Assembly: GCA_024640305.1 (NCBI GenBank) | Contig: JAHEFG010000044.1 | Location: 1-64,000 of the forward strand | Length of the DNA stretch: 64,000 bases | Reading direction: 5' to 3' | DNA from: Gammaproteobacteria bacterium | Lineage (GTDB): Bacteria; Pseudomonadota; Gammaproteobacteria; Steroidobacterales; Woeseiaceae | In this document: in pieces, positions 1 through 64,000 of the stretch | How the letters are laid out: every line of letters starts with the position of its first letter | Numbering within the stretch: the first letter of the stretch is position 1 | Translations under genes and position numbers: made by a program | Notes under the pieces: generated by a model | The model's input: the letters and a program-made list of their open reading frames with translations, nothing else | Told to the model about the DNA's origin: nothing | Databases searched by the model: none

Positions 1-1170
1 ACGAATCAGGTCGTCATCGGCCATGTCGGCAAGTCTGGAAACATCACTTACGATGCCGTGGCTGATATCACGTTCAAACTGCCGAGCAACGACGAGTATG
101 AGCTTCGCGTGTCGCTGCAGGGTGCGACGACATCGGTGGCCGTCCTCGGCGGTAACGGGGCGAACCAGACCTGGTACGAGGTGCTCGGGCATGTCTTCAA
201 TGCCGTGACCGTGGACGGCCAGGCCGGCGTCCTCTCGGTCAGTGGCCAGAGCACGATCAATAGTTTCGCCATCAGGACTGATGACCCGGCGTTCATCTCC
301 GCCGGAGAAGAACTCCTTGCGCCGTCTCTGTCATTGGAAACGGACGTTCCGCTACTCGAGTCCAATGCGGTGCAGCCGATACTGGATGAAGCGATAAGCA
401 GACTCAGCAAGGCCTTTGCGCTCGACAGCGAACAGCAGGCAGCACTTGCCGACATGGACGTTACTATCGCGGACCTGCCCGGACTGGTGCTGGCTCGTCA
501 TAATGGCAACGTGATCGAACTGGATCGCGATGCGGCAGGCCACGGCTGGTTCGTCGATCCGACCCCGGATGCGGATAACGAGTTCGACGCAGACGGCAAG
601 GCGCTTGCCGGAGCCGGTGCTGAAGGTGATATCGATCTCCTCACGGCAATCACTCACGAGTTTGGCCACGTACTGGGCTTCGATCACGACACCGGTGGTC
701 CCATTATGGCCGACTCGCTGACGGCTGGTGTGCGGCTGCAGCCCGGCGAAGAAGCGATGGCCAGCGCAACGGTTAGCGAGGAGTCCAGGACTCTGGTCTT
801 CAATGAGACTCTGGGCCGCTTGTTGAGCGTCAAAGATGCTGCTTACGCGGCGTTGTTTGGCGATACGGATTTCGATGGTGTTGTAGACGATTGGGATCTG
901 GACGGTCACAGTGATATCGGCCGTGCAATCCACGATTCGAGTCGGAGCGACGCGCGCACAGAAGACACGCGAGTCGACCGCAAGGTCATGGCCGATGAAA
1001 TCGAGCCGGACGCCGAAACCGGGTTGACGACAAACAGGTTTGATGAAGCAGATATCAATCTTCCGGGCACGAACTTGCAGAGGAAATTGCCCGCACCGAG
1101 CACCGGGTTGATCGCCTGGACGAGCGAGTCCAGACTCTCGGATAAGACCTTCAACTTCCTCGATACTTAA
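1..1170 (+). CDS. C-terminal part of a large exported protein with a matrixin-like metalloprotease motif (5' end outside window)
   Basis: The reading frame is open to the left edge, so the GTG at 58 is probably not the real start and at least 389 residues of a longer protein are present. A zinc-metalloprotease motif of the HExxHxxGxxH type (HEFGHVLGFDHD, coded at 655-690) is followed by a short turn with a Met (GPIMADSL), as in matrixin/M10 (metzincin) peptidases. The first ~90 residues look like beta-rich repeat sequence (NITYDAVADITFKL). The tail after residue ~300 is Asp-rich and hydrophilic. The downstream cassette of adaptor, site-2 protease and SecA-like genes suggests this is its export substrate; similar cassettes sit beside giant LEPR-XLL-type proteins, but the N-terminus that would confirm that is not in the window. 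Protease motif seen directly; substrate role inferred. Confidence 0.75.
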   Translation, partial: TNQVVIGHVGKSGNITYDAVADITFKLPSNDEYELRVSLQGATTSVAVLGGNGANQTWYEVLGHVFNAVTVDGQAGVLSVSGQSTINSFAIRTDDPAFISAGEELLAPSLSLETDVPLLESNAVQPILDEAISRLSKAFALDSEQQAALADMDVTIADLPGLVLARHNGNVIELDRDAAGHGWFVDPTPDADNEFDADGKALAGAGAEGDIDLLTAITHEFGHVLGFDHDTGGPIMADSLTAGVRLQPGEEAMASATVSEESRTLVFNETLGRLLSVKDAAYAALFGDTDFDGVVDDWDLDGHSDIGRAIHDSSRSDARTEDTRVDRKVMADEIEPDAETGLTTNRFDEADINLPGTNLQRKLPAPSTGLIAWTSESRLSDKTFNFLDT

Positions 1171-1295
1171 TTGAAGGAGTAATCGTAGCTATCTGATAAA
1201 TAATGAAATAATCACCCAATGCCAAGCTGGGTTTGTGTTAAACTTGTTGCCGTCCGTAAAAAAAAACGGAAATAATCCGTACTTTGACGAGCTAT

Positions 1296-1307
1296 TGACA
1301 GCTGTCA
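1296..1307. promoter_or_regulatory. 12-bp perfect palindrome upstream of the secretion cassette
   Basis: TGACAGCTGTCA is a perfect inverted repeat 28 bp before the ATG of the DUF3467 gene, in a 164-bp intergenic stretch that separates the giant protein from the rest of the cassette. A dimeric regulator could bind here. No clear -10 box was identified around it. Confidence 0.3.
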
Positions 1308-1334
1308 TTCAAACAAGAGAGGACTCAGAGAATC

Positions 1335-1736
1335 ATGGCAAATAAGAAAAGCGATATGGATGCCGCGGGCATCGATGTAGGGCAGCCAGCGGCGCCCACG
1401 GTGGATTGGGATGACTCCGAAATGCGTAGCACCTACGCAAACGTCGTTAATGCCTCAAGCACGCGAGAAGAAGTTACGATTTTCTTCGGCACAAATGATA
1501 CCTGGAAACCGACGGCAGAGCGGAAGTTCCATGTCAGCCTGACCGATCGGATCGTGTTGAACCCGTATGCAGCCAAGCGGCTGTGGGTGCTTCTTGGCGC
1601 TATCCTCGGCGAGTATGAATCGCGCTTCGGAGCGCTGCCGATGGAGGGCGTTAAGGCCGCCACTCCCAAGGCTACGGCGGCCGCGAAGGGTGACGGCGGC
1701 AAGAGCAAAGCTCAGCCGCCCGCCAAAGCCAATTAG
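1335..1736 (+). CDS. DUF3467 family protein
   Basis: 133 aa. The central part carries the DUF3467 pattern: YANVVNASSTREEVTIFF near residue 34, a RIVLNPYAAKRL block near residue 73 and a YESRFG tail near residue 96. The last ~30 residues are Ala/Lys-rich and probably disordered. No signal peptide or membrane segment, so it is cytoplasmic. The start ATG follows a purine-rich GAGAGGA site. DUF3467 has no established function. Its place between the giant protein and the adaptor/SecA-like genes suggests a chaperone or coupling role in export, which is inference. Confidence 0.8.
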   Translation: MANKKSDMDAAGIDVGQPAAPTVDWDDSEMRSTYANVVNASSTREEVTIFFGTNDTWKPTAERKFHVSLTDRIVLNPYAAKRLWVLLGAILGEYESRFGALPMEGVKAATPKATAAAKGDGGKSKAQPPAKAN

Positions 1737-1764
1737 CCGGTCGTACCTCTGTTATCGCTGCTTT

Positions 1765-1789
1765 CCACGCGGCATTACCTGCCGTGTGG
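1765..1789 (+). other. RNA hairpin between DUF3467 gene and GAF/HlyD gene
   Basis: CCACGCGGC and GCCGTGTGG form a 9-bp stem with one G-U pair and a 7-nt loop. It ends 14 nt before the GTG start of the next gene and has no clean T-run after it, so it could be an attenuating or RNA-processing hairpin rather than a full terminator. Confidence 0.35.
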
Positions 1790-1803
1790 GATCGTGATTT
1801 ATT

Positions 1804-3678
1804 GTGGTTACTCAGACGTCTGCAGACGCTACCGGTACGGCTCACGCCGCAAGTAACTTTGCCTTCCTTGATGCAGCTCTGTGGAAACGATTCCGCAGTG
1901 CGCGTAGTACGGCAGATGTGGCTAATGCGTGGCTGGCCCTGCAGTGCCGTTTTATCGACGGCGCAAACAGTGGCGTCGTGGTGCTTGGCGAGCCGGACGT
2001 GGGCCCCTATGCGCCGGTCGCTTACTGGCCTGACCAGGAGGCTCACGATCCGGAGTTAGCGGCTGCGGCCGAACACGCGATGTTGGGACGCGAAGGAGTG
2101 GTGCTTGGCGCATCGGAGGGTTCTGGCGAGGCAGAGACCACCTGTGTAGCGCACCCGTTGCTAATAGACGATCGCATTTGCGGTGTGGTTGCCATTTCTG
2201 TAGCAGGCCCATCGGCGCAGATGCGCAATGTGATGCGTCAGCTCCAGTGGGGCACTGGCTGGATTGAAGCGCTATGGCGCCGCAAGCAAAGCCGCAACGA
2301 TGAAGAGTTCCGTGAACAAACTGCGACCACATTCGATATGGTGGCCACCGTTCTCGAACAAGCCCGCTTTCGAGATGCCTGCAACGGCCTCGTCACCGAG
2401 ATGGCGGTACGACTGAATTGTGATCAGGTGAGTATCGGGTTTGTGCGCCGTGACCAGGCTGAAGTCGTCGCGGTTTCCCACACCGCGCGATTCGGTGCGC
2501 GAATGAACCTCATCCGGGATATTGGCGCCGCGATGGACGAGGCTATCGACCAGCATGCGGTCGTCAGTTACCCGGTGATCGAAGACTGGGAGTATCGTGT
2601 GACGCGCGAGCATGCGGCGCTGGCCGCCACATATCATCTCGGTGCCGTACTCACGGTACCGCTGCATGTCCAGGAGCGCCTGGTCGGTGCGCTCACTTTC
2701 GAACGCGGGCTTGGCGAAGAGTTCGATGAGGCAACGGTGGAGATGGCTGACGCTGTAGCCAGCGTCGTTGGCCCGATGCTCGAAGAGAAACGCCTGAATG
2801 ATCGCAATATTCTGGTTAAGGTCGGGGAGTCGCTGTCGACGCAGCTCAGGCGCCTCGTCGGGCCGCATTACTTTGGGCGTAAGCTCGCGACCGCGATTGG
2901 CGTTCTGCTCATTGTCTTTTTCTCTTTCGCCACGGGCGATTTTCGGGTGACGTCAGACGCCGTGCTGGAAGGCCTGGTACAGCGATCTGTTGTGGCACCC
3001 TTCGAGGGCTATCTGGCTACCCAGAACGTGCGGGCGGGGGAAACTGTGACAGAAGGCCAGTTGCTCGCAACGCTGGATGACCGCGATCTTTCTCTGGAAC
3101 GACTCAGGTGGAGCACAACCTATCGGCAGCATCTTGCTGAATATGATCGTGCGCTTGCCGAGCGCGAGCGAGCCGAGGCCAATATCATCCGGACGCAGAT
3201 TGATCAGGCGGCCGCACAGATCGAGTTGCTGGATGAGCAGTTGATGCGCACACGCGTCGTTGCGCCTTTCGACGGCATAATCATCTCCGGCGACCTGAGT
3301 CAGTCTGTCGGCGCAACTGTGGAACGTGGTCAGGAGTTCTTTAAAATCACGCCGCTTGATGCTTACCGCGTGATTCTCGAAGTGGATGACGGGGAAATCG
3401 AGCACATCCAGATCGGACAAACAGGCACGCTGCGGATCGCGTCGATTCCTGAGGATCCCCTGGATTTTACCGTGGAGCGCATCACGCCTGTTTCCGAGCA
3501 GAGTGATGGACGGAATTTCTTTCGCGTGGAAGCGCAATTGCACCGCATCACCGAGCGCATCCGCCCGGGCATGAAGGGTGTCGCAAAAACAAATATCGAA
3601 GAGCGTCTTCTCATCCGGATCTGGACTGAGGGGCTCGTGGACTGGATCCGGCTCATGCTATGGAAGTGGCTGCCCTAG
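1804..3678 (+). CDS. GAF domain-membrane fusion protein (HlyD-like)
   Basis: 624 aa, GTG start. The N-terminal ~180 residues are cytoplasmic and unassigned; a GAF-like sensor domain spans roughly residues 188-334. One membrane helix lies near residues 359-378 (ATAIGVLLIVFFSFATGDF). After it come the two half-motifs of a biotinyl-lipoyl/HlyD domain (VVAPFEGYLATQNVRAGETV and later RVVAPFDGIIISGDLSQ) separated by a coiled coil, then a beta-barrel part. This is an inner-membrane-anchored periplasmic adaptor with a cytoplasmic ligand-sensing domain, an unusual fusion, since HlyD proteins normally have only a short cytoplasmic tail. It is followed after 12 nt by the M50 gene. Probably links export to a cytoplasmic signal; this is inferred from architecture. 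Confidence 0.8.
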   Translation: MVTQTSADATGTAHAASNFAFLDAALWKRFRSARSTADVANAWLALQCRFIDGANSGVVVLGEPDVGPYAPVAYWPDQEAHDPELAAAAEHAMLGREGVVLGASEGSGEAETTCVAHPLLIDDRICGVVAISVAGPSAQMRNVMRQLQWGTGWIEALWRRKQSRNDEEFREQTATTFDMVATVLEQARFRDACNGLVTEMAVRLNCDQVSIGFVRRDQAEVVAVSHTARFGARMNLIRDIGAAMDEAIDQHAVVSYPVIEDWEYRVTREHAALAATYHLGAVLTVPLHVQERLVGALTFERGLGEEFDEATVEMADAVASVVGPMLEEKRLNDRNILVKVGESLSTQLRRLVGPHYFGRKLATAIGVLLIVFFSFATGDFRVTSDAVLEGLVQRSVVAPFEGYLATQNVRAGETVTEGQLLATLDDRDLSLERLRWSTTYRQHLAEYDRALAERERAEANIIRTQIDQAAAQIELLDEQLMRTRVVAPFDGIIISGDLSQSVGATVERGQEFFKITPLDAYRVILEVDDGEIEHIQIGQTGTLRIASIPEDPLDFTVERITPVSEQSDGRNFFRVEAQLHRITERIRPGMKGVAKTNIEERLLIRIWTEGLVDWIRLMLWKWLP

Positions 3679-3690
3679 CCCTGCGCTTTC

Positions 3691-5838
3691 ATGGAAAAAT
3701 CACTTTTCAGCCCGAACTGGTACCGCGCGCAAGACGCCAGGCCATGCCTTCGCAGCCACGCCAGGATCCATCGCCATCATTATCGCGGTCAACTGTGGTA
3801 TGTGCTTCAGGATCGCACGTCCGGACGTTTCCTGCGTTTCACACCCGCAGCCTATCTTGTCATCAGCCTGATGAACGGTCAGCGCACGGTGCAGGAAATC
3901 TGGGACCTTTCATGTGAGCGGCTAGGCGATGATGTCCTGACCCAGGACGAGATGATCTCGCTTCTCGCGCAACTGCACCAGAGTGACGTTCTGCGAGGTG
4001 ATGGAATTCCCGATTTGGCGGAGAGCTCCGAACGAGCCCGCCGGGAGGGGCGCCGCAAGAAAATCATGGGCCTGATCAACCCATTGGCGGTCAGAATACC
4101 CCTGTTGGATCCGGACAGATTCCTCGCCGCCACGATGCCGGCCATACGGCCACTCATGTCCTGGGTCGGTGCCTTGATATTTGTCGCGGTCGTTGCGAGC
4201 GCAGCTGTGCTCGCAGGCCTGAACTGGCCGCGGCTGACGAACAACATCGCCGACCGCGTGCTGGCGGCGGAGAGTATCTTGTTGCTGCTGCTCACTTACC
4301 CATTCGTCAAAGCCATACACGAGCTCGGCCACGGCTATGTGCTCAAACGACTGGGTGGCGAGGTGCACGAGATGGGTCTGATGTTCCTGGTCTTCCTGCC
4401 GGTACCCTACGTGGATGCATCCGATACTGCGGCATTAAGACACAAGTGGCAGCGCGCTCTCGTCGGGGCGGCTGGCATTCTGGTCGAGGCGTTTCTTGCC
4501 TCCCTCGCGCTGTTCGTCTGGCTGAACGCCGAGGAAGGCATGGTTCGAGCCATTGCCTTCAACGTGATGTTAATCGGCGGTGTTTCGACCCTGCTATTCA
4601 ACGGCAACCCGTTACTCAGGTTCGATGGCTACTACGTGTTTTCCGATCTTATCGAAGCGCCCAACCTCGGCAGTCGCTCGAACCGCTATCTGGGCTACCT
4701 GATTCAACGGCATCTGTTTGGGGTCGAGCACCCCGAGCCTCCGGCAACCGCTCCGGGAGAGGCCCGGTGGCTGATCTTTTATTCCATCGCGTCCTTTTGC
4801 TACCGCATCTTCATCATGACGGTAATCATCTCCGTCGTCGCCACCAAGTTCTTTGTAATTGGTGTGGTGCTGGCGCTGTGGGCAATCGTACTCATGTTGG
4901 GGGTTCCACTGGGCAAGCAGCTTCGTTTTCTGTTTACGAGCCCTGTGCTACGCCGCAACCGACGTCGCGCTCTGGGCGTGACCTCGGGCATCATCGCCAG
5001 TGTCGTAATGTTGGTGATGCTGGTGCCGTTGCCCTATTCGACGGTAACCGAGGGCGTTGTTTGGACGCCGGATGAGTCGACCGTGTTCGCCGGAGCCGCC
5101 GGCGTAGTAAACGAGCTCATTGCGCAACCGAATGCCTATGTGGCCGCCGGGGAACCACTGATCAGGCTACAAGACGACTTCCTGGACGCGAGGGTCAAAG
5201 TGCTCGAGGCTCAGGCTGCCGAATTGCGTTTGAGATATGCAGCGCGGGACACTTTCGATCCGGCCGAGGCAAAAATGGTGCAGGAACGTCTCCAGCTCGC
5301 CGAGGCCGACCTCGACCTGACGCTTGAGCGCCAGCGCGATCTGCTGGTGCACAGTGAAACCGACGGGAGATTTGTGGTGCCACGTGCCGCCGATCTTCCC
5401 GGTCGATTCGTTCGCCAGGGGGAGGTGTTGAGCTTCGTGAGCAAGCAGGAGGACTCGGTTGTGCGCGTTGTTGTGCCCGAGGATCAGGCAGATGTGGTTC
5501 GCAATCGAGTGAGATCGGTGGAGCTCAAGTTCCAAAATCGCGTTACGATGACAGTGTCTGCGGAAATCAATAGAGAGATTCCCGCACTTAGCAATACGCT
5601 GCCGAGCCTGGCACTTAGCACCTTGGGCGGCGGGGAAATCGTGCTTGACCCCACCGATACGAACCAGGTCAGGACAATCTCGAGACTATTGCATCTGGAA
5701 CTCAAGCCCGCGTCCACCGAGCATCTGCCCGCCATGGGCAGTCGAGTTTATGTCCGCTTTACGCACGGCGCTGAACCCCTGGCCTTGCGACTATATCGGG
5801 GCATTCGGCAAGTGTTCCTCAGGCGCTTCAATGTCTGA
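3691..5838 (+). CDS. Site-2-protease-like (M50) membrane protein with PqqD-like and lipoyl domains
   Basis: 715 aa. Residues ~20-110 resemble a PqqD-like peptide-binding fold (a TSGRFLRFTPAAYLVISLMN block followed by an acidic helix). Several membrane helices follow. The M50 zinc motif HELGHGYVLKRLGG is at about residue 210, and the second-ligand motif NGNPLLRFDGYY near residue 303. After the last helices (~430) a periplasmic HlyD-like part contains lipoyl half-motifs (TVFAGAAGVVNELIAQPNAY; RFVVPRAADLPGRFV) around a short coiled coil. The layout matches site-2 protease family proteins of adaptor type, seen with giant secreted proteins. It may bind, cleave or guide the substrate through the membrane. 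ATG start 12 nt after the previous stop; overlaps the secA-like start. Confidence 0.82.
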   Translation: MEKSLFSPNWYRAQDARPCLRSHARIHRHHYRGQLWYVLQDRTSGRFLRFTPAAYLVISLMNGQRTVQEIWDLSCERLGDDVLTQDEMISLLAQLHQSDVLRGDGIPDLAESSERARREGRRKKIMGLINPLAVRIPLLDPDRFLAATMPAIRPLMSWVGALIFVAVVASAAVLAGLNWPRLTNNIADRVLAAESILLLLLTYPFVKAIHELGHGYVLKRLGGEVHEMGLMFLVFLPVPYVDASDTAALRHKWQRALVGAAGILVEAFLASLALFVWLNAEEGMVRAIAFNVMLIGGVSTLLFNGNPLLRFDGYYVFSDLIEAPNLGSRSNRYLGYLIQRHLFGVEHPEPPATAPGEARWLIFYSIASFCYRIFIMTVIISVVATKFFVIGVVLALWAIVLMLGVPLGKQLRFLFTSPVLRRNRRRALGVTSGIIASVVMLVMLVPLPYSTVTEGVVWTPDESTVFAGAAGVVNELIAQPNAYVAAGEPLIRLQDDFLDARVKVLEAQAAELRLRYAARDTFDPAEAKMVQERLQLAEADLDLTLERQRDLLVHSETDGRFVVPRAADLPGRFVRQGEVLSFVSKQEDSVVRVVVPEDQADVVRNRVRSVELKFQNRVTMTVSAEINREIPALSNTLPSLALSTLGGGEIVLDPTDTNQVRTISRLLHLELKPASTEHLPAMGSRVYVRFTHGAEPLALRLYRGIRQVFLRRFNV

Positions 5839-7813
5839 CGTAAGCGGAAGCTGGACTCTGCCACCGCTGGTATACCACCCGGAACGTCCGGAGCGTCGCG
5901 AGGGTTGGGTCGATCGCCTGGAGGCGACCGTAACAGCGTGGCCTGTGGTTGTGCGTGCCCGTTTGGGCGACCCCAGAGTTGCCCGCCTGGTGGCCAGTGT
6001 CAACGCGCTGGAAGACCAGCATCTCAACATGGACGAGCACGCGTTGCAGACGAGTACCGAGGCGCTGCGGGTTCGGCTACGCCGGGACGGGTTTAGTCTG
6101 GACGCGGTGGCAGAGGCCTTTGCGCTCGTTCGCGAAGTCAGCCGTCGCACTTTGGGACTGCGCCATTACGATGTTCAACTGGCGGGCGGCTACGCGATGC
6201 TGAACGGCATGGTGGCGGAGATGGACACAGGGGAAGGCAAGACCCTGACGGCAACCTTGACGGCCGCCACAGCGGCCCTTGCGGGTACCCCGGTGCACGT
6301 CGTTACTGTGAACGATTACCTGGCCAAGCGCGACGCGGAGAACATGGGCCCACTGTACAAGGCTTTGGGTTTGACCGTGGGCACAATCGTGCACGGGCTG
6401 CAGCCACCGCAACGGCAAGCTGCTTATGGCTGCGATATCACGTATACAAGCAATAAGGAAATTGCATTTGATTATCTCCGGGACCGTATTGCCCTGGGCA
6501 ATCAGCCAAGCAGTCTCGCTAGAAAGTTGAAGCGAGTGCAAGGGAGTCGACAGGGCGAAGGCACTGTAATGCGTGGCCTGAAATTCGCCATTGTCGATGA
6601 GGCGGATAGCGTACTGGTGGATGAAGCCCGCACGCCGCTAATTATCTCCCGAGAAACACCTCCGGATCGCGAGCAGCAATGGGCTGAGACGTCGCTGGAT
6701 CTGGTGAAGCAGCTTGAAATCGATCGGGACTACAAGATCCTTCGCACTGAACGGCGGGTCGAGCTAACACGTGCGGGCCGGGATCGACTGGCCGGGTTGG
6801 GCGACGAATTGGGAGGCATCTGGCGAAGCTCCGTGAGGCGTGAGGAGTCCGCGCGGCAAGCGTTGACGGCGCTACACCTGTTTCAAAAGGGAGATCATTA
6901 CCTGGTTCAGGACGACAAGGTGCAAATAGTGGATGAGTACTCTGGTCGCATCATGGCTGATCGCTCCTGGAGTGAAGGTCTGCACCAACTCGTCGAGGCG
7001 AAAGAGGGCTGCACCGTGACTGGGCAAAAAGTACCGATGGCACGAATCACCTATCAACGCTTCTTCCGCCGCTATCAGCGCCTGGCCGGTATGACCGGGA
7101 CTGCGCGGGAAGTGAGTAGGGAACTCTGGGCCGTTTACCGCTTGCCTGCCACCAGGATCGCAACCAACCGTCCGACGCAAAGGCGCCACATGCGCACGCG
7201 CATTCTCAAGTCGGCCGAGCTAAAGTGGCAGGCGATCGCGGAGCGTGCCGCAGAGCTGAGTGCTGGAGGACATGCGGTATTGATTGGTACCCGGTCCGTT
7301 GTTGCCTCGGAGACTCTCAGCGAGCTTCTCACAGATGCCGGGCTGGAACACGAGGTGCTCAACGCGGCTCAGGACAAGCATGAAGCGGAGATTATCGCCA
7401 AGGCCGGAGAGTTGGGCCGAATCACCGTAGCGACCAACATGGCGGGACGGGGCGTCGATATACCAGTCGACGAAAGAGTGCTTGAGAAAGATGGTTTGCA
7501 TGTCATCCTTAGCGAACGCCATGACGCGAGCCGCATCGATCGGCAGTTGGCCGGGCGCTGTGGCCGGCACGGTGAGCCTGGAGCGGTCCAGGCCATGCTC
7601 TCCCTGGAGGATCCTTTGCTCGAACTCATATATCCATTCATCATTCGTTGGACAAGTGCATTGCCCCGTTACTGCAGAAACCCAGTGGCTCTGTTCGTGT
7701 TCTGGAGGGCGCAGCGGCGGGCGGAACGCGCACACTCGTCAGCGAGGCGTGCACTATTGAAGCAGGACCAGAAACTCGGTGACCTGCTGGCTTTCTCGGG
7801 AGGCCTGGAATGA
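5831..7813 (+). CDS. SecA-like preprotein translocase ATPase, short form
   Basis: 660 aa from the ATG at 5831, which overlaps the previous stop by 8 nt; an upstream in-frame start would lie inside the M50 gene. SecA motor motifs are intact: LRHYDVQLAGG, Walker A EMDTGEGKT (~residue 130), VNDYLAKRDAENMGPLYK, Walker B-type VDEADSVLVDEARTPLI (~255), LAGMTGTA and TNMAGRGVDI (~535), then RQLAGRCGRHGEPG. It stops about 80 residues after the second nucleotide-binding domain, so the wing domain, most of the helical scaffold and the SEC-C zinc tail of the ~900-aa housekeeping SecA are missing. This points to a specialised accessory SecA that moves only the cassette's own substrate. ATPase homology is clear; substrate is inferred. 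Confidence 0.88.
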   Translation: MSDVSGSWTLPPLVYHPERPERREGWVDRLEATVTAWPVVVRARLGDPRVARLVASVNALEDQHLNMDEHALQTSTEALRVRLRRDGFSLDAVAEAFALVREVSRRTLGLRHYDVQLAGGYAMLNGMVAEMDTGEGKTLTATLTAATAALAGTPVHVVTVNDYLAKRDAENMGPLYKALGLTVGTIVHGLQPPQRQAAYGCDITYTSNKEIAFDYLRDRIALGNQPSSLARKLKRVQGSRQGEGTVMRGLKFAIVDEADSVLVDEARTPLIISRETPPDREQQWAETSLDLVKQLEIDRDYKILRTERRVELTRAGRDRLAGLGDELGGIWRSSVRREESARQALTALHLFQKGDHYLVQDDKVQIVDEYSGRIMADRSWSEGLHQLVEAKEGCTVTGQKVPMARITYQRFFRRYQRLAGMTGTAREVSRELWAVYRLPATRIATNRPTQRRHMRTRILKSAELKWQAIAERAAELSAGGHAVLIGTRSVVASETLSELLTDAGLEHEVLNAAQDKHEAEIIAKAGELGRITVATNMAGRGVDIPVDERVLEKDGLHVILSERHDASRIDRQLAGRCGRHGEPGAVQAMLSLEDPLLELIYPFIIRWTSALPRYCRNPVALFVFWRAQRRAERAHSSARRALLKQDQKLGDLLAFSGGLE

Positions 7814-8652
7814 TTGGCCCAGTTCTCAATAGACGTGTGGTAATTGCACTAGCCGCTATCCTGCTGCTGTTGTCAGAGACGCAGCTTTATGCGCAGCAGG
7901 ACAGTTACAACTGTGTCATGGAGGCAAAGTCAACAATCGAGCTGCAGAGCGCAGAGGAGGGAATCCTCGATCGAGTGTTAGTAGGGCGCGGACAACGCGT
8001 GAAGGCAGGCGAGATCGTCGCCCGTCTGGAATCCAGGCAGGAGGCATTGACGGCAGAACGCGCAAGGCTGCGTGCTGAAGCGAAAACCGGTGTCGATGGT
8101 GCCAAAGCTCAGAGTGAGTTTCGGCGCAAGGAGGCAGAGCGGCTGGAAGATCTGCGCAGTACAAATGCAATTCCGGAGCGCGACTACACGACTGCTGTGG
8201 TGGAGAGTCGCCTGGCGGAGATCGCTGTGGAAACCGCTGTGATGGAGCATGACATTGCCAAATTGGAGTACGAGCAAGCCAGAAGCCGTCTTGAGCGACG
8301 CTCTATACGCAGTCCGGTCGATGGCGTCGTCGTGGATGTCACGATGTTTCCCGGTGAGTACGTGCACGAGCAGGCGACCGTGTTGACCATCGCTGAGATT
8401 GATCCACTTCACGTAGAAGTGTTCATACCGGTTTCGGAGTATAAGGCCGTGCAGCCAGGCATGCCCGCCAAAGTTTCGCCGGAATTGCCGATCGGCGGCA
8501 ATTTCGATGCGGAGGTTGCCGTGGTCGATAACGTTTTTGACGCCGCAAGCCGCACCTTCCGCGTGCGCCTTGTGTTAGCAAACACCGACTATGAGCTGCC
8601 GGCTGGACTTCGATGCACGGTCCGGTTTCTACGGTCTGGAGGCGATCCCTAA
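7810..8652 (+). CDS. Small HlyD-family periplasmic adaptor
   Basis: 280 aa, joined to the SecA-like gene by an ATGA overlap. Signal peptide or anchor at residues 9-27 (VIALAAILLLLSETQLYAQ). Lipoyl half-motif at ~45-70 (GILDRVLVGRGQRVKAGEIV), an alpha-helical hairpin rich in Glu and Arg at ~75-155, the second half-motif RRSIRSPVDGVVVDVTMFPG at ~160-180, then a beta-barrel domain. Shorter than typical adaptors (350-420 aa) and without an obvious membrane-proximal domain. It is the third lipoyl-bearing protein of the cassette and could bridge the inner-membrane parts to an outer-membrane channel, which is not in the window. Confidence 0.85.
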   Translation: MIGPVLNRRVVIALAAILLLLSETQLYAQQDSYNCVMEAKSTIELQSAEEGILDRVLVGRGQRVKAGEIVARLESRQEALTAERARLRAEAKTGVDGAKAQSEFRRKEAERLEDLRSTNAIPERDYTTAVVESRLAEIAVETAVMEHDIAKLEYEQARSRLERRSIRSPVDGVVVDVTMFPGEYVHEQATVLTIAEIDPLHVEVFIPVSEYKAVQPGMPAKVSPELPIGGNFDAEVAVVDNVFDAASRTFRVRLVLANTDYELPAGLRCTVRFLRSGGDP

Positions 8653-8691
8653 GATATTGCAGTATTGCTTAGCGCCACTGCTGCACCTTAG

Positions 8692-8853
8692 TCAGCTGGC
8701 GCTGTCGCATTCGTCCCTGCGACCGCAGCCACCGCATTTTTGTGACTTCTGCTGCGCGTCCGGGTCGTGCTTTTCCAGCCACAACTGGAAGATTGCCCAG
8801 AACGCACACAGCGCAACTACGGTGAGCAGTGGAACAATATAGGTCGTCATCAT
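8692..8853 (-). CDS. 53-aa Cys-rich single-pass membrane protein, NqrM-like in layout
   Basis: Read on the - strand 15 nt after the rnfA stop, with two possible ATG starts (8853 and 8850). One membrane helix (YIVPLLTVVALCAFWAIF) is followed by a short charged linker and a Cys cluster KCGGCGRRDEC. NqrM, needed to mature the Na+-NQR complex by supplying iron for the Cys pair in NqrD/NqrE, has the same size, topology and a CGG-type Cys tail; RnfA and RnfE are the homologues of NqrE and NqrD. A role in building the Fe centre in RnfA/E is therefore plausible but inferred. FeoB-associated small Cys-rich proteins have a similar layout, so the family is not certain. Confidence 0.6.
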   Translation of the reverse strand: MMTTYIVPLLTVVALCAFWAIFQLWLEKHDPDAQQKSQKCGGCGRRDECDSAS

Positions 8854-8868
8854 CCCGTCATGCACCCC

Positions 8869-9447
8869 TCAGGCCGAACTGAACAGGCCGGCAAAACCCA
8901 TAAACGCCATCGATAATATACCCGCAATAATCAGGTTCATCGCTGTGCCCTTGATCAGTTGCGGGATATTGGACAGCTCCGACTCTTCTCGCAAGCCGGC
9001 AAGCAGCACCAGCGCCAGCGTGAAGCCGATTCCGGCACCGAGTGCGTAAACGATACCTTCCCAAAACCCGTAGCCGCGGTTGGTCGCGAAAATCGCGAGC
9101 CCGAGAATTGCGCAGTTCGTTGTGATCAGTGGCAGGAAGATTCCCATCGCGCGGAACAAAGCCGGGCTCAGTTTCTTGATCAGCATCTCGATGAATTGCA
9201 CGGTGCTTGCGATCACGACGATGAAACAGATCAGCCTCAGGTACGGTGCGTAAACCAGTACATAAGTATTCAGTATCCAGGCGCAAATCGCGGTAACGAG
9301 CATCACGAAGGTTGTCGCGAGCCCTAGCCGTGCCGAAGTCTCGAGCGAGTTGGACACGCCGAGGAACGGACAGAGCCCGAGAAAATAAGTCAGTACGAAA
9401 TTATTGACGAGCAATGCACTGATAAAAATCCAGAGAAGGTTGTCCAT
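8869..9447 (-). CDS. rnfA: Rnf complex subunit RnfA
   Basis: 192 aa, about the usual length. Six membrane helices with the RnfA/NqrE patterns NNFVLTYFLGLCPFLGVS near the start and ITTNCAILGLAIFATNRGYG in the middle, each with the conserved Cys that contributes to the membrane-embedded Fe centre. Starts one base inside the rnfE stop (TGATG). With RnfE it forms the antiparallel pair that carries electrons across the membrane core of the ion-pumping ferredoxin:NAD+ oxidoreductase. Confidence 0.95.
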   Translation of the reverse strand: MDNLLWIFISALLVNNFVLTYFLGLCPFLGVSNSLETSARLGLATTFVMLVTAICAWILNTYVLVYAPYLRLICFIVVIASTVQFIEMLIKKLSPALFRAMGIFLPLITTNCAILGLAIFATNRGYGFWEGIVYALGAGIGFTLALVLLAGLREESELSNIPQLIKGTAMNLIIAGILSMAFMGFAGLFSSA

Positions 9448-10091
9448 CAGCTTTCACTCCTCTCTGCCGCAGCGACATCTTCGAGGAACTCGTCCTTTTT
9501 GTACTTGAACCAGTTGAAGAACAGCAGGATCACGCCCAGCGTAAGGAAGCCGCCCGGCGGCAGGATCATGATGACCCAAGGCTCGAAGTTTTCACCGAAC
9601 AGGTTGACGCCGAACAACGCGCCGTCACCGAGTATCTCCCTGACAGCACCGAGTGAAAGCAGTGCCAGCAGGAAGCCGCTGGCCATGCCCATCGCATCCA
9701 TCACCGCAAGTTTGGTCGGGTAGCGTGATGCGAATGCTTCCTGCCGACCGAGGATCAGGCAGTTCGCCACAATCAGTGGAATGAACGCACCCAGTTCCTT
9801 GTGCACCCCTGGCACTAGCGCAAGCAGCGTGTAATCGGCGATGGTCACGAAGGTCGCGATGATGATAATGAAGCAGGAGATACGTACTTGTTTCGGAATC
9901 ACGTTGCGAAATGTTGACACCAGGAAGCTCGAACCGACCAGCACGAAGAACGTCGCCATCCCCATTGCCACTGCGTTGATTGCAGAGTTAGTGACTGCGA
10001 GCATGGGACACATGCCGAGTACCTGCACGAACACTGGGTTGTCGCGCCAGATTCCCTTGATGAATTCTTCCTGGGACTGGTTCTTCTTCAT
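9447..10091 (-). CDS. rnfE: Rnf complex subunit RnfE
   Basis: 214 aa from the ATG at 10091, chosen because it starts MKKNQSQEEFIKGIWRDNPV, the conserved N-terminus of RnfE/NqrD; the frame is open further upstream but that part overlaps rnfG. Multi-helix membrane protein with the paired Cys motifs QVLGMCPMLAVTNSAINA and IVANCLILGRQEAFA that mirror those of RnfA. Overlaps rnfG by 4 nt (ATGA) and rnfA by 1 nt, so these subunits are translationally coupled. Confidence 0.95.
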   Translation of the reverse strand: MKKNQSQEEFIKGIWRDNPVFVQVLGMCPMLAVTNSAINAVAMGMATFFVLVGSSFLVSTFRNVIPKQVRISCFIIIIATFVTIADYTLLALVPGVHKELGAFIPLIVANCLILGRQEAFASRYPTKLAVMDAMGMASGFLLALLSLGAVREILGDGALFGVNLFGENFEPWVIMILPPGGFLTLGVILLFFNWFKYKKDEFLEDVAAAERSES

Positions 10092-10765
10092 TGCGTTGCC
10101 TCGGTGCCCGTTGACTCTGTTGCTCTGAGTTGCGGTTCTGTGCCTGGTGCCGGCAACTGTGCGGACCATGCAGCGTGGGCTTCGTTGATGATCCTGACGA
10201 CTGCCTTGGACGAGATTGTCGCGCCCGTTATTGCGTCAATCTCATTTGGCTGACTTTTCGTGCCTTTCTTGACCGCCACTATTTCCGGCTCGACGGACAA
10301 CGCGCTGAATCCGCCAACGAAGCTGGCATCCTTGTAGATCTTGTCGCCAAGTCCGGGCGTCTCGCGGCTTTCCAGGATTTCCATGCCGACGACGAATTTC
10401 TCACCGGGTTTGTAGCCGTAGAGCAGGGCAATCGTGTCCTGGAAGCCGGGGCCTGCCGCCGGCATTGCGTAGCCCACAAAATTACCCGGTTCGTCGTAGC
10501 CGCCGTAAATGACAGGCTCATCCTTGTCTGGTTTTTCCACGACGACAAGTTCGCCATCCCTGTAGACAAGTGCCTGCATCTGGCTGACCCCGGGAAGCAC
10601 CTTGAACACGGCCTCGCGCAATTCACGGGCTTTGTTGGCGGTAATCGTTGGCAACGTTGATTCGTAGATGCCGATAATCGCCATACCGGATACCAGCCCC
10701 GCGACTGCGAGCGTTAGTACGAGCCGCAGTGAGCTGGGACCGCCTGTATCTTTGGGCGTGTTCAT
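10088..10765 (-). CDS. rnfG: Rnf complex subunit RnfG (covalent FMN)
   Basis: 225 aa. One N-terminal membrane helix (LVLTLAVAGLVSGMAIIGIY) and a periplasmic FMN-binding domain with the attachment motif AITGATISSKAV near residue 180, whose Thr takes FMN through a phosphoester bond. The block TPGLGDKIYK just before is also typical. Overlaps rnfD by 4 nt. Flavin loading needs ApbE, which is not in the window. Confidence 0.95.
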   Translation of the reverse strand: MNTPKDTGGPSSLRLVLTLAVAGLVSGMAIIGIYESTLPTITANKARELREAVFKVLPGVSQMQALVYRDGELVVVEKPDKDEPVIYGGYDEPGNFVGYAMPAAGPGFQDTIALLYGYKPGEKFVVGMEILESRETPGLGDKIYKDASFVGGFSALSVEPEIVAVKKGTKSQPNEIDAITGATISSKAVVRIINEAHAAWSAQLPAPGTEPQLRATESTGTEATQ

Positions 10766-11781
10766 TTTGACTCTGCCCCGCGACCGAACACCGTTGGTTG
10801 CGTGTAACGGTTTATCAACGGTGTTGCCGCGTTCATGAGCAGTATCGCGTACATCACGCCCTCAGGCAGGCCGCCGAAGACGCGTATCAGCATCACGAGG
10901 ACACCGACACCGATGCCAAAGATCCAGGCACCGCGCGGCGTGACCGGCGATGTCACCGGGTCGGTCGCCATGTAGATTGCCCCGAGTAACAGTCCGCCCG
11001 AAAATACCGAGAACAGGGGTGTCGGGAAACGCGCTGCATCAAACAGACCCAGGCAGGCCGAGAAGACCACAACCGTCAGCAGGATGCTCACGGGGATGCG
11101 CCAGTCCAGGTCGCGCCGCAGCCACAAGTAGACCCCGCCAAGCAGGAGCAGGAGACCGCTGGTTTCTCCGAGTGAACCGCTGGTCTTGCCGAACATCAGG
11201 TTTGCGAGCGGCGTCACTTCCTGTTCGAACTTCAGCATGCCGAGCGGTGTTGCGGCTGTCATGCCGTCAATCTGCACCTGCATGAACGGCAGCGCGAGGT
11301 TGCCCGAGTAGATGCTGAAGAATCCGCCGTCGCCTGTTGCCGGCACCCAGGTCGTCATGGCAATCGGAAATGTCGCGAGCAGGAATGCCCGGCCGAGCAA
11401 GGCGGGATTGAACAGGTTGTGACCGAGGCCACCCCAGATGACCTTGCCCAGGGCGATGCCGACGAATCCACCGAGGAAGGCCATCCACAACGGTAGCCCG
11501 GGCGGCAGCGTGAGGCCAAGCAGCAATCCCGTCAGGATACCGCTGGCGTCAAGCAGGGATACGCCGCGAGTTTCCCTGTCGGCAAACAGCCACTCGGCCA
11601 GAACCGCGCCGGCGATACACGTACCGAGCACAAGGATGGCGCTAAGACCGAAAAACCACAGCGACGCGACCGTCGCCGGTGCCAGCGCATACAAGACGTC
11701 ACGCATTGCATTCGGCGTCGTCATTCCCTGGCGCAATAACGGCGCATGGAGCAGCAGGAGATCCGGGTCACGTTTCTTCAC
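10762..11781 (-). CDS. rnfD: Rnf complex subunit RnfD (covalent FMN)
   Basis: 339 aa, about 9-10 membrane helices. FMN attachment motif TAATPLGML near residue 175 and the conserved GGLGHNLFNPALLGRAFLLA block near residue 120. RnfD is the NqrB homologue and probable ion-conducting subunit. It overlaps rnfC at its start (ATGA) and rnfG at its end, keeping the common C-D-G-E-A order of rnf operons. Confidence 0.95.
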   Translation of the reverse strand: MKKRDPDLLLLHAPLLRQGMTTPNAMRDVLYALAPATVASLWFFGLSAILVLGTCIAGAVLAEWLFADRETRGVSLLDASGILTGLLLGLTLPPGLPLWMAFLGGFVGIALGKVIWGGLGHNLFNPALLGRAFLLATFPIAMTTWVPATGDGGFFSIYSGNLALPFMQVQIDGMTAATPLGMLKFEQEVTPLANLMFGKTSGSLGETSGLLLLLGGVYLWLRRDLDWRIPVSILLTVVVFSACLGLFDAARFPTPLFSVFSGGLLLGAIYMATDPVTSPVTPRGAWIFGIGVGVLVMLIRVFGGLPEGVMYAILLMNAATPLINRYTQPTVFGRGAESK

Positions 11782-13118
11782 GCGTCGGGTTCCTTGCGGT
11801 GAGTCAGGTCATCTTTCGCCGTACGAATGAGCTGCACGATCGGGATGCTCGACGGGCAGGCGAATGTGCAACAACCACATTCGACGCAGTCAAACACGTT
11901 GAGAGCCTTCATCTCGTCGAACATGCGGGCTTTGGACAGGCGGGCAAGTCGGGACGGATTCAGAAAATACGGGCAGGCTTCGAGGCAACGGCCGCAGGAG
12001 ATGCAGGGATATTCCTTGCGTCGAGCCGTTTCCTCTTCGGTAAACACCAGGACACCGGAGCAACCCTTGAGGATCGGCACATCGAGGCTCGCAATAGGGC
12101 GTCCCATCATCGGTCCACCCATGATGATCTCGCGCGTCCCGGGCTTGAGACCACCGCAGAATTTCACCACATCGCGCACAGGCGTGCCGAGTGGCACGAT
12201 CAGGTTGGCCGGGTAGGTTACGCCCGGACCCGCTACGGTCACGACCCGTTCGATCAATGGCATGCCGCGCAGGAAGTAATCCGCGATCGCGACGATGGTG
12301 CCGACGTTGTTGACGTTGACCCCGACATCGCGCGGCAATTGTCCGGCCGGCACTTCTTTGTCGAAAACACTCTTGATCATCATCTTCTCGGCGCCCTGCG
12401 GGTACTTGACCTTCAGAGGTACGACTCGCACAGGCTGGCCGGGCTGGATGTGTTTTCGAAGCGTCTCTATGGCATCGGGTTTGTTCATCTCCACGCCAAT
12501 GACGGTCTCTTCGGCACCGAGTTTCTGGCGCATGATCTCCGCGCCTTCGAGCAGCGCTTCCGGCCGCTCCAGCATGAGCCGGTGATCGGTCGTCAGGTAG
12601 GGTTCGCATTCGGCGCCGTTGATCAGCAGGTGCCGGATCTTTACGCCATCGGGCACTGACAGCTTTACGTGCGCGGGAAAGGCGGCGCCACCCATGCCGA
12701 CGATACCCGCCATCTGCACGGCTGCAATGAAATCCTCGAGCGACAGTGACTGCCAGTCGAGCGCGGCGCCGGCGTCGACCTGCTGCGTTGCGAATGGGTC
12801 TGCTTCGATCGCGATTGCGGGTGCAAAACGCCCATCAACACCACGAAAATCACCAATCTCTGTAACCGTGCCCGATACCGGGCTGTGCAGGCCTGTCGAG
12901 ACAAAGCCGCCCGGTTCGGCAATCAGTTGACCGCGCTTGACGCGCTCCCCGGCGGCGACTATGGCTTTGGCCGGCACACCGATATGCTGCCCCAGCGGCA
13001 TGATGTAGTTTTTGCCGAATGGCACGCGTTGAATCGGCAGGTCTGCGGTTTGCTGTTTATGATGAGCCGGATGGACTCCGTGCTCGAAGCTACGCCGTAA
13101 AAAGCCGAGAGCTTTCAT
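11778..13118 (-). CDS. rnfC: Rnf complex subunit RnfC (NADH/flavin, 2[4Fe-4S])
   Basis: 446 aa. The N-terminal part has a lipoyl-like GHH domain and a NuoF-like FMN/NADH-binding core (GMGGAAFPAHVKL; INGAECEPYLTTDHRLM). Two [4Fe-4S] motifs lie near residue 370 (CISCGRCLEACP) and residue 410 (CVECGCCTFACP). Peripheral cytoplasmic subunit that exchanges electrons with NAD(H). It is shorter than the E. coli protein, which has a long Ala-rich tail. Starts 5 nt after the 1458-aa PFOR-like gene. Confidence 0.95.
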   Translation of the reverse strand: MKALGFLRRSFEHGVHPAHHKQQTADLPIQRVPFGKNYIMPLGQHIGVPAKAIVAAGERVKRGQLIAEPGGFVSTGLHSPVSGTVTEIGDFRGVDGRFAPAIAIEADPFATQQVDAGAALDWQSLSLEDFIAAVQMAGIVGMGGAAFPAHVKLSVPDGVKIRHLLINGAECEPYLTTDHRLMLERPEALLEGAEIMRQKLGAEETVIGVEMNKPDAIETLRKHIQPGQPVRVVPLKVKYPQGAEKMMIKSVFDKEVPAGQLPRDVGVNVNNVGTIVAIADYFLRGMPLIERVVTVAGPGVTYPANLIVPLGTPVRDVVKFCGGLKPGTREIIMGGPMMGRPIASLDVPILKGCSGVLVFTEEETARRKEYPCISCGRCLEACPYFLNPSRLARLSKARMFDEMKALNVFDCVECGCCTFACPSSIPIVQLIRTAKDDLTHRKEPDA

Positions 13119-13123
13119 CGTTG

Positions 13124-16100
13124 TCAGTCCCGCTTCCGCGATGCCAGTTGCAGCAGGCGGCTACGGATGTTGCTGGCAATCTCAGCCTGTGTTTTCTCCT
13201 GGATTTCCCGGATCTCTGCTGCCGCGGCCTGTTTCTGAGCATCGAGTGCAGCCTGGTGCTCGTCTGCCAACTGTGCGCGGATTTCCTGCTCCAGTCGGGT
13301 AGTAAACGGTGTGATGATGCCCGCGAGTTCCTGCAAGGTCTGCCAGTTCGCCAGGCACTGCTCGGCAGTGTCAGCAAGAGCCTGCGGAACCGCGAATCGT
13401 TGTTTTTCTTCGCCATCACCGCTGGCGATATACGGCGTCTTGCCTTTGCGGCCTTTGGCATCCAGTTGCAGCCACTCGTGGAACGGGGACGGTGAGGCCG
13501 CGTCGGCGGCCAGCGGCGCGAACTGCGAGGCAAATCGTTCTTGTCCGAGCGCCCAGTCCGCCAGCGTCAGGGGATGATCGCCGTCCTCGCCCTGCGCCAG
13601 TCTCTGGTTAGCTGCAGGGTTGCCGTCAAGGCTTATGCGCGACCCGAACACGCCCTCTATGCGGGGGTCGTAGCGGAACAGCGGCAGCGTGCGGCTCGCA
13701 ACCGCGAGTTGCGCCTGAGCAAGCGTCTGTTTGCTGATATAGCCATGTCGCGTCGGGCTCGGCGCATACACCTGGAGCAGGGCGGGACCCTGGTAGTCGA
13801 GCGCCTGCAGCATGCTCGTGCCGAGGTGAACGGGATTGGCGATCGAAGTTTGTGCGACGTAGGCGTTACGTTGCGCCAGGGCAAGCAAGCCGAGATTGCC
13901 GCGCGGGTTGTTATTACTTGCGCCGCGACGACCGAGGTCGAGTGCGCTGAGAACCAGAACCTTCACCGGAAGTCCGGAATTCAGCAACCAGATCAACTGG
14001 CTCAACCCTTGTCCAGCGAGCATCTCGTCACTGCCGATCAATACGAGGGGCGGGCAGACGGCCAGTTCCTCGTCTCCCAGATCCTGCCAGTGCAAACTTG
14101 CGAGTGCCTCGCGCTTCCAGTTGGCACCGTCCGGTTGGTCGATCTCGATGTGCGCCAAACGTAACAGACGAACGAGGTCCGTGGTCTCGTCCAGGTGCCC
14201 CTCGACCAAGCCCGCGGCCACCTGTGCGGCGTCGCCAGTCATGTCAACAAATGTCGGTGCCTGAAACGGATTATGCGGAAACGCGCCGGCCCAGGTAGCG
14301 GCGCTGCCGCCGGCTACGGCCAGACCGTAACGCGCTCGGCCGAGGCCATGTTTACCTGCAACCAGGCGGCTGTGAGCTGCGGTGATTTTGTTCGAAAGAT
14401 CGATCAGGCGCAGGAGATATTCCGTGTCGATGGAGTGGTCGCCGGACGCGTCCCCGACGCCTTCTGCCAGGTCCTTGAGATCGACGCGTGGGCTCGTGGT
14501 GCTTTTTAACTTTTCGGTGACCGCATCGAGATCTTCTACCGCGAAGGTGCTCGAAAGCGTCTCGTTTATCAGAGTAGCGAGGGACTCGCCCGCCACGGCG
14601 AGCGATTCGGCGAAGCGCTGCACAATTGGCTGCTGATGAAACTCGGTCGCGGAGAGGGCCAGTTTGACTGCCATTTTTTCGCCGGAGCCAGCTTCTGCGT
14701 GGTCGCCCCCGGCCAGCGCAAATTGGCAATAGCGTGACAACAGAATTGCGGCCATAGTGCCGATATCGGAGTTCTCTGCAACGCGTTCAAGCGTCTCCGA
14801 CGAGGTGTCAGGCGTGGCCGAAAATACCGACCAGAGCTCGCGCGCCTGCTCAAGTGATGCTGCATCCTGCTCAGCAGCGCGCAGTGCTTCGGGCTCGCAA
14901 TTGGTTACACAAATGCCGCAGGCCTTGCAGGCCTCGGGATTGATCACGAGTGAAAACAGCTCGGCACTGTCTTTCTTCTGTGCCTCGGCGTCGAGGAAAA
15001 AGGGTTTCGTGACGGCAACCGGCAGCGCGCCCAGCGCGGTGCCTATCGCGTTGATACCGTCCTGGATTGCCTGCTTGCGCTCTTCCGGAAGCGGCATCTT
15101 GTCGTTGAGCCAGGCGTAGGCGTCGTCGAGAAGCTGGCCAAACGTCGGTGCGACCTCATCGGCTTTTTTGTTACTCGAGACGATGCGCGATGCGAGTTTT
15201 GAGGCAACCTGGCGCACGGCATCTGCGCCAGTGCGGCTAATGCCAGCGTCGATGAGTGCTGCCGGGGTTGCTGCGACAACGCCGATCGCGCTGTCCGGGC
15301 AATGCGTCCAGCATTTGCCACAGCCTGTGCATAGCGTCGGATCAAAAGCGGGCATCCCGCCACGCGTCAGGCTCGTGTCATTAAAGGTCGAGCTCAGCGG
15401 CGGCATGGTTCCGGTGGCGAGAAACGGGTCCGCGGTCAGGCGATCTGCCTGACCATCACGGTAGAGAACGCCTGTCTGATCCCAGAAGCGCGGCAGGCTT
15501 GCGAAATTATCATCATTACGGCCGAGATGACGGACCGCTGCCGGAGCTTCGCCTTCCCAGCGAGCGGGCACGTCGGCATCGACGTCGGAATCTATTTCGA
15601 CAAGCTGTTCGAAGCCGGCCTGGAACGCAGCTAGGATATTTTCTCTTTGGCCTGCTTCGATACCGTCGAGCAGGCCCTTGCGAGCGGCGCTGATGCGGCG
15701 TGTTTTGTGATCGAGCATGCCGGCGTTGACGAGAACGCCAAACAGTCCTCCGAGCAGTGTCTCCAGCGGCTCGGTGTTGTCGTCCGGCAGAGGAATGCGG
15801 AAGGAACTGGCTGTTGCACCGATGGTCACAACTGCGCGCGGCACATCCAGCGTGACGTCAGCAACGAGATCGTCGCCGAGGTCGTGCAGCGAGTCATCGC
15901 CGTGTGTAAGCCAGTCGATTTCGCTCCCTGACCAACGTTCCCACGCAACGGCGGGTCGGGTGCGTATGCGACCACCTTCCAGCTCATGTAGCAGGGCGCC
16001 TGCAGCTCCCATGATTTCCTGGCCCCGTTTACCGCGGTGTATGGCTATCGTGAGCGTACCTTTCGGATTCTTTATCGAATTACCGTGTGGTGCCCGGACT

Positions 16101-17500
16101 CCGGTTTTGGCGGCATCCGGGTAAGCACGCCGCAACGCATCGAGCAAAACCTCACGTTTGGGCTGCTCACCGGAAGTGTCGTCCATTGCCAGCCCAAGAA
16201 AGAGCGGTTTTGTCGAGCCCCTGTCACTTTCCCTGCAGAGTTCGACGAGGTCAGCAACGCGCAACGGTAATCCACCGAGGCCATACATCACCGGGGTGCA
16301 GGGCGGGCGACGTTTGCCTTCCACGCCATCCATGCTGGCGCGAATTTCGCGGCTCAGAGGCGGTTCCCCTGATACCGGAGCTGCGGCGCGTTCGAGCACG
16401 AATACCTTGTCCCGCCCCTCGAGGGCGCTGGCGATCGCAGCGGCCGGGAATGGACGCAACACATGAACGCCGAGTACTCCGACTTTGAGCTTGTGTTGCT
16501 TGCGCAGGTAATCTGCTGCAACGCACGCCGTCTCGACGGCGGCGCCCTGTGCCAGTAGCACGGTCTTGGCATCATCGAGCTTGTAGCGAGAGACAGACTC
16601 GTACTGTCTGCCTGTCTTGCGCGCGAACTTCTCGAATGATGTGCTCAGGGACTCGTCAACGAACGAATCGAAGAACGGCCCGCGTGCCATCGCACCGAGT
16701 GCAAAACTTTCTTTATCAAACAGTGCGCCGGTCAATACAGGTTCGTCGAGGTCGTGCCAGGCGGGGACACGGCGCCGCATCTCGCCGAACAAGAGCTTTT
16801 GCGCCGCGGTCGGTGCTGCGACTTTCTGGCCTGATGCGCCGATCAAATCGTTAACCTGTGCGGGCGACAGTAGTCGCAGGTTTTGCACCGCAAGCGCAGT
16901 CTGTTCGCCGTCCATCACGACCATACCCGGGACGAGAGCCTCTTCAGCGGTACGCCTAGCAATATAAGTAAAATCAACGGCTTCTTGAACATTGCTAGCA
17001 AATAACATGAAGAATCCGGCATCCGCACTAAGGTGTACCGACTCGTGGCCGCTACCGAGAGCCGCGCCGTGCGCCACGGCCGCACGTGTGCCGACGTGCA
17101 GCACGAGCGGGACGTGTTTACCGGCTGCCGACATCAGGAGGTCCTGCGCAGCGGCAATATCCGTGCCGGACAGAAATGCGGTTGCTCGCCTGCCGGCCAA
17201 TGCGAGTCCGGTGGCGGCAGCGATAATGCCCCGAGGCCCCTCAGTTGTTTGTGCCGATAGTGTCTCACCGAAGAGATTCGTTACGCCTTGTTCGAGTTCG
17301 CCCAGCCAGACCGCATCGGCGTCTGCGCACGGCAAAGACCCGCCCAGTACAGCGTGGGTCGCAATGCCGGCTTCCGACAGTGCGACCGCGCTGTTGCCGT
17401 CGAGCACGCAATCCAGCCCTTCCTCGCGGATGTCAGAACCTGCCGGTGCGCCGAACATTTCACGGTACCAGCGAATAGCAATATTGCGCAGTGCAGGCAT
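13124..17500 (-). CDS. PFOR-like multidomain iron-sulfur protein, probably non-catalytic
   Basis: 1458 aa, larger than pyruvate:ferredoxin oxidoreductase (~1170-1230) but with the same order. Residues 1-420 match the alpha part (GFFMLFASNVQEAVDFTYIA), ~470-620 the gamma part (AIHRGKRGQEIMGAAGAL), then two ferredoxin motifs near residues 724 (CTGCGKCWTHCP) and 858 (CKACGICVTNCEP), and ~1100-1350 the beta part (RNAYVAQTSIANPVHLGTSM). The alpha substrate motif YPITP is replaced by HAVLGGS, and the TPP/Mg GDG motif appears as GSDE, so catalysis looks lost. The C-terminus is LQELAGI plus a coiled coil, shared with the 820-aa neighbour. Inserted between rnfB and rnfC with 1-5 nt junctions; probably an electron conduit or scaffold to Rnf. 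Confidence 0.75.
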   Translation of the reverse strand: MPALRNIAIRWYREMFGAPAGSDIREEGLDCVLDGNSAVALSEAGIATHAVLGGSLPCADADAVWLGELEQGVTNLFGETLSAQTTEGPRGIIAAATGLALAGRRATAFLSGTDIAAAQDLLMSAAGKHVPLVLHVGTRAAVAHGAALGSGHESVHLSADAGFFMLFASNVQEAVDFTYIARRTAEEALVPGMVVMDGEQTALAVQNLRLLSPAQVNDLIGASGQKVAAPTAAQKLLFGEMRRRVPAWHDLDEPVLTGALFDKESFALGAMARGPFFDSFVDESLSTSFEKFARKTGRQYESVSRYKLDDAKTVLLAQGAAVETACVAADYLRKQHKLKVGVLGVHVLRPFPAAAIASALEGRDKVFVLERAAAPVSGEPPLSREIRASMDGVEGKRRPPCTPVMYGLGGLPLRVADLVELCRESDRGSTKPLFLGLAMDDTSGEQPKREVLLDALRRAYPDAAKTGVRAPHGNSIKNPKGTLTIAIHRGKRGQEIMGAAGALLHELEGGRIRTRPAVAWERWSGSEIDWLTHGDDSLHDLGDDLVADVTLDVPRAVVTIGATASSFRIPLPDDNTEPLETLLGGLFGVLVNAGMLDHKTRRISAARKGLLDGIEAGQRENILAAFQAGFEQLVEIDSDVDADVPARWEGEAPAAVRHLGRNDDNFASLPRFWDQTGVLYRDGQADRLTADPFLATGTMPPLSSTFNDTSLTRGGMPAFDPTLCTGCGKCWTHCPDSAIGVVAATPAALIDAGISRTGADAVRQVASKLASRIVSSNKKADEVAPTFGQLLDDAYAWLNDKMPLPEERKQAIQDGINAIGTALGALPVAVTKPFFLDAEAQKKDSAELFSLVINPEACKACGICVTNCEPEALRAAEQDAASLEQARELWSVFSATPDTSSETLERVAENSDIGTMAAILLSRYCQFALAGGDHAEAGSGEKMAVKLALSATEFHQQPIVQRFAESLAVAGESLATLINETLSSTFAVEDLDAVTEKLKSTTSPRVDLKDLAEGVGDASGDHSIDTEYLLRLIDLSNKITAAHSRLVAGKHGLGRARYGLAVAGGSAATWAGAFPHNPFQAPTFVDMTGDAAQVAAGLVEGHLDETTDLVRLLRLAHIEIDQPDGANWKREALASLHWQDLGDEELAVCPPLVLIGSDEMLAGQGLSQLIWLLNSGLPVKVLVLSALDLGRRGASNNNPRGNLGLLALAQRNAYVAQTSIANPVHLGTSMLQALDYQGPALLQVYAPSPTRHGYISKQTLAQAQLAVASRTLPLFRYDPRIEGVFGSRISLDGNPAANQRLAQGEDGDHPLTLADWALGQERFASQFAPLAADAASPSPFHEWLQLDAKGRKGKTPYIASGDGEEKQRFAVPQALADTAEQCLANWQTLQELAGIITPFTTRLEQEIRAQLADEHQAALDAQKQAAAAEIREIQEKTQAEIASNIRSRLLQLASRKRD

Positions 17501-18342
17501 CAGGCTACCCCCGCCTTTCTGGATTCCTGATCCTGGAATTGTTCGCGCTCAAGCCAGACGATTGATCGAGTAGCACAGCGAAAAACAGCATCAGGCCTGG
17601 GCTCACCGCCAGCAGCGTAATCGATGACGGGGAGGTTGTTTTGCATGGTGATCAGCCCGGGCGCTGCATCCGCAACACATTTTCCGCAGGCATCACAGGC
17701 CACCGCGCAGAGTTGTGTCGCAGCCTCGCCAGCCAGCGGGATATTGCATTGCACGTACAGGTTTTGGTTGAGCGGTACGAGTTCGAAGAGGTCGCGCGGA
17801 CAGGCGGCTACACAATCGGGACAGGCGCGGCATTTTTCTGTGTCCACTTGCGGAAGCCCATTGGCGTTCATGTGAATAGCATCGAAAGTACAGGCAGCCT
17901 CGCAGTCCGCCAGCCCAAGGCACCCCCAGGCGCATCCCTTGCCGCCACCCGATACTACGGCCGCGCCGCGACAACCTTCGAAGCCACGATATTCGGCTAT
18001 CTGGTTGGCCTGCAGGTGTCCGCCGTTACAGCGCAGGCGAGCGACCAGTTTCTCGGCACGACCCGCATCAACTTCCAGATACTCCGCGATCTGCTCAATG
18101 TTTTCGTCAGTACTGACGGTGCATTGGCCCGGGTCGACTTCGCCCTTTACCAGTTTCTCTGCAAACGGCAGGCAGCCGGGCTGGCCGCATGCGCCACAGT
18201 TGGTTCCCGGCAGCAACTCGTTGGTGGCTTCAATACGTGGATCCTCGTCAACCTTCAGGAAGCGTTGCGCGACGGCGAGAATCGTGCCGAAGAACAGCCC
18301 GATTCCTACCATGATGGCCGGCGCTACGAGCAGGCTGTTCAT
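17500..18342 (-). CDS. rnfB: Rnf complex subunit RnfB (ferredoxin-side iron-sulfur protein)
   Basis: 280 aa. N-terminal membrane helix (LVAPAIMVGIGLFFGTILAV), the RnfB-specific four-Cys cluster around GTNCGACGQPGCLPFAEK near residue 49, then several ferredoxin-like Cys sets (CAWGCLGLADCEAAC; CRACPDCVAACPRDL; CAVACDACGKC). Longer than the E. coli protein (~190 aa) and richer in Fe-S motifs, like clostridial RnfB. It is the entry point for electrons from ferredoxin. Here it comes before rnfC rather than after rnfA, with a PFOR-like gene between; both junctions are TGATG overlaps. Confidence 0.93.
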   Translation of the reverse strand: MNSLLVAPAIMVGIGLFFGTILAVAQRFLKVDEDPRIEATNELLPGTNCGACGQPGCLPFAEKLVKGEVDPGQCTVSTDENIEQIAEYLEVDAGRAEKLVARLRCNGGHLQANQIAEYRGFEGCRGAAVVSGGGKGCAWGCLGLADCEAACTFDAIHMNANGLPQVDTEKCRACPDCVAACPRDLFELVPLNQNLYVQCNIPLAGEAATQLCAVACDACGKCVADAAPGLITMQNNLPVIDYAAGGEPRPDAVFRCATRSIVWLEREQFQDQESRKAGVA

Positions 18343-20801
18343 CAGTTGAACGGCGCGGCGCGGGCGATCAGTTCGTCGAGGCCCGGCTCATTCGGATCCA
18401 GAGGCTTGCCCGGGTGGATACACTTGGCCGGACAGATTTCCGCTGCCGCCACGAGATCGGCAAACGGGCCGGCTTTGGCGTCCTTGATGATGGCCTGCTT
18501 GTCGTCGTTGTATGCAAACATCATCTTATTGACGCCCATGCAGTCGTCACAGGTCGTACACATTGCCGTATCGAGCCAGGGTTCGTCGAAACTGAGTTCT
18601 TCCTCAGCGTCTTCCTCTACCTCAGGCGCCGCTTCGGCCGCAGCTTCGCTGGGTGGGGCTTCAGTCTGCGCCGGCGCTGCGGCCGGCATCGTTGCAAGCG
18701 GGCTGCCGCCAGCGGTCAAGCCCGATAAATCGGCACCCATCAACACATCGACAAGTTGCCCCATCGCTTCGCCTGCTGCTTCCGAGCGAACGTTTTCCAA
18801 TTGCTCTTCGTGCTCTTTCACGAGTTGTTCACGCTCAGCTTCGAGGGCGGCACGTTGTTCTTCGACAATTCGGTCAATAGCCTCTTCGACGTAGAAGTTC
18901 TGTATCCCGGCCAGCTCCTGCAGCGAGTGCCAGTAGTTCAGCCGGTCGCGACACGCAAATACCAGGGCGCGCGACACTACGAGCCGCACGAGGACGTCCT
19001 GATCGTCGATTGCCCAAATGAAGGGCACTGCGCGATCAACCACCTCGTCATCGAGATTCAGGTATTGATCCACGGCGACCAGGTCGGAGGACTCGAAGCC
19101 AGTTGGTACCATGCGAAAATGCTCGTGCAGCGCGGGCATCAGCAGGGCGTAGTCGGCGAAAGTGAATGCGAGGTTCATTTCGGTAACCTCGCCAGCGGCG
19201 TTGCGGTACTCGAGCTTCTCTACCGGCCAGTCACTATCGGCCTGCGGGTTGCCACCGAAGCTGATTCGCTGCGCGGCGTGATCGCCGCGATCCGGATTGA
19301 CCAATATGAACGGGTGGGCGCGACTTTCCAGTGCGGCGCTCGCGACAAACCATGCATCCAGTAGTGGTTTCTTCGTCTTGGTCTGCGTGCCGCGATTGAT
19401 CAGGTGCAGACTCGCGCGATCGCTGTCGAGCGCGGCAAGGAACCCGGACAACAGATCCTCATGGCGTGCTGCGGAGGCCTGCGCGACCACTACCTGGCGG
19501 TGCCCGATGCCAAAGTTGGCGAGCTCGAACCGATACGAATCGAAGGGGCCCTCGCCAGATTTCGCAGCGGGATTATCGTAAGCACGAACCCAGCTCAGTA
19601 CGTGCACCGGAAGGCGCGATCCCAGCAGGTGCGAAAATGAGGGCAAGCCGTCGCCGGCAAGATAATCAGCCGATACCAAAGCCACTACCCTGGTTACGAG
19701 TTGCATTTCTTCACTCGAGAACGCCTGCCAGTCAAAACTGGCGAACCAGGAATCGTGTATAGCGGGATTGTAATTACCTTCGATATCCAAAGCAGCAATT
19801 CTGAGCGCAGCAAACAGCCTCGCGAAATCAGCGGCGTCGCGTGCAAAGACCTCGGCTGCTGTTGTGCATGGGTCGTCGCTGTCAATCAAGGCCAGCTCGG
19901 GCAGCTTGCTAAAGCAGGGAGCATCAAGTTGACCGATAAACCTGACCAGTACGGGATAGTCCTGCCAGGCCTGCAATTCCTTCAGCGCGCGTTCGATTCT
20001 GAGTCGTCGCGCAGCGGGCATCTCTACCGAGCCATGCGCGCGATTTTCGAGCATTCCGGACAGCGCGCCGGCGTCAAAGTGGCGTGAGCCGGAGCCGACG
20101 CTGGTTTGTACGCTCCCGGGCTCATTTGCGTCCGCCGATTTAGCCTTTTCGACGTCAAGCAGCGACTGCAATCCGTGAATGTGTTTGTCGATCTGCTGGC
20201 GAAGTTGTTCGCGGCTCCGATTATGTCGGTGCCGAATCGCGTGCAACATCAGATGCAGCGAGACGTGTGGTCCATAACCCAGGAATTGCCCACCTGCGGC
20301 CATCGTGTCTTTGAGTCTTGCCAGATTTGCGTCCAGTTTTTCGCGGTTGCCTGCATCCAGGTCGAGTTGCTTCTGCATGGCTGTCGCCGCTTTGGAGAGC
20401 AGCTCGAGCGCGTCAACGGGATCAGAGCCGTCGAGTGCCTGCCGCAGATAGCGTTCGATCCATGGCAGATTGTCCTTCAGCATCCTGGCGTCATCCGCAT
20501 CAGGCGCAAGCTCCTGCAGCGATTCGGACAGGTACTCGCCGGCGGGTCTCGCGAGCGCAGACGTAGCTGTACCGTTGGGCGGAATCAGATAGAGCGGATA
20601 CTGATAACGAATGGCGGACGCATCACGATACGCATTGAGCAGGGCCGGTAAGACAGCGCCCGCAGGTAGAGTGGTGTTCGCTGCTGCAGCCGGTTCGCCA
20701 TAGTGGAACCGGCGCAGCAGGTCGATCACGCTTGCGTCAGCATCACCCTCCGACCCGTCCACGTCAGTTGCGTCGTACTTTTTTTCCGTTGCGGAACTCA
20801 T
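18342..20801 (-). CDS. 820-aa ferredoxin/coiled-coil protein of the Kor-Rnf operon
   Basis: No family recognised for the whole protein. The better start is the second ATG (20801), which has GGAG at a usable spacing. Residues ~280-620 resemble, weakly, the beta-type region of its 1458-aa neighbour, and the motif LQELAGI followed by a long Glu/Arg coiled coil (~640-690) is shared with that protein's C-terminus. An acidic linker follows, then a single ferredoxin-type Cys set (CTTCDDCMG ... EICPAKCIHPG) near residue 760. Lies between korB and rnfB (1-nt overlap with rnfB). Probably pairs with the 1458-aa protein through the coiled coils and carries electrons; this is inference. Confidence 0.65.
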   Translation of the reverse strand: MSSATEKKYDATDVDGSEGDADASVIDLLRRFHYGEPAAAANTTLPAGAVLPALLNAYRDASAIRYQYPLYLIPPNGTATSALARPAGEYLSESLQELAPDADDARMLKDNLPWIERYLRQALDGSDPVDALELLSKAATAMQKQLDLDAGNREKLDANLARLKDTMAAGGQFLGYGPHVSLHLMLHAIRHRHNRSREQLRQQIDKHIHGLQSLLDVEKAKSADANEPGSVQTSVGSGSRHFDAGALSGMLENRAHGSVEMPAARRLRIERALKELQAWQDYPVLVRFIGQLDAPCFSKLPELALIDSDDPCTTAAEVFARDAADFARLFAALRIAALDIEGNYNPAIHDSWFASFDWQAFSSEEMQLVTRVVALVSADYLAGDGLPSFSHLLGSRLPVHVLSWVRAYDNPAAKSGEGPFDSYRFELANFGIGHRQVVVAQASAARHEDLLSGFLAALDSDRASLHLINRGTQTKTKKPLLDAWFVASAALESRAHPFILVNPDRGDHAAQRISFGGNPQADSDWPVEKLEYRNAAGEVTEMNLAFTFADYALLMPALHEHFRMVPTGFESSDLVAVDQYLNLDDEVVDRAVPFIWAIDDQDVLVRLVVSRALVFACRDRLNYWHSLQELAGIQNFYVEEAIDRIVEEQRAALEAEREQLVKEHEEQLENVRSEAAGEAMGQLVDVLMGADLSGLTAGGSPLATMPAAAPAQTEAPPSEAAAEAAPEVEEDAEEELSFDEPWLDTAMCTTCDDCMGVNKMMFAYNDDKQAIIKDAKAGPFADLVAAAEICPAKCIHPGKPLDPNEPGLDELIARAAPFN

Positions 20802-20813
20802 CATTGCTCCGGG

Positions 20814-21767
20814 CTAGATGGCGAAGTTATCCAACGCCTGGTTCATGCCGGCGAGCTTCTCGTCGACGCTCATATCCAGGCCTACCGACGACATGATGTC
20901 GTATCGCGGCGCATCCGGATTGTGGTACAGAATTCCTAACGGCAAAACGCTCTCATCCTGAGCCAATGCGCGGGCCGCGGCGAGATCCGACGGATCATGT
21001 TCGGCGTGGTTCGGGAACAGCCGCTTGACGTTATCGTCGACCTGCACACCGTTCTCGTGTGTTAGCAATTGCATCCTCGCGGGCTCATCCTGCAGCCGCT
21101 TGCCGATCGATTCCACGTACACCGGGCAGCGCTGGATAATACGAACGAAGCTGGTTCCCTTGTGCTCATGCGCCATCTTGATCACTTCATGCCGGAGCGG
21201 GGCATTCCAGTCGACGATTTGGGCGACGAAAGAAATATTATTCACGCCGAGTGTGACAGTAAGCGGGTTCAGCGGTGGCAGCAATGCTCCCGACGGATGC
21301 GTGTTGGTCGGTACATCCATGGGCGTTGTCGGAGAGGTTTGTTTCTTGGTTAGTCCGTAGATGCCGTTATCGAATACGAGCATCGTGATATCCATGTTGT
21401 AACGCAGTGCGTACAGCCAATGGGCAGCACCGATTGAAAAACAGTCACCGTCACCTGTCGCAACCCAGACATCCAGGTCGGGTCGTCTCGATTTAACACC
21501 GCAGGCGACCGGCAACGCGCGTCCATGCAGACCGTGGAAGCCGTAAGTATTCATATAGTGAGGCAGGCGGCTGGAGCAACCGATGCCAGATACGGCCACC
21601 GTTTTCTCGGGCTTGATCTGCGAATCCCGGCAGACCCTGTGTACCGCGGCTAGAATTCCGTGGTCGCCGCAGCCAGTGCACCAACGTGGCTCCGCACCGC
21701 TATAATCTTCCAACGTGAAATATCGATCTTTGACCTCGAGGGACCAGTCACCTTTTAAGCCGAACAT
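20814..21767 (-). CDS. korB: 2-oxoacid:ferredoxin oxidoreductase beta subunit (TPP-binding)
   Basis: 317 aa. TPP/Mg motif VATGDGDCFSIGAAH at ~103-116 with the second half DNGIYGLTKKQ at ~133-143. Cys at WCTGCGDHG (30, 33), GIGCSSRLPHY (64) and QRCPVY (~212) should hold one [4Fe-4S] cluster. Closest in layout to KorB-type 2-oxoglutarate:ferredoxin oxidoreductases (Magnetococcus, Hydrogenobacter For/Kor), although pyruvate or branched-chain acids cannot be excluded from sequence alone. AAGGAG ribosome site; starts 13 nt inside the end of korA. Confidence 0.9.
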   Translation of the reverse strand: MFGLKGDWSLEVKDRYFTLEDYSGAEPRWCTGCGDHGILAAVHRVCRDSQIKPEKTVAVSGIGCSSRLPHYMNTYGFHGLHGRALPVACGVKSRRPDLDVWVATGDGDCFSIGAAHWLYALRYNMDITMLVFDNGIYGLTKKQTSPTTPMDVPTNTHPSGALLPPLNPLTVTLGVNNISFVAQIVDWNAPLRHEVIKMAHEHKGTSFVRIIQRCPVYVESIGKRLQDEPARMQLLTHENGVQVDDNVKRLFPNHAEHDPSDLAAARALAQDESVLPLGILYHNPDAPRYDIMSSVGLDMSVDEKLAGMNQALDNFAI

Positions 21768-23911
21768 GCTGCTGCTCCTTCCGTCTCCGTGAGATTAGCT
21801 TCGATAACCTTGCCGATGGTGCCAGGTTGCAGGGGGTGACCCGGAACCATGGACCAGCAATCGATATCCATTAACGTATGTGCGCGAAGTACTAGCGCGA
21901 GCTGTGAATAGCGACGATTTTCTGCGGTGATTAAAGGCGACTTGAGATCGTCGCTGTAATTGATTTCGATCGTCATCACTTTCTTGAATCCCGAAAATAT
22001 CTTTTTCAAACCGGGCTCGAGCGGCGACAGGAACCTGAGATGGACCGAAGACACCTTCTTACCTTGAGCCCTTGCCAGGTCTACGGCTTCCTCAATCGCG
22101 CCCAGCGTTGAACCCCAGCCGACTATCAGCAAGTCTCCGGTCGGATCGCCATGTATCTCGGGAGGCTTCATAGTCGCGCCGAGGGCCGCCAGTTTGCGGC
22201 TGCGCATATTCATACCTTCCTGGTTAGACGCAGAGTCGTACGCGATTTTGCTATTACGGTTATGCGCAAGGCCGGTGAGGATGTACTCGCCGCCGCGCAT
22301 GCCCGGGATCGGTCTTTCTGACAGACCGCTTGTTTCGTCCCAATTGTACGGCGCTACCTCTTTGTCCCAGGCTGACTGATCCAGCGGTGGGGCGAACCAC
22401 TCATCTGTTACGTCGGGCCGTTCTATCGGCTGGACACCGGTCGCGAGATTCGCGTCCGTCAGCATGATCACCGGCGTTCGAAACGACTCGGCCAGCTTGC
22501 GTGCCATGACCACGAAGTGGAAACACTCCGAGATCGTGGTTGCAGCAATGACAATCTTGGGCGCGTCGCCCGCAGCGCCGTAGAGACTCGCGAGCAGGTC
22601 TCCCTGTTCGACCTTGGTCGGGAGACCCGTAGACGGGCCGCCGCGCTGCACGTCAATAATCACCAATGGGATCTCGGCCATCACGGCGAGACCGATCATC
22701 TCGGTTTTCAATGCCATTCCAGGCCCAGAGGTAATCGTGCACGCAGTCTTGCCGGCATACGAAGCACCAATGGCAAAACCTATTGCTGCTATCTCATCCT
22801 CGGCCTGATGCACGAAGCCGCCAGTTAAATGAAAGTCTTCGGCAAGATAATGAGAAGCGGATGTCGCCGGAGTGATCGGATACATCGCGACCAGCTCTAT
22901 GCCGGCAGCCATAACGCCGAGACCTGCCGCTGTGTTGCCGTTGATAACGATCGGCGATTCCATGCGATCTTCCTCGGCGGTCGAGATTGCGAATGCGTAG
23001 TCCAGGTTCTCCTGCGCGAATGCGTAGCCAGCATCAAACAGATCATGGTTGATCTTGATGACCTTGTCGCTTTTCTTCTTGAATATTTTCGCGATCTCAT
23101 TCTTAGCCGTTTCAGTATCGCGAGCAAAAATTCGGCAGAGCATCCCGAGCACGAACATGTTTTTGCCCTTGCGGGGGTCAGGTACGAGCTTGAGGCACTC
23201 TTTCTGGATCGGCAGTTCATGCACGATCAGCCCCTGCGCACTGAAATCGGCGAGGGCATCCTTGTACTGCTCGCGGATTTTCTCTTCGGGATCTTCGGCC
23301 CACATATTCTCCAGCAACACGACGGTGCCTTTCTTATAAGCGCCATTGCCGATGCGGGAATAGAGCACCTGCTCGTTAAATGCGACGACCATATCGGCCT
23401 CGTTGCCCATGTTGGTCACTACTTTGGAGCCCATCCGGACGCGGATGCCGCTGGCGCCCTGCCGTTCGCGAGCGGGTGGCTGGATTTCGGCGGGAATGAT
23501 CTCCACGGTCCAGACGCCGTTACCCATCTTGCCGCTCACCAGCCCCAGGATCTGACCGCACTTTTGTGCGCCCTCTCCGGAATCGCTCACAACCTCTACG
23601 ATGTATTCATTAACCTGCTGAGCGCCTGCCGTTTCTAGTGGGGGCGCAACCTCAATTTCGGCCATTTCGGAATCCTGGTCTGCTGATTTGCTTTCTTGCT
23701 CGTTATGAGCGTTCTCTATAATGGCGCGGAGTTCTTCTGCGACTTCCCACCGCGCCTCCCTGGCTTCTTCCAGATCATGTGTATGCAGCGATTTCCGCAA
23801 ATCGTGGCCAAGAACGCCACGCAACGGTTTTGGCACGGCGATCTTCACCCACCACATCTTGTCCCGCTTGAACAAGTATTTGGTTTCACCTTTGACCTGT
23901 AACTTCGACAT
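21755..23911 (-). CDS. korA: 2-oxoacid:ferredoxin oxidoreductase alpha subunit (gamma-alpha fusion) with integrase-like N-terminal domain
   Basis: 718 aa from the ATG at 23911. Residues ~100-300 are the gamma domain (VEVVSDSGEGAQKCGQIL), ~320-700 the alpha domain with YPITPAT at 344 and TSGPGMALKTEMIGLA. With korB it converts 2-oxoacid + CoA to acyl-CoA + CO2 and reduces ferredoxin. Residues ~10-68 are extra: YLFKRDKMWWVKIAVPKPLR, LGHDLRKSLHTHDLEEA and a Trp-containing helix follow the pattern of the N-terminal arm of phage tyrosine recombinases (DUF6538-like). An alternative start at Met83 (23665) would remove it and give a normal-length KorA; the ribosome site there is not better. First gene of the operon. 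Confidence 0.88.
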   Translation of the reverse strand: MSKLQVKGETKYLFKRDKMWWVKIAVPKPLRGVLGHDLRKSLHTHDLEEAREARWEVAEELRAIIENAHNEQESKSADQDSEMAEIEVAPPLETAGAQQVNEYIVEVVSDSGEGAQKCGQILGLVSGKMGNGVWTVEIIPAEIQPPARERQGASGIRVRMGSKVVTNMGNEADMVVAFNEQVLYSRIGNGAYKKGTVVLLENMWAEDPEEKIREQYKDALADFSAQGLIVHELPIQKECLKLVPDPRKGKNMFVLGMLCRIFARDTETAKNEIAKIFKKKSDKVIKINHDLFDAGYAFAQENLDYAFAISTAEEDRMESPIVINGNTAAGLGVMAAGIELVAMYPITPATSASHYLAEDFHLTGGFVHQAEDEIAAIGFAIGASYAGKTACTITSGPGMALKTEMIGLAVMAEIPLVIIDVQRGGPSTGLPTKVEQGDLLASLYGAAGDAPKIVIAATTISECFHFVVMARKLAESFRTPVIMLTDANLATGVQPIERPDVTDEWFAPPLDQSAWDKEVAPYNWDETSGLSERPIPGMRGGEYILTGLAHNRNSKIAYDSASNQEGMNMRSRKLAALGATMKPPEIHGDPTGDLLIVGWGSTLGAIEEAVDLARAQGKKVSSVHLRFLSPLEPGLKKIFSGFKKVMTIEINYSDDLKSPLITAENRRYSQLALVLRAHTLMDIDCWSMVPGHPLQPGTIGKVIEANLTETEGAAACSA

Positions 23912-24153
23912 GCTGCTTTGCTCGCCGCACCTTATTCTAAAAACTGTACCTTTTTGCTTGTGGGGCGTTTATAACAGGGGGTCTGGGGCAAGGAAATAGG
24001 TATAAACATCCTTGTTAGAGATGTGCTTCCAGCCCAACTCCTGACTATCATCCGAGCTGATGCCCGTACCTTTGGAGCGCGTTGCCGTCGCGTGCGCAGG
24101 GCCAGGCGGCAAAAGCTGCAATAAGCGGGATATTTGTCGGATATCTGGAAATT

Positions 24154-24230
24154 TGGCGCGCCCGGCAGGATTCGAACCTGCGGCCCCCAGATTAGGAATC
24201 TGGTGCTCTATCCGACTGAGCTACGGGCGC
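24154..24230 (-). tRNA. tRNA-Arg (anticodon CCT)
   Basis: Complete cloverleaf on the - strand: acceptor GCGCCCG pairs with CGGGCGC, the anticodon stem CCAGA/TCTGG encloses TTCCTAA (anticodon CCT), T-arm GCAGGTTCGAATCCTGC, and CCA is encoded (24154-24156). Its 3' end points toward korA, 242 bp away. Reads AGG codons. Confidence 0.95.
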
Positions 24231-24281
24231 ATTCCGCTGGCGATTCTAGCAAAGTGTTGGGCGTCGTCGCATAATTGCTGC

Positions 24282-24659
24282 ATGAACGGAATAATCCTGC
24301 GCACTCTCATCATCATGCTGGGGCTCTACCTGGCGTCAACGCTGATCCCGGGAGTTCGGATCGTCGGCACTGGCACTTTTATCATCGCTGCTGTCTTGCT
24401 CGGTCTTGTCAATGCGTTCGTCAGGCCCGTGGCAATTCTGCTGACATTGCCGATTACAATAGTGACGCTTGGTTTGTTCTTGTTTGTCCTCAATGCGGCA
24501 ATGTTCGGGCTCGTCGCTGCGATGCTCGACAAATTCTCCGTCGCAGGCCTGGGCTCGGCCATTCTTGGCTCGATCATTGTCAGCATCACAAGCACGATTG
24601 CGTCCTGGTACATTGGCCCGGACGGTCGTTACGAAGTCTTTGTGATTCGTCGCGACTAG
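24282..24659 (+). CDS. Phage holin superfamily IV-like four-helix membrane protein
   Basis: 125 aa from the ATG at 24282; the same frame is open upstream but runs through the antisense of the tRNA gene, so the later start is right. Four hydrophobic helices with the family's repeated patterns LVNAFVRPVAILLTLPITIV and TLGLFLFVLNAAMFGLVAAM, matching the PF04020-type family. These chromosomal proteins are common and not lysis genes; their role is unknown. Lies just ahead of the M28 peptidase gene. Confidence 0.85.
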   Translation: MNGIILRTLIIMLGLYLASTLIPGVRIVGTGTFIIAAVLLGLVNAFVRPVAILLTLPITIVTLGLFLFVLNAAMFGLVAAMLDKFSVAGLGSAILGSIIVSITSTIASWYIGPDGRYEVFVIRRD

Positions 24660-24702
24660 AAAAGCAATACCAGATTTTTTTGATTACCCCCGGAGCACTA
24701 CT

Positions 24703-26379
24703 TTGAGAAAGTTACTTGTCCTCGGCGTCATGGCCGTAGTTGTCGCGGTTGCCGCCTGCACGAAGGAAGGGCCGGTAGCCGAGGGCGAACCGAATATTGC
24801 GGGCGAAGATGCCTCCAAACAGATTACCGACGAATTCATTCGCGAGATTATTGCCGAGATTTCCAGTGATGCGTACGAGGGTCGTGGGCCGGGCAGTGCA
24901 GGTGACGTAAAAGCACGTCAGTACCTTGCCGGCAGGTTGGCCGAATTGGGTCTGCAGCCCGGTGCGGCAGACGGAACCTGGGAACAACGATTCGACCTGG
25001 TCGGCGTGAACAGCCAGCAGCCTGCAGAATGGAATTTCGATGTAGCGGGCGATTCGCTGACGATCAGGCAATGGGACGATTTCATAATCAGCAGCGGGGT
25101 GCAGAATGATCGTTCTGAGGTATCGGATGCGGAAGTCGTTTTCGTTGGCTATGGCATTCAGGCACCGGAGTTTGACTGGGATGACTACGCGGGTGTGGAT
25201 GTTACCGGGAAAGTAGTGCTTGTCATGAATAACGATCCGGACTGGGATCCTGATCTCTTTGCTGGCGACACACGCCTCTGGTACGGCCGCTGGGACTACA
25301 AGCAGCAAAAAGCGGCTGAAATGGGTGCTGTGGGTTGCATCATCATTCACACGACCCCAAGCGCCGGCTATCCGTTCCAGGTACTGCAAAATTCGGGCAC
25401 CGGTGCGCAGTTTGAATTGCCGGCGGGCGCTGCGCCGCGCAATCAGTTCAACGCCTGGTTGGCGGAAGATGCCGCACGCAAACTGGTAGCTTTGGCGGGA
25501 CAGGATCTGGACGTATTACGAGAAGCGGCATTCAACCGGGATTTCGAGCCGGTACCGCTGGGCGTTACAACTTCGATTGCGATGGACGTTGAAATCACCA
25601 GGGTTCAATCCGCCAATGTGCTTGGACTGATACCAGGCAGCGACCCCGTCCTGAAAAACGAGGTTGTCATCTATTCGGCTCACCACGATCACCTCGGTAT
25701 CGGTCCGGCAAATGACGCGGGTGATACGATTTACAACGGTGCGATGGACAATGCCTCCGGTGTTGCCGAGGTCATTGCAATGGCCAGAGCGTTTAAGTCA
25801 CTACCTGTCGCCCCGCGTCGTTCAATTCTTATCGCCTTGGTCGGCGCAGAAGAGCAGGGCTTAATAGGATCTGAGTGGTTTGCGGCCAATCCGACTTTTG
25901 CGCCGGGCAAAATTGCCGCAAACCTAAATTATGATGGTGGCAACATTTGGGGCGAGACGCACGATGTCACCTACATCGGTCTCGGCAAGTCATCCATAGA
26001 TCAGATCGTAGAGATGCTATTGAGCGAGCAGGGGCGGGTCGTGAAGCCCGATCAGTTCCCAGACAAAGGCTACTTCTACCGTTCGGACCAATTCAGTTTT
26101 GCAAAAATAGGTGTTCCTGCGGTGTATCTGGATCCAGGCACAGACTTCGTTGATCGGTCACCTGAATGGGGCAAACAACAGGTGGATTACTACACCGAAG
26201 TTCACTACCACCAGCCGTCCGATGAGTATGACCCCAACTGGAATCTCGACGGCATGATTGAAGATGCCCGAATAGGTTTCTGGACCGGACTAGCGATAGC
26301 GAATGCCGATGACATGCCGGTATGGAATGAAGGCGACGAATTCGAGGCCGTGCGCCTCGAGGCACTCACCGCGGATTAA
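24703..26379 (+). CDS. M28 family zinc aminopeptidase lipoprotein with PA domain
   Basis: 558 aa, TTG start. Lipoprotein signal peptide ending in VAVAAC (Cys22). A PA-type insert lies at ~130-250 (VVFVGYGIQAPEFDWDDYAG). Zn-ligand motifs of M28 follow: YSAHHDHLGIG, GAMDNASGVAEV, LVGAEEQGLIGS, NLNYDGG and a late His. Probably an outer-membrane-anchored periplasmic exopeptidase releasing N-terminal residues from peptides. Family clear, substrate unknown. Confidence 0.92.
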   Translation: MRKLLVLGVMAVVVAVAACTKEGPVAEGEPNIAGEDASKQITDEFIREIIAEISSDAYEGRGPGSAGDVKARQYLAGRLAELGLQPGAADGTWEQRFDLVGVNSQQPAEWNFDVAGDSLTIRQWDDFIISSGVQNDRSEVSDAEVVFVGYGIQAPEFDWDDYAGVDVTGKVVLVMNNDPDWDPDLFAGDTRLWYGRWDYKQQKAAEMGAVGCIIIHTTPSAGYPFQVLQNSGTGAQFELPAGAAPRNQFNAWLAEDAARKLVALAGQDLDVLREAAFNRDFEPVPLGVTTSIAMDVEITRVQSANVLGLIPGSDPVLKNEVVIYSAHHDHLGIGPANDAGDTIYNGAMDNASGVAEVIAMARAFKSLPVAPRRSILIALVGAEEQGLIGSEWFAANPTFAPGKIAANLNYDGGNIWGETHDVTYIGLGKSSIDQIVEMLLSEQGRVVKPDQFPDKGYFYRSDQFSFAKIGVPAVYLDPGTDFVDRSPEWGKQQVDYYTEVHYHQPSDEYDPNWNLDGMIEDARIGFWTGLAIANADDMPVWNEGDEFEAVRLEALTAD

Positions 26380-26394
26380 GACTGAGTCAGGCGC

Positions 26395-27309
26395 TTAAGC
26401 GGGGCGAACAATCAGAATGTCGCAAGGCAGGTGGTCAAGCACCTGCTCGGCCGTACTGCCGAGTACACGTCTCTTGCGGCCCGTTCTGGCCCAGGCGCCC
26501 ATTATCACCAGGTCCGCATCGTATGCGCGGGCGAAGGTCGGCAAGATATCGCGGGTGCGCCCCGGCAACTGGTGCACGGCGTCGTCGGCAATGTCGTTTT
26601 CCCTGGCAAGATTGTCGAGTTCGTGCCGGTGCTTTTTGCGGATTTCCTGATCGAGCTTTTCCACCGGTAAGCGAACGGGCTTTATGGACAGCATCGCGTG
26701 GCTGCCAATTTCCACGAGTCGTTCATACGTATGCAAGAGCATCAGGTTTCCGCCGCACTTCTTCACCAGTGATTTGGCGGCGTCGACGATCAGCTGATCG
26801 ATCGAGTGGTACTTGTCTTTACGGTGCGTAGGGTCGACAGCAGCAATAATTACGGGTTTCTTATTCCATTCCCGCGACTTAACCAGCCACAGCGGTGCCG
26901 CCAGTTTGCGAATCAAGCGCCAATCAGTATAGGTAAACGTTGCGCGTTCAGCCCGGCTGTGGTGCGCTGTTCCCTTGACGACGAATCGCGGCTCGCAATC
27001 GAGTGCTCTTGCGACTATAGCGTCGGCAGCAGGGCGTTCATGTGTAATCGATGTTGTCACAGTGAGGTCGTCACCTGCGACCGAGTCGGCCAATTCCTGA
27101 AGGACGATTTCCTGGGCTTCGCGGATTCCGGCGGCCATTTGTTTAGACTCGTTTGAGACCATGTAACTGTCTCTGAGTACGCCGAGGGTTGGATCGCTCA
27201 AGACCAGTTCAAGGTCACATCCGTGTTGCTTCGCAATCCACGCGGCCCGATCAGTAACTTCCTGGGGGAAGGTGTCCATTTCTATGACGGCAAGGACCTT
27301 ATTGCTCAT
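26395..27309 (-). CDS. Tandem universal stress protein (UspE-like)
   Basis: 304 aa with two Usp domains. The second ends with the ATP-type signature (VIMGAWARTGRKRRVLGSTA, then DHLPCDILIVRP); the first has VVKGTAHHSR and PLWLVKSR at the matching places. Length and layout fit UspE. GGAGAG ribosome site ahead of the ATG. Cytoplasmic; convergent with the M28 gene, 15 bp apart. Confidence 0.9.
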   Translation of the reverse strand: MSNKVLAVIEMDTFPQEVTDRAAWIAKQHGCDLELVLSDPTLGVLRDSYMVSNESKQMAAGIREAQEIVLQELADSVAGDDLTVTTSITHERPAADAIVARALDCEPRFVVKGTAHHSRAERATFTYTDWRLIRKLAAPLWLVKSREWNKKPVIIAAVDPTHRKDKYHSIDQLIVDAAKSLVKKCGGNLMLLHTYERLVEIGSHAMLSIKPVRLPVEKLDQEIRKKHRHELDNLARENDIADDAVHQLPGRTRDILPTFARAYDADLVIMGAWARTGRKRRVLGSTAEQVLDHLPCDILIVRPA

Positions 27310-27393
27310 CTCACTCTCCGTTTTCGCCCAAACACAAAAACAAGCCCTCTGGGAGTGAGTTTATTCTTACCTGGAAATCGTCAATATCCGTAG

Positions 27394-27410
27394 GAAACAC
27401 TCGGTGTTTC
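27394..27410. other. 7-bp inverted repeat after the ExeA-like gene
   Basis: GAAACAC-TCG-GTGTTTC forms a tight hairpin 24 bp past the stop of the - strand ATPase gene. No T-run follows on either strand, so it may be a weak terminator or a protein-binding site. Confidence 0.35.
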
Positions 27411-27433
27411 GGTCAGTACCTAGCCGCAACGAA

Positions 27434-29689
27434 CTATGATTTTCGGAAGCGACCGAAGAAGCCTTTTTTCTCGCCGCCATCTTTCCCGCCCGCATCGTTT
27501 TCGACGACCAGACCCGCAGGTGGTCGGACGTTGAGCGCCTTCAGCGTTTGCGTGATAGATGTGTTGATCTGGTCTTCGATCGGTTCTGGTTTCTCCGAAG
27601 AATGCGTCGGCTCGTGCATTGCAGATTCCGCCATTACGATTGACTCAGCTGATGGCGGTACTGGTGGCGCCGCATTAGACGTTCCGTTCAATGCGCGAAC
27701 AGTGGCCAGGCGCTCCGACGCGCTTGCTTCAGGACCCGCAACGGGAACACTGGGCGGTGGCGTGGACTCGACACTGACAGCAGCCGTACTCTCAAAATCT
27801 GAATTGGACACAGCGGCGCTGGATTCTTCGTTGGCGAACTCGAGTTCATCATTTGCCGATGATTCAGCGGCGACCCGGTCGGCGATTTGCGCTGCGATAG
27901 CACTGAATTCTTCGCCAAACAGCGTCTCAGCCATCTTGTCGTCAACATCATTAATTGTTTTGGCTCGGGCAATGTTTTCAGCAATTTCCTCGAGTTCCGC
28001 GTTGTCTTTCGTTGGCTCCTGAGCAGGTTCTTGCGCTTCGACTGCGGCTGGCTCAACGGCAGCGACGGTGGGCTCGGGTGCCGCTTCCGCGGCGGGCTTG
28101 GGTGCATGGACTAAGGGCGGGGTCATTATGGGCATGGGCTTCGCTGGTTTCTCAGCTGCCAGCTCCTCGGCTTCCTCGTCCGATTTCTTGAGAAGCTCCG
28201 CCGCCTCTTCTATCTTGGCTTCGATTTGTTTATCAAGGGTTATCTCCGGAACAAGCTCAGGAATGTCTGCCGATTCGGGTGCCGCCGAAACTCCTTCTTC
28301 GGGTTCCGGTTCTACGCCTTGTGCGATTGCCATTGCATGTTCAAGAGCGTCCAGGTCAGGTCGCAGTTCCGCCAGCGTTGGATCACGTTCCCAGGCTGGT
28401 ACGTCTTGCTTCGGTTCTTCTGGTTCTTCTGGTTCTGCCGCGCGTGCCATTGCCGGCGCCAGGATGGCGAGATTCGGTAGCGTGTCTTGAATCAGTTCGG
28501 GGATTGCGTCCTCGTCATCGTCCGCATCGACGTTAAGCTCAGCAACCGGTTCTGCTTCCACGGGCACTGATTCGGACGCAGGTTCGGGTTCGGGGGGCAG
28601 CTCAGCTAGTGACTCGGCTTCGGCTACCGGTTCTGGCTCGGGTGCGGGTTCGACTACGGCAGGCGGTTCGACCATTGACGCGGTTTCGGCTACCGGTTCT
28701 GGCTCGGGTGCGGGCTCGACTACGGCAGGCGGTTCGACCATTGACTGGGCTTCGGCCACCGGCTCTGGCTCGTGTGCGGGCTCTGGCTCGTGTGCGGTCT
28801 CAACCACGGCAGGTGGCTCGACCATTGATTCGGCTTCAGCTACCGGTTCTGGTTCGATAGCTACTGCAACAGGCGTTTCTTTGACATCAAGCCCGTACTC
28901 AGTCGTAGCAACAGTCCTTAGTAACTCGGTCGTCACGCGCTCTTGTTTGGCGTCCATTGCCGATGTGAGCGCGGATTCCACAAGGTTATTGGCGACTCTG
29001 ACGATGCCACCGCTCAGGGCATAGACGAGTTCAGCTGAACCCTGCTCAAACACCGCATCAAATTCATTGCCGGCCAGGCGGAAACAATGATTGAGATATC
29101 CGTGCAATTCGTTTGAGCTCAATGGTTGAACTGACATTCGAAGCCGCAAACGCTGCTTCAGGCGTGACAATTCAGGCGCGTCCAGCAGTGTCTGGATTTG
29201 CTCGCCCATGAGGACAATATTCGCGCCTTCTGAGACGCCCGCGTCAGTCGCTGTGAGCGCCTCCAGTTCAGCCAGGGCCTGGACACCTATGCGTGGTGCA
29301 TCCTCAACGACGATCACCACGCGAGTGTTGTTTTTCGATTGCTCCTGCAGCAGTCGTCTGAATTTTGTGAACCGTTGCACCGTACCCACAGGCATTGGAT
29401 TAGCACCCATCTCGTCGAGCAGCAGTTCGAGCACTTCATCGTGCTCGAGATGAATGCGGCCAAGCGTTACAATCAAGCGTTTTTCGCCGACAGCATTAAC
29501 GGCTCTGTTGACGATAGTCGTTTTGCCAGACCCGATGGGTCCGCTGACAGCGCCTATCGCATCCGGAGTGGAAAGTGCCTTCTTGAGGCCGGCCATTGTC
29601 GTTGCCGTTTGCGGGCCAACGAAGACATCGTTACCGGATGCCAGGGCACGGAAGGGTCGCTTTTTCAGGCCAAAGTAGGTTTCGTACAT
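27434..29689 (-). CDS. ExeA/GspA-like AAA ATPase with long acidic repeat tail
   Basis: 751 aa. Residues 1-270 are an ExeA-type AAA+ domain: start MYETYFGLKKRPFRALA, Walker A GPIGSGKTT at 50-58, Walker B VVIVVEDAP, then LRLRMSVQPLSSNELHGYLN. These ATPases act in secretin assembly or polysaccharide/secretion systems. Residues ~285-380 are a 22-residue repeat (EPEPVAEAxSMVEPPAVVEP) and the rest is acidic, Ala/Pro/Glu-rich and likely disordered, ending in a short basic Phe-rich segment (KKGFFGRFRKS). No membrane helix, unlike GspA. No secretion genes are next to it, so its partner is not visible. Confidence 0.8.
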   Translation of the reverse strand: MYETYFGLKKRPFRALASGNDVFVGPQTATTMAGLKKALSTPDAIGAVSGPIGSGKTTIVNRAVNAVGEKRLIVTLGRIHLEHDEVLELLLDEMGANPMPVGTVQRFTKFRRLLQEQSKNNTRVVIVVEDAPRIGVQALAELEALTATDAGVSEGANIVLMGEQIQTLLDAPELSRLKQRLRLRMSVQPLSSNELHGYLNHCFRLAGNEFDAVFEQGSAELVYALSGGIVRVANNLVESALTSAMDAKQERVTTELLRTVATTEYGLDVKETPVAVAIEPEPVAEAESMVEPPAVVETAHEPEPAHEPEPVAEAQSMVEPPAVVEPAPEPEPVAETASMVEPPAVVEPAPEPEPVAEAESLAELPPEPEPASESVPVEAEPVAELNVDADDDEDAIPELIQDTLPNLAILAPAMARAAEPEEPEEPKQDVPAWERDPTLAELRPDLDALEHAMAIAQGVEPEPEEGVSAAPESADIPELVPEITLDKQIEAKIEEAAELLKKSDEEAEELAAEKPAKPMPIMTPPLVHAPKPAAEAAPEPTVAAVEPAAVEAQEPAQEPTKDNAELEEIAENIARAKTINDVDDKMAETLFGEEFSAIAAQIADRVAAESSANDELEFANEESSAAVSNSDFESTAAVSVESTPPPSVPVAGPEASASERLATVRALNGTSNAAPPVPPSAESIVMAESAMHEPTHSSEKPEPIEDQINTSITQTLKALNVRPPAGLVVENDAGGKDGGEKKGFFGRFRKS
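28606..28858. repeat. 66-bp tandem repeat inside the ExeA-like gene
   Basis: About 3.8 copies of a 66-bp unit coding 22 residues. The marker ACCGG recurs at 66-bp steps (around 28624, 28690, 28756) and then after 84 bp, because copy 3 contains an extra 18-bp duplication. In-frame units imply length change without loss of function. Confidence 0.85.
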
Positions 29690-29918
29690 GTCGGTCCGAT
29701 TCGCAATGGCTGTGTCACACCATGTGTACAGTCCTGTTGAAAAAGCAGTTTGGAGCCAAAAAGGTCTTATTTCATGGAGTTAAGTCACAAAAAGAGGCAT
29801 TCGCCTTGTATTGCCGTGTGAGCCCAGAAAACCCGGAAATTATGAACAAAAGGGTGTTTTTTTACTCAAATCACCCCAAAATACGCATCCTTTCTATTTG
29901 CAGCCCGGAAATCACCTG

Positions 29919-31094
29919 ATGAAGCCTGTTTATCGCAAGTTTCTCCTCATCCCCATCATCTTTGTAGTCGCAGGCCTGGCGACATTCGGGTTGTCGAAAA
30001 TGAAGCCGGAAGCACCCAAGCAGGACGCGGAGAACCTTGATTTGCTGGTTGAGGTCATCGAACTGGAGGCTTCGACTCAAAATTTTGCGATTCGTAGCCA
30101 AGGTACCGTGCGGCCACGGACTCAGACTATTCTGAGCGCCGAGGTATCAGGCTCGGTTATTAGCATCTCTCCCAAGCTCATCGCAGGCGGAGTATTTGCG
30201 AAAGACGAAGTACTCATGCGCATCGACCCGACCAACTACACGGTCGCGGTGGACAGGGCCGAGGCCTTGCTCGCACAGCGACAGATCGAGTTCGATGGCG
30301 CCACCAAGCTGCGCAGCCAGGGTTACAGGGCTGAGTCAGAATATGCGTCAGCCGCAGCGGCACTTGCCGCCGCACGGGCGGACGTCGTTGCCGCCCGCAG
30401 GAACCTCGAGCGAACCTATATCCGCTTACCCTACGAAGGCATGGTGCTGAGCAAAGAGTCGGATCTCGGTCAGTTTGTGAATCCCGGTACGAGGCTGGGA
30501 GTCACGTTCGCAACGGATTACGCTGAGGTTCGTCTGCCATTGACCGATCAGGACCTGGCGTTTGTCGAGATACCTGACCCGAGGGAGGTAACTCGCTCAG
30601 GGGGAGCCGATGGGCCACTGGTTAAGCTGACAGCAATACAAAAAGGCAAGCGGACCGAGTGGGATGCGCAAATCGTGCGCTCGGAAGGTGTCGTGGACGA
30701 GAAGAGCCGCGTGACTTACGCCGTGGCGCGAATCGTAGATCCGTATCGCCTGCACAGCTCGGGCCCGTCGTTGCCCATCGGAACATTTGTTGCTGCCAGT
30801 ATTGCGGGATCAAAAGCGGTCGACGTAATTGCGGTACCACGCGGAGCACTTCGTGGTGCAGATCAGGTACTGGTCGTAAACGACGACAATGAAATCGAAA
30901 TACGTACAGTCGACATACTTCGAACCGATTCAAAGTTTGCGTATTTGCGTGGTGGTGTTAGCGCCGGCGAGCGTATTACGACGACAGCTATCGAAGCGCC
31001 GACCAATGGCATGGCTGTAAGGACGGAAGCCGAAGACAGCGCTGATGATTCACCTGGCGATGCACAAGTCGCATCGCAAGACTCGGAGGAGTAG
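29919..31094 (+). CDS. RND efflux periplasmic adaptor
   Basis: 391 aa from the ATG at 29919 (MKPVYRKFLLIPIIFVVAGL), chosen because it begins with a proper N-terminal anchor; upstream sequence in the same frame is non-coding in character. Lipoyl half-motifs around residues 60-95 (TQTILSAEVSGSVISI) and ~165 (TYIRLPYEGMVLSKESDLGQ), a helical hairpin between, then barrel domains. Ends 3 nt before the pump gene, so it is its partner (MFP-RND pair). Substrate unknown. Confidence 0.92.
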   Translation: MKPVYRKFLLIPIIFVVAGLATFGLSKMKPEAPKQDAENLDLLVEVIELEASTQNFAIRSQGTVRPRTQTILSAEVSGSVISISPKLIAGGVFAKDEVLMRIDPTNYTVAVDRAEALLAQRQIEFDGATKLRSQGYRAESEYASAAAALAAARADVVAARRNLERTYIRLPYEGMVLSKESDLGQFVNPGTRLGVTFATDYAEVRLPLTDQDLAFVEIPDPREVTRSGGADGPLVKLTAIQKGKRTEWDAQIVRSEGVVDEKSRVTYAVARIVDPYRLHSSGPSLPIGTFVAASIAGSKAVDVIAVPRGALRGADQVLVVNDDNEIEIRTVDILRTDSKFAYLRGGVSAGERITTTAIEAPTNGMAVRTEAEDSADDSPGDAQVASQDSEE

Positions 31095-31097
31095 GCA

Positions 31098-34000
31098 GTG
31101 CGAATCCGTACCGAAACCAGCGAAAAAGGTCTGATTGCCTGGTTCGCTAGTAACAACGTGGCCGCAAATTTATTGATGTTCTTCATCATTGTGGCCGGCC
31201 TGATCTCAGCGGTCACCATCCGCAAACAAACAACACCGGATTTCGAATTAAATCTGATCCAGGTTCAGATTCCATACCTTGGAGCGGCGCCACAGGAAGT
31301 TGAAGAAGGTGTCGTCATCAAGGTGGAAGAGTCTATTCAGGACATTCAGGGCATTGTGGAAATTCGCTCGGATGCACGGGACGGATTTGGTTCGATAACA
31401 ATCGAAGTATCGCAAAGTGCCGATATCAATGAGGTCCTGACGGAAGTAAAGACCAGGGTTGATGCAATTTCGACCTTCCCGGGGCTGGCTGAGAAACCGG
31501 TGATTTTCAAAGTGGAGCCTGGGACGCCGGTAATTTTCGTGACCATACACGGTGATTTGGACGAGCATTCCCGCAAGCTTTTTGCACAGCAGGTGCGCGA
31601 TGACTTATTGACAATGCCCGAGATCAGCCAGGTCGATTTTTATGGTGACCGGGCGTTCGAGATCAGCATTGAAGTGTCCGAACACGTATTGCAGCAGTAC
31701 GGCCTGACTATGTCAGAAATTTCGGCGGCAATTCGCGCCTCCTCAGTAGACATGCCAGGCGGCACGATCAAAGCGGAGGGCGGAGACATTCTGTTGCGTA
31801 CCGAGGGCCAGGTCTATACAGGCCGGGAATATTCCGATCTCGTGTTGCGTACTTTTGCGGACGGAACGCGACTGACTCTTGGTGATATTGCGAGGATTGA
31901 TGACGGCTTCGTCGAGTCCGATAGATTTGGCCGCTTTGATGGTGATCCATCGGCGACGTTGAATGTGGCGGCAACTGGCCAGCAAAACGAATTGAAAACA
32001 GCCGCGGCAGTAAAGCGTTACGTTGAAGACAAGAAGAAGACGCTACCTGCAGGTGTGGAAATGGATCTGTGGGTTGACCGCTCTCATTACCTCAGCGGAC
32101 GACTACAAACAATGACCAAGAATATGTGGCAGGGAGCGCTGCTGGTCTTTTTGCTGCTGTCGTTATTCTTGCGCATGAAGGTCGCGGGCTGGGTCATCAT
32201 CGGAATCCCCATTACATTCCTCGGGACGCTGTTTCTGATGCCATATAGCCCGTGGCCGGTAACGATCAACATGATCAGCTTGTTCGGCTTCATTATTGTG
32301 CTCGGCATCGTTGTTGATGACGCCATAATTATCGGCGAAAGCGTCTACACCAAAATCCGGGAGGACGGGCACAACATAGACAACGTTGTGAAAGGTGCCA
32401 AGAGGGTCGCCGTGCCAGCGACATTTGGTGTCCTGACAACAATTGCTGCGTTTGCACCGATGTTGTTTATTGGCGGAGTGGTGGGCCCATTCTTCGAAGC
32501 CTTGTCCATGGTTGTCGTGTTGTGCCTGATGTTCTCGCTGGTCGAGTCCAAGTTGATACTGCCGGCACATCTGGTGCACGCGAAAATCGAACCGGTCGAC
32601 GAGGACGACTTGTTCAACCCGCAACGCGATATCGGTTTTCTTGAGTCTATTTCACGGTTTTTCCAGAAGATTCAGCGACATACGCAGCATGGTTTACATC
32701 GGTTGATCTACAACATGTATAAACCAGCGCTCGAAAAGGTCATTGAAAATCGTGGCGTTACCGTAGCGATATTTCTCGCGTTCCTTGTAGTGACATTTGG
32801 CCTGATGAACAGTGGCATTGTCCGATTTGTGCTGTTCCCGGAAGTGCCAGGCGATTTCATTCGCATGCAACTGCAAATGGAAAATGGCACGTCACCTGAA
32901 GTTCGCAACGCGGCGGTGAGGCAGATAGAAACTGCGCTCCTTGACTTGAACGAAGAGTACATTCGCGAAAACCCCGACATAGAACCAATGATCTCCCACC
33001 TCGGATCGTTCTCCCAGGGCGACACTGGTGCGATAGCGTTTGCCGAAATGCCGATGGTTGACGACCGCGCTATGAACTACGCCGATGTCAGCAAGATGTG
33101 GCGCGAGCGGGTTGGGGAAATCGCAGGAGTTAAGGAACTGACCTTTGAGGACGGCGACGGATTCGGCGGCGGTGCTGCGTTGAGCTTTCGTCTCAGCGGT
33201 GACAACTACCAATCCCTGGAGCGCGCTGCCAGCGAACTTGAGGGCAAGCTGACTGAATACGACGGAGTTTTTGATATACGCAATTCGTCGAGTAGCGGCG
33301 GCCAGGAAATCAGGCTTTCCATTAAACCCGAAGCAGAAGCTCTGGGTTTGACAATGGCGTCGCTTGGCCGACAGGTTCGACAGGCATTTTACGGCGAGGA
33401 AGCTCAACGCATTCAACGTGGCAAGGATGAATTGAAAGTCATGGTGCGTTACCCACGAGATGAAAGGCGTTCTATCGCGGATCTCGAAAATATGCGGATT
33501 CGCACGCCTGGCGGTGACGAAGTTCCATTCGTGTCGGTAGCCGACGTTTCCTTCGGTACCAGTTATTCGACAATTACACGACTTAATCGCTCGAGGACTA
33601 TTACTGTATCGGCCGATATCGATTCCGAGGTTGCTGAGCCTGGCAAGATCGTCAAGGAAGTTACTGAGGAATTCGTTCCAGGTTTGTTAGCGCGTCATCC
33701 AGGAGTAAGTTACGGCCTTGAAGGAGCCAGCCAGGAGGAGCAGGACTTCATTCGCAACCTTAGCGTTGCTTCGATAGCCGCGCTGTTCCTGATTTACGCA
33801 TTGATTGCGATTCCGCTGCATTCCTATGGCCAACCGCTGGTCATCATGGCTGTAATTCCCTTCGGTCTCATCGGTGCTGTTATTGGCCACTTGATCATGG
33901 GAATGGCCATAAGCATGTTTTCACTTTTCGGCTTAGTGGCCCTTGCCGGCGTTGTTGTTAACGACAGCCTGGTAATGGTCGATTTTGTCAACAAAGCCCG

Positions 34001-34310
34001 GCAAGAGGGTGTTCCGCTCAAAGAGGCCGTCGTCAATTCCGGCATGCAGCGTTTTCGAGCAATCATGCTCACGTCGTTGACGACAGCGGCCGGTTTGATG
34101 CCGATCATTCTGGAAACCAGCGTGCAGGCGCAGTACATGATTCCAATGGCGGTCTCGCTGAGCTTCGGCATTTTATTTGCAACCGCAATCACTTTGTTCC
34201 TGATTCCCGCTTTGTACTTGCTGCAGATAGATGGGTTCGCTCGCACCAGGAAGATTGTGCAATGGTTCTTCCCACCACGAGAAACTACAGAAGCATCTGA
34301 AAACGCTTGA
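31098..34310 (+). CDS. RND family efflux pump
   Basis: 1070 aa, GTG start after an AGGAG site. AcrB/HAE-type layout: N-terminal helix, porter domain, helices TM2-6 with FGFIIVLGIVVDDAIIIGES (the proton-relay Asp pair), second porter domain, TM8-12 with LFGLVALAGVVVNDSLVMVD. The periplasmic loops are those of the heavy-metal/hydrophobe efflux branch more than of metal pumps. Outer-membrane channel not adjacent. Drug, bile-like or lipid substrates are all possible. Confidence 0.93.
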   Translation: MRIRTETSEKGLIAWFASNNVAANLLMFFIIVAGLISAVTIRKQTTPDFELNLIQVQIPYLGAAPQEVEEGVVIKVEESIQDIQGIVEIRSDARDGFGSITIEVSQSADINEVLTEVKTRVDAISTFPGLAEKPVIFKVEPGTPVIFVTIHGDLDEHSRKLFAQQVRDDLLTMPEISQVDFYGDRAFEISIEVSEHVLQQYGLTMSEISAAIRASSVDMPGGTIKAEGGDILLRTEGQVYTGREYSDLVLRTFADGTRLTLGDIARIDDGFVESDRFGRFDGDPSATLNVAATGQQNELKTAAAVKRYVEDKKKTLPAGVEMDLWVDRSHYLSGRLQTMTKNMWQGALLVFLLLSLFLRMKVAGWVIIGIPITFLGTLFLMPYSPWPVTINMISLFGFIIVLGIVVDDAIIIGESVYTKIREDGHNIDNVVKGAKRVAVPATFGVLTTIAAFAPMLFIGGVVGPFFEALSMVVVLCLMFSLVESKLILPAHLVHAKIEPVDEDDLFNPQRDIGFLESISRFFQKIQRHTQHGLHRLIYNMYKPALEKVIENRGVTVAIFLAFLVVTFGLMNSGIVRFVLFPEVPGDFIRMQLQMENGTSPEVRNAAVRQIETALLDLNEEYIRENPDIEPMISHLGSFSQGDTGAIAFAEMPMVDDRAMNYADVSKMWRERVGEIAGVKELTFEDGDGFGGGAALSFRLSGDNYQSLERAASELEGKLTEYDGVFDIRNSSSSGGQEIRLSIKPEAEALGLTMASLGRQVRQAFYGEEAQRIQRGKDELKVMVRYPRDERRSIADLENMRIRTPGGDEVPFVSVADVSFGTSYSTITRLNRSRTITVSADIDSEVAEPGKIVKEVTEEFVPGLLARHPGVSYGLEGASQEEQDFIRNLSVASIAALFLIYALIAIPLHSYGQPLVIMAVIPFGLIGAVIGHLIMGMAISMFSLFGLVALAGVVVNDSLVMVDFVNKARQEGVPLKEAVVNSGMQRFRAIMLTSLTTAAGLMPIILETSVQAQYMIPMAVSLSFGILFATAITLFLIPALYLLQIDGFARTRKIVQWFFPPRETTEASENA

Positions 34311-35218
34311 GCGCGGATCCTACAGAAGCTAAAGATGATACCCGTGATGGTGTCATTGCGGCGCTGATCTGCTACCTGATCTGGGGGCTGTTGCCCATTT
34401 ATTTTGTCGTCGTTAGTGCGGTTGCGCCGTTGGAAGTGCTGTTGCATCGTATCGTATGGGCAGTTCCTTTCGGCGCCATAATTATTTTCTCGCGCCGCCA
34501 GTGGCCTGAGGTTAGAAGGGCGCTAACGCACCGCGCCATGCTTTCCTGGCTTGCCGTTGCAGCCATGTTCATCGCTATAAACTGGTACGTGTATATCTAC
34601 GCGATTGAAAATAAGCAGATCTTTCAGGGTAGCCTTGGCTATTACATCAATCCGCTGGTCTATGTATTAATAGGCGTCGTGTTTCTGGGCGAGAGACTTC
34701 GCACGTTGCAGACTGCGGCGGTTATTATTGCGACGATCGGTGTTCTGGTGTTGACGTTCAGTGGTGGTCAGTTCCCAACGATTGCTTTGACACTGGCGTT
34801 CTCATTCAGCGTTTACGGTGTCATTCGCAAACGCATCGTCATTGGCGCGATGCCTGGTTTGTTCGTAGAGACTATATTGCTCCTGCCAATCGCTGCCGCA
34901 TGGCTGGGTTGGATGATCTACTCCGGCCAGGCTGCGTTCGCGTCAAAAGGTGTTGGCATCGCAACATTGTTGGTTTTCGCAGGCCCAATCACGGTGGTAC
35001 CACTTCTATTCTTCTCGATTGCAGCGCGCCGTCTGCCGCTGTCCACGATAGGGTTCATGCAATTCCTGGCACCGACTTTGCAATTCTGTGTGGGCCTTTA
35101 TTACGGCGAGCATCTAAGCACCGCGCACATTATCTGTTTCGCTTGTATTTGGGCCGCGGTTGTTCTCTTTAGCACCGATGCGTTGCGGGTGGGCAAAAAA
35201 AAGCTCCGGCCAGCTTAG
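34307..35218 (+). CDS. rarD: RarD-type EamA transporter
   Basis: 303 aa, ten membrane helices of two EamA halves. The RarD signature is visible near the start (AALICYLIWGLLPIYF; VLLHRIVWAVPF) and NWYVYIYAIENKQIFQGSLG around residue 90. TTG start overlapping the RND pump stop by 4 nt; no other start fits. The C-terminal codons form part of a terminator hairpin. RarD is linked to drug/metabolite export; real substrate not established. Confidence 0.88.
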   Translation: MSADPTEAKDDTRDGVIAALICYLIWGLLPIYFVVVSAVAPLEVLLHRIVWAVPFGAIIIFSRRQWPEVRRALTHRAMLSWLAVAAMFIAINWYVYIYAIENKQIFQGSLGYYINPLVYVLIGVVFLGERLRTLQTAAVIIATIGVLVLTFSGGQFPTIALTLAFSFSVYGVIRKRIVIGAMPGLFVETILLLPIAAAWLGWMIYSGQAAFASKGVGIATLLVFAGPITVVPLLFFSIAARRLPLSTIGFMQFLAPTLQFCVGLYYGEHLSTAHIICFACIWAAVVLFSTDALRVGKKKLRPA

Positions 35219-35230
35219 CTTGCCGGAGCT
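35202..35230. terminator. Bidirectional intrinsic terminator between rarD and fusA
   Basis: AGCTCCGGC and GCCGGAGCT form a 9-bp GC-rich stem with an 11-nt loop. On the - strand it is followed by eight Ts, ideal for ending fusA transcription; on the + strand it is followed by CTTAG. It overlaps the last codons of rarD. Confidence 0.85.
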
Positions 35231-35250
35231 CTTAGCGGTTGCTACCGCTC

Positions 35251-37335
35251 CTACTTGTTGGCTTTACGCTCTCGCGCTTCCGCAATGACTTCGTCAGCGA
35301 CATTCTTCGGACATGGCGCGTAATGCGAAAATTCCATTGAGAACTGACCACGTCCTGACGTCAGCGTACGCAGGTGGCCGATGTAGCCAAACATGTCTGC
35401 GAGCGGTGCATTGGCTTTAACGCGCACACCGGTTGGCCCAGCTTCCTGTGACTTGATCATGCCTCTACGGCGATTCAGGTCTCCGATGACGTCGCCGACG
35501 TTATCTTCAGGCGTAAACACGTCAACCTTCATAATTGGCTCGAGAATCTGCGGTGCAGCTTTCGGTACCGACTGCCGGTACGCAGCTTTGGTCGCGATTT
35601 CAAATGCCAATGCTGAGGAGTCGACGGCATGGAAAGCACCATCAAGCAGCGTGAACTTGACATCGAGCAGTGGATAACCGGCTAGCGTACCCTCGGCCAT
35701 ACTGACAGCAAATGCTTTCTCAATAGCGCCCCAGTATTCACGCGGTACGTTACCGCCCGTAACTTTCGATTCAAATTCGTAACCGGAGTTTTGTTCGGCA
35801 GGTTCGATCATGTAGTCGATCTTGCCGTACTGACCGGAACCACCCGACTGTTTCTTATGTGTGTAGCTGTCTTCGACCTGTTGCGTAATCGTCTCGCGGT
35901 AGGCTACCTGGGGCTTACCCATTTCAACGTCCACACCGTGCGTGCGCCGAAGAATGTCGACTTTAATGTCGAGATGCAGCTCACCCATACCCTTGATAAG
36001 GGTTTCGCCTGAGTCCTCATCGGTAGCAACCTGGAACGATGGATCTTCCTGAACCATCTTGTTCAGCGCGACACCCATTTTCTCGGTACCTGCCTTGTCC
36101 TTCGGAGCAATTGCGATGGAGATTACGGGTTCCGGAAAAACCATCGGTTCAAGTGTTGCCGGGTTATTCACATCAGCTAACGTGTGCCCGGTACGGGTGT
36201 TTTTCATGCCAAGCAGGGCGACAATATCCCCGGCCTGGGCCGTATCGAGCTCTTGTCGCGAATCGGCATGCATTTCCACGATGCGGCCGATACGCTCGGT
36301 CTTGCCCGTGAATGTGTTCAGTACGTTGTCGCCTTTCTTCAGCGTGCCCGAATAGATCCGCGTAAAAGTCAGCGCGCCGTAGCGGTCGTCCATGATTTTG
36401 AAGGCGAGCGCACGCAGAGGCTTGTCTGGGTCAACGATGGCGTAACCGCCTGTCTCGTGACCTTCCAGATCGATTTCGGGCTGTGGTTTGACTTCCGTGG
36501 GGTTCGGCAGGAAGTCAACAACTCCATTAAGAACGTTCTGTATCCCTTTGTTTTTAAAGGCCGAGCCACAGTAAGTTGGGAAGAAGTCGAGGTTGATTGT
36601 GCCTTTGCGGATGCATCGCTTGAGATCGTCAATTGATGGCTGGTTGCCTTCGAGATACTGCTCGAGCAGATCGTCGTCTTGCTCCACCGCAGTCTCGATG
36701 AGCTTTTCGCGCCATTCGGCAACGAGTTCTTTCATGTCCTCGGGCACATCCGTGATTTCATACGACTCGGGATCATCGGAGGAGCTCCAGATCCAGGCCT
36801 TCTCGGTCAAGAGGTCGACCACACCGGTGAAATCGTCTTCGATACCAACGGGCAGAACCATAACCAGCGGGTTAGCTGCCAGGATTTCCTTAACTTGTTT
36901 GACGACGCGATAGAAATCGGCGCCAATGCGATCAAGCTTGTTGACGAAAATGACACGCGCGACCTCGGAGTCGTTGGCATAGCGCCAGTTTGTTTCCGAC
37001 TGTGGTTCCACGCCGCCGGAGCCACAAAACACGCCAACCCCGCCGTCAAGGACCTTGAGAGAACGGTACACTTCGATAGTGAAATCAACGTGTCCAGGCG
37101 TATCGATGATGTTCATGCGGTGTTTAGCCCACTCACAACTCGTCGCGGCGGACTGAATCGTAATGCCGCGTTCTTGCTCCTGATCCATGAAGTCAGTGGT
37201 CGCTTCACCGTCGTGTACTTCACCGGTTTTGTGGATTTTGCCGGTGAGCTTAAGAATGCGTTCGGTTGTTGTCGTCTTACCCGCATCCACGTGGGCAAAA
37301 ATGCCTATGTTGCGGTACTTGCTCAGGTCTTTCAT
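35251..37335 (-). CDS. fusA: Elongation factor G, stand-alone copy
   Basis: 694 aa, full length. G1 [16 protein letters not shown]3 [21 protein letters not shown]4 [12 protein letters not shown], plus domains IV-V with [17 protein letters not shown] and [16 protein letters not shown]. The start [16 protein letters not shown] differs from str-operon EF-G and fits the second EF-G type (FusA2/FusB) found in many gammaproteobacteria. Not next to rpsL, rpsG or tuf. It may be specialised in translocation or ribosome recycling. Confidence 0.92.
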
Positions 37336-37569
37336 GTCAGTAACTCTGTCTCGTCAATTTTGGCAATCACTTGCTTCGTGTATCAGCTGCCCGTGCTCTT
37401 ACGGTCTCGCAGGAGCATTCCGGTTTTCGATTCAAGTGGATGCACATGTCAGTGCCGGTCCATTTGAGGCACCCGGAGATGCGTTTTGCAGTGCAAACCG
37501 GGCTGGACGGGCTTTCGGGCGCGGATAATAGCAGCGCAAAGCCCCGTAAACCAGCGAATATTAGACGAA

Positions 37570-38253
37570 TTATCGCCGCAGCAGCGCCCACCAGCGTGCG
37601 ATATTCAGCAGACTCATTAAGGATGCCGCCACATAAGTGAGCGCAGCAGCCCGGAGGATGCGGTGCGCATGCCGTCGATCGACGGTTTTCAGTATGCCGT
37701 ACTTGTCGAGCATGGGCAGCGCGCGGGTGAAACTGGCGTCAAATTCGGTCGGTAAAGTTGCTAAATGAACCAGCGTCGAAGTGCCCAGCGTCAGTAATCC
37801 GGCCGCGAACATCAAAATGCCGAGCCCCGGCGCGCGAGTCAGCGCCCCAATGAACGGCGCAATGAGCAATACGCCGGCCCCCAGTCGCTCAAGACCACGG
37901 GTTGCTCGCACGAGCCTGCTACGGATTCTGAGCGGTGCGTAGCCTTCATGATCCTGAATAGCATGCCCAACCTCATGCGCTGCCACGGTAATGGCGGTGA
38001 GAGAGTGTCCGTCAAACTTGTCCTCGGTAAGCCTGACTGCTTTCGCCTCGGGGTCGTAGTGATCGCCATCCGGTGTCTTTTCAACAGTCACATCGGCAAG
38101 TCCGCTCTTGTTCAGCAAATGCCGAGCCAGCTGTGCGCCGCTACCTTCGTAGCGATCAGGCGGGAGGGCATAGCGCTCAAGTACACGTCGAACCCAGATA
38201 CCGGGACCGAATACGACGGCTGCTATGACGAGAGCGATGATGATCAGGTACAT
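37570..38253 (-). CDS. YugP-type membrane zinc metallopeptidase
   Basis: 227 aa. N-terminal membrane helix, zinc motif VAAHEVGHAIQDHEGYAPLR at ~91-110, three later helices and the FDASFTRALPML segment with the third acidic ligand region. Matches the Zn_peptidase_2 (PF04298) family. Function unclear; probably membrane-protein quality control. Divergent from the DASS transporter, 72 bp apart from its preferred start. Confidence 0.88.
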   Translation of the reverse strand: MYLIIIALVIAAVVFGPGIWVRRVLERYALPPDRYEGSGAQLARHLLNKSGLADVTVEKTPDGDHYDPEAKAVRLTEDKFDGHSLTAITVAAHEVGHAIQDHEGYAPLRIRSRLVRATRGLERLGAGVLLIAPFIGALTRAPGLGILMFAAGLLTLGTSTLVHLATLPTEFDASFTRALPMLDKYGILKTVDRRHAHRILRAAALTYVAASLMSLLNIARWWALLRR

Positions 38254-38324
38254 GTTGGCATCCTATCGTGCCTGACTCCGGTTCTGCTATTGTCGAGCTT
38301 CAACAGGACACAAGGATTTGCGCG

Positions 38325-40097
38325 GTGACTTCAGATCAGGCCTTGCTCTTCGGACTGCTGTTTTTCGTTTTCGTGTTTCTGATCTGGGGTCGGTGGCGAT
38401 ATGACCTTGTCGCTTTTGTCGCGCTGCTGGCTGCGCTCCTGATGGGGCTCGTACCGAAGAACCTGGCATTCTCCGGCTTTGGCCATCCGGCCACCGTCAT
38501 TATTGCACTTGTCCTGGTCGTGAGCCGCGGCTTGTCCAATTCGGGCGTCATCGAATTGCTCGCGCGCTACTTCGTCGATTCAAGCCGCCGCCTCGCGGCG
38601 CACATCGGCGTGATGTCAGGGTTGGCTGCCGGACTTTCAGCGGTTATGAATAATGTCGCAGCGCTGGCTTTGTTAATGCCACTGGATCTGCAGGCGGCGA
38701 AGAAAAGTGGGCGTAGCCCATCGTTATCGCTAATGCCGTTGTCTTTCGCATCGATTCTTGGCGGCATGATTACGCTCATTGGCACGCCTCCTAATATTGT
38801 CATCGCTGAATTTCGTGGTCAGGCGCTCGGAGAGTCTTACAAGATGTTCGACTTCGCGCCCGTCGGCCTGGCCTGTGCGGTCGTCGGCGTGGCCTACGTG
38901 GCGTTAATCGGTTGGCGCCTGCTACCTACTGAAAGGCGATCTGCGGATGCGGGCAAAGACCTGTTCGATCTGGAGGACTACATCGCCGAAGTCAGGGTGC
39001 CGGAGGGATCCGACATCATCGGCAAGCGCGTGCGCGACCTCGATGATATGACGAGCAAAATCGACGTTGAGGTCGTCGGGCTGATTCGTCGTGGCCGACG
39101 CCTGCCAGGGTTGGCGCGTGTGGCCGAGATACGGGCCGATGACCTGCTGGTAATTGAGGCAAGCCCGGACAGCCTTGAGGAGGCACTGGGAACACTTAAG
39201 CTCGAGTATGTTGGCAAAGGGGAGGGCCTGCTCGAAGGTGATGACCTGCTGCTTACAGAGTTCGTAGTGCAGGAATCGTCGCGTATTGCAGGACGTTCAG
39301 CGGTATCCCTCAAGCTTCTTTACCGCTATCGCGTTGCGCTGGTCGGCGTATCCAGGCAAGGCAGGCGTTTCAGGGAGAAAGTCCGCCACCTGACGTTGCA
39401 GCCTGGCGATGTTTTGCTATTGCTCGGGCCGGATGAGCGACTCAACGATGTTACCGGACAGCTGGGGTTACTGCCGCTGGCCGATCGCGGCCAACGTGTT
39501 ATTCAACGCAACAAAGCATGGCTTGCAGTGGGGCTTTTCATTGCGGCTATTGCTGCAGCGAGCCTGGGCTTTATCTACCTCCCAATTGCCCTGGGGTGCG
39601 TGGCAGCAGCATACGTTTTTTTCAATATTGTACCGATTCGCGAGGTCTACACGTCAATCGAATGGCCGGTGATCGTACTGCTCGGATCCATGATTCCAAT
39701 CGGTTCCGCGCTTCAGGCGACCGGCGGCACCACATTGATTGCGGATGGCATCGTGAATGTAGCGACCGGGTTTTCTCCGGCAATCGTCCTGTTGCTATTG
39801 GTGGTCGTTACCATGACTTTGTCAGATGTCATGAACAACACTGCAACCGCGGTGATCGCCGCGCCTATAGCGGTAGAAATCGCCAATCGGCTCAGCGTCA
39901 GCCCGGATCCATTCCTGATGGGTGTGGCGGTGGCAGCGTCGTGCGCGTTTTTGACGCCCATTGGGCATAAGAACAACACGTTGATCATGGGGCCCGGTGG
40001 CTACCGCTTCGGCGATTATTGGCGAATGGGGCTGCCGCTGGAAATACTGATCGTCGCCATTTCGGTGCCGACAATCCTGTTTGTATGGCCTCTGTAG
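38325..40097 (+). CDS. DASS/SLC13 family anion transporter with two TrkA-C domains
   Basis: About 590 aa from the GTG at 38325, which has AAGGA at good spacing; an earlier GTG at 38268 has no ribosome site. Helices at both ends with the family motifs SGLAAGLSAVMNNVAAL and GGMITLIGTPPNIVIAEF, matched in the second half by TLSDVMNNTATAVIAAPIAV. Two RCK_C regulatory domains sit in the middle (~220-400). Likely Na+-coupled transport of dicarboxylate, sulfate or related anions. Confidence 0.9.
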   Translation: MTSDQALLFGLLFFVFVFLIWGRWRYDLVAFVALLAALLMGLVPKNLAFSGFGHPATVIIALVLVVSRGLSNSGVIELLARYFVDSSRRLAAHIGVMSGLAAGLSAVMNNVAALALLMPLDLQAAKKSGRSPSLSLMPLSFASILGGMITLIGTPPNIVIAEFRGQALGESYKMFDFAPVGLACAVVGVAYVALIGWRLLPTERRSADAGKDLFDLEDYIAEVRVPEGSDIIGKRVRDLDDMTSKIDVEVVGLIRRGRRLPGLARVAEIRADDLLVIEASPDSLEEALGTLKLEYVGKGEGLLEGDDLLLTEFVVQESSRIAGRSAVSLKLLYRYRVALVGVSRQGRRFREKVRHLTLQPGDVLLLLGPDERLNDVTGQLGLLPLADRGQRVIQRNKAWLAVGLFIAAIAAASLGFIYLPIALGCVAAAYVFFNIVPIREVYTSIEWPVIVLLGSMIPIGSALQATGGTTLIADGIVNVATGFSPAIVLLLLVVVTMTLSDVMNNTATAVIAAPIAVEIANRLSVSPDPFLMGVAVAASCAFLTPIGHKNNTLIMGPGGYRFGDYWRMGLPLEILIVAISVPTILFVWPL

Positions 40098-40253
40098 CGG
40101 CTTTTTATGTCAACAGGCTGTCGCAATTCCCCTGCAAATCGCGTCAATAACTGACACAGATCGCGCCTCGGAAAACATGATAAGATTTTGAAGCCTGGCT
40201 GTAAAATGTTGAAAAACAAATAAAAAATATGCTTCTGATGGAGCAGTCCACAC

Positions 40254-40270
40254 TTGGCACAAGCTTTGCA
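40254..40270 (+). promoter_or_regulatory. Sigma-54-type promoter (-24/-12)
   Basis: TTGGCACAAGCTTTGCA fits the RpoN consensus TGGCAC-N5-TTGCA with GG and GC exactly 10 nt apart. It is 61 bp before the ATG of a 77-aa gene, giving a ~50-nt leader. The 60 bp upstream are A/T-rich, as expected for IHF or enhancer-protein looping. Confidence 0.65.
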
Positions 40271-40331
40271 CCTTCCTCGTTATGGCCACTGCGGTTGATG
40301 TATCTGACAACCCGCGATGACGGAGGAAAAC

Positions 40332-40565
40332 ATGACACAAGCGATAGTTCAGGACTGGACCGAGAGCAACGTTTTGCTCAAGTACGATGAGCATCGTGAT
40401 GTGAAATACCGGGTATACCGGGACGGCGAGGCACTGTTCCAGGAGATCAGGGGGGCAGATGACTCACCAATTCACACGCTCGAGATTCCCGAAGGAATGA
40501 AGCTCGACAAGAGCAGCTATGAGGTGTTGCTGCGTTACGTGCTGCTGGACGTTATCGCGGCCTGA
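40332..40565 (+). CDS. 77-aa protein of unknown function behind a sigma-54 promoter
   Basis: Start ATG at 40332, 5 nt after a strong GGAGG; an upstream in-frame ATG (40317) lies in the leader. Acidic, soluble protein (VLLKYDEHRDVKYRVYRDGE; EIPEGMKLDKSSYEVLLRYV) with no signal peptide or known motif. The last 31 nt overlap the dipeptidase gene tail to tail. Not recognised. Its promoter suggests it is made under nitrogen, motility or stress control. Confidence 0.7.
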   Translation: MTQAIVQDWTESNVLLKYDEHRDVKYRVYRDGEALFQEIRGADDSPIHTLEIPEGMKLDKSSYEVLLRYVLLDVIAA

Positions 40566-41785
40566 GTCGCAAACGCTTCAACTTCAGACCACACGCGCAA
40601 CAGATTCTCGCCGAGAATCTTGCGAATGTCGGATTCCGAGTAGCCTCGCTGCAGCAATCCCTCAATCAGGTTCGGGTAACTTGATACATCTTTAAGACTG
40701 ATCGGCAGGGTGTCGCCGACGCCATCGAAATCGGACCCGATGCCGACATGGTCGATGCTCGTCAACGCAACGACGTGGTCAATGTGATCGATAACATCTG
40801 CCGTAGTAGCGTATGGGAATGGCCCGAATCGCTTTTTAAACCCCGGATCCACAGCGGCTTTTTGTTCTTCACGGCTGGCATCCGGATGTACGGCCTTGTA
40901 GGCATCTCTGAGGTCACTCAACACTGAGGCGTAAAGCCGAGCTTCAGAGGTGACAAATGTAGAACCAAAATTAATTTGGATGACACCACCATTCTCCGCG
41001 AGTCGTTTGATCATGTCGTCGGTCATATTTCGTTCGAATCCCGGCGTAAAATGACGTGCGGAAGAATGCGATGCGATCGCCGGAGCTGCGGCGACTTCCA
41101 TCGCTTGCCAGAAGGCGTCGTCCGAGACGTGGCTGATATCCAAAATTATGCCCAGTCGATTCATCTCCCGGATGACGTCGGCACCGAATTCGCTGAGCCC
41201 GTTCCATTGGTGATTCTCGTCATAGGAAGAGTCGGAGATGTGATTGGAAAGCCCATGAGTCAGCGTGATGTAGCGAATGCCACGATCAAAGAAGTGCTTG
41301 ATATTGTCGAGATTACCTTCGATCGGAGACCCATTCTCCATACCCATTGGCAGCGATATAAGGCCGGCTTCGAAGTTCGTCCGAATGTCGCCGGGCGAAG
41401 TAGCGATGGCAAACTTGTCCGGTGAAGCCATTGCGACTGCGTCCACGAGATCGATCAACTGTTCGGCAACCTGGCGCGAGCGGCCCTCGGCTTCCAGTTT
41501 GGGGTCGGTGTAAATGGACATGAATGCGCCATTGAGGCCACCGGCGACTGCGCGCGGATAGTCGAAATCCCGTCCCTCAATGGCGATAGAGACGTCGCCA
41601 CCTTCTTTCAGTATATGCATCGGCACATCAATATGGGTATCCACAATGATGCTCGAATCAGCAATGCGACGTGCCTCGGCTGCGAAGTCGGGTACCTCGC
41701 TCGCGGGTGGCTTGGCGGACTGGCCGCAAGCCACAAGCAGGAGTGCGCCGGTGGTGATGGCGACGATACTTTTAATCATGACCAT
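40535..41785 (-). CDS. Membrane dipeptidase (M19, renal-dipeptidase-like) lipoprotein
   Basis: About 416 aa from Met at 41785 (41779 equally possible). Lipoprotein signal ending LLLVAC. M19 zinc motifs: IIVDTHIDVPMHIL near the start, the bridging Glu in LPMGMENGSPIEGN, ILDISHVSDDAFWQAM, IASHSSARHF and VGIGSDFDGVGDTLP. Cleaves dipeptides, often with D-residues or beta-lactam-like bonds, in the periplasm. Convergent overlap of 31 nt with the 77-aa gene. Confidence 0.92.
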   Translation of the reverse strand: MVMIKSIVAITTGALLLVACGQSAKPPASEVPDFAAEARRIADSSIIVDTHIDVPMHILKEGGDVSIAIEGRDFDYPRAVAGGLNGAFMSIYTDPKLEAEGRSRQVAEQLIDLVDAVAMASPDKFAIATSPGDIRTNFEAGLISLPMGMENGSPIEGNLDNIKHFFDRGIRYITLTHGLSNHISDSSYDENHQWNGLSEFGADVIREMNRLGIILDISHVSDDAFWQAMEVAAAPAIASHSSARHFTPGFERNMTDDMIKRLAENGGVIQINFGSTFVTSEARLYASVLSDLRDAYKAVHPDASREEQKAAVDPGFKKRFGPFPYATTADVIDHIDHVVALTSIDHVGIGSDFDGVGDTLPISLKDVSSYPNLIEGLLQRGYSESDIRKILGENLLRVWSEVEAFATQAAITSSST

Positions 41786-41886
41786 AGTTGAATTAATTGT
41801 GGCTTGCGGGGTCGAACATTGTAACAATGGGGCATGGGCCGGCGTCCAGATCTATATTCGGTTGGCCCGATGAAAGGAGTAACGCG

Positions 41887-42228
41887 ATGAGCAATGACAA
41901 CCCGACAATTGACCAGATTGACGTTGGTGACCATGATGATGGCAATCCGGTAGAAGAGAACCTGAAATCCCGAACCACGTGGTTGCGGCTGGTATTCATG
42001 CTTATTTTTTGTGTTGTGACCAGCCTCGCGCTGCTCGTTGGCGGCTTCATTGTTGCGCTTGGGTTCCTGTGGGTGTTGTTCACCGGCGAGGTCAATCCAG
42101 AGCTGAGGGCAGCTGGACAAAACCTGGCGACGTATATTTACCAGATCGCTCGGTACCTGACGTTCAACTCGGAAACGAAGCCATTTCCTTTTGGCGGAAG
42201 CTGGCCGTCGTCCGACTCGGACGAGTAG
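41887..42228 (+). CDS. DUF4389 membrane protein
   Basis: 113 aa from the ATG at 41887, which follows AAAGGAG. Two hydrophobic helices (LVFMLIFCVVTSLALLVGGF and a second overlapping stretch) and the DUF4389 tail NLATYIYQIARYLTFNSETKPFPF. Function unknown. Acidic N-terminal 30 residues. Confidence 0.85.
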   Translation: MSNDNPTIDQIDVGDHDDGNPVEENLKSRTTWLRLVFMLIFCVVTSLALLVGGFIVALGFLWVLFTGEVNPELRAAGQNLATYIYQIARYLTFNSETKPFPFGGSWPSSDSDE

Positions 42229-42240
42229 GGCCGAGAGATT

Positions 42241-42495
42241 CTAGACTGAGAGTTCCCGCTGGCCTGGTTGCCAGTGGGTGAGGTTGACTCTTGCGCCGCC
42301 CACGCCCAGGGCTCGCACCCACCTGGCTGCCGCATCAAGCGTTACCCAGGTCTTCACCTTGCCCTTTAGGGTTTCGGCGGTAATCGGACCGTTTGGCGTC
42401 CTTGCCTCGACGTGAAATCGTGCTCCGCTGGCAATAATGTCGATATTCTTGATGGCGCCTGCGGCAACCATCGCCCTCAACATTCGTTCATCCAT
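42241..42495 (-). CDS. 84-aa protein paired with an RHH regulator
   Basis: Overlaps the upstream RHH gene by 8 nt, so the two are translated together. Basic protein with the block KTWVTLDAAARWVRALGVGG followed by WQPGQREL, a pattern that recalls small plasmid partition-associated (ParC-like) proteins; this is only a resemblance. No catalytic motif of a known toxin. Could be the partner in a toxin-antitoxin-like or partition-like pair. Confidence 0.6.
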   Translation of the reverse strand: MDERMLRAMVAAGAIKNIDIIASGARFHVEARTPNGPITAETLKGKVKTWVTLDAAARWVRALGVGGARVNLTHWQPGQRELSV

Positions 42496-42682
42496 GCTTA
42501 TTCCCTGCGAAAAGTTCGGGTTGCTCCCGAATTGTTATGCCGCTCTGGTCACAATGCCGGCGAATCAGGACTTCGACCATATTTGCGACGCTGCGGTGCT
42601 CACGTGAGGCCGCCTCACGCACCGCTTCCTTGATGGAGGGGCTGATACGCAGGTTTAGCGTCGAGATCTTGGTCTTTGTCAT
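42488..42682 (-). CDS. Ribbon-helix-helix (Arc/CopG-like) DNA-binding protein
   Basis: 64 aa from the ATG at 42682 (MTKTKISTLNLRISPSIKEA); an upstream ATG at 42691 is also possible. A short beta-strand (STLNLRIS) precedes two helices with the EAASREHRSVANMVEVLIRR pattern of RHH proteins. Three CGTTAC repeats at 11-bp steps lie just upstream, a likely operator for its own repression. First gene of a two-gene unit. Confidence 0.75.
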   Translation of the reverse strand: MTKTKISTLNLRISPSIKEAVREAASREHRSVANMVEVLIRRHCDQSGITIREQPELFAGNKHG

Positions 42683-42692
42683 GCGACACATG

Positions 42693-42720
42693 GTAACGGA
42701 AAAGTAACGGAAATGTAACG
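42693..42720 (-). promoter_or_regulatory. Three 11-bp-spaced CGTTAC repeats, probable RHH operator
   Basis: GTAACG occurs at 42693, 42704 and 42715 on the + strand (CGTTAC in the direction of the RHH gene). One full helical turn between repeats puts all on the same DNA face, as in operators of Arc/CopG-type repressors. They end 10 bp before the ATG at 42682. Confidence 0.6.
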
Positions 42721-42748
42721 CATCTAGCATATTCACTCCTGTCGTTTC

Positions 42749-42777
42749 TTGACATACGCTTCGAACGATATCAAAAT
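42749..42777 (+). promoter_or_regulatory. Sigma-70-type promoter of the SPFH gene
   Basis: Perfect -35 TTGACA (42749-42754), 17-bp spacer, -10-like CAAAAT (42772-42777). The -10 lies inside a direct repeat, so access is probably controlled. Confidence 0.55.
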
Positions 42778-42792
42778 GATATCAAAATGATA
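42767..42792. repeat. Direct repeat GATATCAAAAT x2 plus GATA
   Basis: Two perfect 11-bp copies (42767-42777, 42778-42788) and a partial third, covering the -10 region and start site of the SPFH promoter. The one-turn spacing matches the separate CGTTAC array nearby but the sequence differs, so a second regulator is likely, for example the small RHH protein encoded after the SPFH gene. Confidence 0.55.
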
Positions 42793-42811
42793 GAACAAAA
42801 GGAGAGAGACC

Positions 42812-43681
42812 ATGAATAGAGAACAAGTCAGACAAGTTCCATCGGGCTACCTGATGCTGGTCGTGTTGGCGGTGGTTCAAGTCAGCCTCGGGTATATCAA
42901 TTTGAAGATGATCCTGGCCGGGAACGTTTCGGGCATGATCATTGCCGGAGTGGCGTCTCTCGTAGCTGTGATCGGCTGGGTCGGGTTTTTCATGGTGCAC
43001 CCGAATGAAGCGAAGGTCCTGCAGCTATTTGGCAAGTACGTCGGTACAGCCCACGATCAGGGTTTGAAATGGGCCAACCCGTTCTATTCGAAAACAGCCG
43101 TTTCGACCCGCATCCGAAATTTCGAGAGCGGCAAGCTTAAAGTCAATGATTCACGAGGTAGTCCCATTGAGATCGCGGCCGTCGTGGTTTGGAAAGTATT
43201 TGATACTGCCGAGGCGTTATTTGAGGTCGATGATTACGAGGAGTTCGTACAGATTCAGAGTGAGTCGGCGCTGCGCAATTTATCGACGACATATCCGTAT
43301 GAGCCGCACGAAGGCGAGGGAACCGCCCTGCGCAGCCATCCGGCGGAAATCGCACAGGCTTTGCGTGATGAAATTCAGGATCGGCTCGAACAGGCCGGTG
43401 TAACGGTTATCGAAGCTCGTATAAGTCATCTGGCATACGCGCCGGAAATAGCGAACGCAATGCTTAGACGCCAGCAGGCATCCGCAATTATCGCTGCAAG
43501 AACACAGATAGTGGCGGGTGCAGTGGGGATGGTTGAGATGGCACTGGATCAGTTGAAAGAGAAAGGCGTGGTCGAACTCGATGAGGAGCGCAAGGCCGCG
43601 ATGGTCAGTAATCTGCTGGTCGTGCTCTGCGGCGAGGAAACGACTAAGCCTGTCGTTAATACCGGTTCGTTATACAACTAA
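42812..43681 (+). CDS. SPFH domain (stomatin/prohibitin-like) membrane protein
   Basis: 289 aa, AAAGGAG site. Two N-terminal helices (~14-35 and ~41-62), then an SPFH domain ([40 protein letters not shown]) and the [20 protein letters not shown] helix near the C-terminus. Likely a membrane scaffold that forms ring- or raft-like assemblies. Followed after 25 nt by a small RHH gene, a pairing seen in other proteobacteria. Confidence 0.9.
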
Positions 43682-43706
43682 TCTCTGCGGCAACGGGAAT
43701 AGAATA

Positions 43707-43880
43707 ATGGCGGCACGCAAGGCATTTGCTCTGCGGATGGATGAGAAAACACTCGCGGCTGTTCAACGCTGGGCGAACGACGATCTGCGCAGTCTCAATG
43801 CGCAGATCGAATTCGTTCTGCGGGAAGCGCTGCGTAAATCCGGACGTCTGCCAAAGCAATCGACAGGCGCGCAGGAATAG
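43707..43880 (+). CDS. 57-aa Arc-like ribbon-helix-helix protein
   Basis: Starts at ATG 43707. Beta-strand KAFALRMDEKT then helices with LAAVQRWANDDLRSLNAQIE and FVLREALRKSGR, the classic Arc-type pattern including the NxQIE(F/Y)xL core. Co-transcribed with the SPFH gene and a candidate for binding the 11-bp repeats in that promoter. Confidence 0.8.
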   Translation: MAARKAFALRMDEKTLAAVQRWANDDLRSLNAQIEFVLREALRKSGRLPKQSTGAQE

Positions 43881-43915
43881 CGGTCCCAGGTAAGTGCGAT
43901 GTTAAGATCCCGAGA

Positions 43916-44059
43916 ATGCGAAGCTTTCTGCCATTCATACTGATTCTGCTGGCACTGTTTACAGCCGGATGTATCGCCTATATTGCCTGGGAGCTGTCTT
44001 CAGGCAAGCAGGATCCGGAACGCCGTAACTTCAGGGAAAACGAGAATAACTCGGAATAG
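43916..44059 (+). CDS. 47-aa single-pass membrane or lipoprotein peptide
   Basis: MRSFLPFILILLALFTAGCI followed by AYIAWELSSGKQDPERRN and an acidic Asn-rich end. The hydrophobic segment ends in TAGC, which could be a lipobox or simply part of a helix. No family recognised. Ends 4 bp before the convergent DUF3300 gene's stop. Confidence 0.5.
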   Translation: MRSFLPFILILLALFTAGCIAYIAWELSSGKQDPERRNFRENENNSE

Positions 44060-44063
44060 CGGC

Positions 44064-45698
44064 CTAACCTGGATCTCTTCGCGAGTGGCTCGAAGACGAT
44101 GTTTTGCCGCTGCGAGAATTTCCCTTGGAACTGCTTTGTGGCTTGCTCGACCTGGGTTGCGATGTCGAGCGCTGCGGCGACGGTCGTGACTGCACCTGGC
44201 GAGGTTGCGACTGTCGAGCCTGTGGCTGTCTTGACGGTACTCGCGCCACTTGCGTTTGTCGCGGCTTGCTCTGCCTTACCTGCTGCTGCCTTGGCTCAGG
44301 TTTCCTTACCTGCTGCTGCCTTGGCTCAGCTTTCCTCACTTGCGACTGCCTGGGCTCAGCCTGTCGCAGCTGCGACTTGCGCGGTTCGCCGACGCGCGAT
44401 TGCATTGCTTTGCCTTGGGTAGATGGTCGGGTCGCGGAAGGGCGCGTTGTAGTCGTCCGTGCCGCCTTTGTTGGGCGCTCGCGAAAAGCGATATCGGCCT
44501 TTGGCGACTGTCCGTTAAAAGATTGTCGCTTGCGTCCGGCTGGCTCTCCCAGTTCATATTGACCGGGTGCGGCCGCACGACGCTCGTCACCTCTTGCTAC
44601 GGGATTGCGATTGATCTGCTTGCTGGTAGTGCCGCGACTGTTCGCTCGTGGCACATCCACAGTTCCGCGACTAGATGGCATCTGGCCACTGGATCTCGTC
44701 GTGTTGCTCGATGCCGTATTCGGATTCGGAAAATAGCGTGTCCGCGTAATGCGCTGATCCGATGACCGAACTGTGCGGCGGTGCTGCGGCCGCCAATAAT
44801 CTCCGTCACGATACCGATTGCTGGTGACGTGATTATTGCTATTCACGTAGTAAGTGTTGTGGACGTAAATATCGGGGCGTCGATACCACCAGTTGTTCCA
44901 GTACGAATGACCGTAGTAAGGGTGACCGTGATAGCTGTGGTGATAAATGTGTACCCGATCTGTGTACCAGCCCATGGAAAACGCTGATGTAACACCCCAG
45001 AAGAAACCATGGCTGAATGCATATCCGGCAGGGTACGGGTAGTAGTAAACCGGGTATGGCCTTGGATAGTAGTAATAGACCGGACGTGGTTGATACACGA
45101 CGACACGTTCGGGTTCGTAATACGGGACGTAGATCACGTCCTCTGCGACCGGGGTGATCTGAATTACCCCGTCTTCCTGTGCAACTGTCTGGTGATCGTC
45201 GCTCTTCAGGTTGCCGGCTGCGTAGGCACGATCTCGGAAACGTTCGATCGCAGCTATAACTGCAGGCTGTTGGGCGACTACGGCCTCACCAAGGCGCCAT
45301 GTCCACTCAAGATCGTCGGCCATCATCTCGATGACTTCCGGATAGTTGCTCAGCGCAACGACGGAGTCGTCCCAATCCGGATCAGGTTTTAATGACGGGT
45401 CAGACTCCAGGTCTTCAAGAAAACGAGCGGCCTGCACAATTTGCAGCGGATACGTCGAAGCCGGTAGTACGATGGCCAGGAGGTCGTCGGGGTACAGCGC
45501 TATGGGGCCTATGATCCCTTCGAGTTCCGGCCCGGACAAAATGGGCAGCTCCTCGCTGCCTGCAACCGCCTCAGGTGCATACTCTGCGACCTGGTTGCCG
45601 GCCTCATCTACGGGAACCTGCGCGCTACCAAGGACTGGCCAGGCAAGAATGGCCGCCAAAAGGCAGATGTGTTTCGAATTTAGCGTCTGAGTGCTCAT
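44064..45698 (-). CDS. DUF3300 exported protein with Tyr/Pro- and Gln/Arg-rich C-terminal part
   Basis: 544 aa from the ATG at 45698, which has GGAG and begins a signal peptide (ICLLAAILAWPVLGSAQ); a longer frame upstream lacks a signal. Residues ~50-190 are the DUF3300 domain (GPIALYPDDLLAIVLPASTY; VVALSNYPEVIEMMADDLEW). A Tyr/His/Pro-rich stretch follows, then a basic low-complexity tail with repeats of RQxQVRKxEPRQ. Function unknown; the tail could bind peptidoglycan or nucleic acid, or be disordered. Confidence 0.85.
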   Translation of the reverse strand: MSTQTLNSKHICLLAAILAWPVLGSAQVPVDEAGNQVAEYAPEAVAGSEELPILSGPELEGIIGPIALYPDDLLAIVLPASTYPLQIVQAARFLEDLESDPSLKPDPDWDDSVVALSNYPEVIEMMADDLEWTWRLGEAVVAQQPAVIAAIERFRDRAYAAGNLKSDDHQTVAQEDGVIQITPVAEDVIYVPYYEPERVVVYQPRPVYYYYPRPYPVYYYPYPAGYAFSHGFFWGVTSAFSMGWYTDRVHIYHHSYHGHPYYGHSYWNNWWYRRPDIYVHNTYYVNSNNHVTSNRYRDGDYWRPQHRRTVRSSDQRITRTRYFPNPNTASSNTTRSSGQMPSSRGTVDVPRANSRGTTSKQINRNPVARGDERRAAAPGQYELGEPAGRKRQSFNGQSPKADIAFRERPTKAARTTTTRPSATRPSTQGKAMQSRVGEPRKSQLRQAEPRQSQVRKAEPRQQQVRKPEPRQQQVRQSKPRQTQVARVPSRQPQARQSQPRQVQSRPSPQRSTSQPRSSKPQSSSKGNSRSGKTSSSSHSRRDPG

Positions 45699-45850
45699 TA
45701 AGAGTCTCCGGTTTCCCGATCTTGAAACCAAGAATAGCTGAAGTAAACTGAATAGATGCTTAACCACGTCGCGAAATATTGGCTTATGGAACATTCAGCG
45801 CCGAATATTGGTTAGTATGGCTAAAATAAGTCGAAAAAGCGGACACCAAC

Positions 45851-46066
45851 ATGACAGGTAGACATAGTCTACTGGCCGAATTAGAAGCCAGACGACACCA
45901 GGAGCGGGAGGGATCAGTTGAGGTTCTCAGCGCTGAGCTGAGGCCGACCCCTGACGATGCGGGCTATGACCCGTATGACAACCCGGGACCGGCCAAGACC
46001 GTGGCGGTGCTTGGCCGGGCTGCATCAAGGCAATCGAGACGCAAACTACTCAAGAAACGGCGTTAG
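45851..46066 (+). CDS. 71-aa hypothetical protein, charged
   Basis: MTGRHSLLAELEARRHQERE start, acidic-Pro middle (PTPDDAGYDPYDNPGPAKTV) and a basic end (RRKLLKKRR). No known domain. Lies alone between two - strand genes. Coding status supported mainly by clean frame and amino-acid makeup. Confidence 0.5.
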   Translation: MTGRHSLLAELEARRHQEREGSVEVLSAELRPTPDDAGYDPYDNPGPAKTVAVLGRAASRQSRRKLLKKRR

Positions 46067-46076
46067 CCGCAGACTA

Positions 46077-46538
46077 CTATTCGTCGTCGCCACCGTGCCA
46101 GGCGATGAATTTCCAGCCATCTTCTGTTCTTATCAGAACATCGGTATAGCGACCGTTGCTAATCTCGATATTGTCGTCTTTGTCCTTAAAGGCACTCGAG
46201 TAAGAGTAATGCGCAATCGCCACATCGCCATTAACGACAATGGCGAGCGGATACAGCTCATGAGCGACAGTATCTCCCTGGTCGTCACGAAGCCTGTCCC
46301 ACATTCTGGTTGATGCTTTCGAGCGCGGCGCGGGAGAATTCTTTGGCCATCCCGAAAAATCATCGCTAAGAAGACGTTCTACCCACTTCTTGTCGCCTTT
46401 TTCTTCGGCGCCCCATTGATCTTCGATAGCGGACCAGACATCAGCCTGATCGTCCGGATTTTCCTGAGCAGCACTCAGGCCCGACATCGCGAGAAAAACA
46501 GTAGCGATCAGTAGCTTGTAGTAATCCGTGTTGATCAT
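46077..46538 (-). CDS. Exported NTF2-like (DUF4440/SnoaL-type) protein
   Basis: 153 aa with a signal peptide (LLIATVFLAMSGLSAAQ). The mature part has the NTF2-like order: an N-terminal helix with WSAIEDQWGAEEKGDKKWVE, then strands VNGDVAIAHYSYSSAFKD and RYTDVLIRTEDGWKFIAWHG. Such folds bind small ligands or act as enzymes; nothing specific can be read. Confidence 0.8.
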   Translation of the reverse strand: MINTDYYKLLIATVFLAMSGLSAAQENPDDQADVWSAIEDQWGAEEKGDKKWVERLLSDDFSGWPKNSPAPRSKASTRMWDRLRDDQGDTVAHELYPLAIVVNGDVAIAHYSYSSAFKDKDDNIEISNGRYTDVLIRTEDGWKFIAWHGGDDE

Positions 46539-46578
46539 TGTGCTTGCCCCATTCGGTTTTTTTGTGAGTTAGTCGAGT

Positions 46579-47172
46579 CTAGTCAGTTTTCATGATCATC
46601 GCGAGCAGGGGAGCAAGGTTTGATGAGGAAAATTGCTGCTGCTTGTCGATGGCATAGAGTTCAAGCAGCGCTTCCGCAGTCAAATAGTCGGGATGATGGG
46701 CCTCAATAATTGTTGCGTACTGAATTGACTGATCACCCTTCTCGAGTGTCATTCGATAGATGTGCACAGCAAGGTCAGCTCCATGCTCCAGCCTCATCAG
46801 TCGCGCAACCGGGTGTTGCAAATCAGTCATCGGTAATGTGCCGATATGCAGCGTGTCCTTACGGATATTCCAGCCGGACTCTCTGAATGTTGTGCCGATA
46901 GACTGCCCGGCCAGAACATCCTGATGTGGTTCCTCTATTTCGCCATCACCGCCATCGACAAACTGGACGATGGCATAGGTCCGGCACGTGCTTTTACCGT
47001 CTGCCACGCTATTGAGGCTTGAGCGGCGTACTCCCGCATTCTGACCCAATATGACTATCTCATAGTTGCCAAACTGCTTTTCAATGCGATCGCTATTCAG
47101 TAATTCGGGCTGGTGTGCACAAGCACTTAACGCGGCCGCGAGAATAACGGGGGAAACGGGTTGTTGACGCAT
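46579..47172 (-). CDS. Hypothetical lipoprotein
   Basis: 197 aa. Lipobox ALSAC near residue 18. Mature part begins HQPELLNSDRIEKQFGNYEI. No family recognised; mixed alpha/beta character. 40 bp from the NTF2-like gene and possibly co-transcribed with it. Confidence 0.65.
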   Translation of the reverse strand: MRQQPVSPVILAAALSACAHQPELLNSDRIEKQFGNYEIVILGQNAGVRRSSLNSVADGKSTCRTYAIVQFVDGGDGEIEEPHQDVLAGQSIGTTFRESGWNIRKDTLHIGTLPMTDLQHPVARLMRLEHGADLAVHIYRMTLEKGDQSIQYATIIEAHHPDYLTAEALLELYAIDKQQQFSSSNLAPLLAMIMKTD

Positions 47173-47215
47173 ATTTGGGTTATCGATGTGGTTGCCGGCG
47201 CACTATACTACGGTA

Positions 47216-47515
47216 ATGAATCATACTATCTGCTGTTATCGCTGTGGTACCTCACTTGCCGAACTTTCGCTGCCGCTATCTCGCCAGGACCAATGTCCTG
47301 AGTGCAGCAACTACCTGCATGTCTGCAAGATGTGTGTGTTTTTTGACATGCGCGTGCCGAAGCAATGCCGTGAAGACGATGCTGAGGAAGTTACCGAGAA
47401 GGCGCGGCTGAATTTTTGCGAATGGTTCAAACCAAGCGAATTGGCATTCGACGACAAGAGTAAAGCTGAGGAAGATCAGGCCATTAGCGCGCTCGAGGCG
47501 CTATTTGATGATTGA
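47216..47515 (+). CDS. Zinc-ribbon-like small protein
   Basis: 99 aa from the ATG at 47216. Cys pattern CCYRCG-x(17)-CPEC-x(6)-CKMC, then FFDMRVPKQCREDDAEEVT and FCEWFKP, suggests one or two zinc sites. Conserved-looking but no named function. Its end overlaps the SDR gene by 8 nt, so the two are translationally coupled. Confidence 0.7.
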   Translation: MNHTICCYRCGTSLAELSLPLSRQDQCPECSNYLHVCKMCVFFDMRVPKQCREDDAEEVTEKARLNFCEWFKPSELAFDDKSKAEEDQAISALEALFDD

Positions 47516-48590
47516 CAGAAGGACGTTTCTTAACCTGGCAGCAGCATCCGTAGCAACAAGCTCGATTGCTTCTTGTTCAGGCACAGAGAGAAGGCCTGCA
47601 ATCGGTGTGCCTCGCAGTCCGTTTGATGATCACTCGACGGCGGAGCAGGTAACGGCCGGCGTCGATCTGAGCGGTAAGCTCGCTGTTGTCACAGGCTGCA
47701 CGTCGGGAATCGGGTTTGAAACGATGCGGGTGCTGGCGATGCGTGGCGCCTGGGTGGTGGGCACCAGCCGCGCGCTGCAACGGGCAGAGGCCGCGTGTGC
47801 GAGGATCAAGGGAACGACGACGCCGCTGCAACTTGAGTTATCGAACTACGATTCAGTAATCGCCTGCGCAAACGCAATCCGGTCTATTAACTTGCCGCTA
47901 GATATTCTCATCTGCAATGCCGGGTACTGGGCGGCCGGCGGGCAACGCATGCTTGCCAATGGTGTCGAAAAGCATTTTGCGATCAACCACCTGGGTCATG
48001 CGGTGCTCGTAAACCGTTTGCTCGGTCGCCTGTACATGTCCCGGCAGGGGCGGGTCGTGATGGTTTCCAGCCGCGCTGCATATCGCAACGCGCCGGAGCG
48101 AGGCATCGAATTTGACAACCTCGATGGCAGTGTAGATTACGCGGATCGGCGGGCGTATGGTCAGTCGAAACTTGCTAACGCGCTGTTCTCGTTGCACCTG
48201 GCAAAACTGCTGAAGGGAACACGCATAACTTCAAATGCGCTACACCCCGGGGTCATCAATACCGAATTGTTTCGAGATGAGGGTCGGCTTTTTAAGGCGG
48301 CAATTTCAGCCGCGACGTCCCTTGGTTTTGGGAAGACAGTCGAAGAGGGCGCGGCGACAAGCTGTTACGTAGCTACGAGTTCGTTGCTGTCCGCAACGAG
48401 CGGCGAGTTTTTCGAAGACTGCAATGCGGTATTCGTCGCAGGCGATAATCATCTGCACGACGAAGCGATGGCAGAGCAACTCTGGCAAGTGTCAGAGAAC
48501 CTGACGGGTCAGTATCTTGTTTCACACACCGGGCCGGACTTTAACGACTTCGAACGGGCGGCAAGAAAACGACAAGCGCATAAAAAGTGA
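47508..48590 (+). CDS. Short-chain dehydrogenase/reductase with Tat-type leader
   Basis: 360 aa from ATG 47508. Leader DRRTFLNLAAASVATSSIAS followed by Cys, which fits a Tat signal with lipobox, unusual for an SDR. NAD(P) motif VTGCTSGIGFETMR (~residue 60), NAG-type ICNAGYWAAG, active-site Ser in VMVSSRAAYR and YGQSKLAN (Tyr-x3-Lys). Resembles retinol-dehydrogenase/WWOX-like SDRs. Export of a cofactor-bound enzyme by Tat is plausible. Confidence 0.85.
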   Translation: MIDRRTFLNLAAASVATSSIASCSGTERRPAIGVPRSPFDDHSTAEQVTAGVDLSGKLAVVTGCTSGIGFETMRVLAMRGAWVVGTSRALQRAEAACARIKGTTTPLQLELSNYDSVIACANAIRSINLPLDILICNAGYWAAGGQRMLANGVEKHFAINHLGHAVLVNRLLGRLYMSRQGRVVMVSSRAAYRNAPERGIEFDNLDGSVDYADRRAYGQSKLANALFSLHLAKLLKGTRITSNALHPGVINTELFRDEGRLFKAAISAATSLGFGKTVEEGAATSCYVATSSLLSATSGEFFEDCNAVFVAGDNHLHDEAMAEQLWQVSENLTGQYLVSHTGPDFNDFERAARKRQAHKK

Positions 48591-49015
48591 AAGAGGGCAC
48601 TGACAAAGCAAGCGGAAATATGGAACCACGTCGTGGCGGATTATTTTTTGGGCTCGGCGTCGGATTGTTGGTCGCGTTTCTCTCTTACCAGTGGATTACG
48701 AACCCTGCGCCGCGCGCGGAGCGTGAATTGGAAGAAGCTGTTGTGCTGGATGCGCGTAACCACCTTATCGTGCAGCTAGGTGTAAGTGAAATCATTGACC
48801 CGTTGGCCCCCAATCGGAAAATTGGCAAGTCTTACGTCTATCGGGCGGGTACTGGCTGGGAAGTGTCGGGATATTACCGAAGAGACGACAATGATCGCTG
48901 GCACGCGTTCCTGATGTCACTGGATGACGCGCGCAACCTCACCTTGCTCAAGGTTCAGGACAGTGAACTTGCCGAGCGTGCCAGGGAAGACTCAATGCTA
49001 GAGGTATCTCCCTAG
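48587..49015 (+). CDS. 142-aa single-pass membrane protein, unknown
   Basis: GTG start overlapping the SDR stop; an ATG at 48620 is an alternative. Membrane helix FFGLGVGLLVAFLSYQW near the N-terminus, then a soluble domain (VLDARNHLIVQLGVSEIIDP). No family recognised. Third gene of the zinc-protein/SDR unit; its end overlaps the convergent membrane-protein gene by 4 nt. Confidence 0.65.
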   Translation: MKEGTDKASGNMEPRRGGLFFGLGVGLLVAFLSYQWITNPAPRAERELEEAVVLDARNHLIVQLGVSEIIDPLAPNRKIGKSYVYRAGTGWEVSGYYRRDDNDRWHAFLMSLDDARNLTLLKVQDSELAERAREDSMLEVSP

Positions 49016-49848
49016 GTGCCGGTGGTTACCGTCGCCTGTTCCTGAGTTTCCTTATGCCATTCGAACACGTTGAGTTCGATGAAAATGAACGCCACCAACC
49101 AAAGGAAGGCGTCCCAGAAATCGACGAAGTCGCCGTTGATTCCCCAATAGACTGCTGCGCAAAACAGTAAGGCATAAAGAACAAATTTGATGCAATTGCT
49201 GGCATAAAGTACCGCACCTTCATATCGATTCCGCTCCTGTAGCCGGACATCGATTTCGAGCACGACGACAACGAGTAGCCAAACGCCCGAATTGATGACG
49301 TCGACCCAGGCCAGGGCAATGATGTCTTTTTGACCTTGAAGATCCACGACGACTTTCATTTCGTCGAAGCGTATGAAAGATGTCGCGGTCGAGAATGATT
49401 GGCAGTTTGCCGCAGTAATAGCGCTGTATTCGTCCAGGGTTGTCGAATATGACCATTGCCCGGCCAGGGCGCAGAGGTCACTTACGTTGGCGAGAGGCGT
49501 CATGCCGTCGAGGGCAAGCAGATTCGCCATGTAGCCATAGAATGCATAGACAATAAATCCGTAGCATATGGCCCTGAGAGTGTGCAATGACCATGTTACC
49601 GGTCCGGTGAATTGTTCGTCCTCGAGCACGTAAGTCTCGAGTTCAAACATCAGCAACAGGACAACCCAGGCCGCGGTATCAATGGTAGCGGCATAAGCTT
49701 CGATCATCACATTGAGACCGACACCGTTTGGGAACTGTGTTTTGGCGGCGAGGACTTCTTCGACGAAGAACAGGTAGACGTTCACCGCAAGGAGCAGGTA
49801 GACAACGTACTTGAATGCCTGGAAGAGCCTGCTACGGTCGATCGTCAA
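49012..49848 (-). CDS. Six-helix integral membrane protein, unknown
   Basis: 278 aa. Helices near residues 11-33, 56-75, 90-113, ~178-200, ~220-240 and ~250-268, with an extracytoplasmic loop between helices 3 and 4 holding two Cys (SDLCALAG; AANCQSFS) that may form a disulfide. Ends FIELNVFEWHKE. No transporter motif seen. Confidence 0.7.
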   Translation of the reverse strand: MTIDRSRLFQAFKYVVYLLLAVNVYLFFVEEVLAAKTQFPNGVGLNVMIEAYAATIDTAAWVVLLLMFELETYVLEDEQFTGPVTWSLHTLRAICYGFIVYAFYGYMANLLALDGMTPLANVSDLCALAGQWSYSTTLDEYSAITAANCQSFSTATSFIRFDEMKVVVDLQGQKDIIALAWVDVINSGVWLLVVVVLEIDVRLQERNRYEGAVLYASNCIKFVLYALLFCAAVYWGINGDFVDFWDAFLWLVAFIFIELNVFEWHKETQEQATVTTGT

Positions 49849-49917
49849 TTGCGTACTCCGCTGGATCAGCGGGTGATTCTAAGCTCCCCCGGAGTTGTTA
49901 GGCAATGCCGCAGCTAC

Positions 49918-51069
49918 CTAGTCGTAGTCAGCTGCTCGCTCCGTCTCGGTTTCTACACCTGCATAGTAGACCCAGACATTTTCTTCGCCGGTCAGCAATT
50001 CGATGTATTTGGGGTGCACAAAAATATTCTCGCGGCCCGATTTGACCTCTTTGAGTATTCCGACATCGCATAACTGCTTGAGATAGACAGATGCCGTTTG
50101 CCGTTTGGCAATACCGGCTTCAACCAGATTGCCAATGCGGCAGTAGGGCTGTTTGAACAGAACCTCGACCAGTTCCCAGGTGTAGATCTTCGGCAGATTG
50201 CTGTGCGTATACTCTGCGGTGTGCTCCATTAGTTCGCGAATTGCCTTGATCTTGTCAGTCGTCCAGCTGCAGGTTTCTTCCACGCCCTGCAGAATGAACT
50301 GGATCCATGGTGACCAATCCTGATTGCTCGTAACGTTCTGCAACAAGCGGTAGTAGGCCGCCTTGTTTTGAATGATGTAACGGCTGAAGTACAGGATCGG
50401 GGAGTCCAGCAATCCATGCTGCACCAAAAACAGAATATTGAGGATGCGGCCGGTTCGACCGTTGCCATCGGCGAAGGGGTGTATGGCTTCAAATTGATAG
50501 TGTTGCACGGCCATACGGACCAGAGGATCGATGTCCGTTTTGTTGTGCATGAAGTCGGCCCAGTTATCGAGTTTGGCCTGCAATAGCTTTTGGCCTTCCG
50601 GCGGCGTGTAGATCACTTCGCCGGTCATTCGATTCTTGAGATTTGTTCCAGATTCCGCTCGAATATCAAGCTCGAACCCTTTGATAGTACTACATATTTG
50701 GATAGCCATATCCGTGGTAAGCATGCCTCGTCGAACCATCTTGCTACCTTCGAAAAGGGCGGTCCGGTAACGCAAAGCCTCCTTTGTCGCGGCATCTGCC
50801 CGATCCTCGGCTATATCGGCGTACTCAAATAATTTGTCGGTGGTGGTGACGATATTCTCGATTTCGGAGCTGGCTCGGGCTTCGAGCAATGGCAGGGCAT
50901 TGACGAGCACAGCCGAATTCGGGATCAGTTCGGCAGCCTGCTTCAGTTCAGCCAGGGCAACCCGTGACTTGATACAAGTTTTGAGAATGTCCTTGGTTTC
51001 GATGCTGTCTACAGGAGGCGGCAGCTCAGGTAACGAGTTAAAGGGGGTTTTCGGATCAAAATCAGTCAT
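49918..51069 (-). CDS. Fic family protein with N-terminal inhibitory motif and C-terminal winged helix
   Basis: 383 aa. Catalytic loop HPFADGNGRTGR near residue 197, the full Fic motif. The inhibitory motif (S/T)xxxE(G/N) is present as SSEIEN near residue 67, so this is a class II (self-inhibited) Fic. The C-terminal ~90 residues form a winged-helix-like region (IGNLVEAGIAKRQTASVYLK). It likely AMPylates a target protein using ATP; the DNA-binding tail fits control of its own promoter, which carries a motif array at 51129-51255. Confidence 0.92.
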   Translation of the reverse strand: MTDFDPKTPFNSLPELPPPVDSIETKDILKTCIKSRVALAELKQAAELIPNSAVLVNALPLLEARASSEIENIVTTTDKLFEYADIAEDRADAATKEALRYRTALFEGSKMVRRGMLTTDMAIQICSTIKGFELDIRAESGTNLKNRMTGEVIYTPPEGQKLLQAKLDNWADFMHNKTDIDPLVRMAVQHYQFEAIHPFADGNGRTGRILNILFLVQHGLLDSPILYFSRYIIQNKAAYYRLLQNVTSNQDWSPWIQFILQGVEETCSWTTDKIKAIRELMEHTAEYTHSNLPKIYTWELVEVLFKQPYCRIGNLVEAGIAKRQTASVYLKQLCDVGILKEVKSGRENIFVHPKYIELLTGEENVWVYYAGVETETERAADYD

Positions 51070-51094
51070 TTAAGGAGCCTCCGGTCGCTGCATC

Positions 51095-51119
51095 AATAGG
51101 TCGATTGCAGCGACCTATT
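51095..51119. promoter_or_regulatory. Perfect 9-bp inverted repeat in the fic leader
   Basis: AATAGGTCG-ATTGCAG-CGACCTATT, 25 bp upstream of the fic start. It could form an RNA hairpin in the leader or bind a dimeric repressor. Confidence 0.5.
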
Positions 51120-51128
51120 CGCCTGTTA

Positions 51129-51255
51129 TGTCGAAGAAAAGACACTTTATCGACATATGCCATCGATTTGTCGATTGTATCGACATGTTCTTTCAACGTG
51201 TCGAAAAAACTACATTGTATCGACACGTTTGCAGTATATGTCGCCCGAATCGACA
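51129..51255. repeat. Phased array of TGTCGA/TCGACA motifs upstream of fic
   Basis: TGTCGA (+) at 51129, 51169, 51199 and, with one mismatch, 51239; TCGACA (inverted) at 51150, 51180, 51220 and 51250. Steps are 21, 19, 11, 19, 21, 19, 11 bp, so the layout repeats with a 70-bp period. The inner pairs make 17-bp palindromes such as TGTCGATTGTATCGACA. This fills most of the 307-bp gap between fic and fhs, and looks like a multi-site operator. Confidence 0.75.
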
Positions 51256-51376
51256 TGAGCGTGAACCAGTTGGGGAAATACGGATGTCGTCGCTACAGCA
51301 ATCGTAGGAGACTGCTTGTCGCCGATATTGCTATAGAATTCGGCTCCCGGTCGATAATTATCCGAAGGATCCTACA

Positions 51377-53053
51377 GTGAGCGTGAAATCCGATATCGAA
51401 ATTGCCCAGGCGGCGAGCGTACTGCCTATTGTCGACATTGCCGAGAAACTTGGAATCCCGGCGGAGTCCCTGATCCCGTACGGTAACGACAAAGCGAAAA
51501 TCAATGGTGATTTCATCAAGGCTAATGCGGGGAACAAGAACGGCAAACTCATTCTTGTAACCGCAGTTTCGCCGACGCCGGCTGGCGAGGGTAAGACGAC
51601 TACAACAGTCGGTCTGGGTGACGGCCTTAACAAAATTGGCAAACGTGCGTTGATTTGTCTTCGCGAACCGAGCCTGGGCCCTTGTTTTGGCATGAAAGGC
51701 GGCGCTGCGGGCGGTGGCTATGCGCAGGTCGTGCCAATGACGGACATTAATCTGCACTTCACAGGTGATTTCCACGCTATTGGTGCAGCACACAACCTGC
51801 TATCGGCTTTAATCGATAATCACATGCACTGGGAGAACGAACTCAACATCGACCCGCGCCGCGTGACCTGGCGCAGGGTTGTTGATATGAACGATCGTGC
51901 ACTGAGGACGATCACGTCAGGTCTCGGCGGCTATAACAATGGCATCGTCAGGGAAGCAGGCTTCGATATTACCGTTGCTTCGGAAATCATGGCGATTTTC
52001 TGTCTTGCGACCGATCTGGAGGATCTGGAAAACCGTCTTGGCAATATCGTTCTGGGCTACACACGAGACGAACAGCCGGTAACAGTCAGGCAACTGAACG
52101 CGCAAGGCGCAATGACCGCACTGTTACGTGATGCAATGCAGCCGAACCTGGTGCAGACGATGGAGAATAACCCGGCGTTAATGCACGGCGGCCCCTTCGC
52201 TAATATCGCGCACGGCTGTAACTCTGTCATGGCAACTCAGACTGCGCTCAAACTATCGGATTACGTCATTACCGAGGCGGGCTTCGGTGCGGATCTGGGT
52301 GCCGAGAAGTTCTTTAACATCAAATGTCGCAAGGCCGGGCTCAAACCTGATGTGGCCGTATTGGTCGCGACCATCAAGGCGTTGAAGATGCAGGGTGGGG
52401 TTCCCAAGACCGAGCTCGACACGGAAAACGTGGCCGCGCTCGAGCGAGGTCTCAAGAACCTCGGCCGACATATGCGCAATCTCGCACAATTTGGTGTGCC
52501 GGTGATCGTCGCAGTCAATCGCTACACTGCAGACACGGATGCGGAAGTCAGCGCGGTACAGGCTTACTGCGAAAACTTTGGCGTGCCGGCAGTGAATTGC
52601 ACTCATTGGGCGGATGGCGGTGCCGGTGCCGTAGAGCTTGCCGAGAAAGTAGCCGAGGTGGCGGATAGCGGTGCGGCGCAATTCCGCACCTTATACACCG
52701 ACGAAGTCTCATTGTGGGATAAGGCCAAACGCGTTGCGACCAGTATTTACAGTGCGGACGACATTATTGCCGACAAAAAGGTTCGCGAGCAGTTCGCGCA
52801 GTTCGAAGCAGATGGCTACGGACATTACCCGGTCTGCATGGCCAAAACTCAGTACAGCTTTTCGACCGATCCGAATCTCCTGGGAGCACCGACAGGCCAC
52901 GTTGTGCCAATACGGGAAGTGCGGCTGGCCGCAGGTGCCGAGTTTATTGTTGTGGTTTGCGGCGCGATCATGACGATGCCGGGTCTGCCGAGAAGGCCCG
53001 CCGCGAACGACATTCGCGTCAATCGCGAGGGTCGGATCGAAGGCTTGTTCTAG
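51377..53053 (+). CDS. fhs: Formate-tetrahydrofolate ligase
   Basis: 558 aa, GTG start after GAAGGAT. P-loop [17 protein letters not shown] near residue 67 and family motifs [57 protein letters not shown]. Makes 10-formyl-THF from formate, THF and ATP for one-carbon metabolism. Usual length. No folD or other folate gene adjacent. Confidence 0.97.
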
Positions 53054-53460
53054 GTCGGGTTCGCGAGCCGGTCCGGTAAAACAAATGACCGTCTGGCGCG
53101 GTCGCTGGATATCAGTACTTTGCTGTAATAGCGCTCGATAATGTTCTCGTCGCGGCAAAACAGGTCGTTATTTTCCCTTCGAAACGCAAACCAGTCGTGT
53201 TGCGTCGAAGCAGAACGCCGCTCTTCGATTAGTAGCAGGTAGAACCAGCTAATGGTCTCGTGATATTTGCCGGGCACGCCGAGTTTCAGTGTCAGTCGTC
53301 GCAGAGCGCTTGTAAATTTCTCGATCGCCTCGGTGAGCGGGTAATGCTCGAGATAGAGCCAGCCCACGTAAATGTGCGCCTCATGGTTAAACGCTTCGGC
53401 ATCTAACGTCGCGCTTTCCAAAGACTCGATTGTCCACGGCGGCTTGCTGATGGCGTTCAT
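53050..53460 (-). CDS. 136-aa conserved hypothetical protein
   Basis: Helical soluble protein with [20 protein letters not shown] and [18 protein letters not shown], a pattern I associate with a widespread uncharacterised family; the spaced His residues may bind metal. Coupled by ATGA overlap to the upstream 84-aa gene. Convergent overlap of 4 nt with fhs. Confidence 0.7.
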
Positions 53461-53711
53461 GCCGAATCTTCAGTCAACTTGTGGCTGTCTGCCGCTGTCA
53501 GGGCGCAGCCATAAACGGACTTGAGTTGCTCAATGACCTTCTGCGTATCGGCCGAAAAGGGCGCCTTACCCTCAAAACTGTGCAGAACGATGCCCTCCAG
53601 CAAGTCGCCTAGCGACAGGTCGGTGTATTCCGCCAGGGCTTTGAGGACTTTGAGCAGCGAGGTTTCAATACGCACACCGGTTTGTGTGCGGGTAACAACT
53701 TTGGTCGACAT
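53457..53711 (-). CDS. 84-aa small protein, possible RHH-type regulator
   Basis: Start set at the second in-frame ATG (53711, MSTKVVTRTQ), since AGGAG is 7 nt ahead of it. TQTGVRIETSLLKVLKALAE has strand-helix character like RHH proteins, but no clear match. The promoter region carries repeats GGTAACAT, GGTAACAA, and TAACAC (53733-53756) that could be its operator. Confidence 0.55.
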   Translation of the reverse strand: MSTKVVTRTQTGVRIETSLLKVLKALAEYTDLSLGDLLEGIVLHSFEGKAPFSADTQKVIEQLKSVYGCALTAADSHKLTEDSA

Positions 53712-53732
53712 GGCCATGCTCCTGTGTAATAA

Positions 53733-53756
53733 GGTAACATGGTAACAAAATAACAC
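53733..53756. promoter_or_regulatory. Repeated GGTAACA motifs in a divergent intergenic region
   Basis: GGTAACAT and GGTAACAA are adjacent 8-bp copies, followed by TAACAC. They lie between the small - strand gene (53711) and the + strand winged-helix gene, so they could control either. Confidence 0.4.
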
Positions 53757-53821
53757 AATAAATGGCAAATCGAGTACTATTCATTTTACTGGCGCTGCCT
53801 GCATTGCACGGAAACGCTCAC

Positions 53822-55726
53822 ATGCCAAGCAAGAACGAATTACAGAAGGGTTTCAGGATAGGCGACTGGGAGGTCTTGCCTGGCCAGGGCATTCTCCGCT
53901 GCGGCGATGAGGAAGAAAGGCCTGAGCCAATGGTCTTCGAGGTCCTGATGGCGCTCGCAAGCCGTGATGGCGAACTTGTCACGCGACAGGAGCTAATTGA
54001 CGAAATCTGGGACGGGCGGGCAACCAGCGATGAGCCGATAAACCGGTGCCTGTCGCAATTGCGAGGGCATCTCGGTGATCGCGAGCGACCGTACCGGTAT
54101 ATCGAGACGCTTACGCGGCGGGGATATCGGCTCAGTCAAAAGGTCCGCCTCAACGAGCCGGACATAGCTGATCACAATCAGGTCGTTCGAGTAGATCGAG
54201 TCCGAAATCATGGGCAACTCTGGATTCTAATTGGCGCGATCGTTGTCATTGTAGCGATTGCAGCCATTATTCGCGGCGGCTCGGTTGCCAATGTCGAGGA
54301 GTCCTCTGGCGATGGCGAAGTTCGCTCAATCGCGGTGCTTCCGTTTGACAACCTCAGTGGCGATGAAAACGATCAGTACATCGTTTCGGGATTCAAGGAA
54401 GAACTGGTGCATACGCTGCACTCGATTCCCGGGTTCGCTGTCAAACCTGGGCGCGTTACCTATCCTGATATGGAAGTCCCTTCGATCGCGCAAATTCTCG
54501 GCGTTGATGCGGTGCTCTTTGGTGCCGTGCAACGCGATGGCGATATGTTGAAAATCAATTACAACATTGCCAGTCGGGTCGACGGTATCAACCTCGCCTC
54601 CGGTAGCATCACCGGGCGTCTGATCGACTTATTCGGGCTGCACGAACGTCTGGCATCGATGGTACGCGACGACGTGTTGGGTGAGTCCCCACAGCAACTT
54701 GTTTCGAGAAGTCGACCCGCCAGTTACGAGGCATACGATCGCTACCTGCGAGGGACCTACGCTTTAGATCACCGCTTCACGCAGGACAATCTCGAAGCAT
54801 GCATTGATTTATTCGAAGAGACGATTCGGCTGGATCCGCAGTTTGGACCGGCCTATTTATTGCTGGCGACAGGTTACGCAGTCATGCCGGATTATCGTGA
54901 CACGCCGCACGAAGAAAGCTACAAACTTGCCATAGAGACAGTTGAGCGAGGTATTGCGGTTGACGACAGCATTCGGGATGCCGCGAGTGCCGTGTTTGGC
55001 TACGTCTATCAAAAACAAAAGAGATGGGCAGATGCAGAGGAAGCGTATTTGCGCGCCATATCGGCTCAGGTTGTCGACTCAAACGCCTTCAACTGGTATT
55101 CGCGCATGCTGGCAAGCGTCGGACGACGAGACGACGCGTTGCGGCAAATATTGTTGGCACAGAAAATGGACCCGAGCTCCGCGCTGATTAACAGCCGGGT
55201 TGGCGTTGTGTACGCGTGGCTTGGTGATGCGAAGCGGGCAGCTGAATATTTTGAGCGATCGACTCAGCTAGGCGGTGGTGGCGCGAATCAATTATTCGCC
55301 AGTGCGCTGCTGATGCTTCGGGAAGGCCGATTGGAAGAGGCAAAGATGATGTCGCGGTTGGCAACATCGGGCAACGGCGAGTCGTCGGATTGGGTAGACC
55401 CGGTATTTGCTGCGCTGAGCGACCCGTCCAGGCGCGATACAGCGATTGCTGCGATTGAGTCGGCTGAGTTGTCCAAGCATTTGGACCCGAGGGTTAATGT
55501 GGTTCTCAGAACCATGTTTGGCGATATCGATGGGGCCATGAAAATGGCTAAAGTGCTCGCGCAGCCGGATGCGACATTTGAGTTCGACATGTTGTTCTTG
55601 CCTGAGTTGCTGCCGTTGCGTCAACACCCTGACTTCCTCGATTTAACGCAGAAACTCGGCATTCAGTCCTATTGGCAGGACAACGGTTGTGTCTGGCTTG
55701 ATGACTCGATTAGTTGCCCGGACTAG
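53822..55726 (+). CDS. Winged-helix (ToxR/CadC-type) one-component regulator with TPR domain
   Basis: 634 aa from ATG 53822, preferred because the DNA-binding domain must be cytoplasmic; a start at 53762 would add a hydrophobic leader. Residues ~10-105 are a Trans_reg_C winged helix (FRIGDWEVLPGQGILRCG; RRGYRLSQ). Membrane helix near residue 135-155 (WILIGAIVVIVAIAAII). The periplasmic part starts with SIAVLPFDNLSGDENDQY, a TolB-N/adenylate-cyclase-type block, then TPR-like repeats from ~320. Senses an envelope signal and binds DNA. Overlaps arfB by 4 nt, tail to tail. Confidence 0.88.
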   Translation: MPSKNELQKGFRIGDWEVLPGQGILRCGDEEERPEPMVFEVLMALASRDGELVTRQELIDEIWDGRATSDEPINRCLSQLRGHLGDRERPYRYIETLTRRGYRLSQKVRLNEPDIADHNQVVRVDRVRNHGQLWILIGAIVVIVAIAAIIRGGSVANVEESSGDGEVRSIAVLPFDNLSGDENDQYIVSGFKEELVHTLHSIPGFAVKPGRVTYPDMEVPSIAQILGVDAVLFGAVQRDGDMLKINYNIASRVDGINLASGSITGRLIDLFGLHERLASMVRDDVLGESPQQLVSRSRPASYEAYDRYLRGTYALDHRFTQDNLEACIDLFEETIRLDPQFGPAYLLLATGYAVMPDYRDTPHEESYKLAIETVERGIAVDDSIRDAASAVFGYVYQKQKRWADAEEAYLRAISAQVVDSNAFNWYSRMLASVGRRDDALRQILLAQKMDPSSALINSRVGVVYAWLGDAKRAAEYFERSTQLGGGGANQLFASALLMLREGRLEEAKMMSRLATSGNGESSDWVDPVFAALSDPSRRDTAIAAIESAELSKHLDPRVNVVLRTMFGDIDGAMKMAKVLAQPDATFEFDMLFLPELLPLRQHPDFLDLTQKLGIQSYWQDNGCVWLDDSISCPD

Positions 55727-56151
55727 TCGTCCCGAACCCTGCTTCTGGATTGCTTCAGCTGACCTTGCCGACGTTTGTTTTCGACGCGTTTCTTTTTTGC
55801 ACTTTTAGTAGGAAGTGTCTTCTTGCGTGGTTTTTTCTCTATCAACGCCAGTTGAATGAGTTCGGTCAATCGCTGCATGGCGGCTCGGCGATTACGTTCC
55901 TGGGTTCGATGTTCTTGTGCCTTGATGACCAGCACGCCGTCAGCAGTGATGCGCTTGTCTCCAAGAGCCAGCAGTCTTGACCTGATAGCGTCGGGCAGCG
56001 AAGGGCTATTGCGTACATCGAAGCGAAGGTGGATGGCGGAAGCTACCTTGTTGACGTTCTGTCCTCCGGCGCCCTGTGCGCGAACGGCGGAGAATTCGAT
56101 CTCGGAGCCAGGAATAGATATTTCGTCGGAAATGATGACGTCGTCGGACAT
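55723..56151 (-). CDS. arfB: Alternative ribosome-rescue factor ArfB (YaeJ)
   Basis: 142 aa from Met at 56151. GGQ motif in VRAQGAGGQNVNKVASAIHL at ~25-44 and a basic C-terminal tail (KKPRKKTLPTKSAKKKRVEN) that enters the mRNA channel of stalled ribosomes. Hydrolyses peptidyl-tRNA on non-stop complexes. Typical length. Divergent from the MFS gene, 18 bp apart. Confidence 0.93.
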   Translation of the reverse strand: MSDDVIISDEISIPGSEIEFSAVRAQGAGGQNVNKVASAIHLRFDVRNSPSLPDAIRSRLLALGDKRITADGVLVIKAQEHRTQERNRRAAMQRLTELIQLALIEKKPRKKTLPTKSAKKKRVENKRRQGQLKQSRSRVRDD

Positions 56152-56169
56152 AGTGCGCATTATACGGCC

Positions 56170-57366
56170 ATGCAACGCCGCAATTTAATCCTGCTTGTAT
56201 GCTGCCAGCTGATCTCAGCTACCGGCTCCATCGTGTTCGTCACTCTCGGCGGCATAATTGGCGCAACGCTCACAGAAAACCTGGCGTGGTCGACGCTTCC
56301 CATTTCAGCCATGGTTCTTGCCACGGCCGCGACGACCGTGCCGGCCACGTTGTTGATGCGCAGGATTGGCAGGGGAGGCGGATTTGCGATGGGCTCAATT
56401 TCTGCGGCACTAGGCGTTTCGGTAGGAGCCTGGGCTCTGTATCGCTCGAGTTTCGTCTTGTTTCTGGTCGCTGCCATCGTGTTTGGCGTGAATATGGCTT
56501 TTACTCAACAGTACCGCTATGCCGCTGCAGAGAGCGTTCCGGCAAGGTATGTACCACGGGCGATATCTTTCATTCTGCTCGGCTCGATAGGTGGCGCATT
56601 CCTGGGTCCGGAAATCGCTATCCGCAGTCAGCATTGGATAAGTGGAGTTCCATACGCCGGCGCACTGATTTTTCTTGCGGGGCTATACATCGTGCAGGCT
56701 GGCCTTTTTTCGTTGCTGCAGGCGACCGCAGTGCACGGCGAAGTGGATCTGGGTAAGGCTAATCGCAAACTTAAGGAAATAGTCAGGCAACCTGTGTTTG
56801 TTGTCGCAGTGATGGGCGGTACGGCCGGATATGGTCTGATGACGTTGGTGATGACGGCGACACCACTAAGCATGCACATCAATGACGGCTTTTCTGTAGA
56901 AGAAACAGCCCATGTTATTCGCACGCATGTTCTTGGCATGTATTTGCCTTCGCTTGTTTCCGGGTTCCTGATCGAGCGTCTCGGTGTTGTCCGCATGATG
57001 TTTGTCGGGGCCATAGGTTTGCTCGCGACTTCTGTAGTCGCGTTGCAGGGACAGACGGTCATGCACTATTGGTGGGCGCTGCTGCTGCTCGGGGTTGGCT
57101 GGAACTTTCTCTACATCGGCGGGACGACGATGCTGACTTATACATATTCCATTGCGGAACGCTTTCAAGCTCAGGCTACCAACGAGTTCCTCGTCTTCGG
57201 TACATCTGCAACGGCGTCATTACTCGCCGGAACCGTCATGCATTACTTCGGATGGGGTCGCCTGATGCTGATCCCGATTCCGATACTTATTTTGGTATGT
57301 ATCGCGCTCATTGCGGTGCGAAATGATGAATTATTGCGACGCGGCAAGAGAGTCGCAGCAGAGTAG
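56170..57366 (+). CDS. MFS transporter
   Basis: 398 aa from ATG 56170 (MQRRNLILLVCCQLISATGS); the frame is open further upstream but overlaps arfB. Twelve predicted helices, with a cytoplasmic loop near residue 195-210 (GEVDLGKANRKLKEIVRQ). Resembles MFS permeases of the YeaN/YcaD-like groups. Substrate unknown. 6-12 bp before the decarboxylase gene, so possibly functionally linked. Confidence 0.85.
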   Translation: MQRRNLILLVCCQLISATGSIVFVTLGGIIGATLTENLAWSTLPISAMVLATAATTVPATLLMRRIGRGGGFAMGSISAALGVSVGAWALYRSSFVLFLVAAIVFGVNMAFTQQYRYAAAESVPARYVPRAISFILLGSIGGAFLGPEIAIRSQHWISGVPYAGALIFLAGLYIVQAGLFSLLQATAVHGEVDLGKANRKLKEIVRQPVFVVAVMGGTAGYGLMTLVMTATPLSMHINDGFSVEETAHVIRTHVLGMYLPSLVSGFLIERLGVVRMMFVGAIGLLATSVVALQGQTVMHYWWALLLLGVGWNFLYIGGTTMLTYTYSIAERFQAQATNEFLVFGTSATASLLAGTVMHYFGWGRLMLIPIPILILVCIALIAVRNDELLRRGKRVAAE

Positions 57367-57372
57367 GTAGTT

Positions 57373-58746
57373 GTGCAAATGAAGAATGAGAGAACCAGAA
57401 CGCTGCTTGAGGATGCTGCGCAGAGAGGAATAGCGTACCGGGAATCTTGTGACGCGCGGCCCGTGGCGCCGTCTGCGGCGGCAATTGATGCCACCAGTCG
57501 GTTTGTGGAGCCGCTGCCCGAGAACGGAGCGCCAGACGAAGAAATCCTCGCACTGCTAGACGAAGTGGGTTCGCCAGCAACTGTCGCAATGGCCGGTCCG
57601 CGTTTTTTTGGTTTCGTCATTGGTGGGTCACTGCCTGTTTCCGTTGCGACAAATTGGCTTGCAACGGCCTGGGATCAGAACGTTGTAATGCACGAAGTCA
57701 CACCAGCGACCGCGATGTTAGAGCAGGTAGCCCTGAACTGGCTGGTCGACGTGCTTGGCTTGCCTGGTGGCACAGGTGGTGGCTTCGTAACCGGCGCGAC
57801 TGTCGCCAATTTCACGGCACTGGCGGCCGCCAGGCATCGTGTATTTGCAGATGCCGGATGGGACGTTGAAGCGGATGGCCTTATCGGCGCTCCGGAGTTA
57901 CAGGTAATTGTCAGCGAAGAGGCACATCCGACTTTGTTCAAATCTCTTGGCATGCTCGGTCTCGGTCGTGAGCGCGTGGTGCGCATACCTGTAGACGGGC
58001 AGGGACGCATGATCGCCGCAAAGATGCCTGCAGTCGACGGGCCCACCATAGTCTGTACCCAGGCCGGCAACATCAATACCGGGGCGTTTGATCCAATTGG
58101 CGATATTTGCGAAGCGGTCAAACCGTCAGGTGCCTGGGTTCATGTAGACGGTGCATTTGGGTTATGGGCGGCGGCATCGCCGCCGCAAGCGCATCTTGTT
58201 GAAGGTATGCAGAATGCCGATTCGTGGGCGACTGACGCGCACAAATGGTTGAATGTGCCTTACGACTGTGGCATTGCCTTTGTGCGAAATCCGCCCGACC
58301 TGGCATCTGCAATGGCAATAACGGCGGACTACCTGATCACAGACACCGAACACCGCAATCCGTCTGATTACACGCCGGAGCTGTCACGACGCGGACGCGG
58401 TATCGATGTATGGGCGGCGTTACGCTCTATGGGGCGAAGCGGGGTGGCCGAGCTGATCAGTCGATGCTGCCGGCACGCAACGAAATTCGCGGCGGGGTTC
58501 AGCGCGGCTGGCTTCGATGTACTTAACGACGTGGTCCTGAATCAGGTGTTGGTATCATTTGGCAATGATGTGACTACTCGTCGAGTCATCGACGAGATTC
58601 AACGCGAAGGCACCTGTTGGTGCGGGGCGACTGTCTGGCAGGGTAAGACTGCAATGCGAATCAGCGTTAGCAGCTGGGCCACAACGGAAAGCGACGTCGA
58701 GATGAGTCTCGACGCTATGCTTGAAGTTGCCAGGCGGGTGACGTAG
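57373..58746 (+). CDS. PLP-dependent group II decarboxylase-like enzyme
   Basis: 457 aa from GTG 57373; ATG 57379 is equally possible. PLP motifs: GGFVTGATVANFTALAAARH (phosphate loop), VSEEAHPTLFKSLGML, WVHVDGAFGLWAA (Asp for the ring N) and the Schiff-base Lys in SWATDAHKWLNVPYDCG near residue 292. Fits the aromatic-amino-acid/glutamate decarboxylase superfamily; substrate not readable. Probably in an operon with the MFS gene, which could move substrate or product. Confidence 0.88.
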   Translation: MQMKNERTRTLLEDAAQRGIAYRESCDARPVAPSAAAIDATSRFVEPLPENGAPDEEILALLDEVGSPATVAMAGPRFFGFVIGGSLPVSVATNWLATAWDQNVVMHEVTPATAMLEQVALNWLVDVLGLPGGTGGGFVTGATVANFTALAAARHRVFADAGWDVEADGLIGAPELQVIVSEEAHPTLFKSLGMLGLGRERVVRIPVDGQGRMIAAKMPAVDGPTIVCTQAGNINTGAFDPIGDICEAVKPSGAWVHVDGAFGLWAAASPPQAHLVEGMQNADSWATDAHKWLNVPYDCGIAFVRNPPDLASAMAITADYLITDTEHRNPSDYTPELSRRGRGIDVWAALRSMGRSGVAELISRCCRHATKFAAGFSAAGFDVLNDVVLNQVLVSFGNDVTTRRVIDEIQREGTCWCGATVWQGKTAMRISVSSWATTESDVEMSLDAMLEVARRVT

Positions 58747-58763
58747 TTACAGCGGCTATGTTA

Positions 58764-58784
58764 TTGAAACCTAGGGAGTTTCAA
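58764..58784 (+). terminator. Hairpin after the decarboxylase gene
   Basis: TTGAAAC-CTAGGGA-GTTTCAA, 7-bp stem, 17 bp past the stop, followed by CCGTTTTG. AT-rich stem with a short T-run, so a weak terminator at best. A second inverted repeat, CAGCCTG/CAGGCTG (58813-58840), lies further on, before soxX. Confidence 0.4.
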
Positions 58785-58944
58785 CCGTTTTGAAAACAAA
58801 TGGCTTAGGTATCAGCCTGCCTGGCTGTCGCAACAGGCTGCATATCACGGATCACACGGTATGCGTGGCGGAATAATTCTGATGCGTAAATCGTCTTTTA
58901 ATGTCTTGATGGCAAACTAACGTCGCCTTTCCTCGAGCAATTGC

Positions 58945-59295
58945 ATGGCATCGAAAAGTCAGTATCCAATCCTTCTTGTGCTCTTGTTTTTCTGCGGTTA
59001 TGCAGGTTCTGCGAATTCTGACGACCAGGTAGCGCAGGGAAAGGCGCTGGCAACAGATAGATCCAAAGGAAATTGTCTTGCTTGCCACATGATTGAAGAC
59101 GGAGTGCAGCCAGGCAACATCGGGCCACCACTATTGGCGATGAAGTTACGATTTCCGGAACGGGATATGCTGAAGATCCAGGTATGTGACGCGACACTGC
59201 GAAATCCGAATAGCCGCATGCCGCCGTTCTGTCGCCACCGGATACTGTCGGAAGAAGAGGTTGAGTTGATTGTCGACTACCTCTATACATTGTGA
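58945..59295 (+). CDS. soxX: Sulfur-oxidising protein SoxX (cytochrome c)
   Basis: 116 aa with signal peptide (ILLVLLFFCGYAGSANS). Heme c site CLACHM near residue 49, GNIGPPL, and the Met ligand region NPNSRMPPF. With SoxA it forms the cytochrome that couples thiosulfate to SoxYZ and takes two electrons. First gene of the sox cluster. Confidence 0.93.
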   Translation: MASKSQYPILLVLLFFCGYAGSANSDDQVAQGKALATDRSKGNCLACHMIEDGVQPGNIGPPLLAMKLRFPERDMLKIQVCDATLRNPNSRMPPFCRHRILSEEEVELIVDYLYTL

Positions 59296-59324
59296 TGACG
59301 ATTCAGGTTTACGGAGAGTTCTAA

Positions 59325-59777
59325 ATGCATGTAGGAAGAAGGTTATTTTTGAGCGGTAGCGTGGCGTTTGCTGCACTGGCCGCCTTTCCCAGGAGGCTCT
59401 TGGCGGCTGCATGGCCAGACAAGGCTTTCGCGGCAACTGCGGCTGGCGAGGCGATGATCAATCTGCTCGGCACTGATCAGACAATTCCTACGGATCAGAT
59501 TACGTTGAAGGTGCCGGAAATCGCCGAAAATGGCGCGGTGGTGCCGGTCACGATCAGTACCAGCCTTGAGAATGTCGAGTCCATCAGCATTGTTGTCGAC
59601 AAGAACCCACGACCAATGGCGGCAACATTTGAAATTCTGCCCGGTACGCTGCCGGATATCTCAAGCAGAATAAAGATGGGCCAAACATCTGATGTCAGGG
59701 CAGTTGTCAAAACAGACCATGGACTTTACAGCGCAGCGAAGCAGGTCAAAGTGACCATCGGCGGTTGCGGTGGATAA
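59325..59777 (+). CDS. soxY: Sulfur carrier SoxY
   Basis: 150 aa. Tat signal GRRLFLSGSVAFAALAAF and the C-terminal swinging arm IGGCGG, whose Cys carries the sulfur intermediates. GGAGAG ribosome site. Works as a heterodimer with SoxZ in the periplasm. Confidence 0.97.
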   Translation: MHVGRRLFLSGSVAFAALAAFPRRLLAAAWPDKAFAATAAGEAMINLLGTDQTIPTDQITLKVPEIAENGAVVPVTISTSLENVESISIVVDKNPRPMAATFEILPGTLPDISSRIKMGQTSDVRAVVKTDHGLYSAAKQVKVTIGGCGG

Positions 59778-59789
59778 GGGAGATAAGTA

Positions 59790-60104
59790 ATGGCGAGCAA
59801 TATCAAGATAAAGGCCAAGCTTTCCGGTGACATCGCTGATGTAAAGAGCCTGATGCTGCACCCTATGGAAACCGGTTCGCGCAAGGATCCGGACACGGGG
59901 GAGTTGGTTCCAATACATCACATCACTCAACTTACATTCACAAATAACGATAAGACTGTAATGGTCGCTAATTTCAGCACGGCAGTGTCGAAGAACCCGT
60001 TTTTTGGATTCAAGTTTCGTGGTGCGAAAGCTGGTGACACGCTCAGGGTCGGTTGGGTGGACAACCTGGGCGGCAGCGATGAAATTGAAACCGTGTTGAA
60101 GTAG
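59790..60104 (+). CDS. soxZ: SoxYZ complex subunit SoxZ
   Basis: 104 aa, no signal peptide (exported with SoxY through Tat). Family motifs LMLHPMETGSRKDPDTGELV near residue 24 and FFGFKFRGAKAGDTLRVGW near residue 72. GGGAG site 12 nt after soxY. Confidence 0.97.
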   Translation: MASNIKIKAKLSGDIADVKSLMLHPMETGSRKDPDTGELVPIHHITQLTFTNNDKTVMVANFSTAVSKNPFFGFKFRGAKAGDTLRVGWVDNLGGSDEIETVLK

Positions 60105-60119
60105 AGTTCGGCGCCCCAC

Positions 60120-60959
60120 ATGAGAAAAGCAATCGCTGCTGTGGTTTTGATTGGTACCACATTGCTCATGTATCAGACTGTCTTTGCCGGAGCCGAAGAG
60201 GACCGCCTCGCATTTGTTAAGTATTACAAAACGCGGTTTCCGGATATTCCCTTCGCGGAATACGCAAATGGTATTTACGCGATAGATAGTGATGCGCGCG
60301 GGCAGTGGCTGGAAATAGAAGAATTCCCACCGTACGAGTTCGCCGTTGAGCAGGGGCAGGAGTGGTGGGAGGCCGTTTTCGAAAACGGCAAGACGCTAGC
60401 GGATTGTTTTCCACAGCAGTTGGATGAAATTCGCGTTAGTTACCCTCGACTGGACGAACGCCTTGGCGAAGTCGTGACACTTGAGATGGCTATTAACCAA
60501 TGCCGCACGGCGAATGATCAGCCCCAACTGACTTATGGAGGCGACGAGATCATCGACATCACGGCCTTTCTGGCCTACCAGGGTCGCGGCAAAGAACTTG
60601 AAGTTCGTGTGCCCGAAAACGATTCCCGTGCGTTGGCTGCCTATGAATCCGGAAAGCGCTTTTATTACAGCAAGCGCGGGCAACTCAACCTGGCATGTGC
60701 GGATTGTCATGTAACGTCGGTGGGACAACTTGTGCGAGCGGACAGGCTCAGTGCAAGCCTCGGTCACACGACGCATTTTCCGGTATACCGATCGAAGTTG
60801 GGTGGCATGATATCGCTGCATAAACGCTTCGCCGGGTGTGTGCGTGACGTTCGGGCGAAACCGTTCGCGCTGCAGAGCACAGAGTTCAGGAACCTGGAGT
60901 ACTTTCTGAGTTACATGGGGAATGGATTGAAGGTGAACGGCCCGGGTGCTCGTAAATGA
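60120..60959 (+). CDS. soxA: Sulfur-oxidising protein SoxA (mono-heme type cytochrome c)
   Basis: 279 aa with signal peptide (AVVLIGTTLLMYQTVFAGA). One heme site, CADCHVTSVGQ near residue 195, and the catalytic Cys region FAGCVRDVRAKPF near 240. The first heme site of di-heme SoxA is absent, with single Cys residues (LADCFPQ; INQCRT) instead that may form a disulfide. Joins thiosulfate to SoxY with SoxX. Confidence 0.95.
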   Translation: MRKAIAAVVLIGTTLLMYQTVFAGAEEDRLAFVKYYKTRFPDIPFAEYANGIYAIDSDARGQWLEIEEFPPYEFAVEQGQEWWEAVFENGKTLADCFPQQLDEIRVSYPRLDERLGEVVTLEMAINQCRTANDQPQLTYGGDEIIDITAFLAYQGRGKELEVRVPENDSRALAAYESGKRFYYSKRGQLNLACADCHVTSVGQLVRADRLSASLGHTTHFPVYRSKLGGMISLHKRFAGCVRDVRAKPFALQSTEFRNLEYFLSYMGNGLKVNGPGARK

Positions 60960-61252
60960 GAGTACTCGTGTCAATGACAGCGATGACGACGGTTCTTTTA
61001 TTACTGGTCGGCTGTGCATCGGATTTCGAAAAGCGATATGCAGAGGCAGAGCGCATGCGCATGCTGGCCGCCGACGCCGGGGCCGAATGGCTGCAAACCG
61101 AAAAACTGGTCAGTCAGGCAAAGAAGGCCGCAGCACGAGGCGACATGGAGCGCGCCAGTGCTCTACTCGAAATCGCTCAATTTCAGGCTGAGACGGCGAT
61201 AATGCAGGCGCAGCACGAGGCTGATGCATGGGCGGGCCGCGTCGTTCAATGA
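60956..61252 (+). CDS. soxK: SoxXA-binding protein SoxK-like lipoprotein
   Basis: 98 aa, ATGA overlap with soxA. Lipobox LLLLVGC near residue 20, then an alpha-helical, Ala/Glu-rich mature part (KRYAEAERMRMLAADAGAEW; SALLEIAQFQAETAIMQAQ). Size, helical content and place right after soxA fit the SoxXA-binding protein (SAXB/SoxK) that activates mono-heme SoxXA. Confidence 0.75.
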   Translation: MRVLVSMTAMTTVLLLLVGCASDFEKRYAEAERMRMLAADAGAEWLQTEKLVSQAKKAAARGDMERASALLEIAQFQAETAIMQAQHEADAWAGRVVQ

Positions 61253-61295
61253 GGCGTCTTGAGCTACATCGAAATTAACAAAGTCGAGGTGCGGG

Positions 61296-63059
61296 TTGGA
61301 TAGACGAGAGTTCATTAGACTGCTGGCAATAGCTGGTATCGCCGCAGAAACGACAGGTTGCGTTGCCAGCCGAAGCTCCGGCCGATCTGACATTTATGCT
61401 GCTGCGCCTTTTGGCCAGGCAAGACTAATGCACTTTACGGATTGTCATGCGCAGTTACTGCCCATCTACTTCAGGGAACCCAACGTAAACCTGGGGTTTG
61501 GTGATGCATTTAACAGGCCACCGCACCTTGTCGGGCAGGCCTTGCTTGATTATGCCGGTATCCGACCCGGTACCGAGTTTGCCCACGCCATAAGTCACCT
61601 GGATTTCACAGCGGCGGCAAAGGTGTACGGTAAAGTTGGCGGCTTTGCGCATTTACGAACCTTGGTGAATCGCCTGCGACAGGAGAGCGGGCCTGATAAT
61701 TCCTTGTTACTGGACGGTGGTGACACCTGGCAGGGCTCCGGTACGGCCTACTGGACCCGCGGCCGCGACATGGTGGGCGCATGCAATCTATTAGGCGTCG
61801 ACGTCATGACAGGGCATTGGGAATTCACCTACCAGGATTCTGAGGTCATGCAGAATATCGGCGAATTCGAGGGTGAGTTTATCGCCCAGAACGTCCGTTT
61901 GACCGATGATGCCCTGTTTGATGGCGCGGCTGCGTATGACGAAGATTCCGGCCACGTGTTTCGTCCTTACACGCTGCGTAAAGTAGGTGGTCGAACGATC
62001 GCAATCATCGGTCAGGCCTTCCCGTATACGCCGATCGCCAATCCTTCGCGGTTCATACCTGATTGGACATTTGGCATTCGTGCCGACGAACTGCAGGCGC
62101 TGATCGACAGTATTCTCAGTCGGGACAAGCCCGACGCGGTTGTCTTGCTGTCACACAACGGCATGGATGTCGATCTCAAGCTTGCCCGCGTGGTGACGGG
62201 CCTGGACGCGATCCTGGGCGGGCATACACATGACGGTGTGTCTTCCCCAATCGTAGTAGAGAACTCATCGGGCAAGACGATCGTCACGAACGCTGGTTCC
62301 AATGGCAAGTTTCTGGGCGTTCTGGATTTTGATTTTGGCGCAAGCGGCGTGCGGGATTTTCGCTATCGATTGTTACCGGTGTTTGCCAATCTGCTGCCGG
62401 CCGATCCTGAAATGAGCGCCTACATTGACGGTGTGCGAAAGCCATGGTTGGACGCACTCGAAGAGCCGCTCGCGATTGCGGATCAGTTATTGTATCGGCG
62501 AGGTAACTTCAACGGTACGTTCGACCAGATCATTTGTGATGCGCAAAGGGCAGTAGGCGATAGCCAGATCGCTTTTTCGCCGGGATTCAGATGGGGGACG
62601 AGCGTTCTGCCCGGCGATACCGTGACCATGGAGCGGGTGCTCGACCAGACCTGTATAACCTATCCCGGAACCTACGTTCAGGACATGAGTGGCGAGCAGA
62701 TCAAACTGATCCTGGAAGACGTCTGCGACAATCTGTTTAACCCAGATCCTTTCTACCAGCAGGGCGGAGACATGGTTCGTGTTGGCGGGATGAATTATGT
62801 CTGTGAACCCAGGGCTGCCTCGGGGAGTCGCATTTCCAACATGACGCTGGAGGACGGGACTCTCGTTGATGCGAGCAAACGTTACCGGGTTGCCGGATGG
62901 GCAACGGTTGGTAGCGAGGCGCCGGGCCCGCCGATATGGGCGGTTGTGGCGACTTATTTGAAGGATCAGAAGGTCGCGCGCATCGATAAGCTGGATACGC
63001 CAGTGCTGAAGGGCGTCGGTGCGAACCCGGGTCTGACAGAGTATCCCGGACAATACTGA
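61296..63059 (+). CDS. soxB: Thiosulfohydrolase SoxB
   Basis: 587 aa, TTG start with a Tat-type leader (DRREFIRLLAIAGIAAETTG) followed by Cys. Di-Mn ligands: HFTDCHAQL, DGGDTWQGSG (Asp), GHWEFT (Asn replaced in context, His kept), LLSHNGMDVDLKLA and LGGHTHDG. 5'-nucleotidase-family fold. Releases sulfate from SoxY-bound thiosulfate. Normal length. Confidence 0.96.
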   Translation: MDRREFIRLLAIAGIAAETTGCVASRSSGRSDIYAAAPFGQARLMHFTDCHAQLLPIYFREPNVNLGFGDAFNRPPHLVGQALLDYAGIRPGTEFAHAISHLDFTAAAKVYGKVGGFAHLRTLVNRLRQESGPDNSLLLDGGDTWQGSGTAYWTRGRDMVGACNLLGVDVMTGHWEFTYQDSEVMQNIGEFEGEFIAQNVRLTDDALFDGAAAYDEDSGHVFRPYTLRKVGGRTIAIIGQAFPYTPIANPSRFIPDWTFGIRADELQALIDSILSRDKPDAVVLLSHNGMDVDLKLARVVTGLDAILGGHTHDGVSSPIVVENSSGKTIVTNAGSNGKFLGVLDFDFGASGVRDFRYRLLPVFANLLPADPEMSAYIDGVRKPWLDALEEPLAIADQLLYRRGNFNGTFDQIICDAQRAVGDSQIAFSPGFRWGTSVLPGDTVTMERVLDQTCITYPGTYVQDMSGEQIKLILEDVCDNLFNPDPFYQQGGDMVRVGGMNYVCEPRAASGSRISNMTLEDGTLVDASKRYRVAGWATVGSEAPGPPIWAVVATYLKDQKVARIDKLDTPVLKGVGANPGLTEYPGQY

Positions 63060-63071
63060 GGAGATGCTCGA

Positions 63072-63518
63072 ATGAGATGCAAATTACTAGTCGCACTGCC
63101 CCTGATTATTTGTGGTTTTCTGAGCGCTAATGTATTCGCGGAGGAGAGCGACAAACCGTTTGCCGAGGCACATATCGTATTGCAGCTTGCTGATGAGGAT
63201 GCCAGGTCACAATCGCGAGTGCTCAGCGTAGCCAATAACCTGATCAAACATTATGGCGGCCCCGATTTTGTCGATATAGAAATTGTCGCCTATGGCCCCG
63301 GGATAGCGCTGCTATATCCGGGCAATCCGAACCAGGAGCGCATTGCCAGCCTGCAGGTCAATGGAGTTCGTTTCGTAGGCTGTTTAAATACGATCGAGAC
63401 CATTGAACGAGAAACCGGTAAGAGGCCGCAACTGATTGCGACCGCCACTACGGTACAAACCGGAGTAGCCCGGCTGGTCGAGCGGGCGCAACAAGGGTTT
63501 GTGGTAATTAGACCCTGA
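63072..63518 (+). CDS. Exported DsrE-like protein
   Basis: 148 aa with signal peptide (LVALPLIICGFLSANVFAEE). The mature part has the DsrE-type core (IVLQLADEDARSQSRVLSVA; VDIEIVAYGPGIALLY) and a Cys in VNGVRFVGCLNTIETIERET where DsrE-fold proteins often carry their active Cys. GGAG site 12 nt after soxB, so co-transcribed. May accept sulfane sulfur in the periplasm; inferred. Confidence 0.85.
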   Translation: MRCKLLVALPLIICGFLSANVFAEESDKPFAEAHIVLQLADEDARSQSRVLSVANNLIKHYGGPDFVDIEIVAYGPGIALLYPGNPNQERIASLQVNGVRFVGCLNTIETIERETGKRPQLIATATTVQTGVARLVERAQQGFVVIRP

Positions 63519-63543
63519 AATTGCCTTCAGGACCCGGCGCCGG

Positions 63544-64000
63544 CTAACCAGCGAGCTCCAGTTTAGCTGCGACCGCGTCAATGCCCGCCTGGGCACAAGC
63601 GTGGTCAGCCTCCCCGCTGGGTGCGCCTGAGATGCCTATTCCGGCAACGATTGAACCCGACGCGAGTACCGGGATTCCACCCCCTATCATGAGTACATTC
63701 TCGATAAACCGGGCGCCCGATTGTGGCGACTCCGGTCCGGTTCGCTCGGCCAGCAGGAGGGTGTCAGCGCGAAAGCTGACAGCCGTCCAGGCTTTGCGCA
63801 CAGAGGTGTCCGGTGTATGCGGCCCGGCAAATCGGTCGCGCAGTACAACCTGCGCAACGCCCATGCGATCCACTACGGCGACGGCAACCTGAAAGCCCTC
63901 TGCCCGGCAACTTTTCAAAGCAGCTTGTGCCATTTCGAGGGCAACATCAGGGCTAAGCGACTGAAACTTGACCAGCTCGTCCTGCGCCAAAACAGGAGGC
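63544..64000 (-). CDS. GlcG/HbpS-type heme-binding domain protein, 5' end outside window
   Basis: The frame is open to the right edge; the TTG at 63990 gives 148 aa but the sequence just before (PPVLAQDE) looks like the end of a signal peptide, so the real start is probably outside. Family patterns: VALEMAQAALKSCRAEGFQV, VAVVDRMGVAQVVLRDR, ARFIENVLMIGGGIPVLASG and GISGAPSGEADHACAQAGID. Function in this setting unknown. Convergent with the sox cluster, 25 bp apart. Confidence 0.85.
   Translation of the reverse strand, partial: PPVLAQDELVKFQSLSPDVALEMAQAALKSCRAEGFQVAVAVVDRMGVAQVVLRDRFAGPHTPDTSVRKAWTAVSFRADTLLLAERTGPESPQSGARFIENVLMIGGGIPVLASGSIVAGIGISGAPSGEADHACAQAGIDAVAAKLELAG

Follow-up and report, generated by a model that had tools for sequence, protein, structure and literature searches.

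A conserved gene cassette with an RRE–M50–HlyD fusion protein and a short SecA appears to form an export route for giant LEPR-XLL proteins

The window, i.e., the whole stretch of 64,000 nucleotides analyzed here, starts at base 1 of contig C34 in a draft gammaproteobacterial genome of 46 contigs that is 78% complete; therefore, its first gene is truncated there. At this end lie the six genes of a cassette, all on the forward strand at the positions listed in Table 1 and each supported by Pfam or NCBIfam models. As originally predicted, they run in one direction with overlaps: the M50 and SecA genes share 8 nt, and the SecA and small HlyD genes overlap at an ATGA.

Table 1. Cassette genes and their sequence features in the window
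Feature	Position	Strand	Evidence
Presumed 3′ end of the giant gene, last 389 aa, with M10/matrixin-type metalloprotease domain HEFGHVLGFDHD	1..1170	+	PF00413, E 3e-8; ORF open at contig edge
DUF3467 protein, 133 aa	1335..1736	+	E 1e-16
GAF-HlyD adaptor, 624 aa	1804..3678	+	GAF and HlyD (Pfam/NCBIfam)
RRE(PqqD)-M50-HlyD fusion, 715 aa, hub of the cassette	3691..5838	+	M50 and PqqD matches just below Pfam cut-offs; HlyD
PqqD/RRE-like domain, ~aa 20-101	3748..3993	+	Pfam PqqD, PDB profile, predicted fold order
Zinc-binding HELGH, aa 210-214	4318..4332	+	H, E and H columns conserved in 148/148
NPLLRFDG, third zinc ligand region, aa 306-313	4606..4629	+	Conserved NP and D
HlyD barrel-sandwich part of the M50 protein, ~aa 446-696	5026..5778	+	Pfam/NCBIfam, Foldseek
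Short SecA, 660 aa from the ATG at 5831	5831..7813	+	SecA_DEAD, E 9e-108
Walker A of the short SecA, TGEGKT	6227..6244	+	Motif conservation in relatives
Walker B of the short SecA, VDEADS	6593..6610	+	Motif conservation in relatives
Small HlyD/RND-type periplasmic adaptor, 280 aa	7810..8652	+	TIGR01730 above cut-off

Elsewhere in the same genome, contig C29 carries a LEPR-XLL ORF of 5,024 aa (NF012209, 33 bits against a cut-off of 17) that runs off the contig end and features an RTX-type repeat at the cut. This ORF is probably the 5′ part of the gene truncated in the window, a link between C29 and C34 that we infer. Comparison of the ends of these two contigs found no overlap, and the 389-aa fragment displayed no homology to the three other giants with which it was compared. 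Across the relatives, LEPR-XLL (NF012209) begins ORFs that adjoin the M50 gene, the longest of them measuring 15,434 aa.

The M50 protein retains a complete protease site. The catalytic Asp, together with the H, E and H columns of the HExxH motif, is intact in all 148 aligned M50 relatives. In the region of the third zinc ligand, NP and D are found in 135/135 type-A versions, and D in 13/13 and NP in 7/13 type-B versions; these types denote strong and weak M50 relatives, respectively, split post hoc from their scores (at 330 bits for this site-conservation count and 380 bits for the slot counts below), with G180, L236 and L237, which combine split genes with a SecA, placed in type A. At the N-terminus, Pfam PqqD is recovered at E ≤ 0.1 in 17 of 18 homologues, the window protein falling just under the curated cut-off. 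A PDB profile search with this domain returned three matches at E ≤ 10, all of them to PqqD chains with weak E-values of 0.03–0.2, and its predicted secondary structure comprises three strands followed by three helices. The RRE/PqqD domain fused to M50 in the window protein is thus a weak but specific match. The best NCBIfam relative of the protein is the daptide intramembrane metalloprotease NF041824 (5.7e-48, aa 20–403), at 163.9 bits, which falls short of the curated cut-off of 300. For the HlyD part, the 50 Foldseek matches listed are periplasmic adaptors or efflux components, such as MexA, MacA, AcrA, EmrA and CusB. The original prediction had assigned this protein the role of a mere channel or guide, which is at odds with these features: given its intact protease site, its PqqD/RRE-like N-terminus and its resemblance to the daptide RRE-peptidases, it is, as judged from sequence, more than a passive channel, and the fusion of an RRE to M50 points to leader processing.

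HlyD modules are present in three cassette proteins, namely the GAF-HlyD adaptor, the M50 protein and the small HlyD protein; hence, the two HlyD-like adaptors recognized at the outset are genuine, and the M50 protein adds a module of its own. In Pfam and NCBIfam searches, the six proteins of the cassette gave no match to an ABC, RND or MFS pump. An ABC-type ATPase pattern was found in 5 of the 140 neighborhoods of relatives, and an ABC transporter is not a regular neighbor. TolC/OEP genes were found in 20 of these 140, many of the stretches being too short to show one, and a TolC-type gene adjoins the cassette in G022, G109, G090 and Methylosinus, where public annotation places TolC within the same gene run. 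In the window's genome, C29 and C34 have no OEP match, and several unlinked OEP genes lie on other contigs. Homologues of the DUF3467 protein directly follow the giant in G090, G022 and G008 (47–49% tblastn identity) and occur on the same strand in 33/80 named loci. This array of components bears on the possibility that the cassette serves quality control or signaling, with the M50 protein sensing the giant as a site-2 protease, GAF-HlyD relaying the signal, and the giant leaving by an unlinked type I system. M50 proteases commonly act in regulated proteolysis, and the GAF domain and the unlinked OEP genes would suit such a role. However, the three HlyD modules, the TolC genes adjoining some cassettes and the RRE fusion with its indication of leader processing argue against it, and we hold it to be highly doubtful.

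As had been predicted, our analysis found the same arrangement of genes repeatedly around short secA genes. Among the best 80 named M50 loci, a SecA relative is present in 77 and a small HlyD homologue on the same strand in 57. GAF-HlyD adjoins the M50 gene in 77, with the other three beginning at a contig edge, and it does so in 42 of 47 type-A stretches. The named loci overlap with the sampled genomes (L092/G090, L094/G289), and these counts are of loci rather than independent genomes. We then examined the co-occurrence of LEPR-XLL (NF012209) with M50 relatives, called at E ≤ 1e-20, in a phylum sample of 398 genomes: 41 possess LEPR-XLL, 40 of which have an M50 relative (p = 2e-28). Conversely, 7 of 39 genomes with a type-A M50 gave no NF012209 match; these genome counts are lower bounds, as one of the seven, G332, has a LEPR-like giant missing from the search output. 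Matches also cluster physically: when 53 of the 54 LEPR-XLL matches (the window's own genome being omitted) were set against 56 chosen M50 places, 26 shared a contig with one, 21 of them within 15 kb. In the taxonomic order of the window's genome, M50 is present in six of seven LEPR-XLL genomes, and in the seventh, a short-SecA relative (607 bits, cut) and a HlyD gene adjoin the LEPR-XLL gene. A second phylum provided a weaker replication, with M50 in four of six LEPR-XLL genomes (p = 8e-5) and absent from the other two. In the phylum group of an Omnitrophota-labelled genome (14 genomes), M50 was found in one and LEPR-XLL in two; one LEPR-XLL genome has M50 followed directly by a 6,179-aa LEPR-XLL ORF, and G551 is without M50. 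In Pseudosulfitobacter, public annotation places a LEPR-XLL giant, HlyD, a site-2 protease, SapC, SecA (mislabelled) and an adaptor side by side. Thus, the linkage of the cassette to LEPR-XLL giants is strongly supported. A chance assemblage of neighbors in one draft genome might have been suspected from the position of the window at a contig edge and the incompleteness of the genome; it is ruled out by the same gene set appearing in dozens of loci from several phyla, by the above association, and by that of second SecA genes described next, leaving it a negligible probability.

The short SecA contains the SecA_DEAD, preprotein-binding and P-loop domains, as do SecA and SecA2. In the structure match, it shows 38–39% identity to Bacillus subtilis SecA, and the best listed TM is 0.82, to the SecA of the SecY complex 6itc. 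It differs from these proteins in lacking the C-terminal third: the chain ends in the scaffold helix, with the profile match reaching no further than residue 608 in chain 3jv2 (783 residues), and the score is below every listed SecA/SecA2 cut-off (the best SecA2 model giving 536 bits against 1085). We take the retained part to comprise NBD1, the preprotein-binding domain, NBD2 and no more than the beginning of the scaffold helix, and the missing part presumably holds the two-helix finger and wing for SecY engagement. A separate canonical SecA (ORF of 978–991 aa) is encoded on contig C39 of the window's genome, and all 17 genomes searched (16 type A, one type B) retain one of canonical length; 18 canonical copies are set apart in the SecA tree by a branch with 100% support. 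Second SecA genes, tallied per genome, were found in 34 of the 398 genomes, and 32 of the 34 carry a type-A M50 (p = 5e-38), the exceptions being G291 and G315.

Of 133 type-A loci, 126 have a SecA relative, whole or cut, in the corresponding slot. Of the other seven, two end at a contig edge, and five have room for the gene without one. In L075 and L101, the slot has no SecA, but another M50 copy with an adjoining short SecA lies elsewhere in the genome; in G332 and G478, no second SecA-length match was found genome-wide. SecA was absent at 13/13 of the type-B loci sampled. The ATPase motifs are intact in the window's copy, and Walker A is kept as GEGKT/S in 109 of 119 uncut relatives, yet Walker A and B as well as motifs V and VI have disappeared from 8 of the 119. 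The SecA tree is midpoint-rooted and has very long branches for these degenerate copies; therefore, the losses were counted on the M50 tree. This tree was built by a quick method without bootstrap from 136 of 148 rows (identical rows and those in which SecA is cut or missing, L075 and L101 among them, being left out), and it requires at least five changes, with the adjoining M50 and GAF-HlyD genes retained; G022 still possesses a 10,011-aa giant beside its degenerate SecA. The dN/dS of the degenerate copies is 0.33 (G022/G008) and 0.24 (L063/L066), compared to 0.12–0.13 for neighboring genes; by this measure, they are not mere decay.

These patterns bear directly on the proposal of the short SecA as an essential motor that pushes the giant through the M50/HlyD assembly in place of an ABC or RND pump. 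The regular occupancy of the slot, the general retention of Walker A and the near-confinement of second SecA genes to cassette genomes speak for it. Against it stand the eight copies without ATPase motifs beside a retained M50, GAF-HlyD and, in G022, giant; the absence of SecA from all sampled type-B loci and the five roomy type-A slots; the lack of any second copy in G332 and G478; and the missing region that we presume to form the finger and wing. We therefore deem this proposal unlikely. Because the ATPase motifs have been lost repeatedly and type-B loci are without SecA, the ATPase of the short SecA cannot, by these comparisons, be a universal motor; it may be one where intact, and to this extent the originally predicted replacement of an ABC/RND motor could still apply. 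By its phyletic pattern, SecA is a dispensable part of the cassette. The wider prediction of a cassette dedicated to a giant holds with respect to its conservation, its link to LEPR-XLL giants and the rarity of the ABC pattern, with the roles of M50 and SecA being in need of correction.

The original prediction further called for a check of whether the upstream gene is always a giant sharing an N-terminal signal such as LEPR-XLL. The neighboring giant often carries LEPR-XLL, but a giant is not always present: a large same-strand ORF lies ≤3 kb from the cassette in 45/80 named loci, 24 have too little sequence, and 11 have none despite room. Of 36 giant N-termini, 13 gave no readable leader motif, and the 23 readable ones share E-x-L-E-x-R-[ILV]-L-L-S-[AG]-[DE] preceded by a basic stretch; the L, E and R of this consensus were imposed by the search pattern, whereas the flanking E and the [AG][DE] are not. 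PF07595 gave a sub-threshold match in one of four LEPR-XLL N-termini. None of the 23 readable N-termini contains a strong hydrophobic core, the best 15-residue mean hydropathy being 0.6–1.9 as measured without a control set of known signal peptides. This observation weakens a two-step scheme in which canonical SecA/SecYEG, helped by the short SecA, would carry the giant to the periplasm, and HlyD/TolC would take it across the outer membrane with the M50 protein trimming it. The scheme accords with the canonical-length SecA found in all 17 genomes and with the preprotein-binding domain kept in the short SecA; in addition to the leader composition, the lack of the presumed SecY-engaging finger region counts against it, and we consider it the less probable course, though one deserving attention.

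Building on the observed gene content and its conservation, the LEPR-XLL linkage, the intact protease site, the PqqD-like domain, and the truncation and repeated decay of SecA, we propose instead, with a probability of about 0.6, that the cassette serves the maturation and export of a single giant protein, located at the surface or secreted, with an N-terminal LEPR-XLL by a predicted leader-guided route. In the cytoplasm, the RRE/PqqD domain of the M50 protein would bind the LEPR-XLL leader, much as RRE domains bind RiPP leaders, and the leader would then be cut by the intramembrane M50 site. The HlyD part of the M50 protein, GAF-HlyD and small HlyD would come together in the periplasm as an adaptor complex and engage a TolC-type channel in the outer membrane. 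The short SecA core, with its two nucleotide-binding domains and preprotein-binding domain, might assist as an accessory ATPase that keeps or pulls the chain unfolded; in several lineages, it would have turned into a non-ATPase partner or been lost.

This route would combine elements of several known systems. With type I secretion and tripartite efflux, the cassette shares HlyD/RND-type adaptors, adjoining OEP/TolC genes in several instances, and the RTX-type repeat of the giant from the window's genome. The signal in type I secretion is C-terminal. In contrast, the signal of the giants is N-terminal, no dedicated ABC exporter was found among the six proteins, and an adaptor is fused to the RRE-M50 protease. 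The daptide MpaP/DapP proteins (NF041824) likewise have an RRE N-terminal to an M50 peptidase and a leader with L-E-x-[M/R]; however, the cassette would act on a giant rather than a short peptide, has an extra HlyD half and scores below the curated cut-off, and none of the daptide-modifying enzyme families was found among its six proteins. The relevant parts of the daptide literature give the leader motif as ELExMEAP and describe MpaP as the leader-removing peptidase (PMC10036551), with cleavage after an ELExxxxx motif (PMC12338566); the RRE–leader contact reported there was tested with MpaB and not with the peptidase MpaP (PMC10036551). EpeP, the M50 peptidase of the epipeptides, is thought to both cleave and export its product, and its deletion did not fully abolish production; this product is a small peptide, and the passage concerned does not mention HlyD or SecA partners (PMC10885120). 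On a Citrobacter plasmid, an Ig-like giant is encoded together with TolC, adaptors and a distantly related M50 (26.7% identity). The Ig-like RSP proteins of IncHI plasmids were considered as a worked-out relative and dropped: the papers on RSP hold the type IV ATPase TrhC responsible for its export, and their main texts contain neither TolC nor HlyD as terms (PMC6764697, PMC8730810).

The giants carry NF012209, and the NF012209 (LEPR-XLL) and PF07595 (Planc_extracel) models name only the signal; likewise, the term LEPR-XLL is merely mentioned in the relevant parts of the papers found to use it. A search of CC-licensed PMC papers recovered none describing the cassette as a system. West-Roberts and others have reportedly worked on giant genes; for many bacterial giant proteins, to our knowledge, it is not clear how they are exported. 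The cassette appears to be a dedicated, so far undescribed export route for such proteins. More tentatively, and at somewhat less than even odds, it might represent a new secretion class, in which a LEPR-XLL leader is read by an RRE-fused intramembrane protease that also serves as the inner-membrane base of a HlyD/TolC conduit. This would amount to RiPP-style recognition scaled up to substrates of several thousand to 15,000 residues, with a stripped-down SecA that acts as an ATPase or, once inactive, as a subunit holding the substrate. LEPR-XLL has so far been a named signal without a machinery; the present linkage ties it to one and predicts both a recognizing domain and a cleavage event. Among cultured organisms, the cassette is carried by Thioclava pacifica, Methylorubrum species, Ensifer and Methylosinus sp. 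C49, as well as by Pseudosulfitobacter sp. DSM 107133, in which the adjoining giant is annotated as LEPR-XLL. Finally, a natural minimal SecA that has become a pseudoenzyme several times over offers a way to study the function of the SecA core in the absence of SecY.

The window opens at base 1 of its contig in a 2.8-Mb draft genome of 46 contigs, and its first 8.7 kb carry six genes on a single strand: the tail of an ORF with an M10 protease domain, DUF3467, GAF-HlyD, a PqqD-M50-HlyD fusion (the M50 protein), a SecA of 660 aa and a small HlyD gene. The gene ends overlap at M50/SecA and SecA/HlyD. These six genes had been recognized in the original prediction, and that observation is borne out, with all of them found on the same strand and their order repeated in relatives. 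Among the matches listed, the nearest named relative of the M50 protein (90% identity) comes from a Woeseiaceae MAG. Judging from its ORFs only, the minus-strand neighbor of the cassette presumably comprises an Rnf electron-transport operon and, after it, an oxidoreductase of 1,458 aa carrying ferredoxin-type motifs.

Within the window's order, a convincing M50 homologue was found in 10 of 147 genomes, with six further weak matches at E ≤ 1e-3. The cassette order is repeated in the neighborhoods of these homologues, three of which retain an intact giant (5,600, 5,944 and 10,011 aa) with the LEPR-XLL signal close to its start. A scan of named genomes recovered at least 483 M50 relatives; the best 80 of these loci come from Alpha-, Beta- and Gammaproteobacteria, desulfobacterial and deltaproteobacterial lineages, Nitrospira, Rokubacteria and one Omnitrophota-labelled record. 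Many are cut by contig ends; GAF-HlyD and a SecA relative are each present in 77 of the 80, a small same-strand HlyD in 57 and DUF3467 in 33. Thus, the predicted gene order around a short secA does recur. The phylum sample added 60 stretches around M50 genes: 47 higher-scoring type A loci (GAF-HlyD in 42, SecA in 44, HlyD in 39) and 13 type B loci, with a lower-scoring M50, two HlyD-type genes and, in all 13, no SecA. A fully supported branch of the M50 tree separates the 13 type B proteins from the rest. Their loci (L238-L250) make up a sister clade of SecA-less M50-HlyD cassettes, and LEPR-XLL giants lie close to some of them (G228, G339, G183, G210).

The partner of the cassette is the LEPR-XLL giant. 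First, the LEPR-XLL model NF012209 matches 41 of 398 phylum genomes, 40 of which also belong to the 91 genomes that have an M50 relative at E ≤ 1e-20 (p = 2e-28); it is present in 32 of the 39 type A genomes of this sample. This linkage gives good support to the proposal that giant LEPR-XLL proteins have a dedicated route. Second, when 53 of the 54 LEPR-XLL hits were compared with 56 M50 places, 26 lay on the contig of an M50 place, 21 of them within 15 kb. Third, in a second-phylum sample (198 genomes) four of the six LEPR-XLL genomes have M50 and the other two do not (p = 8e-5), and in a third group (14 genomes) one of two does. Three genomes (G643 and G696 of the second phylum, and G551) have LEPR-XLL matches spanning only part of the model and no M50 relative at the thresholds applied. 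The longest LEPR-XLL open frame adjoining M50 is 15,434 aa, with one of 19,427 aa elsewhere. In the window's own genome, LEPR-XLL begins a 5,024-aa frame open at the end of contig C29, the last part of which aligns to residues 3,324-3,969 of the 5,600-aa giant of G090. No overlap was found between the ends of this frame and the window's first ORF; the two are probably the front and the tail of one gene.

The 23 readable giant N-termini share the motif E-x-L-E-x-R-[ILV]-L-L-S-[AG]-[DE], located 17-67 residues from the earliest possible start codon, and none has a strongly hydrophobic stretch. The search pattern itself fixed part of the L, E and R positions; the flanking positions, free of it, are E in 22, [AG] in 23 and [DE] in 23 of the 23. 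Mean charge is +3.3 over the 20 residues before the motif and -6.7 over the 50 after.

The M50 protein combines features of a protease and an adaptor. All 148 aligned proteins keep the H, E and H of HExxH together with the second-motif Asp. Pfam PqqD matches the first 100 residues in 17 of 18 homologues (E ≤ 0.1), and a profile of this region retrieved no PDB chains at E ≤ 10 other than three of PqqD (E 0.03-0.2). The AlphaFold model (mean pLDDT 84, pTM 0.56) has, from N to C, three strands and three helices, long helices, and an adaptor-like barrel with a hairpin; each of the 50 Foldseek matches listed is an adaptor or an efflux component. The protein looks, from its sequence, like an active protease with a domain of leader-binding type. 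Among NCBIfam models, that of the daptide intramembrane peptidase fits it best (5.7e-48, under the cut-off). The daptide report describes a site-2 protease with an RRE joined to its N-terminus, a leader motif ELExMEAP and an RRE-dependent MpaP said to take off the leader; the leader mutations studied in it addressed the RRE of MpaB (PMC10036551). Another report places the cut after ELExxxxx (PMC12338566). The likeness of daptide L-E-x-M to giant L-E-x-R is no more than a lead.

The short SecA profile covers residues 14-608 of the B. subtilis SecA chain 3jv2 and nothing beyond: the nucleotide-binding and preprotein-binding domains are retained and the rest is missing. Its model compares with SecA in the SecY complex at TM 0.82. 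Of 398 genomes, 34 carry a second SecA gene, 32 of them with a type A M50 (p = 5e-38); the short SecA is therefore part of the cassette. Each of 17 genomes searched, 16 with type A and one with type B, keeps one canonical-length SecA, and the window's genome has a normal SecA at a separate place. SecA, whole or cut, follows M50 in 126 of 133 type A loci; of the other seven, two stop at a contig edge and SecA is missing from the slot in L075, L101, G332, G478 and G019, the genomes of the first two having another M50 copy adjoined by short SecA. Walker A reads GEGKT/S in 109 of the 119 uncut copies. Eight of the uncut copies have lost every one of the four ATPase motifs examined, for which the M50 tree requires at least five changes; in two pairs of these, constraint persists (dN/dS 0.24-0.33). 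SecA is the variable part of the cassette. The original prediction holds in that a short SecA is a member of the cassette; the likely hub is the RRE-M50-HlyD protein rather than SecA. Two public records name the short SecA 'prepilin peptidase'; in others, 'preprotein translocase subunit SecA' or 'DEAD/DEAH box helicase' is the label of a gene that overlaps the M50 match.

Locations of individual features
Feature	Location	Strand	Details
PqqD-M50-HlyD fusion	window 3691-5838	+	715 aa
Neighbor of cassette (presumed Rnf, oxidoreductase)	window 8869-17500	-	
19,427-aa LEPR-XLL frame	G207:C115:112865	-	none of the listed M50 places on this contig
Short SecA on plasmid, annotated 'prepilin peptidase'	L293:16222-18138		857 bits, GEGKT present
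Short SecA on plasmid, annotated 'prepilin peptidase'	L296:15074-17098		848 bits, GEGKT present

TolC-type genes stand immediately before the giant in G022, G109 and G090 and within the gene run of the cassette in Methylosinus sp. C49. They are present in 20 of 140 stretches, and the ABC ATPase pattern in 5 of 140. Several, mostly alphaproteobacterial, cassettes have an extra gene between M50 and SecA that resembles, by eye, one assigned to the SapC family in a public record of like arrangement; it is SapC-like and ~260-285 aa in L053, L055, L058, L062 and L191. On a Citrobacter freundii plasmid (L295), a distant M50-HlyD gene adjoins TolC and the gene of an Ig-like giant, and SecA is lacking. 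The published accounts of RSP, an Ig-like protein of IncHI plasmids with which we do not equate that giant, give a type IV export route (PMC6764697, PMC8730810).

The cassette differs from type I secretion in having no ABC pump, from SecA2 in its truncated SecA and from daptide biosynthesis in having no modifying enzymes. No description of this system was found in the openly licensed literature searched. Its parts are all of known families, and any novelty lies in their arrangement. As proposed from the sequences, the cassette would bind the leader of the giant, cut it and provide the passage and its energy.
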